This document shows, in pieces, positions 1 through 42,829 of a DNA stretch of 42,829 bases. The position numbers were made by a program, and so were the translations under genes. Every line of letters starts with the position of its first letter. Positions within the stretch are counted from its first letter, which is position 1. A model generated the notes under the pieces. That model was not told the DNA's origin. It saw only the letters and a list, made by a program, of their open reading frames with translations, and made no database searches. Source of the DNA: Verrucomicrobiota bacterium (lineage in GTDB: Bacteria; Verrucomicrobiota; Verrucomicrobiia; Chthoniobacterales; Chthoniobacteraceae); the NCBI GenBank assembly GCA_003402745.1, contig QQND01000019.1:1-42829 (forward strand). The letters are read 5' to 3'.

Positions 1-490
1 CAAGGAACCCGTCAAAAGCGTAAATGCTCCCCTCCGAGTCAGACGCTAGGCCGCTTATATAACTCCCTTGACTTGAGGCATTCGTCTCCCAACTCCTGAC
101 AAAGTTTCCGCTCAAATCATACTGCTCGATGCAATTCTGATTGCCATGCGTTTGCTGCGTCGTAACGACCGGAACCATAATTCCTGAAGCACTTCGGACG
201 TAACTTTGGATCCAGGAGGAGGAGGGATTTAATATCCACGTTCCCGAGCTAACATAAACCCCGTTTGGAGAGATGGTGATGCAGAAGCGGGCCCTGTCTG
301 CCAAATTCGCCGGAATCGCTAACTGGCGTCCTGCAAAACCCCAGCTGTCCTGCCCTCCCGACAAGTGGGTCAGGTCCTGCGCCAGCGTCCGGGGCCCGGC
401 CCCCAAGGCAGCGACGGCAAGCAGGCAGAGGGCTGCAAGCCACTTTCGAAAGCGGGTGGGAGACAGGAGGGATACAGTTTGCGGAACCAT
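1..490 (-). CDS. Secreted NHL/beta-propeller-like protein (partial, N-terminal part)
   Basis: The reading frame opens at an ATG read leftward from position 490 and runs off the left edge without a stop, giving about 163 residues. The N-terminus is a typical export signal: a basic stretch (TRFRKW), a hydrophobic core (LAALCLLAVAALGAG) and a likely cleavage site near TLAQD. The mature part contains YDLSGNFVRSWET, a short spacer and then LASDSEGSIYAFDGF. This is the repeat pattern of NHL-type beta-propellers, in which a 'D-x-x-G-N' strand is followed by 'D-x-x-G-x-I-Y-x-x-D'. It is therefore probably an exported propeller protein acting outside the cytoplasm. Its ligand and function cannot be inferred. 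There is no clear Shine-Dalgarno before the chosen start, but the signal peptide fixes the N-terminus to within a few residues. Confidence 0.7.
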   Translation of the reverse strand, partial: MVPQTVSLLSPTRFRKWLAALCLLAVAALGAGPRTLAQDLTHLSGGQDSWGFAGRQLAIPANLADRARFCITISPNGVYVSSGTWILNPSSSWIQSYVRSASGIMVPVVTTQQTHGNQNCIEQYDLSGNFVRSWETNASSQGSYISGLASDSEGSIYAFDGFL

Positions 491-810
491 GACGGAGGTG
501 GGTGGGATAAAAATTACAGCCTTATAAAATCGTCTTCGTTCCCTTTCGGAACGTGGCTGTCGAATGCCTCCCTCAATCAACGGTTCGACATTTGAGGGAC
601 TGGCTATGGTAGAACGAGATAGACACATTAAAATACTATGCGAGGGCTGAATCTGTCAAGACATGCAGCCACTAGATCCAGCCCAGGGCGTTCAGGGATG
701 CGCGGTCAGGGAACCATTTCCGACCTTTGAAATTTTGATGGGCCCCTCCCTATCTCACCGCTGCTTCAGCACCCTTCTTCCCCTTATCGAGCGTCCGCTT
801 TCCCTCTTTT
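491..810. other. Gene-free interval between two minus-strand genes
   Basis: I see no convincing gene here. It contains two small perfect inverted repeats. The first is CGTTCC/GGAACG (537-542 and 548-553, 5-base loop). The second is TCCCTCAA/TTGAGGGA (569-576 and 592-599, 15-base loop). Either could be a terminator remnant or an operator, but neither is followed by a T tract on either strand. The interval must hold the promoter of the minus-strand gene starting at 490 and the 3' end of the algI-algJ transcript. Confidence 0.5.
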
Positions 811-2499
811 TCATTCGACCCACACGAACGATTCCAACAACAGAGCAGGCTCCTCAAACTCGCTGCGCTGAAACTTCTCCCGCGTGCCCTGCACCTCGTC
901 CCAAGCGCAAACCTCCCAACGCACGCGGTCTCCAGGCCGGAGGCGGCCTGCCGCGGTGAGCTGCTGGTCGCGCAGGCTCCACGTGTACACGAGACACTCC
1001 CCAACGCTGCGCGCCCCCCCCGCGACAACATCCGCCAACCGCACGCTCATGATGTGCTCTTTATACGGCACCGAACCCGGACGCGGCACCGGAGAGACTC
1101 CCGCCACCGTTCCCTCAATCCAGACACGCTGCCCCCTGGGCGGGCAGTAAAATCCAGAAAGAGGCGGCGGCCCCAACTCTAACGGCAAGAGCTTCCAGTC
1201 TCCAAAGGCCAACTCCCGCACCGCAAACTCCCATACCACCACCTTCTTCCCAGCCAACCGGTCCTTCCCCATCGCGAGTTCGTGCTGCAACATCTGCCGC
1301 CCCGCAAAAGCGCCGTCACTGTTGCGAAGCAGCGCGTCCACGGGCCGGCCCAGTGCTGCGCTCAGCTGCTCGGCGAACCCAGCACCCTCTCCCCAACCCA
1401 TTTGCGACAGCGAATAAATGTTGGAAAAGCTGTCTCCGAGAAGCAGGACGTCCGCCGTAGGGGACGGTTTCCAAAAATCGGAGCCGTTCATCACAGGATG
1501 GATTTCTGCGGTTTGCGCAGCGAATAGCGTCTGTTCCTTGGGCAACCCCAGCAGCGCCAGCGTGTCCCCCGGAGCGCTCACCCGGACCGACGCGGCCGAC
1601 AGGCGGGACGGTGCCGCGGCGATGGACTCGGGCGCGATTTGTTCGGCTACGGCGCGGGCCACAGCCTCCATCGCACCCGGCGTCCAGTGGGTGTCCGCTG
1701 CCAGATATTGGGCCTCGCCGGAATGGCGCAGCCGTTCAAGGAGCAGCGGGCCGCAGTCGAAAACTTCCACGCCCCGGTCGCGCATCTGCTCCACGCAGTG
1801 CGCGAACGCCGCATTCTGGCGAAGCCGGATATCGGTGGGCCTGCCGCCTCCAAGCTGGTGGCCTTCGACACAGGGCTTGACAGGGACGGGGAGCAAAAGA
1901 AGGCGGATCCCACGGGCTGCAAGCTGCTTTTGAAAGTCGGCCACCGCAGGCAGAGGGTCAGCTGCAACCCTTTCTTTGTTAAAACGTTCTGTAACACGAA
2001 TGGGGTCTAGGAAAGACCGCCCGTTCACGTAGTCGATGTCTTTCCGGTAAAAAAGTCCACCGCTTCGCGCTACAACCACCTGCTGGTTTCCCTCGCCGAA
2101 AAGTCTCACCAGAAACTCCTGCAACAAGGGGCGTAATCTGCCTGCGAGCACCGCGTTTTCTTCAAGCGCTTTTTCGGCCTCATGCGTTGCCGCAGGCGAG
2201 GGGAGCCAGCGCCACAAGTCCTGAACGGTTCGTATCCGTTGAAAGGCTTCCACCGAGGGAAGCAAGCGGGCGAAGGCGGCCGTGGTCTTTGCGGTAGCCT
2301 CTCCGGCCGATGGGCCGCTTAAAAACAACGGGGCGCAGACGCCCGCGCAAAGCAGGGTCAGAAACCCAAACATCAGAAGTGATTTTGCGCCGCGGGAAAA
2401 AGAGGAAGTGCCGAGATCCCGCTGCGCCTCGGCTTCGCGAGTCAGTGTGACGGTCTTTGAATCGAGGCGGGTCTTATCTCCGGGGGGCGCTTGGTTCAT
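811..2499 (-). CDS. AlgJ/AlgX-like SGNH acetyltransferase
   Basis: A 562-residue protein with a cytoplasmic N-terminus of about 40 residues, one membrane segment (about 42-62: LLMFGFLTLLCAGVCAPLFL) and a periplasmic AlgJ/AlgX-type SGNH domain. Visible catalytic motifs are ADTHWTP (the D-x-H pair) and LLLGDSFSN (nucleophilic serine). In known systems such proteins receive acetyl groups delivered by AlgI and place them on an exported polysaccharide. The start codon directly follows the algI stop codon (TAA then ATG), so the two are translationally coupled. The C-terminal ~110 residues form an extra module resembling the C-terminus of the SGNH protein at 5078-6421. The central sequence is clearly paralogous to the divergent gene at 4026 (shared DF-KQL-A-GI-L-L-PVP block). 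The polysaccharide substrate is unknown. Confidence 0.82.
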   Translation of the reverse strand: MNQAPPGDKTRLDSKTVTLTREAEAQRDLGTSSFSRGAKSLLMFGFLTLLCAGVCAPLFLSGPSAGEATAKTTAAFARLLPSVEAFQRIRTVQDLWRWLPSPAATHEAEKALEENAVLAGRLRPLLQEFLVRLFGEGNQQVVVARSGGLFYRKDIDYVNGRSFLDPIRVTERFNKERVAADPLPAVADFQKQLAARGIRLLLLPVPVKPCVEGHQLGGGRPTDIRLRQNAAFAHCVEQMRDRGVEVFDCGPLLLERLRHSGEAQYLAADTHWTPGAMEAVARAVAEQIAPESIAAAPSRLSAASVRVSAPGDTLALLGLPKEQTLFAAQTAEIHPVMNGSDFWKPSPTADVLLLGDSFSNIYSLSQMGWGEGAGFAEQLSAALGRPVDALLRNSDGAFAGRQMLQHELAMGKDRLAGKKVVVWEFAVRELAFGDWKLLPLELGPPPLSGFYCPPRGQRVWIEGTVAGVSPVPRPGSVPYKEHIMSVRLADVVAGGARSVGECLVYTWSLRDQQLTAAGRLRPGDRVRWEVCAWDEVQGTREKFQRSEFEEPALLLESFVWVE

Positions 2500-3981
2500 T
2501 TAGAAAATGAAGTAAATAAACGGATTATAGTCCTGCGTCAGAAGCGCTACGACGGCCAGCCCGCCGAGGCACAACACGCCCAATACTTTTGGGACGGTCA
2601 ACGTCTGGGTCCATTCCCAGGTCTGGCGCCCGAAGCAAACAATGGCAGCACTCAAAATGAAATGCGCTTGCAGATACGACTGCTGCGACAGCCCGCCAAG
2701 GGCCTCAGGAAGGCTGTTAGTAGGAAAGACGCGAGACATTGCGCGTAGATACTCCAGAGCCTCTGTCAGGGATGCGGCCCTAAAAAATACCCACCCCACC
2801 AAAACCACACCAAGCGTGAAAACCCGCGCCACCACCGGCGGCGGCGTCACTGCCGGAAACACCCTGCGCCCGATGCGTTCGGCTGCGAGCACGCCGCCGT
2901 GCAGGACGCCCCAGACGATAAAGTTCCAGGAAGCGCCGTGCCAGAGCCCGCCAAGGAGCATCGTGAGGAACACGTTCAAACACGCCCTGCCCTCCCCAAG
3001 CCTGTTGCCGCCCAGTGGAATATACAAGTAATCGCGGAGCCACGCTGAAAGGGAAATGTGCCAGCGCCGCCAGAAGTCGGTCAGGGAAGTTGCGGCATAA
3101 GGGGCGTTAAAATTGCGCGCAAACACGAACCCGAAAAGCAGGCCCAGACCAATGGCCATGTCGGAGTACCCACTGAAATCAAAGTAGATCTGCATGGCGT
3201 AGGCCACGGCGCCCGTCCACGCCTCGAAAGCCGTGCGAGAAGCCCCATCGAATGCGGCGTCCGCGATTTGCCCGCAGGGGTTGGCGAGGAGGACTTTTTT
3301 GGAAAGACCGAGGAGAAAAAAAGCGCCGCCACGGACAAATTTATCAAGCGTGAGCGTGCGCGACTTGAGCTGTTCGGCGAGGAAGGAAAACTTCAAAATC
3401 GGACCTGCCACGAGGTGGGGAAACATGGAAACGAAACAGGAGAAGTCGACGAAGTTTTCCATCGCCTCGGCCTCCCCCCGGTAGACGTCGACAATGTAAC
3501 TGAGGGCCTGGAACGTATAGAAGCTAATCCCAAGAGGGAGAACTACGTGCATTGTTGTCTGGAGCGCGGCGGACGAGGCTCCAAACGCGGCGGCAAGCTG
3601 GTTCCACGTTTCGACTCCGAAGTTGAAATATTTAAAGAATCCCAGAGCCGTGAGGTTGCTGAGAACAGAGAGCAGCAGCGCCCTTTTTCGCGTGGCACTC
3701 GCCGGATTGTTTGCCGTGTGCGGCTCGAGACACCGCACCGGTCCACCGACCTTCCAAAAACACCACCGGTCTCGGGCGATCACCAAACTCAACAGCCAGT
3801 CCAGAGTCGTTGTAGCGAACATAAGCGCGAGAAAGCGGGGTTCCGCCCAGCCGTAAAAAAGGTACCCTGTGAGGACCAGCCACAGGTTGCGCATTCTCTG
3901 GGAGGCTCGCGCCAGCAGGTAATAACCGGCCAGGGCGAGCGGCAGGAAGTAGAAGAGAAAAAGATGCGAACTGAAGACCAT
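2500..3981 (-). CDS. AlgI-like MBOAT-family O-acyltransferase
   Basis: A 493-residue polytopic membrane protein of the MBOAT family. Hallmarks are FDFSGYSDMAIGLG, the WRRWHISLSAWLRDYLYIP stretch, and GGLWHGASWNFIVWG with the invariant histidine. AlgI-type proteins move an acetyl group from a cytoplasmic donor across the inner membrane to a periplasmic SGNH partner, here the AlgJ-like gene directly downstream. The length matches AlgI and DltB-like acetylation partners. Only 44 bases separate its start from the divergent acetylation gene at 4026, so the two operons probably share a control region. The symbol algI is left out because alginate itself is not indicated: no alginate polymerase genes are in view. 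Confidence 0.9.
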   Translation of the reverse strand: MVFSSHLFLFYFLPLALAGYYLLARASQRMRNLWLVLTGYLFYGWAEPRFLALMFATTTLDWLLSLVIARDRWCFWKVGGPVRCLEPHTANNPASATRKRALLLSVLSNLTALGFFKYFNFGVETWNQLAAAFGASSAALQTTMHVVLPLGISFYTFQALSYIVDVYRGEAEAMENFVDFSCFVSMFPHLVAGPILKFSFLAEQLKSRTLTLDKFVRGGAFFLLGLSKKVLLANPCGQIADAAFDGASRTAFEAWTGAVAYAMQIYFDFSGYSDMAIGLGLLFGFVFARNFNAPYAATSLTDFWRRWHISLSAWLRDYLYIPLGGNRLGEGRACLNVFLTMLLGGLWHGASWNFIVWGVLHGGVLAAERIGRRVFPAVTPPPVVARVFTLGVVLVGWVFFRAASLTEALEYLRAMSRVFPTNSLPEALGGLSQQSYLQAHFILSAAIVCFGRQTWEWTQTLTVPKVLGVLCLGGLAVVALLTQDYNPFIYFIF

Positions 3982-4025
3982 GCAGGGAAGTCGCTAAAAG
4001 GACTTGAGGTGGGGAGCAAAAATGA

Positions 4026-5081
4026 ATGCGTTCAGAGCGATTTGTTTATACGGTGCAGCGTGTTTTTGAAATCAAGATGACAACCCTAGTGAAGTATCCG
4101 GGACCTTTCGTGTACGCCGCAGCCGTCGCCCTAGGCCTGCTCCCGATGCGTGCTGCCACCGCGCCGGCCGCTTTCCCTCCTGTAGTCGAGGGTAAGGATG
4201 GATGGCTTTTTTTCGGCCCGGAGTTGCGTTTTCTGAGTTTCCCCTGCTTTTGGGGGGAGGCGGCTTCCAAAACTGCCTGTTCCCAAAAGCCCGAAAATGC
4301 GGACCCGATCCCGGCTCTTGTAGATTTTCACAAACAGTTGGAGGCAAAAGGGATTAAGTTGTTCCTGGTGCCGGTTCCGCCCAAGGCCTGGAACCCCGCA
4401 CACACGCCGGACCTCGCCTTGGAGGGCCGCAAGGTGGATGCCCTGGGCCAGTTCTACAACCGCCTCGCAACCGAGGGTCTGAACGTGGTGGACCTGCGCC
4501 CAGCGTTTAGGACCCGCGAAGCCGCCGGAGAAGGCATGTATTGCAAGACAGACTCCCACTGGTCCGGTGAAGGCTGCGTGACGGCCGCCAAGACCGTTGC
4601 CAAGGCCCTGGCGGACTCCGGGCTGCCTTTGGCTCCCGCCACAGGCTTAAGGACCGCCTGGACCGAGGCCCGCTTCCGAGGGGATCTGCTCGAACTCAAG
4701 AACGCCCCGACAAACCAGCAGGAGCGCCTGAAAACGCGTCAGGTCAGTGATGCTTCAAACGCCCCAATCCAGCCTAACCCCGCAAGCTCGATCCTCATCC
4801 TCGGAGACAGCCACACGCTTGTTTTTCACGACTTTCTGGCGGAGCGCGCGGGCTTTACCGACCAACTCGCCCAAGAAACGGGCATCATTCCCGACTGGAT
4901 CGGCACCCGAGGCTCGGGCGCGAATGCGGTGCGCGTGAGCCTGCTGCGGCGTGCCTCAAAAGACGCCGCGTATCTTGCCTCCAAGAAAGCCGTGGTCTGG
5001 TGTTTTGCGGCACGTGAATTCACAGAGGCCGACCAGGGCTGGCAGCGCCTTCCTCTGACGGCCCCGATCTCCGCCAAATGA
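4026..5081 (+). CDS. AlgJ/AlgX-like SGNH protein, secreted
   Basis: A 351-residue protein, with a signal-like hydrophobic stretch (FVYAAAVALGLLPMRAATA) and an AlgX/AlgJ-type SGNH domain. The motifs KTDSHWS (D-x-H) and LILGDSHTLVF (catalytic serine) are present, as is the family's late KKAVVWCFAAREF strand. It is paralogous to the AlgJ-like gene at 811-2499. The chosen ATG has a purine-rich GGGGAG about 10 bases upstream. A second in-frame ATG at 4077 would put the signal sequence closer to the N-terminus and is a real alternative. It lacks the C-terminal extra module of its paralogue. Its last four bases overlap the next gene (ATGA), so they are coupled. Likely role: acetylation or acetyl removal on an exported glycan; which of the two cannot be decided. 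Confidence 0.75.
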   Translation: MRSERFVYTVQRVFEIKMTTLVKYPGPFVYAAAVALGLLPMRAATAPAAFPPVVEGKDGWLFFGPELRFLSFPCFWGEAASKTACSQKPENADPIPALVDFHKQLEAKGIKLFLVPVPPKAWNPAHTPDLALEGRKVDALGQFYNRLATEGLNVVDLRPAFRTREAAGEGMYCKTDSHWSGEGCVTAAKTVAKALADSGLPLAPATGLRTAWTEARFRGDLLELKNAPTNQQERLKTRQVSDASNAPIQPNPASSILILGDSHTLVFHDFLAERAGFTDQLAQETGIIPDWIGTRGSGANAVRVSLLRRASKDAAYLASKKAVVWCFAAREFTEADQGWQRLPLTAPISAK

Positions 5082-6421
5082 ACGGCCGGCCCCCATTTCC
5101 AGCGCTGCTCCTGGTGCTGTTTCTCGGTCTGGTTTTTTCGGGCCACGGCCGCGCGCACGAGGAGGACGACGAGGCGGACTGCCCCTGTGCGAGCAACCCG
5201 GATGCGTCAACACAAACATCTCCACACCAGCTTTTTAAAAACATCTCTGGAGGAGGGCGCGGCGCCCCTCAAAGCACCGGTCCCCGCGCCAGAGTTCTCA
5301 TTCTTGGCGATTCACTAGGGCTTTGCGGTTTCGGAAAAACGCTGGATTCAAAATTGCGAAAGGCGCCCGGCGTGGGTGGCGTTTACACCTATCTAGCCTG
5401 CGGGACCGTGCCACTCAGCTGGCTGAAAACAGGGGCCTTGGCAAAGGCACACACCGGCTGCGGCTTCTGGACGATCGAGGGCAAAAGCGGGGAGCACCCT
5501 GCTGAGTTCCAGGACACGTTCGGGATGCAGCGCGGCAAACGTCCAGACTCCCATGCCGTACCCAAGCTGGAGACCCTTCTGGAGGAGCATCACCCGGACA
5601 TCCTCGTGATTCAAAACGGCACGAATTTACTGAGCCTTTTCGGGGATGGAAAAACCATTCTTCCACACCGTCACGACTCCCAAATTCGGTCCTACCTCAA
5701 CCCCATGATGCAGCTTCTGGCCCAGAAAGCGCCCAGTTTGAAAAAGGTCTATTGGGTGGGCCCTCCAGTTTCAGGGCGGGTGACGGCCGATGTGCAGGAT
5801 TTTTTGCTGCACCGGCTGGCCTCTTATGAGTGCGCCTTCCTAAACGTCATCGACAGCAGGGGGCTCATCAGGCATCCGTACCGCAACACGATGCCCGACA
5901 AGGAGCACTTCATCGGCCGGGACATGGACGCGTGGGCCGAGGGTGTTTTCCAGCACATCTCCAAGGACCTGTCCGAGGGCTTGCTCAGCGCCGCCCCGCT
6001 TTCCCGAAGCGCGCTGCTGCCCGCCGCGGCGAAGACTGCTGGAAAATCAGACGCACCCCCCCCCAAGCAGCGTGCGAGGTTGGTGGTGAGCGCGAAACTC
6101 ATCGCGAAGTCCGAGCCCCTGCCCTTAGAGAAACTGCAACCCTATCAGGAATCCATGGTGAGTTTTGTTTACCATGTGGACGAGGTGCTTGCTGGGGAGT
6201 ACTTGGACGCCGAAATCGTAGTGATGCACCCCGCCCACATCCGTTTAAAAGCAGAGCCTTTAGGTAGTTACAAGCTCGGCTCCTCCTACAAACTGGAGCT
6301 TTTGGATTTCGACGGCTCCCCTTGGGAAGCCATCAAACGGAGCGAGGACACCGGGCGCATTGAGCTGCGCCCCTTCATCCGCAAAGAAGATGAAGCGCGT
6401 TTCCCCTCTCTGGCTCGATAA
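5078..6421 (+). CDS. Secreted SGNH/GDSL hydrolase with extra C-terminal module
   Basis: A 447-residue protein starting with a signal peptide (ALLLVLFLGLVFSGHGRA), then a low-complexity acidic and Cys-containing linker, then an SGNH/GDSL esterase domain. Block I is LILGDSLGLCGFG, block III is IQNGTNL and block V is PDKEHF (D-x-x-H), so the full catalytic set is present. After the esterase domain comes a linker (about 300-330) and a beta-rich module (about 330-430) similar to the end of the AlgJ-like protein at 811. The family hydrolyses or transfers acyl esters on carbohydrates. Coupled by a 4-base overlap to the upstream AlgJ-like gene and followed 11 bases later by another SGNH gene, it is part of the same envelope glycan acylation operon. 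Confidence 0.78.
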   Translation: MNGRPPFPALLLVLFLGLVFSGHGRAHEEDDEADCPCASNPDASTQTSPHQLFKNISGGGRGAPQSTGPRARVLILGDSLGLCGFGKTLDSKLRKAPGVGGVYTYLACGTVPLSWLKTGALAKAHTGCGFWTIEGKSGEHPAEFQDTFGMQRGKRPDSHAVPKLETLLEEHHPDILVIQNGTNLLSLFGDGKTILPHRHDSQIRSYLNPMMQLLAQKAPSLKKVYWVGPPVSGRVTADVQDFLLHRLASYECAFLNVIDSRGLIRHPYRNTMPDKEHFIGRDMDAWAEGVFQHISKDLSEGLLSAAPLSRSALLPAAAKTAGKSDAPPPKQRARLVVSAKLIAKSEPLPLEKLQPYQESMVSFVYHVDEVLAGEYLDAEIVVMHPAHIRLKAEPLGSYKLGSSYKLELLDFDGSPWEAIKRSEDTGRIELRPFIRKEDEARFPSLAR

Positions 6422-6432
6422 GGGAAGCACCT

Positions 6433-7173
6433 ATGCTTACACCCCGCCTTCTCCTACTTGGTTTTTTGGGCCTCTGCGTTCCCGCCACGTACGCGAGTTA
6501 TACCGCCCCCTCGCTAGCCGGCACCCGCAAGCTGCTGCTCGTGGGGGATTCCCTTTCCGTTGGCCCCTTCGGCAGGGAGATGCAGACCTTTTTATGCGAC
6601 CTCGCCGGCGAGGGGCGCGTCTACGTCGTCGCTTCCTGCGGTTCCTCCCCGGAGCACTGGCTGGAGGGGGAGCCCGCCTTTGTTTCTAAATGCGGCAGCC
6701 GGGTAAAAACCCCCTCCACCTTTAAGCATCACGAGTTTGAAAAGGGCCGCCCGCCCGAACCCTTTACCACCCCGAAAATCGCCCCTCTTCTCGAAAGAAT
6801 CCGCCCGGCAACCGTGGTAGTTCAACTTGGCACGAACTGGTTTGACCTCTTAGAAGCGCACCCCGGGCCCGAAGAAATCGCTCGGCTTGGCGGAATTCTC
6901 GAACGCTTTGCCGACACCGTCCAAAACGCCCCGGGCAGGCCCGCCCTCGTCTGGATCACGCCCCCGGATTCCTCCCGTTTCCGCAAGGTGCAGGACAGCG
7001 TCACCAAGCTCCTGCTTTCCACGGGCAAACGCAGACGCTTCACTGTCATCGACTCCTCCAGCATGGTCCGCTACGAGGCGGGCCAGTCGGGCGGGGATGG
7101 CGTCCATTACTTCGGCGCGGACGCGGTGAAATGGGCGGACGGCGTTAAAAAGCGGCTCCGTCCTTTGCTCTAA
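6433..7173 (+). CDS. Secreted SGNH/GDSL hydrolase
   Basis: A 246-residue protein with a signal peptide (LLLLGFLGLCVPATYA) and a compact single-domain SGNH fold. Block I is LLVGDSLSVGPFG, block III is LGTNWF and block V is GDGVHYFG (D-x-x-H), all intact. An AAGGGAAG ribosome-binding site precedes the ATG. It is related to the catalytic domain of the preceding gene: both share the spacing from GDSL through a Cys-Gly-containing loop to the GTN block, and the ending W-A-[DE]-G-V. Probably a periplasmic esterase or acyltransferase on the same polysaccharide. It is the last gene of the three-gene operon and converges on the GalT-like gene with only 9 bases between the stops. Confidence 0.8.
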   Translation: MLTPRLLLLGFLGLCVPATYASYTAPSLAGTRKLLLVGDSLSVGPFGREMQTFLCDLAGEGRVYVVASCGSSPEHWLEGEPAFVSKCGSRVKTPSTFKHHEFEKGRPPEPFTTPKIAPLLERIRPATVVVQLGTNWFDLLEAHPGPEEIARLGGILERFADTVQNAPGRPALVWITPPDSSRFRKVQDSVTKLLLSTGKRRRFTVIDSSSMVRYEAGQSGGDGVHYFGADAVKWADGVKKRLRPLL

Positions 7174-7182
7174 AAAACGGCG

Positions 7183-8196
7183 TTACGCGTCCTGGCCAGC
7201 GCTCCGCAGACACTCCGCGGCCACCTCCGGCCACACACCGTTCACCCAGGAGCCTGTTGCCAGTTCCAGGGGGCTGTTCGGGTACAGTCGAGGCAGGAGC
7301 TCCATGTGCCAGCGGAAGTCCCGGTCGATGGAACCCCAGTGATCCAAGCGCTGCGTGCGCGTAGGGGCCGTGCTGAGAGCCAGATGGTAGGGCGGGTGGT
7401 CCAGGGCCCCGTTGAGCCTGAGCAAGGCCGCTTGGAGCGCATCTGCCAGCTGCACGACCTCCTCGTCAGTGATGGCGTGAAAATCAGCACTCTGCCTCTT
7501 GGGGTAAAGCGTCATTTCAAAAGGCGCCCGGGATGCGTAAGGACAGAACACGCAAAAACCGTGGTTTTCGTACACCACCCGGGAGCCGGTGCGGACCTCT
7601 TCGCCCAGGATATCCTCGAAAATCGACCGTTTTTTCTGACCGTAAAACGCACGCGCCACCTCCAATTTTCGCTTCAGCCGGGCGGGAATCACCGCGAGGG
7701 CGACCAGTTGGCTGAGGGCGTGCGGCACCAGGGCCCCGGCGGATCGGCCCACGGATTTCACAACCGAAAACGATCGCAGGCGGCTATCTTTCATCAGGTC
7801 CAAAATCCGCAGTTTCCAGGCCAGAATAACCTGTTCAATTTGCCACAGTTCGAGCGCTTCGAGAGCCCGGCGGTCGCTCGTTTCGACAATCACCTCGTGC
7901 GCACCAACCCCGTCCATGTGGTCGTAGAAACCATCGCCGTGGCGCGTCGCGTCCCCTTCCACGCGCAGCACAGGCGCCCGGTTGGGGACCACGCGCACGA
8001 CCCACTCCCCGCCACGCTCCACCTGGTGAAGGGTGTGCGCGGTGTATTTCTCCAGACCAACCAAAAACGGGTTGGCCGCAGCCAGCTCGTCCCGCTCCTC
8101 AAGGATGGAGGGAACCGTGGGCTGATGCGCCCGCGCCTCTGAGAAAAGCGTCCACTCGTCCGTAAGCGGGTCCAAGCGCATCTCGTTTTTGTACAT
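7183..8196 (-). CDS. GalT-like HIT-superfamily protein lacking the catalytic histidine
   Basis: A 337-residue protein with the overall layout of galactose-1-phosphate uridylyltransferase and related nucleotidyl phosphorylases: N-terminal RLDPLTDEW, HEVIVETSDRR, the active-site loop, FCVFCPYASRAPFEM and WHMELLPRL. The active-site loop, normally H-P-H-S-Q, reads H159-A-L-S-Q163 here. The second histidine, which is the covalent nucleophile in GalT, is Leu161. The usual zinc-binding CPFC near the N-terminus is NPFL. It may therefore be inactive as a ping-pong transferase or may use another mechanism. A small hairpin (GCGGGCTTC/GAAGCCGC, 8209-8227) precedes the start. It is co-directional with yjbQ, 52 bases downstream of it. 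Confidence is high for the family and low for the activity. Confidence 0.8.
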   Translation of the reverse strand: MYKNEMRLDPLTDEWTLFSEARAHQPTVPSILEERDELAAANPFLVGLEKYTAHTLHQVERGGEWVVRVVPNRAPVLRVEGDATRHGDGFYDHMDGVGAHEVIVETSDRRALEALELWQIEQVILAWKLRILDLMKDSRLRSFSVVKSVGRSAGALVPHALSQLVALAVIPARLKRKLEVARAFYGQKKRSIFEDILGEEVRTGSRVVYENHGFCVFCPYASRAPFEMTLYPKRQSADFHAITDEEVVQLADALQAALLRLNGALDHPPYHLALSTAPTRTQRLDHWGSIDRDFRWHMELLPRLYPNSPLELATGSWVNGVWPEVAAECLRSAGQDA

Positions 8197-8248
8197 GCCG
8201 CAATTCTAGCGGGCTTCAAGAAGCCGCACAAGGCGCGCCCCGGACCGG

Positions 8249-8665
8249 CTACCCGAGCACGCTCACCACCACCGTGCGGTGGTGCGGCGCGCGGCGATGT
8301 TCGAATAGGAAAATCCCCTGCCAGGTTCCCAGCTGAAGACGGCCTTGGGCCACAGGGATTGCCTCACTAGTGCGCGTGAGCACCATGCGCAAATGGGACG
8401 GCATATCATCGGGGCCCTCGTCCGTATGCACGAAATAGCTGGTGTCTTCCGGGACAAGTTTTTCGAAAAAGGCGTGCAGGTCGATCCGGGCGGAGGGGTC
8501 GGCGTTTTCGTAGATAACGAGGCTGGCGCTGGTGTGCTGCACGAAGACGGTCACAAGGCCGGTTTGGAGGCCGCTTTGCCGGAGGATCTGCGCGACCGGT
8601 TCGGTGATTTCATAGGTGCCCTTGCCCCGGGTCGCGATCGTGAAGGAACTGGTGAATGCGCTCAT
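8249..8665 (-). CDS. YjbQ/UPF0047 family protein (secondary thiamine-phosphate synthase type)
   Basis: The protein has 138 residues from the chosen ATG. It carries the family hallmarks FVQHTSASLVIYENADP, HTDEGPDDMPSHLR and GTWQGIFLFEH, which gather the conserved histidines and acidic residues of the UPF0047 fold. Some members can replace ThiE in making thiamine phosphate, but the true role of the family is unsettled. An in-frame ATG seven codons upstream (8686) is possible; I prefer the later one because family members usually start with S-x-F just before the first strand. It is divergent from yebC, with 83 bases between the starts, and probably shares a transcript with the GalT-like gene downstream. 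Confidence 0.85.
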   Translation of the reverse strand: MSAFTSSFTIATRGKGTYEITEPVAQILRQSGLQTGLVTVFVQHTSASLVIYENADPSARIDLHAFFEKLVPEDTSYFVHTDEGPDDMPSHLRMVLTRTSEAIPVAQGRLQLGTWQGIFLFEHRRAPHHRTVVVSVLG

Positions 8666-8748
8666 GGCAGTTGCATCCCAAGCCAACGGGATGCCTTTGG
8701 CAAATGCTGTTTACCTTGAAGGCCCGATCCGTTAGTTTTCACTCACTT

Positions 8749-9480
8749 ATGGGCCGTCAGTGGTTACTCGCAAAACGTCAGGTCAACGCAAAGAAACGCT
8801 CCGCCGCCACGGGTAAAATCGTGAAGGAAATTTCAGTCGCCGCCAAGATGGGCGGGGCTGATCCGGATGGAAATCCCAGGCTTTTCGCGGCGATTGAAAA
8901 AGCACGCAGGGACTCCGTCTCCCGCGACGTCATCGAACGCGCGGTCAAAAAGGGCGCCGGCGTCGGAGAAGAGAAGATGCTCATGGAGGAGGTCGCCTTC
9001 GAGGGCTACGCCCCTCACAAGGTCCCGGTCATCGTCGACGTGCTCACCGACAACAACAACCGGACCGCTCCGGAATTACGGGTCCTTTTCAAAAAGGGCC
9101 AACTGGGCGCGCCCGGGAGCAACAAGTTTCTGTTCGACCACGTCGGCCTGGTGGAAGCCCACCACGCCGCCGACGGAGTCGATCCGGAGGAGGCAGCAAT
9201 CGAGGCGGGGGCCCAAAACTTCGAACCCCTTTCGCACGAACAAAACGACGACATCCCGCCGGACACGCTTGGGGTCCGCTTCATCACGGAACGCGCCGAT
9301 CTGCATGCGGTATCGAAGTGGCTGGGGGCCCATGGCTGGACCATCGTGACGTGTGAGATGGGTTATCTGCCAAAAAACTTCCCGGAGCTGACCGAAGCCC
9401 AGCAGGCGGAGGTGGCCGAGTTTTTGGAAAGCCTCGACGAACACGACGATGTCCACCGCGTGTGGGCGGCCGTCCGGTAG
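8749..9480 (+). CDS. yebC: YebC/PmpR-family translation or transcription regulator
   Basis: A 243-residue protein of normal family length. The N-terminus differs from the usual MAGHSKWxNIKHRK (here MGRQWLLAKRQVNAKKRSA), but the rest is typical: EISVAAKMGGADPDGNPRL, AIEKARRDSVSRDVIERAVKK, EGYAPHKVPVIVDVLTDNNNRTAPELR and a C-terminal EHDDVHRVWAAV. Members bind DNA as local regulators or, as shown for YebC2-type proteins, help ribosomes through difficult proline stretches. The frame is open upstream, but those codons overlap the divergent yjbQ start, so the ATG at 8749 is chosen. A strong bidirectional terminator follows 11 bases after the stop. Confidence 0.9.
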   Translation: MGRQWLLAKRQVNAKKRSAATGKIVKEISVAAKMGGADPDGNPRLFAAIEKARRDSVSRDVIERAVKKGAGVGEEKMLMEEVAFEGYAPHKVPVIVDVLTDNNNRTAPELRVLFKKGQLGAPGSNKFLFDHVGLVEAHHAADGVDPEEAAIEAGAQNFEPLSHEQNDDIPPDTLGVRFITERADLHAVSKWLGAHGWTIVTCEMGYLPKNFPELTEAQQAEVAEFLESLDEHDDVHRVWAAVR

Positions 9481-9491
9481 GCAGGAGATTT

Positions 9492-9530
9492 AAAAAAAGG
9501 GCGCCGTTTCAAGACGGCGCTCTTTTTTTT
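9492..9530. terminator. Bidirectional rho-independent terminator
   Basis: A perfect stem GCGCCGT (9501-9507) / ACGGCGC (9514-9520) with a 6-base loop, preceded by seven A residues and followed by eight T residues. It ends the yebC transcript and, read on the other strand, could also stop transcription coming from mnmG. Confidence 0.9.
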
Positions 9531-9600
9531 GGAATTTCGAGGGTCGCCACTGCGGAGGGCCTGCGGGTCCGAGCGGAAAGAGCGTTCTAGAACTCGCAAT

Positions 9601-9670
9601 TGGGCTTAAAACGCCGGAAACGGCCCTTAAAGGGGGCTCATCCAACTTCCGAGGGTCTCCATAGCCGAAG
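9601..9670 (-). repeat. 70-base imperfect repeat, copy A
   Basis: Read on the minus strand from 9670 to 9601, this sequence aligns without gaps to 11757-11826 on the plus strand, with 47 of 70 identical bases by hand count. The best core is a TTAAG-GCC-TTTCCGGCGTTTTA block. The two copies flank mnmG in opposite orientation. No known mobile element or RNA family is recognised. Confidence 0.6.
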
Positions 9671-9677
9671 ACTGACC

Positions 9678-9726
9678 AAAAAACAGGTCCCCACCCCTTG
9701 TTCCACGTGGAACAAACCCCGGGACC
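9678..9726 (-). terminator. Probable mnmG terminator with a parS palindrome as its upper stem
   Basis: On the minus strand, GGTCCC (plus 9721-9726) pairs with GGGACC (plus 9686-9691), and the 18-base parS palindrome (9698-9715) forms the upper part of the hairpin. It is followed by a run of six T (plus 9678-9683). The mnmG stop codon lies just upstream of it at 9737. On the plus strand the same hairpin is followed by GCCCC and a T tract, so it could work both ways. Confidence 0.5.
9699..9714. other. parS: parS site 1
   Basis: TGTTCCACGTGGAACA, a perfect 16-base palindrome that matches the widely conserved chromosomal parS bound by ParB/Spo0J. It extends to 18 bases with flanking T and A. It lies between the mnmG stop and the yebC terminator. 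Confidence 0.85.
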
Positions 9727-9736
9727 GCCCCTTTTT

Positions 9737-11629
9737 TTAAATCCCGACACCTTCTCCGGCGTCGTGCCAGGCCGCTTTCGGTTTTTCCAAAAGCAACGCC
9801 AGCAACGCAACGTCCGCCGGAGTCACCCCACTGATCCGCCCCGCCTGACCGAGCGTCGCCGGCCGCAGCTTGGCCAGCTTCTGCCGCGTTTCCGACCGCA
9901 ACCCGCGCACACGCGTGTAGTCCAGCTCCCCGGGGAGCACCTTGCCGTCCATCAAGCGCAACTTCTCCACCGCCGCGTGCTGCCGGGTGATGTACCCCTC
10001 GTAACGCAAATCAATTTCCACCGCCTCCCACGCCTCCGCTGGAAATCCTCCGCGGATTTCCAAGGGCAGCTCCTCCCAGTGGGTTTCAGGCCGCCGCAGC
10101 CAACCAGCCACGCGCCCTTCCCCAAAGCGCGTCTGTTCCGTGTACGCTCGAAGCGCCGCAAGCTGAGACCGGCGCTCCTCCGCCTTCAACGCTCGCCCGG
10201 CGTCCACCAACCCCGCAGCACTCGCGAGCGGCGTGAGCCTCAGGTCCGCGTTGTCGTGGCGAAGCAGCAGCCGGTGCTCTGCGCGACTGGTGAACATCCG
10301 GTAAGGTTCCTCCGTCCCCCGCAGGACCAGGTCGTCCACCAGAACGCCCAGGTAAGCATCGGCCCGGCTTAAAATCAGGGGAGGGTTCCCCAGAACCTTG
10401 AGCGCCGCGTTGGCGCCGGCGAGCAATCCCTGGCCCGCTGCCTCCTCGTAGCCGGAGGTGCCGTTGATCTGGCCGGCAAAATATAGACCCGGAAGACGCC
10501 GGGTTTCCAAGGTGAGTTCCAGCTGGGTCGGGGGGCAATAGTCGTACTCCACCGCGTAACCGGGGCGCAAAATCACGGCGTTTTCCAAGCCGGGAACGGT
10601 GTGGAGGAAGGCGTACTGGACCTCCAGCGGCAGGGAAGTGGAAATGCCGTTCACGTAGAACTCCTCCGTGTGGCGCCCCTCGGGTTCGAGGAAAAGCTGA
10701 TGCCGGTCCTTCTCAGCAAATTTCACCACTTTGTCTTCGATGGAAGGGCAGTAGCGCGGACCCACCCCTTCGATGCGTCCGGAATAAAGGGGGGACTGGT
10801 GGAGGTTTTCGCGGATGATTTCGTGGGTGCGGGCGTTGGTGTAGGTGCTCCAGCAGGGCATTTGTTCCACGTGGAACACGCCGTCCTCCCAGCGGTTCAG
10901 CGTAAAAATGTCATTCGCCCCCCCCAAGATCCGCTCCGGCACGCTGGAAAAAGGCAGGGGCACCTCGTCCCCACCCTGCACCTCGCACTTGGAAAAGTCG
11001 ATACTCCGGCCGTTGAGCCGGCAGGGAGTCCCCGTCTTGAAACGCCCCACCTCAAAACCGATCTCCCGCAGACTGTCGCTCAACGTGGACACTGTGTCCC
11101 CCAACCGGCCACCGGCCGCGTTTTGCAAACCCACATGCAACAACCCCCGCATAAAAGTCCCCGTCGTCACCACCACCGAGCGCCCCAGAATCCGCAACCC
11201 CAAACTGGTCTCCACGCCGCTCACCCCGTCGCCGTCCCGTAGAATCCGCACCGCATTGCCCTGGCAAAGCGTGAGGTTGGAGGCCCGCTCCAACTCCACT
11301 TTGGCCCGAAACTGGTACGCCTTCTTGTCGCACTGCGCCCGGGGCGAACGCACACTCGGCCCCTTGCGCGCATTCAGCATCCGAAACTGGATCCCCGTGG
11401 CGTCCGTGTTCAAACCCATGAACCCACCCAAAGCGTCGATCTCCCGGACAATCTGGCCCTTCGCCTGGCCGCCTATCGCAGGGTTGCAGGACATCTGGCC
11501 AATCGAGTCCAGATTCTGCGTCAGCATCAGCGTCGAACAGCCCAGACGCGCCGCCGCAAGCGCAGCCTCAATCCCGGCATGGCCGGCGCCAAGAACAATA
11601 ACATCGTAACAGGTCGGGAGTGTGTACAT
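9737..11629 (-). CDS. mnmG: tRNA uridine-5-carboxymethylaminomethyl synthesis protein MnmG (GidA)
   Basis: A 630-residue flavoprotein of full family length. With MnmE it installs the carboxymethylaminomethyl group on wobble uridine-34 of certain tRNAs. The N-terminal FAD-binding motif is [21 protein letters not shown], followed by the family signature [23 protein letters not shown]. The [29 protein letters not shown] and [17 protein letters not shown] blocks are all present. The start is set at the Met before [15 protein letters not shown]; a longer frame adds 16 unlikely residues. A parS site is embedded in the coding sequence where the protein reads FHVEQMPC. Upstream on the same strand lies a cysteine desulfurase, whose sulfur could feed 2-thiolation of the same uridine. 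MnmE, RsmG and ParAB, often near mnmG, are not in the window. Confidence 0.96.
10863..10878. other. parS: parS site 2, inside mnmG
   Basis: A perfect TGTTCCACGTGGAACA palindrome inside the mnmG coding region, where it encodes the FHVEQ part of the protein around residues 250-256. It is identical to the sites at 9699 and 13022. Confidence 0.85.
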
Positions 11630-11756
11630 GGAAAAGGGAGTCCCCGGGTTTGCCTCAGGGACAGCAGAGCCTAGCACAACACGCCGCCAAGTGGGCAGTC
11701 CGTTTTCGGCTGCTGACCCACCAAATCCCCGTCCAAAGAGGCCTAAAACAGCCCAT

Positions 11757-11826
11757 CGTCCGCTATCGGCACCCTCGAAGACGAGCGAAGGGGCCTTTAA
11801 GAGCCATTTCCGGCGTTTTAGGGCGT
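11757..11826 (+). repeat. 70-base imperfect repeat, copy B
   Basis: Partner of the minus-strand copy at 9601-9670 (47 of 70 identical, ungapped). It lies in the 250-base gap between the mnmG start and the stop of the cysteine desulfurase gene. I see no gene in that gap. Both copies can be read in one frame as similar peptides sharing PLRA-[IV]-SGVL, but neither frame looks like a gene. Confidence 0.6.
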
Positions 11827-11879
11827 CAAACGAGACGTTTCAACGATCCGAACCACGCAAGCAGCGGTCCTCCTCAGAA

Positions 11880-13019
11880 TCAACGCCAACGCTCCAGCAC
11901 CGCAGCCATCCGACGGACCACCTCCGCCCAATCCGCTGTTTCAGTGTCCCAACCGCCGCTTAAACGCAGCACCCGATCGCTCGCACCCGCGGGAATGCCC
12001 ATCGCCGACAAAACCCTCGAAGGGGCTTCGCGCCCGCTCGCACATGCCGAGCCGCTGGAGGCCGCCACACCCGCCGCGTCCAAACGCACCACCCAGCGCT
12101 GGCGGCAATCCGCCAATTCTGGAGCCAGCACCGCGATGGTGTTCCAAAGCCTCGGAGGCTGTCCCCCCAAAATCACGGTCCCGGGCAGCGCAGCAAGCAA
12201 AGCACCTTCCACCCGTCCCCGGCGCTCCAGACGCTCCGGCACCTCTATAAAACGTGCCGCACACGCGCCCAGCGCTGCGACAAAAGCGGCTGCACCGGCC
12301 ACGTTCTGCGTCCCAGCCCGGCGCCCCTCCTCCTGGCCGCCGCCGACAAGCAGTCCCTTGAAGCCCTGAGGCGCCTTTAAAAAACCCACCCCCACCGGCG
12401 CCCCGCACTTATGACCACTCCCGAAAACATAGTCGCACTCCCCCAACTCCTCCGCGGGAAGACGCCCCAGCCACTGGGTGGCGTCGCACACCAAAGGGAC
12501 GTCTTTTGCGCGGCACAATTCCAACGCCTCCCTCCAGGGCTGCAACACCCCTGTCTCGTTATTGGCCGCCATAAGCCCCACGGCGACCGGTTGCCGCTGA
12601 GACAACGCCCCCTCCAGGGCGCCCAAATCCAGCGCACCTGCGCCGGTCACCGGCAGTTCCCGGACCGCTTTTGGAAAATACCGGGCGGCGGCTTCAGCCA
12701 CGCAGGGGTGTTCAATCGCCGAGATCCACACCTCCCCGGTACCGCGCGCTCCCTGCGCGAGGTGCGCGAAGACTGCGTTTGCCGCCTCCGTCGCCCCGCT
12801 GGTCCACAGCAGGGCGGCGGGCTGGCAGGACAGATGCCTGGCCAGAAATTCCCGCGCTGTTTCCAAGGCAACTTCGGCCCGCTGGCCGGAGCGGTGCAGG
12901 CTAGAAGGGTTGCCGGAAAAGCGCTCCTGGGCAGCCAGCCAGGCTGCCTTTGCCACGGAATGAAGAGGGGCTGTGGCGTTGTGGTCGAAGTAAAGCATGG
13001 AGGGAGGGGGTGAAGGCAT
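11880..13019 (-). CDS. Cysteine desulfurase (NifS/IscS-like, class V aminotransferase)
   Basis: A 379-residue PLP enzyme that takes sulfur from cysteine for iron-sulfur clusters or tRNA thiolation. Visible are LYFDHNATAPL at the N-terminus, TSGATEAANAVF, SAIEHPCV, ANNETGVLQP, the PLP lysine in GSGHKCGAPVGVGFL, GGGQEEGRRAGTQN, and the active cysteine in SSGSACASG. The ATG at 13019 has a GGA about 8 bases upstream and adds MPSPPPS before the usual beginning; the Met at 12998 is an alternative with no ribosome-binding site. A parS site lies 2 bases upstream of the chosen start, in the gap to the CPBP gene. The gene is co-directional with mnmG. No iscU or iscR is seen, so IscS, SufS or NifS naming cannot be settled. 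Confidence 0.92.
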   Translation of the reverse strand: MPSPPPSMLYFDHNATAPLHSVAKAAWLAAQERFSGNPSSLHRSGQRAEVALETAREFLARHLSCQPAALLWTSGATEAANAVFAHLAQGARGTGEVWISAIEHPCVAEAAARYFPKAVRELPVTGAGALDLGALEGALSQRQPVAVGLMAANNETGVLQPWREALELCRAKDVPLVCDATQWLGRLPAEELGECDYVFGSGHKCGAPVGVGFLKAPQGFKGLLVGGGQEEGRRAGTQNVAGAAAFVAALGACAARFIEVPERLERRGRVEGALLAALPGTVILGGQPPRLWNTIAVLAPELADCRQRWVVRLDAAGVAASSGSACASGREAPSRVLSAMGIPAGASDRVLRLSGGWDTETADWAEVVRRMAAVLERWR

Positions 13020-13021
13020 CG

Positions 13022-13037
13022 TGTTCCACGTGGAACA
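13022..13037. other. parS: parS site 3, in the gap upstream of the desulfurase gene
   Basis: A perfect TGTTCCACGTGGAACA palindrome filling most of the 25-base gap between the CPBP protease stop and the desulfurase start. Its right arm on the minus strand (GTGGAACA) also supplies the only purine-rich sequence near that start codon. Confidence 0.85.
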
Positions 13038-13044
13038 ATCACAG

Positions 13045-13938
13045 TCAAGGACGGGCAGGGCCCTCTCTAGAACGGCCGGCCCCCAGTCCCCAGACCACGG
13101 CTCCCACCAGAGCCAGAACCAACACGGGCGCCAGACCAATCTGCAGCTCCTGCCCCACCCACGGCCATTTCTCAAAAACCCGTTCCGTCCCCTTTGCAAA
13201 AACCACCTTCACAAAAACCAACCCCGCGTGCAGCCCGATACTCATCCACAGCGAGCCCGTCCGCGCCGCCGCGAGCCCGAGAACCAGCCCAAACACGAGC
13301 AGCGTCCCAAACCCACCAAGCAGCAACAAAGGCTGTGAAAACTGGTGGAACATGTGGGGCACCAGTTCAAACCCCGAAGTCCATCCCACCGCCGCCACCT
13401 TGATGGAAGGGTCCGGCTTGAGAAAATGCACGATCGCAAATAAGCCGCTTGTCGCCCACAAAGCCATCGCCCCCCCCCGTCCCCGTTCGATCAGCCCGGA
13501 AATCGCCCCCCGGAAAAGGCTCTCCTCCAGCAGCCCCACCACCATGCCGGTGCACAACGCTTTGGCCCAAACCGCCCATTCCGGCACCCCTTCCAGCCGG
13601 TAGCACCCCGTCCACACATAGCCGCCCCCCAATACCGCCATCGCGCCCGCCCCCAAAGTAAACCCTCCCGCCAACCGCACCCAGCCCCTGGAATCCCTGC
13701 CAAATACCGGAGGCACCCAACCCTTCACTCCCAGCCACCGCACCAGGGGCCAGAGCAAAACCACTGCGGAAACGAGCAAACTCCGGTTGAAATATTTCTG
13801 AAAGGCGTACTTCTTGAGCACCAGCAGCCAGCCAGCGCCCAGCAGCCCCTGTGCCGCCCAATACAGAGGCGGCGCCAGAAGAGCGCCTCCAACAAGCACC
13901 CCGCACAAATACACCAGGATTTTTCCGAAATCTTTCAC
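13045..13938 (-). CDS. CPBP-family intramembrane metalloprotease
   Basis: A 297-residue polytopic membrane protein with about eight hydrophobic segments. The CPBP (CaaX protease / bacteriocin-processing) motifs are LLEESLFRG (motif 1, Glu-Glu and Arg), FAIVHF (motif 2, His) and SIGLHAGLVF (motif 3, His), all intact. These residues form the metal-dependent peptidase site within the membrane. Substrates of bacterial members are mostly unknown. It is probably transcribed with the desulfurase gene just downstream (25 bases, occupied by parS). There is no bacteriocin-like gene next to it. Confidence 0.87.
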   Translation of the reverse strand: MKDFGKILVYLCGVLVGGALLAPPLYWAAQGLLGAGWLLVLKKYAFQKYFNRSLLVSAVVLLWPLVRWLGVKGWVPPVFGRDSRGWVRLAGGFTLGAGAMAVLGGGYVWTGCYRLEGVPEWAVWAKALCTGMVVGLLEESLFRGAISGLIERGRGGAMALWATSGLFAIVHFLKPDPSIKVAAVGWTSGFELVPHMFHQFSQPLLLLGGFGTLLVFGLVLGLAAARTGSLWMSIGLHAGLVFVKVVFAKGTERVFEKWPWVGQELQIGLAPVLVLALVGAVVWGLGAGRSREGPARP

Positions 13939-14041
13939 TCGCCCGCCATTCTCACCAGTTCCGCGCGCCGCTCCACACCAAAACAGCCCCCTCCCTCCGT
14001 TTCCCGTGGAAACTCCGCCCGCGCACAGGCAGGGTAGGGGA

Positions 14042-14341
14042 ATGCGAAATGTTCACGTGTGGAAAACCGTCGGAGAAGACGGAGAAAAAAGGGAAGCCCG
14101 CGCCGAGCGCTTCGGTGGCAGGTGGCGCTTCCAAGCCAAGCGCCGGTCTGAAGCCGCCTGGACCTACTACGACGCCCCAAGTGTCGAAGACCTCGAAGCG
14201 CTGCGGGACATTCTCTGGCGCAAATACCAACGCAAACGCCTTCCCTGGGACGACGTCGCCGACCTAGACCGGATGCTGGAAGAAAGACGCCTCCAGGACC
14301 AGCCACCCACTGCCGCCCCCGACGCCCCCGACGCCCCCTGA
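14042..14341 (+). CDS. Small uncharacterised protein
   Basis: A 99-residue soluble protein that I do not recognise. It is rich in charged and aromatic residues: GGRWRFQAKRRSEAAWTYYDAP is followed by a predicted helical part (DLEALRDILWRKYQRKRLPWDDVADLDRMLEE) and a low-complexity tail ending in DAPDAP. The chosen ATG follows GGTAGGGGA, although the spacing is short. Upstream in-frame codons overlap the divergent CPBP promoter and look non-coding. It converges on the ThuA-like gene with 9 bases between stops. The basic-aromatic pattern suggests a nucleic-acid or protein-binding role, but that is a guess. Confidence 0.55.
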   Translation: MRNVHVWKTVGEDGEKREARAERFGGRWRFQAKRRSEAAWTYYDAPSVEDLEALRDILWRKYQRKRLPWDDVADLDRMLEERRLQDQPPTAAPDAPDAP

Positions 14342-14350
14342 GTCCGACGC

Positions 14351-15145
14351 CTACTTGGCGCCGCCTTCGAGCCTGCCGCACACCCACAACAAACCGCGCG
14401 ACACAAGATCAAGATACTCAGGAGTCTGCATTACTGCATTCGGGTGCCCGAGCGAGGTGGAAAACGTACGCAGACTCCCCACCTTGTTCACCCAGATCAC
14501 CGGGTTCTGCACCTTGAGTTTCTCGCTGTAGCAATGCGCCAGCACCGTTGCTCCATCGTACACCTTCTCCAGAATATAGAGCTCGTCCTTCTCAGGGGTC
14601 GTGAATTCCGCAGGAAACCCGCGCATCACCGGATGCGTCCCCTCCGCCACCTTCACCGTCAACACCGCCCCGGGCTCGTGGTACATGCTCTTGGCCCCGA
14701 TCAATTCCCTCCACAAATTTGCATCCTCGTCCGCTGCCATCCGGTAGCTGTGCATCGAACAATGCAAAAACACCGCGGGCACGTTCCCCCCCGTGTGCGC
14801 CTTTGCGATGCGTTTCAATGTCGCAGGATCCTTCATCGCCCCATAACACTCGTTGTGAACGACCACGTCGTACCCCTCGGCCCAACTGTCCTTGGCGTAG
14901 GCGGAGGACACATGTTCACGCCCCGCTGCCGCATCTTTTCCGTCCACCATTTCCACATCGTGGATGATCGTCCACTCGACGGGGGTGCGGGCTGAAATTC
15001 CTTCAGAGAGGATCCGCTTCTGGTTCGTGTAGTCGTGGCAGCAGCCTCCGGTGATCATCAGCGCCTTCAGGGGCTTGGAAGGTTCTGCAGCCTGGTTGGT
15101 CGCACCCACCATGAGGATAAATACAAAGGTGATTAAAAAACGCAT
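14351..15145 (-). CDS. ThuA-like domain protein, secreted
   Basis: A 264-residue protein with a signal peptide (FLITFVFILMVGATNQAA) and a single ThuA-like, glutamine-amidotransferase-like fold. Typical features are KALMITGGCCHDYTNQKRIL near the start, YDVVVHNECYGAM, VFLHCSMHSYR, a glycine- and histidine-containing EGTHPVMRGFP and the final PVIWVNKVGSLRTFSTSLGH. Such proteins are abundant in Verrucomicrobia and Planctomycetes, often with sugar metabolism genes, but their biochemical role is poorly known. No sugar-operon neighbours are present. It is divergent from the ABC transporter operon, with a 123-base intergenic region that must hold both promoters. Confidence 0.87.
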   Translation of the reverse strand: MRFLITFVFILMVGATNQAAEPSKPLKALMITGGCCHDYTNQKRILSEGISARTPVEWTIIHDVEMVDGKDAAAGREHVSSAYAKDSWAEGYDVVVHNECYGAMKDPATLKRIAKAHTGGNVPAVFLHCSMHSYRMAADEDANLWRELIGAKSMYHEPGAVLTVKVAEGTHPVMRGFPAEFTTPEKDELYILEKVYDGATVLAHCYSEKLKVQNPVIWVNKVGSLRTFSTSLGHPNAVMQTPEYLDLVSRGLLWVCGRLEGGAK

Positions 15146-15231
15146 TCCTCACGTTGCCCAGACGCTTCAAAAAACGCACGCGCGGAATCACTATAAACGT
15201 GCGCAAAAAAACCTGATCTTTCCCATGACAA

Positions 15232-15258
15232 GCTCCCTAGGAGCCCCTAAAATTTTAG
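15232..15258. promoter_or_regulatory. Two adjacent palindromes upstream of the ABC transporter operon
   Basis: A hairpin GCTCC-CTA-GGAGC (15232-15244) is followed by a perfect 12-base palindrome CTAAAATTTTAG (15247-15258), only 10 bases before the GTG start. They lie in the divergent intergenic region and could be an operator or a leader structure. No regulator gene is adjacent. Confidence 0.35.
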
Positions 15259-15268
15259 CTAAGATCCC

Positions 15269-16117
15269 GTGAGCATTTCTGCCATCTCCATTCAGAATCT
15301 CTCCAAGGAATTCCACGTGCCCTTCCGGCGGGAACCGCTCCGTGCCGTCAAAAACCTGTCGCTCGAAGTTCCTGCCGGCGAAGTTTATGGGCTGCTCGGG
15401 CCGAACGGTTCTGGAAAAAGCACGACGATGAAAATCCTCCTCGGCCTGGTCTCCCCAAGCGCCGGATCCAGTTTCCTTTTCAACGTCAACTCAAGGCACG
15501 TGGAAAGCCGTGAAAGCGTGGGGTTCCTTCCGGAAAACCCCTATTTTTACAAGTACTTGACCGGTCTGGAGACCCTCCTTTTTTTTGGCAAACTGTGCGG
15601 CCTCCGGGGAAAAACCCTCCAGGACAAAGCCCGTCTCATGCTCCAAACCGTGGGCCTCGCCGACGCCGCAGACCGCCGCCTGGGGGGCTACTCCAAGGGA
15701 ATGCTGCAGCGCATTGGCCTTGCCCAGGCGCTTATCGGGGAGCCGCGCCTCCTTGTTTTGGACGAACCGACGGCCGGCGTCGACCCCGCAGGTTCGCACG
15801 AAATCCGGGACCTGATTCTACAGTTTAAAGCACAGGGCATCACTGTTTTACTGTGTTCACACATGCTCAACCAAGTGCAGGAAATCTGCGACCGCATCGG
15901 TGTGATGAACCGCGGCGAGCTGGTTGCTGAGGGCCGCCTTGACGAACTCCTTTCCTCCCCCAACCAGACCGAACTGGTGCTCGAAAACGCCTCCCCCTCG
16001 CTGCTGGAAACCTGCGCCCGCCTGGCCGCAGAATCCGGCGCACGCGTCGTCGAAAACCGAAAGCCTCACGCTGACCTCGAACGCTTTTTTCTGAAAATCA
16101 CCCGACAAAAACCTTAG
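15269..16117 (+). CDS. ABC transporter ATP-binding protein
   Basis: A 282-residue ATPase. Walker A is GLLGPNGSGKST, the Q-loop region is VGFLPENPYFYKYLTG, the signature reads LGGYSKGMLQRIGLAQAL (S-K-G-M in place of S-G-G-Q), Walker B is LLVLDEPTAGVDP and the switch histidine is in LLCSHML. This matches the CcmA/NatA-like subfamily that pairs with ABC-2 type permeases for export. It starts with GTG; no in-frame ATG lies upstream close enough. The permease follows after 28 bases and a TPR-like protein after that, so the three likely form one unit. The transported substrate is not evident. Confidence 0.92.
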   Translation: MSISAISIQNLSKEFHVPFRREPLRAVKNLSLEVPAGEVYGLLGPNGSGKSTTMKILLGLVSPSAGSSFLFNVNSRHVESRESVGFLPENPYFYKYLTGLETLLFFGKLCGLRGKTLQDKARLMLQTVGLADAADRRLGGYSKGMLQRIGLAQALIGEPRLLVLDEPTAGVDPAGSHEIRDLILQFKAQGITVLLCSHMLNQVQEICDRIGVMNRGELVAEGRLDELLSSPNQTELVLENASPSLLETCARLAAESGARVVENRKPHADLERFFLKITRQKP

Positions 16118-16145
16118 CCGGCTCCGCTCCCCCCGGCTTTTCTCC

Positions 16146-17027
16146 ATGCCAGCCTCTCCAAAACACAGCCTGTTTTCACCCCGAAGGGTGCTTGCACTTG
16201 CGCACAACACCCTCTTGGAACTGGTCCGTCTTAAGGTGTTTTATTTCCTCCTTTTGTTTGCCTTTCTCGTGATCGGCAGCTCCATTTTCACCGTAAAATT
16301 CAGCTTCCAAAACCCCCTCCAAGTCCTCAAAGACATCGGCCTCGGTGCAATGAGTATTTTCAGCTGGCTGCTAGGCCTCTTATGCACCGCCGGACTCCTC
16401 CCCAAGGACCAAGAGGACCGTACCCTCTACACCATTTTGGCCAAGCCGGTTTCACGTTTTGAATACCTGCTCGGCAAACTCTCCGGCGTCTTTTTCCTGC
16501 TCACTTTAGCCGTGGTGCTCATGAGCGTGGTTTTCGCCGGCGTTCTGGGCCTCCGCGAACAGCAGGAAATTGCAGCTGCCGTCCAAAATACTCCCCCTGA
16601 AAGTCTTGCACAAGAAATCGAGTCGATCCGCTCCGCCGCTTTCCAAGCCAATCTCCTCCCCGGAATCCTGCTCATCCTCCTCAAATCCCTGCTCTGCTCC
16701 ACGCTCACGCTGCTGCTCTCGACGATCGCCTCCTCCTCCGTTTTCACCATTCTTTCCTCCGTGGTCATCTACCTGATCGGACACGTCCAAGGGATCGCTC
16801 GCGAAGCCTGGCTCGGCGGCGGCGAGACCACCGCAGTCCTCAAGGTCCTTTCTGCAAGCGTCGCGCTGGTCTTCCCCGACCTCCAGCTCTTCAACGTGGT
16901 CGATGAAATCGCCGTCGGCACTGCCCTTCCCATGGCCCTGTTTTGGCAGGTGGGAGGCCTAGGCCTTTTCTACATTCTCATATATTTTCTCCTCGCCCAG
17001 GTGGTTTTCGCCTCCCGAGAACTCTAG
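16146..17027 (+). CDS. ABC-2 type transporter permease
   Basis: A 293-residue integral membrane protein with about six hydrophobic segments (for example VFYFLLLFAFLVIGSSIF, IFSWLLGLLCTAGLL, LSGVFFLLTLAVVLMSVVFAGVLG, LFYILIYFLLAQVVF) and a conserved loop DQEDRTLYTILAKPVSRFEYLLGKL. That loop (degradation of 'RTL-T-L-KPV-R-E-LLGK') is characteristic of ABC-2 permeases of the NatB/gliding-motility type. A large external loop lies at about 130-170. It works with the ATPase immediately upstream. Confidence 0.9.
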   Translation: MPASPKHSLFSPRRVLALAHNTLLELVRLKVFYFLLLFAFLVIGSSIFTVKFSFQNPLQVLKDIGLGAMSIFSWLLGLLCTAGLLPKDQEDRTLYTILAKPVSRFEYLLGKLSGVFFLLTLAVVLMSVVFAGVLGLREQQEIAAAVQNTPPESLAQEIESIRSAAFQANLLPGILLILLKSLLCSTLTLLLSTIASSSVFTILSSVVIYLIGHVQGIAREAWLGGGETTAVLKVLSASVALVFPDLQLFNVVDEIAVGTALPMALFWQVGGLGLFYILIYFLLAQVVFASREL

Positions 17028-17049
17028 CTCCGCCGAAGCCGCCCCACTC

Positions 17050-17844
17050 ATGAAAAAAGTGCTGCTGCCCCTGCTGCTCCTCTTGGGTTTTGGTTGGCTC
17101 AAGGCTCCCATGGAGCGGGCCCTGCACCAGGCTCAGTCTGCTCAGGGTTTCCAACTCGCGCGGCTCCACCTGAACACCCGCGCGCAGCTCGGCCAGGGAG
17201 GTTTTATCGCCGCGCTCAGCGGCTTTCGCGCCCTCATGGCAGATCTCCTCTGGATCCGCGCGGGCGTGGCCTTTGAACAAACCGCCTGGTCGCGCATGGA
17301 ACTGCTCCTGCACACCGCCACCCAACTGCAGCCCCGCGCCGTATTGTTCTGGGAAATGGCCCACTACCACATGGCATACGACGCCGCCACTGCGATGCGC
17401 TCCGGGTCTAACACCGCACCCACGGCCGCTTTAAGGCGCAAAGCGGAAATGACCTTCATCAAAATCGGAGAAGCCTTTCTTCAGGAGGGTCTTACCTTCA
17501 ACCCCGAAAGCTCGCGGCTTTGGGAAAGACTGGGGGACCTGTACGCCCGCCGTTTAATCGACCCTGCGAGGGCTGCGGAGGCCTACGAAAAAGCGGCGAC
17601 GCTTCCTAAGGCGATGACTTACCTGCGGCGGTTCGCCGCCTATGAAATCGCCAAGGCTCCCGGCCGCGAAGCGGAAGCTTACCGCAAACTCAGGGCGCTC
17701 TATGAAGAAGGAGAAGGGCAGCGAATGCCCACGCTTGTGCATCTTCTCGGCCAATTGGAAGAAAAATTGGCTGTTCCCCAGGCCCAACGGGCTTACATTA
17801 AAAAAACCGCCTCTGAAGCAAGCGAGCCTCCGGTTGTCCGTTAA
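17050..17844 (+). CDS. TPR-like membrane-anchored protein linked to the ABC transporter
   Basis: A 264-residue protein with an N-terminal membrane anchor (KKVLLPLLLLLGFGWL) followed by helical repeats of TPR type. The early part reads GGFIAALSGFRALMADLLWIRAG, and later AFLQEGLTFNPESSRLWERLGDLYARRLIDPARAAEAYEKAATLP is a good TPR pair. Such repeats bind partner proteins. The gene starts 22 bases after the permease, so it is probably an accessory of that exporter facing the periplasm. I do not recognise a named family. Confidence 0.7.
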   Translation: MKKVLLPLLLLLGFGWLKAPMERALHQAQSAQGFQLARLHLNTRAQLGQGGFIAALSGFRALMADLLWIRAGVAFEQTAWSRMELLLHTATQLQPRAVLFWEMAHYHMAYDAATAMRSGSNTAPTAALRRKAEMTFIKIGEAFLQEGLTFNPESSRLWERLGDLYARRLIDPARAAEAYEKAATLPKAMTYLRRFAAYEIAKAPGREAEAYRKLRALYEEGEGQRMPTLVHLLGQLEEKLAVPQAQRAYIKKTASEASEPPVVR

Positions 17845-17942
17845 CCCGTAAGTTCCAAGCCCAGTGCCTCTGCGGTGAAGCCCCATTCAAACTGAGAACG
17901 CCCCCTAGGCAACCCACCCCAAAGCCCCTCAGGCAACACCCC

Positions 17943-18665
17943 ATGCGCTACGCGATCTTCGGCGACATCCATGCCAATCTCGAGGCCCTCCAAACCGTTC
18001 TCGAAGACGCTCGAGCCAACGGCGCAACGGACTTTATTTGCCTCGGTGATATCGTGGGCTACAACGCAGATCCCGTACCCTGTTTGGAAATTGTCCGCGA
18101 AATGAAGTGCCCGGTGGTCAAGGGCAACCACGACGAGCAGGCCGCCGAACAAACCGACCTCGCCTACTTCAACCCCCTCGCCGCCCAGGCCATCCAGTGG
18201 ACGCGCGACCAGCTCAACCAGGAACAAAAAGACTGGCTGCGCTCCCTCAAATTCAACCGCTTGGTGCGCAACTTCACCATCGTTCACGCGACCTTGGATT
18301 CGCCCAGTTCTTGGGGCTACATCATCTCGGACTTGGACGCCTCCGCGAGCTTCAGCTACCAACACACCCAGCTCTGCTTCTACGGGCACACCCACGTCCC
18401 GCGCGCCTTCGTGCGCGACCTCCGCGTCAACGAACTCCCCCCCACCTCCCTCATCGTCGAGCCGGGCAAGAAATACTTCATCAACGCCGGTTCCGTCGGC
18501 CAGCCTCGCGACCACGACTGGCGCGCCTCCTACGTGCTGTACACCCCGGAAACCCAGACCGTCGACTGGCGCCGCCTCGAATACGACATCACGACGACCC
18601 AGAAAAAAATCATCGCCGCCGGACTTCCAGAACGGCTCGCCAGCCGCCTCGCCGAAGGCCGGTGA
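17943..18665 (+). CDS. Calcineurin-like metallophosphoesterase (YfcE/MJ0936-like)
   Basis: A 240-residue phosphoesterase with all metal-binding motifs: FGDIHANLEAL, CLGDIVGYNADP, VVKGNHDEQ, IVHATL and YGHTHVPRAF, then INAGSVGQPRDHD. This combination is typical of a broad family with phosphodiesterase activity on nucleotides; the physiological substrate is unknown. The stop is 2 bases before the start of the glycosyltransferase gene, so the two are translated together. The long gap (98 bases) from the TPR-like gene could hold a promoter, though none is clear. Confidence 0.9.
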   Translation: MRYAIFGDIHANLEALQTVLEDARANGATDFICLGDIVGYNADPVPCLEIVREMKCPVVKGNHDEQAAEQTDLAYFNPLAAQAIQWTRDQLNQEQKDWLRSLKFNRLVRNFTIVHATLDSPSSWGYIISDLDASASFSYQHTQLCFYGHTHVPRAFVRDLRVNELPPTSLIVEPGKKYFINAGSVGQPRDHDWRASYVLYTPETQTVDWRRLEYDITTTQKKIIAAGLPERLASRLAEGR

Positions 18666-18667
18666 CC

Positions 18668-19654
18668 ATGCCGTCGCCGCCTGCCTTTCTCCCCGCTACC
18701 GGGCGCGAGCCAGAGTCGATTCTCATCCTCAAACCCAGTTCCCTGGGGGACGTCATCCACACCCTCCCCGCCGTCGCCGCCCTCCGCCGCCACTGGCCAG
18801 GCGCCAAACTCCGCTGGCTCGTCAATCCCGAGTGGGCCCCGCTGCTCGAAAACAACCCCGCTGTTGATGAGGTTGCACTGTTTCCACGCCCCTCTTTCCG
18901 GGGCCCCCTCGCTCCCCTGCGTTTGCTTTCGTGGGCCCGCCGCTTCGGCCTCGTCTCCAAGGCCGACCTAGTCCTCGATTTCCAGGGCCTCTTGCGCTCC
19001 GCCCTCGTTGGACACTTCTGCAAACGTTCCGCCTTCTTCGGCCTCTCCGACGCCCGCGAAGGCGCCCGTTTTTTTTATCACGCCGCGGCCTCCGTCTCTC
19101 CGGCACAACACGCGGTAGACCGCTATCTCGCCCTCGTGCGCGCTTTAGGCGTCCCGGTTTCCGAACCCCTCCAATGGCCACTCCCTTCCGGTGACGCCCC
19201 CGCCGGCTTTGACACTCACACCCCTTTTTATGCCCTCCACCCTTTCTCCAGGGGTCAGGGCAAATCCCTCTCTCTAGGCGACGTACAAACCCTGTGCGAA
19301 GCCCTCGCTCCCGCCCGCGTTGTCCTCTTGGGCCGCTCGGAATCCTCCCCGCCGCCCCTCCCTAACGTCGACAACTGGCTCAACCGCACCTCCCTTTTAG
19401 AACTCGCCGCCATCCTCAGACTCACCCGCTGGACCATCAGCGTTGACAGCGGCCCGATGCACCTCGCCGCCGCACTTTCCCCCCGCGTTCTTGCCCTCCA
19501 TACCTGGAGTGATCCGCAGAAAGTCGGCCCCTACCCCAAAGAAGCCTGGGTCTGGAAAGCCGGCCACCTCTTCCCTCGCGGCCGCCCGGAGGCCCTCACA
19601 CCCGCGGCTCGCTTCGCGGACATCGCCGCCTGGGTCGCCCAACAGAAGCCTTGA
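18668..19654 (+). CDS. Glycosyltransferase family 9 protein (heptosyltransferase-like)
   Basis: A 328-residue GT9 enzyme. The N-terminal ILKPSSLGDVIHTLPAVAALRRHWP is the heptosyltransferase I signature, followed by LVLDFQGLLRSALVG. The C-terminal donor-site block ISVDSGPMHLAAALSPRVLALHTWSDPQKVGPYP is also typical. In WaaC the enzyme adds heptose to the Kdo of lipopolysaccharide inner core; here the donor and acceptor sugars are unknown. It implies an outer membrane with LPS-like glycolipid, in line with the porin gene next door. The ATG lies 2 bases after the phosphoesterase stop. Confidence 0.88.
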   Translation: MPSPPAFLPATGREPESILILKPSSLGDVIHTLPAVAALRRHWPGAKLRWLVNPEWAPLLENNPAVDEVALFPRPSFRGPLAPLRLLSWARRFGLVSKADLVLDFQGLLRSALVGHFCKRSAFFGLSDAREGARFFYHAAASVSPAQHAVDRYLALVRALGVPVSEPLQWPLPSGDAPAGFDTHTPFYALHPFSRGQGKSLSLGDVQTLCEALAPARVVLLGRSESSPPPLPNVDNWLNRTSLLELAAILRLTRWTISVDSGPMHLAAALSPRVLALHTWSDPQKVGPYPKEAWVWKAGHLFPRGRPEALTPAARFADIAAWVAQQKP

Positions 19655-19745
19655 TCTCCGCCGTCCCCACCCATTACCTCTCCTCCAAGGCCACCCGCTC
19701 AAAAACCGCCCCGCTTTCCGCCCACACTCCTCCTCGCGTCTTACG

Positions 19746-21026
19746 ATGAAACCCTCCACCGCCCCAAAAGCCACCGCTTCCCTCCTGGCCGCGTCCCTCC
19801 TACTTGCCACCCAGTCGCAGGCTGAAGACGCTTGCTGCAAAAACGGCGCCTGTGAGAAAACAGCGCCTGAAACTACTTTTGGCCTCACCGGAGACTGGGG
19901 TGGCTTTCGGTCCTCCCTCAAGGAACACGGGTACGAAGTGGGCGCCACCTACACCTCCGAACTCTTCGCAAACCTGAAGGGCGGCCAAAAACGCAGCGCC
20001 GTTTTCGACGGTCTCCTAAAACTTACCCTCGACGTCAACTTGGAAAAAGCCGCAGGCCTCTCGGACGCCTCCTTTCGCATCAGCGGCCTCTACCCACACG
20101 GCACCAGCGGCACCCTCCGCAATGTTGGAGATGCCGCAATTTATTCCAACATCGACTCCTACGACACCTACCGCCTCGTAGATTTCTGGCTCGAACAGAA
20201 ACTCTTGGAAGGCAAACTTTCTCTCAAAGTTGGACAAATGAGAGTAGACGACGAATTTGGTCTCACCGAAACCGCCGCCGTTTTCATCAACTCGTCCTTC
20301 GGCGCCCCCAACCCTCCGGCGACCCCCATGCCGATCGCCACATATCCCGTCGGCGCCCTTGGCATCCGCCTCCGCGTTGAGCCCCTAGAAGGCCTCTATG
20401 GCATGGCCGGCATTTACGACGGGAACCCCTCCCCGGGAGACTTCAAGGACCCCACCACCGGCCTCACAGGCAACGCCGCCCGCCACGGCACAGACTGGGC
20501 CCTGAGGAAAAGTGAAGGCACCCTCTACACCGGCGAAATCGGCTACCAACGCTCTGCGGGCGCCTACCCGGGCGCGGTCCGTTTTGGTTTGCTGCGCCAC
20601 ACCGACGATTTCAGGGACAACGCCGGCGGCGCTGACCACCGCTCCAGCACCTCCACGTATTACGTTTTCGACCAGACCGTCTGGCAAAAATCTCCGTCTT
20701 CCAAAGAAGGACTCTCCGCCTTCCTGCGCGGCACCATGGCCCCAAAAGGCAGCAGCAGCATGGACAACTCCACCCAGGCAGGCCTCGTTTTCACAGGCCT
20801 GGCCACAGAGGAGGACAAAATCGGCCTCGCCTACGCTCGAAACCGTTTCAGTCCCAACCAGGACGGAAACCCCGACAGGGAAACAATCACGGAACTCTCC
20901 TACCAAGTGCCCGTCGCCTCCACCCTCAAAATCCAGCCGGATTTCCAGTACATCAGCCATCCGGGTGGCACCACGGTGAACAACAACGCCTGGGTCGTGG
21001 GAATTCGGGCCATCCTCGAGTTCTAG
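19746..21026 (+). CDS. OprB-family carbohydrate-selective porin
   Basis: A 426-residue outer membrane protein. It has a signal peptide (ASLLAASLLLATQSQAEDA), a short Cys-containing segment and then a beta-barrel in the OprB family: TFGLTGDWGGFRSSLKEHGYEVGATYTSE at the start, FINSSFGAPNPPATPMPIATYP, LRVEPLEGLYGMAGIYDGNP, and a terminal ILEF ending in phenylalanine, the BAM recognition residue. OprB proteins let sugars diffuse through the outer membrane. The upstream in-frame extension is discarded because the signal peptide begins at this ATG. A carbohydrate uptake system is not adjacent. Confidence 0.9.
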   Translation: MKPSTAPKATASLLAASLLLATQSQAEDACCKNGACEKTAPETTFGLTGDWGGFRSSLKEHGYEVGATYTSELFANLKGGQKRSAVFDGLLKLTLDVNLEKAAGLSDASFRISGLYPHGTSGTLRNVGDAAIYSNIDSYDTYRLVDFWLEQKLLEGKLSLKVGQMRVDDEFGLTETAAVFINSSFGAPNPPATPMPIATYPVGALGIRLRVEPLEGLYGMAGIYDGNPSPGDFKDPTTGLTGNAARHGTDWALRKSEGTLYTGEIGYQRSAGAYPGAVRFGLLRHTDDFRDNAGGADHRSSTSTYYVFDQTVWQKSPSSKEGLSAFLRGTMAPKGSSSMDNSTQAGLVFTGLATEEDKIGLAYARNRFSPNQDGNPDRETITELSYQVPVASTLKIQPDFQYISHPGGTTVNNNAWVVGIRAILEF

Positions 21027-21177
21027 CAGCCCAGCCCCCCCACCCGCGCGGTGCTCCGCTGCGCCGCCGTACCCGCCCGCGCTCCCCCTCCCGAGCCCGA
21101 CATCGCGCCGATTCCCAGCTTATCCTTAAATTCCCACTTTGCAGGCGCCACCGCGGGTGTAGCTTTCAAGGATCTTT

Positions 21178-22218
21178 ATGGCACAAAAAACTGACGCTAC
21201 CCCGGACGACAGCAAGGCAATCGCCGCCCGGAACAAAAACCTCGATCTCGCTCTCCAGCAAATCCACAAGGACTTCGGAGACGGCGCCATCATGCGCCTG
21301 GGTTCCGCCCAGCAGATGGACGTAGAGGTCATTCCCACAGGCAACATCCTCATTGACCGCGCGCTGGGAGTCGGTGGCTTCCCTCGGGGCCGTATCATCG
21401 AAGTCTTCGGCCCGGAATCCTCGGGAAAAACCACCCTCACGCTGACCGTTATCGCGCAAGCCCAGAAGCGCGGCGGCCTGGCTGGCTTCATCGACGTCGA
21501 ACACGCTCTGGATCCCTCCTACGCGAAAAAGCTCGGCGTCAACGTCGACGAACTGCTCGTGTCGCAGCCCTCCTCCGGGGAAGAAGCACTCCGGATCTGC
21601 GAAACACTCGTGCGCTCCAACGCCCTCGACGTCATCGTCCTCGACTCCGTCGCTGCGCTCGTCACCAAGGCCGAACTCGAAGGCGAAATCGGCGACACCA
21701 CCGTCGGCGCACAAGCGCGCCTCATGAGCGCTGCGCTGCGTAAACTCACCGCCCTCATTTCCAAGGCCAGCACCGTCGTCATTTTTACCAACCAGATCCG
21801 CGAAAAAATCGGAGTCATGTTTGGCAACCCCGAAACAACCCCGGGCGGAAAAGCGCTCAAATTTTACGCGAGTGTCCGCTGCGACATCCGCCGGATTGGT
21901 GCGATCAAAATCGCAGACGGCACCGTGACGGGCAACCGCACGAAACTGAAGATGGTGAAGAACAAGGTCGCGCCTCCCTTCACCGAAGCGGAGTTTGACA
22001 TCATGTACAACGAGGGCATCTCTTCTACAGGCGCCCTTTTGGATCTCGCTCTGGAACAAGGCATTGTCGAGAAGCGCGGCTCCTGGCTCTCCTACAAGGG
22101 CTCCCAGCTCGCCCAGGGCCGCGACGCCGCCAAGGACGTGCTCAAAAACAACGCCGAGCTCTACGCCGAAATCGAAACCGCCGTCAAAGCCAAGCTCGAC
22201 GAACCCGCCGGGAAATAA
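21178..22218 (+). CDS. recA: Recombinase RecA
   Basis: A 346-residue protein covering the whole RecA family. It has the Walker A motif [26 protein letters not shown], the LexA/DNA-binding loop-1 region [13 protein letters not shown], the loop-2 region [32 protein letters not shown] and a standard C-terminal domain. It drives strand exchange in homologous recombination and stimulates the SOS response where LexA exists. The ATG is preceded by AAGGA at a good distance. I see no LexA box of the CTGT-N8-ACAG or GAAC-N4-GTTC type in the 151-base upstream region. The co-oriented recG follows after 75 bases. Confidence 0.98.
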
Positions 22219-22235
22219 CCCGCCCCGCCTTTTAA

Positions 22236-22278
22236 GAAGGCACGCCGAACCCCATAACCGGGCTGTTCCCGTGCCTTC
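22236..22278. repeat. Inverted repeat in the recA-recG gap
   Basis: Perfect 9-base arms GAAGGCACG (22236-22244) and CGTGCCTTC (22270-22278) enclose a 25-base loop just upstream of the recG start. There is no T tract immediately after it, so it is a structured spacer or attenuator-like element rather than a standard terminator. Confidence 0.4.
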
Positions 22279-22293
22279 CTTCGGGCCTTTCCT

Positions 22294-24408
22294 ATGCACT
22301 GGGACACGCCCCTTAAAGAACTCCCCTGGGTCGGGCCCCAGCGCTCCCGCCAACTCACGCGCTTCGGGCTCGAAACCCTGGGAGACCTCGTCTCCCATTT
22401 TCCCAAACGCTGGGAAAACCGCTCCCGCTTCGACCGCTTCCCCCAAGAGGAATCCGACTTGCCCGTCTGCGTCTGCGGCCTCGTGCAAACCGCCGCCGTC
22501 CAGCGCCGAGGCCGTACCCGCAACTTTGAAATCCGCCTCGTCGAAGAACAAAGCCATGCCCTTGCCGGTCAGATCACCGTGCGCTGGTACAACTTATTCT
22601 GGATTGAAAAAGTAGTCGCTGCCGGGGTCCGCCTAGTCGTCTACGGTAAACCCAAAAGACGCGGCCGTCAGCTCGTCTTCGAACAACCCGAATTCGAAGT
22701 TCTTGAGGAAGACGCTCAGAATTCCCTGCACCTGCAGCGCATCGTCCCCATCCACCGCGCCACAGAAGGCCTCTCCACCCGGATGCTACGCTGGCTCATT
22801 TGGGAGGCCCTCCAACACCTGGACGCCGCAAGTCTGCCCGCCCTGATTCCAGCCTCTCTCGACGCCACCCCGCGCCTTGAAGCGCTGCGCCAAATCCATT
22901 TCCCGGATTCCTTCGAATCCCTTTCCCTCGCCCGCAAACACCTCGTCCTCACCGAGTTTTTCGGGATGCAACTCTGCATCGCACAACGCCGCGCCCAGCA
23001 GCAGGCCGAACCCGGCCTCTGCCACGCGGGTCCCACAGACCTTCTTAAACGCCTCCACTCCAGCCTCCCTTTCCCGCTCACCAACGCCCAGCTCCGTTCC
23101 ATTGCGGAAATCCAGACCGACATGGCTTCGGCACGCCCCATGAACCGCCTTCTCCACGGAGACGTTGGCGCGGGCAAAACACTCGTCGCCCTTTCCGCAA
23201 TGCTCCTCGCCGTGGAGGCCGGCTTTCAAGCCGCGCTGATGGCCCCCACCCAAATCCTCGCCGAACAGCATTACCTCCAATTCCAACGCCTCTGCACACC
23301 TCTGGGCATCCGCGTCGGCCTTCGCACAGGAACCCGCCGCGAAGAGTCCGGCCCGCTCCCGCTCTTTGACCACGACCGCTGGCAACAGGCCGTAGCAAGC
23401 GGCTCCAGCGACAAACCCGCCGTCCCGCCGCAGGAACAACCCGACATCCTTGTCGGCACACACGCCCTCCTCCACCACCCCGAACTCTTCACCCGCCTCG
23501 GCCTCGCCGTCATCGATGAGCAACACAAGTTTGGCGTCCTCCAAAGGGCCTCCCTGAGAGCCCAGGGGCGCTGTCCCGACATGCTCGTCATGACCGCCAC
23601 GCCCATTCCCAGGACCCTCACCATGAGCCTCTACGGCGACTTGGATGTCTCCATCCTGGACGAACTTCCAAAAGGCCGTGGCAAAATCGTCACCGGAGTC
23701 CGCGCTGCCGCCAAAATACCGGAGGCCGCCAAATTCATCCGCTCCCACCTTGAAGCCGGCAGACAAGCCTACATCGTCTACCCACTCATCGACGCTTCCG
23801 AAAAAACGGAAGCCAAGGCCGCCGCCGCCGAGTTTGAAAAGTGGCAGACTCTTCTGGAGCCCCTTCCCTGCGCCCTCCTACACGGCCGCATTCCCCCCGA
23901 GGAAAAAGACGCCATCATGGAAAAATTTCGCTCCGGCGAAACCAAAGCGCTGATCGCCACCACCGTCATCGAAGTCGGCATCGACGTCCCGAATGCCAAC
24001 ATGATGCTCATCGAAAACTCGGAACGTTTCGGCCTCGCACAGCTCCACCAGTTGCGCGGACGCGTCGGGCGCGGCGCGCACAAGAGCTACTGCATCCTGC
24101 TCACAGATGCCGCCGACCCTGAATCGCTCAAAAAACTCGAGGTTCTCGAACGCACCACCAACGGCTTTGATATTGCTGAAGCCGATTGGGAATTGCGCGG
24201 CCCGGGCGACCTCCTCGGCACCGCTCAGAGCGGCCTTCCTCCGCTCCGCATCGGGAATCTGACCAAAGACTCCGCCCTCATGCTGCAGGCCCGCGGAGCG
24301 GCCTTTGTGGTCATCGAACGGGACCCTCTGCTCCAAGAGCCCGCCCATCTCACCTACAGATCGCTGCTCGCCCAAGCTCCCAAAGCAGATCTCTCCCAGG
24401 TGAGCTGA
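22294..24408 (+). CDS. recG: ATP-dependent DNA helicase RecG
   Basis: A 704-residue helicase of the usual length that regresses stalled forks and unwinds branched DNA. The N-terminal wedge domain includes ISLV-type OB features (ITVRWYNLFWIEK, LVVYGKPKRRGRQLVFEQPEF). Then come the helicase motifs: RLLHGDVGAGKTLVALSA (I), AVIDEQHKFGVLQR (II), MTATPIPRTLTMSLYGDLDVS (III), and ATTVIEVGIDVPNANMMLIENSERFGLAQLHQLRGRVGRG (V and VI). The C-terminal region ENADWELRGPGDLLGTAQSG-like sequence reads EADWELRGPGDLLGTAQSGLP. Its place next to recA suggests a repair cluster. Confidence 0.97.
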   Translation: MHWDTPLKELPWVGPQRSRQLTRFGLETLGDLVSHFPKRWENRSRFDRFPQEESDLPVCVCGLVQTAAVQRRGRTRNFEIRLVEEQSHALAGQITVRWYNLFWIEKVVAAGVRLVVYGKPKRRGRQLVFEQPEFEVLEEDAQNSLHLQRIVPIHRATEGLSTRMLRWLIWEALQHLDAASLPALIPASLDATPRLEALRQIHFPDSFESLSLARKHLVLTEFFGMQLCIAQRRAQQQAEPGLCHAGPTDLLKRLHSSLPFPLTNAQLRSIAEIQTDMASARPMNRLLHGDVGAGKTLVALSAMLLAVEAGFQAALMAPTQILAEQHYLQFQRLCTPLGIRVGLRTGTRREESGPLPLFDHDRWQQAVASGSSDKPAVPPQEQPDILVGTHALLHHPELFTRLGLAVIDEQHKFGVLQRASLRAQGRCPDMLVMTATPIPRTLTMSLYGDLDVSILDELPKGRGKIVTGVRAAAKIPEAAKFIRSHLEAGRQAYIVYPLIDASEKTEAKAAAAEFEKWQTLLEPLPCALLHGRIPPEEKDAIMEKFRSGETKALIATTVIEVGIDVPNANMMLIENSERFGLAQLHQLRGRVGRGAHKSYCILLTDAADPESLKKLEVLERTTNGFDIAEADWELRGPGDLLGTAQSGLPPLRIGNLTKDSALMLQARGAAFVVIERDPLLQEPAHLTYRSLLAQAPKADLSQVS

Positions 24409-24456
24409 CCGTCGTCCGCTCCCCAACAGGGCTTTTCAAAACCATCCCGACAACCC

Positions 24457-24474
24457 GAAACGGATTCCCGTTTC
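24457..24474. promoter_or_regulatory. Hairpin upstream of alaS
   Basis: A perfect GAAACGG / CCGTTTC stem with a 4-base loop (24457-24474), followed by a weaker GGAA-CGGT-TTCC element near 24490. No T tract follows. The 121-base region carries no T-box-like features I can name. Confidence 0.3.
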
Positions 24475-24529
24475 CCCTCATTGATTCCCCGGAACGGTTT
24501 CCCTAGAGTTCACCTCTTTTTCGCACCCC

Positions 24530-27283
24530 ATGATGACGAGCGCACAGATCCGCCAAAGCTTTCTCGATTTCTTTCGTAGGAAACAACACACCCTCGTACC
24601 CTCTTCCAGTCTGCTTCCGGACTCACCCAACCTGCTCTTCACCAACGCAGGGATGAACCAGTTCGTGCCCTTCTTCCTCGGGCAAAGGCAACCCGACGTC
24701 ACCCACTGGGCCTCTTCAACACCCGCTCTCGATACCCGAGCCGCCGACACTCAAAAATGCATCCGTGCCGGTGGCAAACATAACGACCTCGAAGATGTCG
24801 GACTCGACACCTATCACCACACCTTCTTTGAGATGCTGGGGAACTGGTCTTTTGGTGATTACTTTAAAAAAGAGGCCATCCAATGGGCTTGGGAGCTCAT
24901 CGTTGAAATCTGGAAATTTCCTCCGCAACGGCTTTACGCCACCGTCTACCAGCCGGATCCCGCGCTGGGCGACCCCGCATCGCGCGACCAGGAAGCATGG
25001 GAACTCTGGGCAGATCTCTTCCGCAAAGCCGGGCTCGACCCCGCTGTACACATCGTTAACGGCAACAAAAAGGACAACTTCTGGATGATGGGTGACACCG
25101 GTCCCTGTGGCCCGTGCTCCGAACTACACGTCGACCTTACTCCTTCGGGCGACACCCGCGGTGCCCTCGTTAACAAAGGCTCCGCTGAATGTATCGAAAT
25201 TTGGAACCTCGTTTTTATCCAGTTTAATGCCAACCCGGACGGTTCCTTTTCACCGCTGCCTGCCCAGCATGTTGATACCGGCATGGGCTTCGAACGCGTG
25301 TGTTCCATCATCCAGGGAACGCGCAACTTTGAAGAATTCAGTAACGTCTGTATTTCCAATTACGAAACCGACGTCTTCCGCCCGATTTTTGACGAACTGG
25401 AGAAACTCAGCGGCAAACATTACGCCAGCACACTGCCCCAGTTAAACGCTGCCGGCCAGTATGTTGCCGTCACACCGCAAGAACAGCTCGACGTCGCCTT
25501 CCGCGTCATCGCAGATCATATTCGCACCCTTTCTTTCGCCGTCGCCGACGGCATCCAACCCGGCAACACAGACCGCAACTACGTGCTGCGCCGCATCCTG
25601 CGCAGGGCCATTCGCTACGGACGTATTCTCGGCTTCCGCGAACCCTTCTTTTTCAAACTCGTGCCGGTGCTCGCCCGCACCATGGGCGATGTGTTTCCAG
25701 AAATTCGCTCCCGCCAGACTTTTGTGGAAGAAATTCTCAAGCGCGAAGAAGTCGCTTTCAACAAAACCCTGGACCGCGGCATCACCCTCTTCAACGAAGA
25801 AATCACCCGTCTCGAAATCCTCGGCTCCCGCGCCGTCTCGGGAGCCTTTGCCTTCCAACTCTACGATACGTCGGGCTTCCCCCTCGACCTCACAGAACTG
25901 ATGGCGCGTGAACGCGGCTTCAGTGTGGACACTGCCGGCTTCGAAGTCCTAATGGACCAGCAACGCGCCCGAGCCCGGGCCGCTCAAAAGAAAGAGATCA
26001 TCGAACTGTCTCAAATCGAAACAGTCTCCCACACCAAGTTTGTCGGCTACGACTCTCTCTCCACCGAAGCTTCCGTTCTCGAAGTCGTTTCCGTAAAAGA
26101 TAAAACAGCAGTCATCCTCGACGTATCCACCGCTTACGCCGAAATGGGCGGCCAAATCGGAGACGCTGCAGTTTTGGAAGCCGGAGCAGATTATTGGCAG
26201 GTGACCAACACCACTAAAAGTGGTCCGATCTGGTTGCACTTCATTGAGGGAGACCACGCTCCCGCAGTCGGACAAACTGTCTCTCTTTTTGTAGATACGG
26301 GTCGCCGCCGCGCGGTGGAAAGACATCACTCTGTGACGCACCTTTTGCATTGGGCTTTGCATGAAATCGTTTCCAAAGACGCCTCTCAAAAAGGCTCTTT
26401 CGTTGGCACGGAAAAGCTGACATTCGACTTTTCCAGCGCAGCTTTAACACCTTCTCAAGTGCTTGATGTCGAAAAACTTGTGAATGAACGCGTGCTGGAG
26501 AACGCTCCTGTTCTTTGGAGTGAACTTCCTTATGCAGAGGTTAAACAGCACCATGATATCCAGCAGTTCTTCGGTGAAAAATACGGGGACATCGTCCGCG
26601 TGGTTCAGATCGGCGGCACCCTTGGAAAACTGAACGGCTACTCCATGGAGCTGTGCGCCGGTACGCATGTGAAAAGTACGGGCGAGATAGGGCTTTTCAG
26701 AATTCTTTCCGAAGGCGCTGTCGCCGCGGGCATCCGTAGAATTGAAGCCGTTGCAGGTTTTCCTGCCTACCAGAATTCTGTCGCCGAAACCTTGCGCTTG
26801 AAAGCAATCGCTTCACTGGCGGGGAGCCCTCTTTCGGACCTGGAACGTAAAATCGAATCTTTACTGCAACACCAGAAGGACCTTGAAAAGGATCTAAAAG
26901 CGGCTCACCAACGCGAAGCCGCTCACACGGCTTCCCGCCTTCTTGCGGGTGTGGAGACCTTGCAAGGAACTCCCGCACTGCTTGCCACGCTGCCTGATGC
27001 CTCTGGCGAGGCTCTTCAGGACATTGCCGATGCACTTAAGGGCCGTTTCGAAGGTGTTCTTTTCCTGGCCAGCTCCCACGGCGGTTCTGTGTCTTTGCTC
27101 GCATCCGTCAGCCCTTCATTTGTCTCCCTCTTTGCAGCAGGCAAACTCATTCAAGCTGCAGCACCCCTTGTCGAAGGCAAGGGCGGAGGAAGACCCGATG
27201 CCGCTCGAGGTGCTGGCCGCAATATTGCTGCGATCCCTCAAGCGCTTGCTTTAATCAGGCAGCTTCTTTCAAGTCCGGCTTAA
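24530..27283 (+). CDS. alaS: Alanine-tRNA ligase
   Basis: A 917-residue class II aminoacyl-tRNA synthetase with the full catalytic and editing architecture. Motif 1 region is LLFTNAGMNQFVPFFLG, and TQKCIRAGGKHNDLEDVGLDTYHHTFFEMLGNWSFGDYFKKEAI is the standard AlaS motif-2 region. The editing site has RHHSVTHLLHWALHE and LCAGTHVKSTGEIG with the Cys and His of the zinc site. A C-Ala domain ends the protein. The second in-frame Met at 24533 is equally possible. The third-codon base use becomes less GC-rich toward the 3' end. It charges tRNA-Ala and is essential. Confidence 0.97.
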   Translation: MMTSAQIRQSFLDFFRRKQHTLVPSSSLLPDSPNLLFTNAGMNQFVPFFLGQRQPDVTHWASSTPALDTRAADTQKCIRAGGKHNDLEDVGLDTYHHTFFEMLGNWSFGDYFKKEAIQWAWELIVEIWKFPPQRLYATVYQPDPALGDPASRDQEAWELWADLFRKAGLDPAVHIVNGNKKDNFWMMGDTGPCGPCSELHVDLTPSGDTRGALVNKGSAECIEIWNLVFIQFNANPDGSFSPLPAQHVDTGMGFERVCSIIQGTRNFEEFSNVCISNYETDVFRPIFDELEKLSGKHYASTLPQLNAAGQYVAVTPQEQLDVAFRVIADHIRTLSFAVADGIQPGNTDRNYVLRRILRRAIRYGRILGFREPFFFKLVPVLARTMGDVFPEIRSRQTFVEEILKREEVAFNKTLDRGITLFNEEITRLEILGSRAVSGAFAFQLYDTSGFPLDLTELMARERGFSVDTAGFEVLMDQQRARARAAQKKEIIELSQIETVSHTKFVGYDSLSTEASVLEVVSVKDKTAVILDVSTAYAEMGGQIGDAAVLEAGADYWQVTNTTKSGPIWLHFIEGDHAPAVGQTVSLFVDTGRRRAVERHHSVTHLLHWALHEIVSKDASQKGSFVGTEKLTFDFSSAALTPSQVLDVEKLVNERVLENAPVLWSELPYAEVKQHHDIQQFFGEKYGDIVRVVQIGGTLGKLNGYSMELCAGTHVKSTGEIGLFRILSEGAVAAGIRRIEAVAGFPAYQNSVAETLRLKAIASLAGSPLSDLERKIESLLQHQKDLEKDLKAAHQREAAHTASRLLAGVETLQGTPALLATLPDASGEALQDIADALKGRFEGVLFLASSHGGSVSLLASVSPSFVSLFAAGKLIQAAAPLVEGKGGGRPDAARGAGRNIAAIPQALALIRQLLSSPA

Positions 27284-27315
27284 CAGCCTGCCTTCCACCC
27301 CATGCTTCGTTTCCA

Positions 27316-28059
27316 ATGAATCCGTTAGAACAACGCATTCAATATAAGTTTCGCAACTCCCTCCTTTTGGCGGAAGCGCTAACTCATCCCAGTCTAGGAT
27401 ACGAAACCCAACGGCATCATTTTGACAATCAACGGCTGGAATTCCTGGGAGACGCTGTTCTTCAGTTGATCTTCACCGAATTCCTTTTTGATTCTTATCC
27501 CGATCTTCCGGAAGGCGAACTGACCAAATTACGCGCTCGGCTGGTTTCCAGAGACGGTCTTCGTGTGAACGCGGAAGCTCTGGATCTCGGCAAGTATCTG
27601 ATGATGGGCCGCGGCGAGGAGGCCACAGGCGGCCGCAACCGGGCTTCCGCGCTCGCAGACGCCTACGAGGCTCTCATTGGTGCCCTTTACCTCGATTCCG
27701 ACTACGTGACGGTCCGAAGGATCGTCTTGACCGAAACACGCGCCCGCCTGGAGGACCTCATTGTGGAGGATCCTTCCGCCAATCCCAAAGGCCGCCTTCA
27801 GGAAATCCTTCAAGCTGTTACCCCACGCAGTCCCGTCTACGAGGTTGTCGAGCAATTTGGTCCTGAACACATGAAACAGTTCATTTCGAGGATTCTTTGG
27901 GAAGGTGTTGAACTCGCTCGAGGCACTGGAAGAAGTAAAAAAGACGCGGAGGTCCAGGCAGCCCGCAAAGCCATAGAACTTCGTTCGTGGGAAACGGTCT
28001 CTATCGAGGTGGTACAGCTCCCGGCTTCAGCTACCAACAACTCACCCGACAACCTGTGA
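27316..28059 (+). CDS. rnc: Ribonuclease III
   Basis: A 247-residue double-strand-specific endonuclease that processes rRNA and other structured RNAs. The catalytic domain has the signature NQRLEFLGDAVLQLI and the second metal-binding block ALADAYEALIGALYLDSD. The C-terminal dsRNA-binding domain runs from NPKGRLQEILQ through SRILWEGVELARGTGRSKKDAEVQAARKAI. The start is 32 bases after alaS, so the two may share a transcript. Its stop codon overlaps a DnaA-box-like 9-mer that opens the following gene-poor interval. Confidence 0.96.
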   Translation: MNPLEQRIQYKFRNSLLLAEALTHPSLGYETQRHHFDNQRLEFLGDAVLQLIFTEFLFDSYPDLPEGELTKLRARLVSRDGLRVNAEALDLGKYLMMGRGEEATGGRNRASALADAYEALIGALYLDSDYVTVRRIVLTETRARLEDLIVEDPSANPKGRLQEILQAVTPRSPVYEVVEQFGPEHMKQFISRILWEGVELARGTGRSKKDAEVQAARKAIELRSWETVSIEVVQLPASATNNSPDNL

Positions 28060-28347
28060 ACAAGTCCCAGCAAGTTCCAACAACTCGGGTGCACTTCCGG
28101 AAAGAAGGGAGTTATTGGTCTTGTATCGCAGGTTGTTGGCCCCTGCTTTTTTGCCATAACCCCATCTTTACAAACGTTTTCCGTGTTGATCCTAAGGGTT
28201 GTTCACAACCTTAAGAAGAAGAAGAATGATTTAATTTTTCTCTCTCTCTTAAAGAGCTGTGAACAACTACGGGTTGTCCACGGGCGAAACCCTTTTTTTA
28301 TTCAGCCATGTGCGAGTGTGGTAGAGTGTCATTCTTACAAGGCCGTC
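28055..28347. other. Candidate replication origin (DnaA-box-like cluster and AT-rich stretch)
   Basis: This 288-base gap after rnc has no gene. It contains three copies of TTGTTCACA or its complement (28055-28063 minus, 28199-28207 plus, 28258-28266 minus), each one mismatch from the DnaA-box consensus TTATNCACA, and a fourth weaker copy TTGTCCACG (28274-28282). The 28211-28255 stretch is AT- and purine-rich and could be an unwinding element. The parS sites 15-18 kb to the left fit an origin-proximal position. Purine skew seems to change sign here (see findings). No dnaA or dnaN gene is adjacent, so this is a candidate only; a regulatory region with chance boxes is the main alternative. Confidence 0.35.
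28271..28299 (+). terminator. Weak terminator-like hairpin
   Basis: GGGTT (28271-28275) pairs with AACCC (28288-28292) and is followed by seven T. The stem is only 5 base pairs with a 12-base loop, so it may be chance, but it sits where the rnc transcript would need to end. Confidence 0.3.
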
Positions 28348-30309
28348 TCAAAGCGAGGCGCTGACAGAATTTATTAAACCGCCAATTTCGAGATTAGATC
28401 GCCAGTCTGAAAACAATGCCGCTCGTGTGCGTAAGATAAGGGAATCTAAAAGACGGAGCGGCGCATCGTAAACGGCTTCCAAGCCACCTTCCTGACCGGC
28501 GCCAAAATGCCGGGAAAAGCTCTCAGAACCCAGACCCGGGAAAAAACGACAGATCAAAGCCAGCGTGTCCCACCACAATTGTGGAGGGATCGCGGCCAGA
28601 GCTTCTTCTGAAGAAAGCGGAGTAAAAAGAAGATGTTGAGGGCCCAACTTATCCAGCCTGTGAGGCTCCTCGGAAAAAGTCTTTTCGATAATAGTGCCAA
28701 GAGAAGCTGCTGGGGCCCGGTCGAAAACAGTTCGAGTCAAACTCAGGAGAGCGTCCAAAGCAAAAGGCAAGGGTATTTGTGTATTCGCAACAAGGATTTG
28801 TGTGGCGAGAACGCCCAGGGAATATAAGTCCACAGGAGAACTCAGGGAAGGAATCATGGAAAAAGGCAAATGACTGAAAGTAGAACCCACTGCCGATTGG
28901 AGAGCTGAGAGCGAGGCGTTTGAAAATGAACGAGGCAGAGTTTTTAAAATCGCTTCGCCGCTTTTGATGGATTTCGATCGGGGATCAAAAAAACCGTGAA
29001 GATCCACCAATTCTGAGGAAAGTGGGACTTGCAAACAGACAAGAACATCAGCAACTGCAGCAAGATTTTCTGAAGAAGATAGGGAGACTTCAAGGCAGAC
29101 GTCCCCGTTCTCAGAGGGAAGAATTCGCAAGATCCGAATCGAACAATGACCTTGAACAGCCTTATTCAACGCCTCGGGCTGATAAATCGATAACGAAGCT
29201 GCCCCACGACGTTGATACACCGTAGAGAGAGTTCCCGGCACCGTCAGAGAAACCGCGTCAGAAGGCTGCAAAAGATAAACCTTGGCATTCCAGAAAGGAG
29301 GTAAACCGTCAGCACCGTTTTCAAACCGCACGCCAAAGCTGGCGGCGCAAAGGTTGAAAAAAGGAAGTTGAAGAAAACGTGTGGAACTTTGCACGCAGGA
29401 CACAATTTGTCGCAAAAGAACGAGTTTCAAATGCAACGTTTCGAGCAAACAACCCGCGCGTCCAGCGCGCGCTGAAATGAGGAATGCGGCTCCCTGCTGG
29501 AGATAATCAACCCGGCTCAGATCCTCGTAAATGCCACTCAGGACAAGGGGTTGTTTCGCGTTTTCAATGCCAGGCCAAGGAATACCTCCTAGAAGAGCAA
29601 GATGCTGCTCCAAACTCACTGGAATAAGACGGCGTACAATCAGCCTAGGCGAAGAGCTGAACAACGAAATTTTAACGGCTGATGAAGAAGAAGCGGTCTC
29701 GGCGGATTGAAACGGATTCGAAGACGGGTTTATTTTACGAAACTCGGTTTCACCAGTTTCCAAAGAACAAGAAAGAAAACGCTCGTGGCTTGCGTGATAT
29801 GAAGGAAGTCCGGCTGCTGCCAGAAGGGTGTCATCGGTGCACAGCTTCCAGGGTTGACCAGCAGTGTTCTCAGATAGGGAGGTGGTATTTGTCGCCAGCG
29901 ATATTACGACTGGCTGAAGATGGGCGTTAACGAAAGAAGTGTGAATATAACAATCCGGAGCCGAATGTTTTAAATTAGCCGCCAACCTTGCCCATTCCAA
30001 ATCAAGAAGGTGATTCAACGGCGGTGTACCGAAGGTTGGAGAACACAGGGCGCTCGCACCTGTTTTTTGCAGCCAAAGCTCCAGCCAATCCAGAACCTTC
30101 CCTTCGGCATCCGTGACACAGCCTAACACGACGCTTGCAAGAGTGGTTTCACGAAGCGTCAGAAGAAAACCCGCGAGAGGATCGGGGGTGACGCGCAGCG
30201 CAAGGCAAACCTCTAATCCCAGCAGAGAGCTTACAGGCTGGATCGGAACGGCCCTCAAGTGAGACGGTAAACCTAAAGGGTGAAAAAAATGAATCTCTCT
30301 TTCAGTCAT
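28348..30309 (-). CDS. Kinase-like protein of unknown function, divergent from the type VI locus
   Basis: A 653-residue soluble protein read leftward from an ATG with an AAAGG ribosome-binding site 6 bases upstream. No enzyme family is assigned. In the second half, SPVDLYSLGVLATQILV matches protein-kinase subdomain IX (D-x-Y-S-L-G-V-L), and the sequence around it could be the C-lobe of a degenerate kinase. I find no glycine loop, no HRD and no DFG motif, so it would be a pseudokinase at best. The N-terminal ~250 residues resemble nothing I know. It is transcribed away from the lipoprotein gene at 30427 across a 117-base shared promoter region, which suggests a regulatory role in the same system. 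The GC content is clearly lower than in the left part of the window. Confidence 0.6.
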   Translation of the reverse strand: MTEREIHFFHPLGLPSHLRAVPIQPVSSLLGLEVCLALRVTPDPLAGFLLTLRETTLASVVLGCVTDAEGKVLDWLELWLQKTGASALCSPTFGTPPLNHLLDLEWARLAANLKHSAPDCYIHTSFVNAHLQPVVISLATNTTSLSENTAGQPWKLCTDDTLLAAAGLPSYHASHERFLSCSLETGETEFRKINPSSNPFQSAETASSSSAVKISLFSSSPRLIVRRLIPVSLEQHLALLGGIPWPGIENAKQPLVLSGIYEDLSRVDYLQQGAAFLISARAGRAGCLLETLHLKLVLLRQIVSCVQSSTRFLQLPFFNLCAASFGVRFENGADGLPPFWNAKVYLLQPSDAVSLTVPGTLSTVYQRRGAASLSIYQPEALNKAVQGHCSIRILRILPSENGDVCLEVSLSSSENLAAVADVLVCLQVPLSSELVDLHGFFDPRSKSIKSGEAILKTLPRSFSNASLSALQSAVGSTFSHLPFSMIPSLSSPVDLYSLGVLATQILVANTQIPLPFALDALLSLTRTVFDRAPAASLGTIIEKTFSEEPHRLDKLGPQHLLFTPLSSEEALAAIPPQLWWDTLALICRFFPGLGSESFSRHFGAGQEGGLEAVYDAPLRLLDSLILRTRAALFSDWRSNLEIGGLINSVSASL

Positions 30310-30426
30310 ATAACCTTTTCATATCAAAGCGTGGCTTTGCAGAAAGTAAACCTGAAGAACGTTACATGACATTATGCGTTGCGTGAGCAGATAGTTTTTG
30401 TAACCTTAAACAAATCTTCATCTGCT

Positions 30427-30933
30427 ATGATGCCCCGAAAAGTTTCTAGCCCGACCTTTTTATCGCACATTAACGTTCTGTTTTTGTTGTGTTTAGGGGT
30501 GTTGTTGAGCGCCTGTTCAAGCTTGCAGGAAGTCAGGGTAAGCGCAGCTCCCAGTCTTAGAAGAGCTTCCATTCAGGTGGATATCGCGGGTGTTAATCAG
30601 TTGGAACGAGGCATTGTGGAGGGTGCACCCATCAGCAAATATTTTCAGCCTGGCAACACCGTCCGGCTTGGATTGCAGACTCAGGCAATGCGTTTCGGAG
30701 GAGACCAACCGTTTTCGCAGTCTGTAACGGCAGAAAGTCCAGTTTGGAAGGGCTGGTTAGCTAAGAAGTCGGTCGACATTGTTGTACTGGCTGACGTACC
30801 CGGAGTATTCGACGACCTTCCAGGAGAAGCGGATCCACGCCGCAAAATACTCCCTTTGAGCGGGAAAACCGCTCCAAAAGGGGTGGTTAACTTGGAGATC
30901 TTCGAAGGGGGACTGCGCTTCTCAAACCCATAG
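30427..30933 (+). CDS. Lipoprotein in the TssJ position of a type VI secretion locus
   Basis: A 168-residue exported lipoprotein. It has an N-terminal signal (INVLFLLCLGVLLSAC) ending in a lipobox LSAC, so the Cys becomes the lipidated first residue. The mature domain is beta-rich: SIQVDIAGVN, ISKYFQPGNTVRLGLQ, SVDIVVLADVPGVFDD and GVVNLEIFEGGLRF. TssJ is an outer-membrane lipoprotein of about this size with a beta-sandwich that anchors TssM. Sequence similarity to canonical TssJ is not obvious to me; position and architecture are the basis of the call. The two adjacent Met codons (30427 and 30430) are both possible starts; no ribosome-binding site is clear. Confidence 0.55.
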   Translation: MMPRKVSSPTFLSHINVLFLLCLGVLLSACSSLQEVRVSAAPSLRRASIQVDIAGVNQLERGIVEGAPISKYFQPGNTVRLGLQTQAMRFGGDQPFSQSVTAESPVWKGWLAKKSVDIVVLADVPGVFDDLPGEADPRRKILPLSGKTAPKGVVNLEIFEGGLRFSNP

Positions 30934-30960
30934 TCACGACCGACTTCCCAAGGATACAAC

Positions 30961-33900
30961 GTGTTTGTATTTGGAACGTTTCGTGCAAAATCGGAGATAG
31001 GATGGGGAAAATTCTCCATCGTGTACGAAGCCGAGTCGACCGGAGCGGCAGGGCCGACCGTCATAAAAAGTGTAAGTTTACAGTCGCAGGAACAGGACTT
31101 TTTAGAGGGTGTTAACGCCGCCTCTTTCCACAAGGCGGTGGAAAGACAGAAAAGGGCACACACACACGGGTGTAAGGGCGTCCTGCCTATTTTAGCGAGC
31201 GGGAGGGAAGGGCTTTTTGGTTTTTATGTAACGCAGAGATGTTCGCGGTCACTTCAGGATTGGATTTCACAGAGGGTTCACCTTCCGATTGGCACCCTTG
31301 AAAGCATTGCTTCCGGGGTCCTTCAGATTCTGGAAACATTGAAGGAAAAAACTAGAGCAGGCCACGGGAACTTGAAGGCCGCCAACATTTTGACCCTCGG
31401 TACGGGAGACAAGCTGGAGCTTCTCGTAACTGATTTCTCCGCCGAGGATCTTCCCCCGGCCAGAGATTTGCAGGCACTGGGCTTGGTCCTTGTCCAACTG
31501 GTCTTACGCCGCAGCATGGAGACGGTTGACTGGCCCGTCCCCCAATCTCGGGAATGGGCGCAGTTCGGCACTGAGGGCGAGGCGTGGCGTGCGTACTGCA
31601 ATTTACTGTTGGACCCAGCATTTGGCGCGCAGCCGGACAGCCTTTCTGCCGCGCGTGTGGTCCTTCCAAAGCAGAAGAAAAAAACGAGGCGGTGGGCTAA
31701 AATTGCAATTGGCACCGGTCTAGGATTTGCAGCTTTGGCGTGCGGGTTCGTGTTCTTCAAAGCCGAGCCGCCGCCAGCCCCGGTGAGTGGCGAAGCATGG
31801 GAAGTATTCTGTGAAGAGTACGACCAGTGGTTCGGCTATTTTTGCAGCCATGCTGGGGAATGGCGAAACAAGGCTGAAAAAAATGCATATTTGAAAGAGC
31901 AGATGGTTAAACGGCTCGACGAAGTTCGGGGCGAAAAAGATCTGAAAGAGGCGTTCGATCCGCGCAACATTATTGCCGAAAGTGGCAGCTCAAAACGCGG
32001 CGACCCTAAAAGCTTCGCGCCAGATTTACCCAGTCTCTCGGCTAAAGAGTTGAGCCGCGTCAACCGAGCGATGCAGGCGGTGGCGCTGGTAAAAACGGCG
32101 GTTGAAGGGTGGCCTGAACCGAAGGAAATGCAAAAAATGTTGAGCGAAGGTGGACCGACAGGTCTGAAACTCGACAACGCCTTTGTCCCGAAATGGGGTA
32201 TCGAACTGCCGGTATGGCTCGCCTTAAACGTGGGGCTATCGGACGCCTGGAAAAAACTTGGAGAACACGAGAAATACTTAAACGCTTTCAACAATGAATA
32301 TGTAAAAAGCGCCTCCAAGAAAACTCTGGAGGAAGCGCAGAAAGCGGAAACATTGGGCGACCTTGAGGGGCTCCTTCAGGAGGCGAGCAACAATGCTCTG
32401 GAACTATCAACGTTCTTGAAGGCCAATCCAGAGGATCTGGAAAAAGAACGGCTTGATGCCGTGAGTATCGACTATCGAGGCAAGTCTTTGGCGGTCGCTA
32501 AGGAATGGCGGCTGCGTGCCGAGGAAACCATGCTTAAACCCAAAACTTGGTTGGCCAATCTGAGCAAGCCAGTCGGAAACCGTTCACGAGTGGTTCAGAC
32601 AAAATGGGAGGGAATAAAAAAAACCGCCTTGGAAGGTGTCACTGAAGCGACACTGGAAGCCAACCGGCCTCGATTCCGGGAGTTGAAGGATCAACTTGGC
32701 AGATGGGGCGCGCTCTTATCCAGAATCGATGAGGAATTTCCAGCGGCCACGTTAAACCCGGATACCGCCCAGAACCAGACGCTGCGTGTTGGTTTGCAAA
32801 AAGTGGCGGAAGAAACGCGGGAGCAATTCTTAGCGGGCCTCCTCCAAAATTTTCCTCAATCCTCCGCGAATTTTCAGGCAAACTTGCTTGAAGGTGTGGA
32901 GGCTTCAACGAGTGTACAAAAGTGGACGGCCACCTTGAGCAAGCTCTCTAAAATTCCGGAAGAGAGCGCAAAAGTTCAAACACTGCTTGCCAACGGATAC
33001 GGGTTGGAAGAGGGCATAAGCGCAGCACAAACCACGCTCCAACAGGCGGGGCAGGCCGAACCGGCTGCGGTGGCTGCGGCTCTTAACCTGCCAGAAATCA
33101 GAGAGCTTCTTTCCGTTGTGGAGGTAATGGCTCGCATCGCCACCACGGACACGCAGACGCTCGTGCAGACGCTCGTGCAGACGCTTGGAAACGCTCGGGT
33201 ATCTGTGGCGCTTGCCATATTGGCCAAGTTAGAAAAACAAGCGTGTGAAACGGAGGCCGCTTGGAAAAACTTCAAGGCTGCGGCCGATCTCGTATCCGCC
33301 CGAGTTAAAGAGAATATTCGGGCCGAAGAGCGCCAAAGTTTGCTTTTAAAACAGGTGTCGGAAGCCACCACTCAGCAGTGGTTTTCGGTCTTCAGGCGAT
33401 ACGATCCCGACCAGATGCGAAAGATGGTCGCAATCAAAGAGCAGGCGCAGCTCGCGGCCGCCGGCTTCACCGGGCGTGACCGCTACAACCTAGCGGTTTT
33501 GAAAGCACAAGATGCATTGGCCCAAGGGCAGGGGTTTGAGCCTGCGACCGTGCGCACCGATTTTTTAAACGAGGTGGCAAACCTCTCAGACCCGGGATTG
33601 GTGGCTGAACCCGCCGTGTCTACGCTCTTAGCGGGGCTGAAGCCCCTGACTTTTAGTGCAGACCGGAAAGCGTCCGCTGAAAACAGTAAGCCCATTCAGA
33701 GAGGATGGCGTTTGGTTTCCGAGAAGTCGGTGCCAGAACAGTCCGCGTTTCTTCGTTGGCAGGGGCGCAAACAGCTGCACGAGATGAGCTTGGTGCGTTT
33801 CCAGAGAGCTAACGGCACCTCATTTTTCCTGGCCAGCTCGGCGGTATCCCTCGGGCTAGCCGCTGACTGGCTGGAGCGGGAAGATGTTAACCTCCCGCTC

Positions 33901-34668
33901 CCCGCTCCCGCCTTAAGCCGCATCCCAGCAGTTTGGGTGGCCGCCGGCCGAAGCCTCCTTCCAGCCACAGACTGGTTTGGACCGAAAGAAGCGCCTAATT
34001 TCTCCAAGGCCAACCACTATCCGCCCGGGTTTCCATCCCAGGACAAACAGGCTCCGAATTTGGAATCGCCGATGGTGTATTTGGCGGCGAAAAAGGCGGA
34101 TCAACTGGCGCAGAACATGGGATTCCGACTGCCAACTCCCGAAGAGTGGGAGGCCGCGTGCGAGCAAACCAAATCAAAATCTGAAGCCCTCGCCCATTTT
34201 AATTTTCGCGATGCAACATGGAATGCAGAGCAGCGACATCTCAAAAATCTACTCGTTACAACACTCACTCCAGGTGGCCGCCCCGCGCTGATCCCGACCT
34301 TGGACCAGTTGGAAACCTTTGCTCCAGACAGTTCCCCAGGCCGCTCTAAGAACCCACTTCCCGTGCATGAGGGGGACGATCGGTTTTTGTGGTTCGCACC
34401 AGTCGGCCAGGGAGGCCAGACCGGTCTCATGCATCATCTGCTTGGAAACGTCTGGCAGTTTGTAAAACGAAGTGAAGGAGACTTCTACGCGGTCGGAGGG
34501 TCAGCGCTTTCGGAACCGAGGGCGCAAGAGCGGCCCGTAAAGGTGGACCGTACAGAAACAGCCTACACGGACGTCGGACTGCGCCTGGCGATAGATTCTG
34601 ATTTTGTTGAACCTAAGGAAGTTACGGAACTAAAAAAACTTTTCAGGGAAGCTAAACTGTCCAGGTAG
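30961..34668 (+). CDS. Pseudokinase-transmembrane-FGE-like fusion protein of the type VI locus
   Basis: A 1235-residue protein starting at a GTG with AAGGA upstream. Residues 1-230 have kinase-like landmarks: a glycine-loop G14-W-G-K-F-S-I-V-Y, K36 in VIKSV, then H135-G-N137 where active kinases have HRD, and D158-F-S where they have DFG. The lost catalytic aspartate suggests a pseudokinase. One transmembrane segment follows (about 247-267), then a long helical periplasmic region. The C-terminal ~280 residues are formylglycine-generating-enzyme/SUMF1-like: RLPTPEEWEAAC (about 1055), LLGNVWQF (about 1160), AVGGSALSEP and VGLRLAID. PpkA-type kinases of type VI systems have a related cytoplasmic kinase-TM-periplasmic design, and FGE domains occur in some such loci. 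The role is probably signal transfer across the inner membrane. Confidence 0.75.
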   Translation: MFVFGTFRAKSEIGWGKFSIVYEAESTGAAGPTVIKSVSLQSQEQDFLEGVNAASFHKAVERQKRAHTHGCKGVLPILASGREGLFGFYVTQRCSRSLQDWISQRVHLPIGTLESIASGVLQILETLKEKTRAGHGNLKAANILTLGTGDKLELLVTDFSAEDLPPARDLQALGLVLVQLVLRRSMETVDWPVPQSREWAQFGTEGEAWRAYCNLLLDPAFGAQPDSLSAARVVLPKQKKKTRRWAKIAIGTGLGFAALACGFVFFKAEPPPAPVSGEAWEVFCEEYDQWFGYFCSHAGEWRNKAEKNAYLKEQMVKRLDEVRGEKDLKEAFDPRNIIAESGSSKRGDPKSFAPDLPSLSAKELSRVNRAMQAVALVKTAVEGWPEPKEMQKMLSEGGPTGLKLDNAFVPKWGIELPVWLALNVGLSDAWKKLGEHEKYLNAFNNEYVKSASKKTLEEAQKAETLGDLEGLLQEASNNALELSTFLKANPEDLEKERLDAVSIDYRGKSLAVAKEWRLRAEETMLKPKTWLANLSKPVGNRSRVVQTKWEGIKKTALEGVTEATLEANRPRFRELKDQLGRWGALLSRIDEEFPAATLNPDTAQNQTLRVGLQKVAEETREQFLAGLLQNFPQSSANFQANLLEGVEASTSVQKWTATLSKLSKIPEESAKVQTLLANGYGLEEGISAAQTTLQQAGQAEPAAVAAALNLPEIRELLSVVEVMARIATTDTQTLVQTLVQTLGNARVSVALAILAKLEKQACETEAAWKNFKAAADLVSARVKENIRAEERQSLLLKQVSEATTQQWFSVFRRYDPDQMRKMVAIKEQAQLAAAGFTGRDRYNLAVLKAQDALAQGQGFEPATVRTDFLNEVANLSDPGLVAEPAVSTLLAGLKPLTFSADRKASAENSKPIQRGWRLVSEKSVPEQSAFLRWQGRKQLHEMSLVRFQRANGTSFFLASSAVSLGLAADWLEREDVNLPLPAPALSRIPAVWVAAGRSLLPATDWFGPKEAPNFSKANHYPPGFPSQDKQAPNLESPMVYLAAKKADQLAQNMGFRLPTPEEWEAACEQTKSKSEALAHFNFRDATWNAEQRHLKNLLVTTLTPGGRPALIPTLDQLETFAPDSSPGRSKNPLPVHEGDDRFLWFAPVGQGGQTGLMHHLLGNVWQFVKRSEGDFYAVGGSALSEPRAQERPVKVDRTETAYTDVGLRLAIDSDFVEPKEVTELKKLFREAKLSR
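33153..33185 (+). repeat. 12-base tandem repeat inside the fusion gene
   Basis: GCAGACGCTCGT is repeated twice and then in a partial third copy (33153-33164, 33165-33176, 33177-33185), encoding TQTLVQTLVQTL. It keeps the frame, so copy number may vary without breaking the protein. Confidence 0.85.
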
Positions 34669-35008
34669 ATTTTTGGCGGGGTATTTTTAAGCGGGCAAGA
34701 AATTATGCAGGATACAATCTCCGGGAGGGGCGTGCTTTGTCGATCGGGAGGGAAAAACACGGTGGGAAACTGGGGGACCGTCGAGGACCAAGACGCAGAG
34801 GATAAATATATGGAGCAGTTGGATTTTCTCAACCGTGGCAACCGAATAAATGAACCGCTTAAAAAGACGCGGAATGAAACCAAGACGCCGTGAGCCGATT
34901 ATGGACCAAGTCTCCGGCTCCGCCTGAGATAGGCGACATGAGATCTTGGGCTTGCAGATACTCGTTATATAAATTATGCAAAAGCTTTAGCCAACATACG
35001 CCAGAAGA
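34669..35008. other. Gene-poor interval within the type VI locus
   Basis: About 340 bases between the fusion gene and the TagH-like gene. A 62-codon frame (34705-34893, plus) encodes a charged peptide, MQDTISGRGVL to RNETKTP, preceded by weakly purine-rich sequence; it could be a small gene but has no recognisable domain. Its base composition does not separate it from non-coding DNA. The right-hand end holds a promoter candidate. I see no RNA gene. Confidence 0.4.
34946..34973 (+). promoter_or_regulatory. Sigma-70-like promoter candidate for the tagH-like/tssKLM/tagF operon
   Basis: TTGGGC (34946-34951), a 16-base spacer and TATAAA (34968-34973) lie 35 bases before the start of the next gene. 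The match is moderate, and the AT-rich surroundings are otherwise rare in this high-GC DNA. Confidence 0.4.
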
Positions 35009-35932
35009 ATGTTTGTACTCGACGCACCCGCTTGGGCTCAACAACTCGCTGCCAAACTCCGGCTCCTCCATGCAGACCTAGCCGGTGTTGGTCACGAGCA
35101 GCGCGGAGGCTTCCTACAACAGGAAATCAGGCGTGCCCTTGAAGACATCGTGCCAGAACGCCGCAAAGAATACATGGAAGCGCTGGCCCCCTATTTTCCC
35201 CAAGGGGAAAATTCTTCTCCCGTAGCAGTGCCGGCCGTCCCCGGCTTGGAGGCACCTCTGACGCCAGAAGAGTTGCTGGCAAACCTCGTGCGGATCGCTC
35301 CCCTGTTACCCAAGCGCAAGCTCGAGAGCTTCAGTCTGGAGTTGCAAAAAGCGGGATATCTCCCTCTGGAAACGACCGCTTTGATAGACGCACCTCCGGA
35401 GGACCTCCGCGGTGTGTTCCCCATGGAAGAGGGTCGCCAGGTAGATCTCCAAAGGCTGTACCGGCTGGTCCACATCCTGGGTGAATTTTACGTCAGTCTC
35501 GATAAGGTCACCTGGAACATCTGGCGTGCGCTGGCGCCCAAATCTACGTTCCGCAAGGAGAACTCTCCCTTGAATGACGTCAGTAAAATGGGGGGTCGAT
35601 ATCTGACGGGGGATTCTGAGGTGTCCGCCGAGCAACTTAAGCAAATCACGGGGCGGCTGCGGCAATTATTGGCGGGCGTCCTCACCGCCATCGGCCCTGC
35701 GGGCCGCAGTTTCGCCCAAAAACACCTCGCCCGATTTAGCCCAGACGCTATCCGGGACATCGTCAATCAGGAAGCAGGCTTCTTCTCCAACCTCGAACAG
35801 AAGTGCTGGCGCAAATACAGCGAACTCAATCAGGAATTGAGTGCGGATGGCATCGAGGGAGAACTGCAGGAGGCCATCGCCAGATATACGGAGAACCTGA
35901 TCCGCGGCATTAGTCGTCCTCCCGACGCTTAG
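35009..35932 (+). CDS. TagH C-terminal-domain-like protein without an FHA domain
   Basis: A 307-residue soluble protein. The first ~130 residues (a helical segment with DIVPERRKEYMEALAPYFP, then TPEELLANLVRIAPLLPKRK) are unfamiliar. From about residue 150 the pattern fits the C-terminal domain of type VI FHA proteins: LYRLVHILGEFYVSLDKVTW, then ENSPLNDVSK (compare N-P-L-K), ARFSPDAIRDI (compare F-D-P-E-x-L) and KCWRKYSELNQEL (compare W-x-x-Y-x-x-L). The N-terminal FHA phosphothreonine-binding domain of TagH/Fha is missing. The call rests on this pattern and on its position just before tssK. A different scaffold of the baseplate is the main alternative. The gene starts with ATG after a weak AGAAGA. 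Confidence 0.5.
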   Translation: MFVLDAPAWAQQLAAKLRLLHADLAGVGHEQRGGFLQQEIRRALEDIVPERRKEYMEALAPYFPQGENSSPVAVPAVPGLEAPLTPEELLANLVRIAPLLPKRKLESFSLELQKAGYLPLETTALIDAPPEDLRGVFPMEEGRQVDLQRLYRLVHILGEFYVSLDKVTWNIWRALAPKSTFRKENSPLNDVSKMGGRYLTGDSEVSAEQLKQITGRLRQLLAGVLTAIGPAGRSFAQKHLARFSPDAIRDIVNQEAGFFSNLEQKCWRKYSELNQELSADGIEGELQEAIARYTENLIRGISRPPDA

Positions 35933-35959
35933 TTACCTCCACAAAAACTACACTGAGTT

Positions 35960-37339
35960 ATGTCTTTCCAAATCCACTGGCACGAGGGTCTCTTTTTGCA
36001 GCAGCATCATTTGCAGATGATGCAGAAGGGTGTTTATGACGCCATTGCCGCACAGCGTAATCTGACCGCTTCCTATCCTTACGGCATCGTTGAGATGCGG
36101 CTTGCCCTCGATGACCTGGAGGCGTTGCGACTGCGTTTCACGCGTCTGAGGGCTATTATGCCCAGCGGCTTGGAGGTGGACTTTCCTCATGGCGCAGACC
36201 TCCCCTCGATAGACATCAAGCAGGCCTTCAGCGGGAGCGCCCTCGCGATCCCTGTTTATCTGGCGGTTCCACTCTATTACCAGTCCAGGGCCAACACTTT
36301 GGAGGCAAGTCGCTCCGACGATGCACGAGCCAAGCTGTTGTATAAAACTGCGGAGGTCGAAGTGGCCGATGAAAATACGGGTGAAAATCCCAAGCCGCTG
36401 CTCGTGCGGCGGCTCAACGCGCGCTTGATGCTGGAGCATGAAGACCGCTCGGACATGGAGGTGATTCCGCTTTTAAGAATTGTCCGAGCCACCCAACAAG
36501 AGGTCGCGCTCCCTCGCCAAGATCCTGATTTTGTCGCCCCGTGCCTCGTGCTTTCTGCCTCTCCTGTGCTGCGCGAATTGGTGCGCGACTTAGCCAGTCA
36601 GGTGGAGGCCAACCGCAAGGAACTCACCATCCAAGTCTCGAGGGGCGGCTTTAGCATGGAAACGCTTCGAGGCATCCAATTCGAACAGATTTTGCGCCTG
36701 CGCACTTTGAACCGTTTCAGTGCTAGTTTGCCTTCTCTGGCACAGGCCCAAGCCGTTGCGCCATTTCTAATCTATCTGCAGTTGCGTGAGTTATTGGGAG
36801 AACTGACCGCATTGTATCCGGATCGGGATGATTTCGATGTGGCAGCTTACAACCATGACAACCCACTTCCTGTGTTTCGGGAACTGGACAAAAAACTGCG
36901 TTCGTACCTCCGTGGCTCCGTGGCTCCCAGCTATCTGAAAGTCGCGTTTGTGGTGGAAAGCGGTGAGACGCAGACGGCCAGGCTCTCGGAGGAGCATTTT
37001 ACCAGGCCGAACGATTATTTTTTGGGTATCAAAACCAAGGAAGATCCCAAGTCTTTAGCCCAGTTTGTAGAAGACGACGACGCCTTCAAGTTCATGCCGC
37101 GCGGATTCGAAAAAATGGCGATCCGGGGTGTCAAACTCAAGGAGGAACGCCACCCCCCGCTGGAATTGCCTGCTCAGAATAACCTCCATTATTTCAGGCT
37201 GTTGCGGGGTGAGAACCCGCGCATGTGGGCGCAGCTTGAAATGGAAAAGGGAGTCGTCATTCGCTGGAAAGGCAAGGTGGACCCCGACTACGAAATCACC
37301 CTTTACATGACCATTCCCAGCGGAGGTAAAACGCCATGA
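35960..37339 (+). CDS. tssK: Type VI secretion baseplate protein TssK
   Basis: A 459-residue protein of family length, starting with the typical IHWHEGLFLQQHHLQMM (compare V-x-W-x-E-G-M-F-L-x-P-Q-H-x-Q). TssK is a trimeric baseplate subunit that joins the TssFGE wedge to the membrane complex TssJLM. Later blocks LFYQSRAN-like (PLYYQSRAN), ILRLRTLNRFSASL and HYFRLLRGENPRMWAQLEMEKG are also typical. The final four bases overlap tssL (ATGA), which indicates coupled translation. Unlike the flanking regulators, nothing in it looks degenerate. Confidence 0.93.
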   Translation: MSFQIHWHEGLFLQQHHLQMMQKGVYDAIAAQRNLTASYPYGIVEMRLALDDLEALRLRFTRLRAIMPSGLEVDFPHGADLPSIDIKQAFSGSALAIPVYLAVPLYYQSRANTLEASRSDDARAKLLYKTAEVEVADENTGENPKPLLVRRLNARLMLEHEDRSDMEVIPLLRIVRATQQEVALPRQDPDFVAPCLVLSASPVLRELVRDLASQVEANRKELTIQVSRGGFSMETLRGIQFEQILRLRTLNRFSASLPSLAQAQAVAPFLIYLQLRELLGELTALYPDRDDFDVAAYNHDNPLPVFRELDKKLRSYLRGSVAPSYLKVAFVVESGETQTARLSEEHFTRPNDYFLGIKTKEDPKSLAQFVEDDDAFKFMPRGFEKMAIRGVKLKEERHPPLELPAQNNLHYFRLLRGENPRMWAQLEMEKGVVIRWKGKVDPDYEITLYMTIPSGGKTP

Positions 37340-38040
37340 ACCTTTTGGAGCTTTGCGAGCCCCTCTTCCAGTACGTTTGCCTCCTCAACAGGGCGGGGCG
37401 AAAATCAGGGCACTATGAATACGTGGCGGTCAGGGCAGAAGTGCTGTCGCTTTTTGAACAAATGCACACCCGGGCGATCTCGGATCCGCGTCTAAGTCAT
37501 CAGTACAAGGCGCTGGAATTGACGCTGCTCTTTTTCACGGACTCCATGATCAGCGAGAGCGGACATTCTTTTGCCTCAAAATGGAACTCGAGCCGCCTCG
37601 CCGATGAACGCAGTGAACTGGCGGGGGATGAAAAATTTTATGACCACTTGGAAGCGACGATGGCCGACCAGAGTCCCGAGGCCTCAGAGCGGTTGGCGGT
37701 GTTTGCTACCATGATCGGCCTGGGCTTTACCGGATGGTACCACGGTCAGCCAGAGTACCTGCGCAAGAAAATGCTCGAAATCACCCCGCGCATCCGCCCT
37801 TTTATGGAGGCTGATGTGACTGGGAAACTCTGCCCCGAGACGTACGAAAACGTGGACAGGCGGGATCTGGTGGAGCCGCCCAGCAGGGGCATCGCTTTTA
37901 TAGCCATCGCCTTCGTGGTGTTTTGTTTCACGACGCTGGCCTGCAACTATTACCTGTTCGACAAGTCCACTAAACACCTTATCGCCTCCTTGAAAGAGGT
38001 GCTCAAACGCGAGGCTGAATTTGGCCAGGCGGGAAATTAA
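37336..38040 (+). CDS. tssL: Type VI secretion membrane protein TssL (DotU family)
   Basis: A 234-residue protein with a cytoplasmic helical domain and one C-terminal transmembrane segment (about 183-206: GIAFIAIAFVVFCFTTLACNYY), the normal TssL/DotU topology. The domain has GDEKFYDHLEATMAD and MIGLGFTGWYHGQPEYLRKKM, matching the conserved L-G-F-x-G-x-Y block. It lacks a peptidoglycan-binding OmpA extension, so another protein must provide cell-wall anchoring; the TagF-like protein downstream is a possible candidate. It is coupled to tssK by overlap, and tssM starts 12 bases later. Confidence 0.9.
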   Translation: MNLLELCEPLFQYVCLLNRAGRKSGHYEYVAVRAEVLSLFEQMHTRAISDPRLSHQYKALELTLLFFTDSMISESGHSFASKWNSSRLADERSELAGDEKFYDHLEATMADQSPEASERLAVFATMIGLGFTGWYHGQPEYLRKKMLEITPRIRPFMEADVTGKLCPETYENVDRRDLVEPPSRGIAFIAIAFVVFCFTTLACNYYLFDKSTKHLIASLKEVLKREAEFGQAGN

Positions 38041-38052
38041 AAAGGATGGGAT

Positions 38053-41000
38053 ATGTTTGAATTCAGCAGTCTACCGAACCCCGTGAAAGCGCTCTTGGCG
38101 GTGCTCACCGGCACCAGCATTATCGGCGCAATCAGTTTGTTGGATCCCGGCCTGACCGGCATCGTAGCTGTCGGGATGCTCATCCTTGCTGCTTTGGTGG
38201 GCGGGTTTCTCATGCTGCAGCGGGTTCTCGAACGCAAAAAATCCAATTTGTTAACCGGCGGCATCCAGCAGCAGGCGGGTGCCGTCCCGACGGGTATCAA
38301 CGACGCCACCGGCCGTAAAAACCTGGATGATTTACGACGGAGTTTTGAGGGGGGCTTGGAAAAATTTAGAAATGCGGGCAAGGATATCTATAAGTTGCCC
38401 TGGTTCATGTTCGTGGGCGAACCCGGTTCCGGGAAAACAGAGGCCATCCGCCATTCCAACGTCGGGTTCCCGCCCGGCTTGCAGGATGAAATGCAGGGGG
38501 CCGGAGGGACCATCAATATGAATTGGTGGTTCACCAACCAGGCTGTCTTCCTAGACACCGCTGGCCGCCTCATGTTTGAACAGGTCCGGCCGGGCGACAC
38601 CAGCGAGTGGAGGGAGTTTCTCCAAATGCTTCGACGCAGTCGTCCGAATTGCCCCGTTAACGGACTGCTGTTGGTTATTCCCGCAGACAGCCTGATTAGA
38701 GACACCCCGGAGGAAACCTCGCGCAAGGCGGGAAGAATCGCCCAGCAACTCGACACCATCCAGCGGACATTGGATGTGCGTTTTCCAGTGTTCGTGCTGA
38801 TCACCAAAGGAGACCTGCTTAATGGGTTCCGAGAATTCTTTGAGGAATTCAACGACCTTCACACCCAGAACCAAATGTTTGGCTGGTCCAACCCAGCCGA
38901 GCGGGACGAGCCTTTCCGGCCCGAACTGGTCACTCAACACATTGACTCGGTCATCGCCCGCATTCGCAAGAGGCGTTTGGGCCTGCTTAAGGATCCTGTG
39001 CCTCGCAATACGTCTGGCCGTCGGGCGGACGAGGTGGATGCACTTTTTGCCTTTCCTCAGAGCCTGGCCCTCATTGCCCCCCGGCTGCGACATTATCTGG
39101 AACAGATCTTTGTAGCAGGCGAGTGGTCTGCCAAACCCCTTTTTCTTCGGGGTATTTATTTCACTTCCGCCATGCGCGAAGGAAGGGCTCTGGACCAGGA
39201 ACTGGCCCAAGCCGTGGGCTGTTCGCTAGAAATGTTGCCGGAGGGTAAGGCCTGGGAACGAGAAAGAGCCTGCTTCTTGAAGGATCTTTTCACAGAAAAA
39301 GTCTTCCCTGAGAGAAATTTGGTGACCCGAGCCACGAACACGAAACGAATGCTTCGTCAACGGCAGGGGCTCCTCTTCGGCATCGGCGCCCTAGCTTTGG
39401 CCGGCTTTCTCGGCTTCTCTCTCTACCAGTACAGCGCCCTCCAGAGTAGCGTCGGTGAACACGAACAAATTTGGCAGGGCGCCGCCAAGGACTGGACCAC
39501 CGCCAAATGGAATCCTCTGCTGAAAGCCAATTTCAATGGCGGCACCGAGTATCGTTACCTCGGGGACCAACCGGTGGAATCTTACCGGGAGAACCGGGAG
39601 CTGCGGGATAAGCCCCTTTTGAGCATCTTGGAACGGCTCCAGGAGCTCGCCGCCGCCCCGATTGAAACAGGCTGGGTGTTTCGACCCCTGGCAAGTTTGA
39701 GCAGCATCAAAGAAGACCGTGTTAAAGCGCAGCAAGTCGTTTTCAATGCCAGTGTCGTCTCGCCGGTCATTAACGCCGCCCGGCAGCGCATGCAAAACGC
39801 AGAAACAGCTCCCTCAGCTGAGCCCAAAAAAGCAGCGGAAAACCTTCTAATAGAGGCTCATGCCATCGCGGCCCTCCTCCGGCTGGAAATGGACGCCCTG
39901 CAAAAACCCGACAGCTTCGAGGGCGTCCCGCCTTACTTCAGCACCCTCCTAGAATATTCTCTGTCCGAAAAAATTAAGGACGTCGAACAAGTCTCGCGCC
40001 TCCTGACCAAAAACTTCGAAAGGGTCCCATGGCCCCCCGTATGGGCTGCGCGCAGCGCGAGTTCGCTCGCCTCCAATCCCCCAATCCAAAAAGGGCTTGA
40101 ACGCCTCAAAAATTACGCAGATCTGTCGGGGACATCCTATCACAAACACCTTTCAAAAATTCAGGAGCTTTTGGCGGCACTCCGCGAATTCCAGGCCAAG
40201 GAACATGATTTGAATGTCAAACCAACCCTTGAGTCCAAGAGCGATCCTGCCCTGCTCGCCGAAATGGTCCGGCTCTACGAGCAACTGGGTGAAAAAAGAA
40301 AACATCTGGATCTCAAAATCAAGGAAGTCGCAGAAGAAGGTCTCCTGTCTTCCGCTGCAGATGGCCCAAACTCAGCCCTCGCTCAATCGTACGCCCGCGT
40401 CGTCGCTTCCGGAAAAAGCCAGTCCGATGACGCTTTTACCCTCCTTCAAAAAACCTGTTCCCCCAGACTTGGAGACGACAAAAACCGGCTCTTCGCCGAT
40501 GTCGATGCCGCCCTCAAAAAGAAACGCCAGGAAATTGCCGCCCTCCTCGAACAATCCTTGCCCCCCGCTGATGTCGAGGCACTCCAGAAACTCGACGATG
40601 CTTACCTCGCTGATTCCGGAGACCATAAAAGACGGGTTTACGAATTGCGCTGGGATTTGTATGAACGCAGCTACCAGCAGCTCCATCTCACCAAGGGCAA
40701 TCGCGATTTGATCGGAACAGAATGGAAGGAGGCAGGTGCGGTGAAAACACGCCTCCGCGATATCACGGCGTTGGTCCGGTCTAATCAGGAAAAACTGAAG
40801 GAAAAATTCGAGGCCTGTGATTTCTTCCTCGATCTCGCCTTGCGTGGGGGAAACGACCTCATCATCGACGCCTATCTCGCTGAAGTACAACGTAAAGTAG
40901 GGCCCGCGGTGCAGTTCCCGCTCATCTGGCCCCCCGGAGGCCGGACGCTTTCTCCAGCACAAATGAAGGAAACAGGCCAGCTCCTCCGGGACGTGCGCAA

Positions 41001-41520
41001 GGACATTGCTGCAGAGTGGGTGCAGACTCTGGAGCCCTATCAAAAAGACCGCCTCCTCAAAGTCCCCAAGCAGTTCGCTCCGCTGGAGGCGTTTCGGGAC
41101 AGTCTACTTGGTCCTGAGGGCAAGTCGGGCACTTTCACCGTCACCCTCATCAATTACAAAGACCAGACCGACAAGGCGTCTCTGGCGAAATGGAGGGCGG
41201 TGGTTGTTAACAACCGAGTCCAATCCACCAGCGTGGCTTCCAATACCGAAGTCGGAACCTTTCCCGCTGACGGAGACTTCACCGTCGTTTTCAAGGAATA
41301 CACGGACGGGACGGGCAGCAGCCGGACCGTGAGTGGAGGCGGAAGCTGGTCTTTGTTAAAACTCCTTAAACAAGGCGGACGGGCCAAACCTTTGGACGGT
41401 GGACGGCGCTGGCAAATGCCTGTGGCCATCGGCGAAAGCTCCATCGTTTTTGAATTTGCTTTTGACAAACCACTTCCTGACCTGGGCTCCTGGCCTACGA
41501 AGGAGGCGGTGGGTCTGTAG
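38053..41520 (+). CDS. tssM: Type VI secretion membrane protein TssM (IcmF family)
   Basis: A 1155-residue inner-membrane protein of family length. Two transmembrane segments occupy about residues 10-60, followed by a cytoplasmic nucleotide-binding domain with Walker A GEPGSGKTEA (about 122-131) and DTAGRL (about 166-171). A third membrane segment (about 440-460) leads into a large periplasmic part that should contact the TssJ-like lipoprotein. Not all TssM proteins keep Walker A, so this one may bind or hydrolyse nucleotide. An AAGGA ribosome-binding site precedes the ATG. Sense-strand C content rises toward the 3' half. Confidence 0.95.
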   Translation: MFEFSSLPNPVKALLAVLTGTSIIGAISLLDPGLTGIVAVGMLILAALVGGFLMLQRVLERKKSNLLTGGIQQQAGAVPTGINDATGRKNLDDLRRSFEGGLEKFRNAGKDIYKLPWFMFVGEPGSGKTEAIRHSNVGFPPGLQDEMQGAGGTINMNWWFTNQAVFLDTAGRLMFEQVRPGDTSEWREFLQMLRRSRPNCPVNGLLLVIPADSLIRDTPEETSRKAGRIAQQLDTIQRTLDVRFPVFVLITKGDLLNGFREFFEEFNDLHTQNQMFGWSNPAERDEPFRPELVTQHIDSVIARIRKRRLGLLKDPVPRNTSGRRADEVDALFAFPQSLALIAPRLRHYLEQIFVAGEWSAKPLFLRGIYFTSAMREGRALDQELAQAVGCSLEMLPEGKAWERERACFLKDLFTEKVFPERNLVTRATNTKRMLRQRQGLLFGIGALALAGFLGFSLYQYSALQSSVGEHEQIWQGAAKDWTTAKWNPLLKANFNGGTEYRYLGDQPVESYRENRELRDKPLLSILERLQELAAAPIETGWVFRPLASLSSIKEDRVKAQQVVFNASVVSPVINAARQRMQNAETAPSAEPKKAAENLLIEAHAIAALLRLEMDALQKPDSFEGVPPYFSTLLEYSLSEKIKDVEQVSRLLTKNFERVPWPPVWAARSASSLASNPPIQKGLERLKNYADLSGTSYHKHLSKIQELLAALREFQAKEHDLNVKPTLESKSDPALLAEMVRLYEQLGEKRKHLDLKIKEVAEEGLLSSAADGPNSALAQSYARVVASGKSQSDDAFTLLQKTCSPRLGDDKNRLFADVDAALKKKRQEIAALLEQSLPPADVEALQKLDDAYLADSGDHKRRVYELRWDLYERSYQQLHLTKGNRDLIGTEWKEAGAVKTRLRDITALVRSNQEKLKEKFEACDFFLDLALRGGNDLIIDAYLAEVQRKVGPAVQFPLIWPPGGRTLSPAQMKETGQLLRDVRKDIAAEWVQTLEPYQKDRLLKVPKQFAPLEAFRDSLLGPEGKSGTFTVTLINYKDQTDKASLAKWRAVVVNNRVQSTSVASNTEVGTFPADGDFTVVFKEYTDGTGSSRTVSGGGSWSLLKLLKQGGRAKPLDGGRRWQMPVAIGESSIVFEFAFDKPLPDLGSWPTKEAVGL

Positions 41521-41548
41521 GTGTTTCCAAGCTTCAAACTCATCAGCC

Positions 41549-42829
41549 ATGCGTTTTTTTCATTCCCTTGTGACTGCTTTGGCCGGGAATGCGAAGCCGC
41601 CTGCCATCCAGCTTGGGGTATTTGGAAAGCACCCCGGCTGGGACGACCATCTTGAAGACTTTGGCCTTCACACAGAGCCCCTGTTGACGGTCAAACAACT
41701 CCTCTACGTCCAGGGAATTGGCGGCGCTATCGATGCCGACCTTTGGAGTTCCCTCAACGAAAAAGACGATCTTGCTCAACTTCACCACTGGTTTCTCTGG
41801 AGTGCAGGTCCCGATTGTATTGTCGGCCGTATCTGGCCTTCGATCGACCGCAAAGGCCGCTCCCGCTTTCCAATGGTCGCGTGTGTCCACGTCAGCCATG
41901 CCCCCATAAAACCGCTCCTGGAATGGCTCACGCTTCGCCTCCAATCTCTCGAGGCTCTGTGCAAGGCCGCTTCCGAGGCGGAGGCCGTACTGGATATTTT
42001 GCGCGCCGAACAAAATATCCTCAATGCCGAGTTCTCCCTCCCTCGAAGCAATCCTGAAACAGCCACCAACACAGTCCCCTCATACCAAACAGAACAGTGG
42101 CTGCGAACTATCTATTCCTGCGACAACCAACTCGCAAGATTCAGCGCAGCCCGCCCCAGCAAAGCCCTTTCCGGCTTGAACCGTCAACTTGTTCTCGGTG
42201 CCGCCGAGTGCCAACACCTACGCCTTGCCGCGCGCCAGGAACCCTCTTTAGGGGAGGTTCTTTTTTGGTCCGAATTCATCAGCCACTGGCTTTCCCCGGG
42301 TGTGCCTCTTCTGCTCTTGCGACCGGAGGGCCAACCCTGGCTGGACGCCCTGGTCGGCAGGCCCTCCCCAAAGTCCTTCTTTTGTTTGCGCGCAAAAGAC
42401 CAAGTTCTCCCCTGCGTCGCAAACATCCCATTCACCCTCCTTCCGGATGCAAACGAGACGGCCCAAAAACGCTTTCCCTTTTTATTCTCAGCCCAAGGCG
42501 TTCCTTCCAGCTTCAAACCGGAACAGACATCGATACGGCCTTCAAAAGGACTGGCGTTCCTAGCGCTAAGCCTCGTAGCGGGAGGCACCTGCCTCCTTCT
42601 AGTTGCAGTGGCAGCATATTTTTCAAAAAAGCCGCCTTCCTTCCCGTCTCCGTCCCCGTCCGAGAAAACCCGAGACGCCAGCGCTGACTTGGAAAGTACA
42701 CCTCCGCCGCGCGGACCGGTCTCGACAGACCAGCAAGCTGCACTACAAAAAACGCCCCCCCCATCTCCGACCCCCACCCCGCCTCCCACCCCGCCTCCCA
42801 CCCCGCCTCCGACCCCGCCTCCGACCCCG
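41549..42829 (+). CDS. TagF/ImpM-domain protein with membrane anchor and proline-rich tail (partial)
   Basis: The frame opens 28 bases after tssM and is still open at the window end (427 codons seen). Residues 20-130 form a TagF (ImpM) domain: LGVFGKHPGWDDH and GRIWPSIDRKGRSRFPM correspond to G-x-x-G-K-L-P-x-x-G-D-F and P-S-x-D-x-x-G-R-x-F-P of the family. The middle region to about 330 has no assigned fold. A transmembrane segment follows (about 334-358: GLAFLALSLVAGGTCLLLVAVAAYF), then an acidic/Pro-rich segment with TPPP repeats. Known TagF proteins are cytoplasmic repressors of type VI assembly and are sometimes fused to the PppA phosphatase; membrane anchoring with an external Pro-rich linker is unusual. 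The missing C-terminus could carry a cell-wall binding domain. Confidence 0.85.
   Translation, partial: MRFFHSLVTALAGNAKPPAIQLGVFGKHPGWDDHLEDFGLHTEPLLTVKQLLYVQGIGGAIDADLWSSLNEKDDLAQLHHWFLWSAGPDCIVGRIWPSIDRKGRSRFPMVACVHVSHAPIKPLLEWLTLRLQSLEALCKAASEAEAVLDILRAEQNILNAEFSLPRSNPETATNTVPSYQTEQWLRTIYSCDNQLARFSAARPSKALSGLNRQLVLGAAECQHLRLAARQEPSLGEVLFWSEFISHWLSPGVPLLLLRPEGQPWLDALVGRPSPKSFFCLRAKDQVLPCVANIPFTLLPDANETAQKRFPFLFSAQGVPSSFKPEQTSIRPSKGLAFLALSLVAGGTCLLLVAVAAYFSKKPPSFPSPSPSEKTRDASADLESTPPPRGPVSTDQQAALQKTPPPSPTPTPPPTPPPTPPPTPPPTP
42776..42829 (+). repeat. 12-base tandem repeat coding for TPPP units
   Basis: ACCCCGCCTCC followed by C or G is repeated four and a half times, up to the window end and perhaps beyond. 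It encodes the proline-threonine linker of the TagF-like protein. Confidence 0.9.

Follow-up and report, generated by a model that had tools for sequence, protein, structure and literature searches.

A Verrucomicrobiota type VI secretion locus with a predicted transmembrane pseudokinase at the PpkA position and a TagH-like protein lacking an FHA domain

The analysed DNA (the window, 42,829 nucleotides) is an entire contig, and so cannot be prolonged to the right, of a MAG of uncultured Spartobacteria type, the assembly of which is 68.8% complete. Its right-hand portion holds a genuine type VI secretion (T6SS) locus, the membrane/baseplate half of the system (Table 1), which sits after rnc and is absent at that place in six genomes of the same genus; the right end of the contig falls inside tagF, in a proline repeat. 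In agreement with the sequence-only reading, TssK, TssL and TssM are clear and intact, as illustrated by their open reading frames, the Pfam matches listed in Table 1 and, for TssM, a Walker A motif (GEPGSGKT); no OmpA match was found in TssL. A binning error was ruled out, the alaS of the contig being 74-87% identical to the alaS of 11 other members of the genus.

Table 1. Features of the T6SS locus and their positions in the window.
Feature	Position	Strand	Remarks
653-aa protein	28348..30309	-	Family unassigned, T6SS-linked in the order; helix-F-like DLYSLG at residues 494-499
Small lipoprotein	30379..30933	+	Lipobox LLSAC, Cys46; TssJ- or TagQ-like by position only
Predicted transmembrane pseudokinase at PpkA position, FGE-fold C-terminus	30961..34668	+	1235 aa; Pkinase match, hhalign
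HGN replacing HRD	31363..31371	+	Residues 135-137; invariant in 3/3 orthologs covering the site
DFS Asp158 to helix-F Asp169	31432..31467	+	11 residues; activation segment and APE missing
Single transmembrane helix	31702..31758	+	Residues 248-266, by hydropathy; between kinase-like and C-terminal parts; 3/3 orthologs
FGE-sulfatase-like domain	34045..34593	+	About residues 1029-1211; PF03781 and PDB profile matches
FHA-less TagH-like protein	35009..35932	+	307 aa; T6SS_FHA_C match at residues 231-281; tagH position
TssK	35960..37339	+	PF05936, 232.6 bits, E 1e-68
TssL, short form	37336..38040	+	PF09850 (DotU), 62.5 bits, E 5.6e-17
TssM	38053..41520	+	PF14331 (IcmF_N), 201.8 bits, E 1.5e-59
TagF-like protein, then transmembrane helix and proline-rich tail	41549..42829	+	Cut by contig end; likely start ATG at 41549

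The protein at the PpkA position does carry, as first noticed, HGN for HRD and DFS for DFG, and the orthologs that retain HGN are spread over two families; orthologs were found in four further T6SS genomes, in two of them as contig-end fragments. The Pkinase match (residues 8-159) lies below the cut-off (23.4 versus 31.7 bits), and alignment of the family to 29 HRD kinases with hhalign gives 99.5% over 174 columns, which identifies a kinase fold by sequence. The activation segment measures 11-13 residues in the orthologs, compared with 39-48 residues in the 28 of these 29 kinases in which it was measurable, and the glycine loop is degenerate by eye. On these grounds the protein is classed by sequence as a conserved pseudokinase, and its catalytic loss appears to be a conserved loss rather than decay, because HGN is shared across two families, the segment is short throughout and the fold is still recognisably kinase-derived. 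Nucleotide binding is possible, since the DFG-type Asp158 and the catalytic-loop Asn142 are retained in all three orthologs and a beta-3 Lys is visible in two of the three, one alignment column apart.

Beyond the membrane helix, the C-terminal domain resembles formylglycine-generating enzyme (FGE): when isolated from the window protein it matches PF03781 above the cut-off (28.7 versus 23.3 bits), three of the five family members match this model at E <= 1, and PDB profile matches extend to FGE, EgtB and CalU17. FGE has a catalytic Cys pair, which is lacking here, as the window protein contains no Cys from GNVW to its C-terminal end. The adjacent lipoprotein gene stands next to the pseudokinase gene in all three loci in which the latter is complete, its orthologs occupying this position in G038 and G058, and at the corresponding place in the T6SS-bearing genome G026 both genes are absent. 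The lipoprotein itself gave no TssJ match at E 10 and no useful match to other families or, as a family, to PDB profiles, and its alignment with one Rahnella TssJ (hhalign) showed nothing past the signal peptide. The FHA fragment upstream of the G038 locus (3879-3998) belongs to a disrupted FHA/kinase-like stretch. TagR is FGE-like in fold, for which the literature search gave no confirmation, and the layout here, a membrane protein with an FGE-fold end and an adjoining lipoprotein gene, resembles TagQ, TagR and PpkA fused into one sensor. The activation-segment deletion, the transmembrane topology, the FGE-fold C-terminus and the adjacent lipoprotein gene go beyond the sequence-only reading.

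The protein encoded before tssK was said to be TagH-like without an FHA domain, and this is borne out: PF00498 does not match the window protein, and FHA is absent among the nine families that the 15 orthologs match at E <= 10. Its likeness to TagH/Fha consists of its position, which is that of tagH in the Caballeronia order tagH-tssK-tssL-tssM-tagF, and of a weak T6SS_FHA_C match, which in the window protein stays under the cut-off (16.7 versus 23.7 bits) and which 7/15 orthologs show (best E 2.6e-4). Comparison of the family with three proteobacterial TagH proteins (hhalign) gave 0.1-1.7%, which is no support, and PDB profiles yielded no useful match. A Caballeronia sp. Lep1P3 protein annotated as TagH also has no evident FHA domain by eye, so an FHA-less TagH may not be unique to the present locus.

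The TagF-like protein fits TagF by its position after tssM, and the window copy scores below the cut-offs of both TIGR03373 (21.4 bits) and PF09867 (TagF_N, 18.3 bits); at E <= 1, PF09867 is matched by six of nine aligned TagF-like proteins (best 0.0016), with TIGR03373 reaching E 2.2e-4, and nothing was found for the family among PDB profiles. The membrane anchor previously ascribed to TagF holds for the window copy, in which hydropathy places a transmembrane helix at about 42554-42610, after TagF_N, whereas seven of the eight other aligned copies are complete to their ends without a C-terminal helix (the eighth is itself cut), two of these seven ending in a short proline-containing stretch. 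OmpA genes were considered as the missing end of tagF and rejected, the three matches in the assembly (all on contig C45) having the wrong placement/orientation for a continuation; the same search gave one OmpA match in G031. By analogy with the Zn-ribbon-TM-proline-OmpA protein encoded beside tagF in other families, the missing end is predicted to hold a periplasmic domain, for instance a peptidoglycan-binding one.

The 653-residue protein, formerly taken for a second, divergent kinase-like protein, is not confirmed as such. No Pfam kinase match occurs in its 13 orthologs, which together gave one chance-level Pfam match, and the 42-52% obtained against 29 kinases (hhalign) derives from a 14-residue helix-F-like motif, the reversed alignment giving 0.2% and global mode no support; PDB profiles again gave no useful match. 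The gene is linked to T6SS within the order, being found in 13 of 213 genomes, all TssK-positive (13 of the 17 TssK genomes), and in none of the genomes outside these 17. The proposed comparison of regulators through structure models failed, as those of the 653-residue protein alone (pLDDT 36) and of the TagH-like pair (pLDDT 48) were unusable, too poor for a fold search. The kinase-position protein is changed and FHA is missing, but the broader idea that every piece of the regulatory circuit has been rebuilt in this genome does not hold: relatives share the TagH-like protein without FHA, no other genome showed the TagF anchor, and a second kinase is not established.

T6SS control has mostly been described around PpkA phosphorylating Fha or TssL, yet genetic work shows TagF and Fha acting against each other independently of phosphorylation. 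With the TagQRST-PpkA-PppA-Fha-TagF arrangement of the Pseudomonas aeruginosa H1-T6SS, the present locus shares a kinase-fold domain, a transmembrane helix and a domain beyond the membrane, together with a lipoprotein gene, TagH-like and TagF-like proteins, TssK, TssL and TssM. In contrast to that system, it is without the catalytic Asp, the activation segment, FHA and a phosphatase match (no PP2C match among the eight locus proteins scanned), and its FGE-fold domain is fused to the kinase-like protein. Since the catalytic parts of the kinase are lost and the loss is common to relatives, the switch may work by binding, and it is most likely that assembly is controlled without recourse to phosphorylation by the kinase that the locus encodes. 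A binding or scaffolding mechanism, as already suggested from the sequence alone, is the best-supported reading because a conserved pseudokinase is accompanied by TagH-like proteins lacking FHA in 15/15 orthologs; what weakens it is that HRD kinases encoded elsewhere could phosphorylate in trans.

Such an arrangement, in which a separate active kinase and FHA proteins run the switch and the pseudokinase only serves that kinase as partner or as substrate, comparable to mycobacterial MviN, a pseudokinase, in relation to PknB, is the alternative that survives best, and we regard it as unlikely though worth serious attention. Pkinase matches occur in 17/17 T6SS genomes, with HRD in the loci of all 17, and FHA matches are also present. 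In G051, a genome that has the pseudokinase as well, the T6SS contig encodes a TPR-repeat HRD/DFG kinase about 2 kb past tagF, and in G107 an HRD/DFG kinase gene adjoins that of the 653-residue protein. FHA2-ABC and Zn-ribbon-OmpA genes occupy the interval from tagF to tssA in G107, follow tagF in G081 and precede tssA in G116; G026 has such a pair elsewhere, beside genes for an FHA protein and for a kinase with HRD/DFG. However, a motif scan of 36 stretches with T6SS or 653-residue protein genes, the window included, found as kinase-like catalytic loops just two HRD kinases besides three HGN genes. A canonical PpkA-PppA-Fha set elsewhere in the genome, which would count against the sequence-only reading, is excluded only in part: PF20232, the TagH C-terminal model, has no match in 367 genomes of the phylum, T6SS carriers and others taken together, but it misses the window's own protein too, and the assembly itself encodes two proteins that join FHA to a Pkinase domain with HRD, one on contig C34 and one on C2 (for the latter, DFG was not found by the motif pattern), neither being the contig of the window.

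That the locus is decaying and has been left with neither sheath nor tube appears improbable. The sheath and tube genes, which had been placed outside the window, were not found in the assembly either (no match for TssC, TssF or Hcp), TssK is matched in 0/11 other genomes of the genus, and the GC content of the locus is below that of most of the left part of the contig. Against decay, all seven reading frames ending within the contig are open throughout and the assembly is far from complete; failure to find TssC would be expected in roughly three of ten cases, because in relatives TssC and TssK are on different contigs or share a contig but stand 14-27 kb apart (G107, G026). Among 117 genomes searched, the 16 others with TssK have TssC in 16/16 (counting a lower-scoring kind only in G102, a contig-end fragment in G031 and two pieces in G026), Hcp in 15/16 and TssF in 14/16; it is through these relatives, and not through this assembly, that a lack of all sheath and tube genes is answered. 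Still less credible is an active, unusual HGN kinase, since the catalytic Asp is replaced in all three orthologs, the glycine loop looks degenerate and the activation segment is gone with APE, even though some kinases without HRD are active and the invariant Asp158 and Asn142, joined in two of three by a Lys close to beta-3, would suit one.

We judge it slightly better than an even matter that the locus, an insert after rnc, provides the membrane/baseplate half of a T6SS that is complete and is switched by protein contacts rather than by threonine phosphorylation through a kinase of its own. Lipoprotein and FGE-fold domain would sense the state of the envelope outside the inner membrane, a role held by TagQ/TagR in Pseudomonas; the signal would cross through the one transmembrane helix to the cytoplasmic pseudokinase, which may bind TssK, TssL or the TagH-like scaffold that has no FHA and thereby oppose TagF. 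Against this proposal stand the lack of any TssJ or other family match for the lipoprotein and the T6SS of G026, which does without both genes at the corresponding place. A further and more tentative proposal is that in this T6SS lineage (families f1 and f4) one envelope-spanning dead receptor, comprising FGE-fold sensor, lipoprotein and pseudokinase, replaced the phosphorylation switch and acts directly on the FHA-less TagH scaffold and TagF.

Aspects of this protein-contact switch have counterparts in other systems. In Serratia, a ppkA mutant regains Hcp secretion once tagF is deleted, with Fha still essential (PMC6082577), and in Agrobacterium repression through TagF and Fha does not depend on the phosphorylation pathway (PMC5995506). 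The Vibrio cholerae T6SS is likewise described without its own PpkA-PppA pair, but unlike the present locus its TagH carries an FHA domain (PMC10482370) and TagF is absent (PMC6082577). In the TssW-PpkA-Fha axis of Acidovorax citrulli, a transmembrane PpkA with the same kinase, transmembrane helix and C-terminal domain layout as the pseudokinase is tied to an outer-membrane partner and the scaffold Fha; unlike in our proposal, kinase activity is required there, and counting against it, catalytically dead PpkA fails to support T6SS assembly (PMC12607579).

Among the titles covered by the literature search, a partial set, there was no study dedicated to T6SS in Verrucomicrobiota, and among the matches listed for pseudokinases in the T6SS literature was one T6SS-phosphorylation paper, in which the term occurs in the cited references alone. 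If true, the present reading would provide a natural T6SS that separates the binding role of the PpkA-position and TagH-like proteins from the phosphorylation role, and would extend T6SS regulation to Verrucomicrobiota.

The window comprises a single entire contig (G000:C19). From position 28348 to its right end, the contig encodes a 653-aa protein on the reverse strand and then, on the forward strand, a lipoprotein, a 1235-aa pseudokinase, a 307-aa TagH-like protein, TssK, TssL, TssM and a TagF-like protein, the reading frame of which runs off the contig inside a proline repeat (Table). TssK is 75% identical to that of an uncultured Spartobacteria MAG contig (CAIYQA010000263.1; tblastn), and one related TssK genome (G031) belongs to the family of the present genome; the window is probably Spartobacteria-like. 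Within the 117 genomes searched (the present genome, G000, and its relatives), TssK is found in 17, TssC in 16 (all TssK genomes except G000; G102 has the lower-scoring kind only, G031 a contig-end fragment and G026 a TssC in two pieces) and TssF in 14 (TssK genomes without a match: G000, G102 and G107), while Hcp is found in 15 of the 17 TssK genomes, and not in G000 or G102. Contig G107:C342 alone holds TagH-like, TssK, TssL, TssM, TagF-like, Zn-ribbon-OmpA, FHA2-ABC, a methyltransferase (opposite strand), TssA, TssB, TssC, Hcp and TagJ, and G026:C56 holds TssC (186 kb), Hcp (187 kb), TssF (189 kb) and TssK (213 kb) together. Since relatives carry TssC, TssF and Hcp, with such genes on the TssK contig in G107 and G026, the locus is half of a type VI secretion system (T6SS) that relatives possess in complete form; the remaining half most likely lies in the missing third of the G000 assembly, a 68.8%-complete MAG whose 102 contigs total 2.79 Mb. 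Another sheath gene resembling TssC but scoring lower (112-155 bits; G038:C411, G052:C177, G087:C327, G102:C99, G026:C58) perhaps belongs to a different contractile system. The tssM of G026 is apparently split, its reading frame matching only residues 250-1038 of the window TssM.

Coordinates of features in the contig and in other genomes (G, genome; C, contig; L, fetched sequence stretch)
Feature	Location	Remark
653-aa protein	28348..30309 (-)	
Pseudokinase	30961..34668 (+)	PpkA position
TagH-like protein	35009..35932 (+)	
TagF-like protein	41549..42829 (+)	cut by contig end
HRD/DFG kinase with TPR repeats	L064:11344-14415 (G051:C114:12136)	~2 kb past tagF
HRD/DFG kinase with PEGA domain	G107:C234:37974	adjoins 653-aa gene
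FHA2-ABC fusion	L058:10275-12539 (G107); L030:5343-7631 (G081); L061:10640-12901 (G116); L140:1028-3409 (G059)	
Zn-ribbon, TM, proline-threonine linker, OmpA protein	L058:9305-10168 (G107), and orthologs	directly after tagF
Broken FHA/kinase-like stretch	G038:C20:3500-4400 (L023)	just upstream of T6SS operon
tssM reading frame	G026:C56:214930-218394	
Annotated FHA-domain TagH	L182:16783-17976	Caballeronia sp. Lep1P3, plasmid p1

The site of the locus is occupied differently in other genomes of the genus. A cysteine-desulfurase-like aminotransferase-class-V gene follows alaS and rnc in all six same-genus genomes examined (identified by Pfam in G003 only and elsewhere by BLAST and motif; in G011 the contig ends within it), the T6SS genes take its place after rnc in the window, and TssK has no match in the 11 other genus members. 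The window alaS is 74-87% identical to those of genus members, and the contig therefore belongs to the genus. GC content is 0.58-0.64 on the left and drops to 0.51-0.56 from 25 kb on, which by itself is weak evidence of insertion because the low-GC stretch includes alaS (0.54).

Residues 8-159 of the 1235-aa protein match Pkinase at 23.4 bits, under the cut-off; compared by hhalign with a profile built on 29 HRD kinases (30 kinase loci were drawn from the T6SS genomes, and one was dropped for want of a reading frame fitting the motif), the pseudokinase reaches 99.5% over 174 columns, compared with less than 1% for two unrelated control families. HGN and DFS do stand in place of HRD and DFG, as the sequence-only reading had it: HGNL is present in all three orthologs that cover the domain (window, G058 and G038), which read DFS, DLG and DLA at the DFG position, and a beta-3 Lys is visible in two of them, one column apart. 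Furthermore, only 11-13 residues separate the DFG Asp from the helix-F Asp in these three, compared with 39-48 in kinases (28 of 29 measurable), which means that they lack the activation and APE segments. The mycobacterial PknB-MviN pair provides a kinase-pseudokinase comparison. In all three orthologs hydropathy places one TM helix downstream of the kinase-like domain; the C-terminal domain alone matches FGE-sulfatase at 28.7 bits, above the Pfam cut-off (three of five members have a match at E <= 1). In the PDB, the profile of this domain hits FGE, EgtB and chains related to them, the top hit being 5aoh (E 1.1e-4), which bears another name. Matches to the pseudokinase occur in 19 of 213 genomes, with clear orthologs in five, all TssK-positive (complete in G000, G038 and G058, contig-end fragments in G031 and G051); in the other 14 the matches (E 2e-6 to 1e-3) are confined to the kinase or the FGE part and are taken as ordinary domains of these kinds. 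Among these 213 genomes, no clear ortholog is found in G026 or in T6SS genomes of three families of the order (f2, f5 and f6).

The 307-aa protein occupies the position of tagH in Caballeronia sp. Lep1P3 (tagH-tssK-tssL-tssM-tagF). Its most common Pfam match among 15 aligned orthologs is T6SS_FHA_C (7/15, best E 2.6e-4). The cautious label 'TagH-like' is kept because, despite these points, hhalign against three proteobacterial TagH proteins gives no support and PF20232 has no match in 367 genomes of the phylum, G000 included. The FHA domain is indeed absent, as earlier supposed; however, none of the 15 orthologs has a Pfam FHA match, so the loss is old in the group and is no change specific to G000. 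Inspection by eye of the Lep1P3 protein annotated as TagH reveals low-complexity Ala/Asn repeats at its start and no evident FHA domain, although its gene has kinase and phosphatase genes in the neighbourhood.

The membrane anchor proposed for TagF is seen in the window copy alone: nine TagF-like proteins share GKHPxWxDH, and hydropathy of all nine finds a C-terminal TM helix in the window copy only. The G031 copy is itself truncated at a contig end, and the G058 and G051 copies finish with a short segment that contains proline but no TM helix. Because a Zn-ribbon-TM-linker-OmpA gene succeeds tagF in G107 and G081 (domains and linker read in G107, G081 assigned through 71% identity), the window TagF tail may, by analogy, terminate in an anchor of this kind; a search for OmpA failed to recover the missing piece. 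The Zn-ribbon-OmpA protein is possibly a separate peptidoglycan anchor for a T6SS with short-form TssL.

Of 213 genomes of the order, 13 encode the 653-aa protein, each of them TssK-positive (TssK state was determined in 117 genomes only); the protein is not found in four TssK genomes (G050, G081, G087 and G116). Its gene adjoins T6SS genes in G000, G026, G038 and G058, and Zn-ribbon-OmpA or FHA2-ABC genes in G043, G067, G075, G102 and G059. Its description as a second kinase-like protein is not confirmed: it has no Pfam kinase match, profile comparison in global mode gives no support, and only a helix-F-like motif aligns with kinases (14 columns, 42%; score 38 versus 16 for the reversed control). 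Visual inspection suggests that LPFLNLxxxSF in this protein might be what is left of a catalytic loop.

A kinase-motif scan of 36 stretches (26 with T6SS genes or from T6SS contigs, nine around the 653-aa gene, and the window) returns, besides the three HGN genes, two kinases with HRD/DFG, of which one lies on a G051 contig that also bears a pseudokinase C-terminal fragment. Genome-wide, G000 has 10 Pkinase and five FHA matches, including two FHA-Pkinase fusions with HRD (contigs C34 and C2) for which no link to the T6SS locus is seen. The chief evidence against a system free of phosphorylation comes from these fusions and from the kinase in G051. A protein of ~754 aa that joins two FHA domains to an ABC ATPase and an ABC-2 permease is encoded in or beside T6SS-linked genes in further families of the order, with paralogs elsewhere, several accompanied by a small FHA protein. 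The fusion might act as a transporter of the TagST type with a phosphothreonine reader of its own. Away from T6SS genes, G026:C50 (L227) carries a row of Zn-ribbon-OmpA, FHA2-ABC, an FHA protein and a 1097-aa kinase that has HRD/DFG and Sel1 repeats. The papers cited are PMC3953482, PMC5995506, PMC8632748, PMC10482370, PMC4454575, PMC6657622, PMC6082577 and PMC12607579.

The lipoprotein adjoining the pseudokinase carries a lipobox, and its orthologs in G038 and G058 occupy the equivalent position; family searches give no useful match, and both TssJ and TagQ are possible candidates. TagR resembles FGE. The lipoprotein, together with a kinase-like protein that has its own C-terminal FGE-fold domain, resembles a condensed TagQ/TagR/PpkA chain (PMC6082577), by analogy and with no membership claimed. 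The motif loss in the pseudokinase may point to a binding mechanism.
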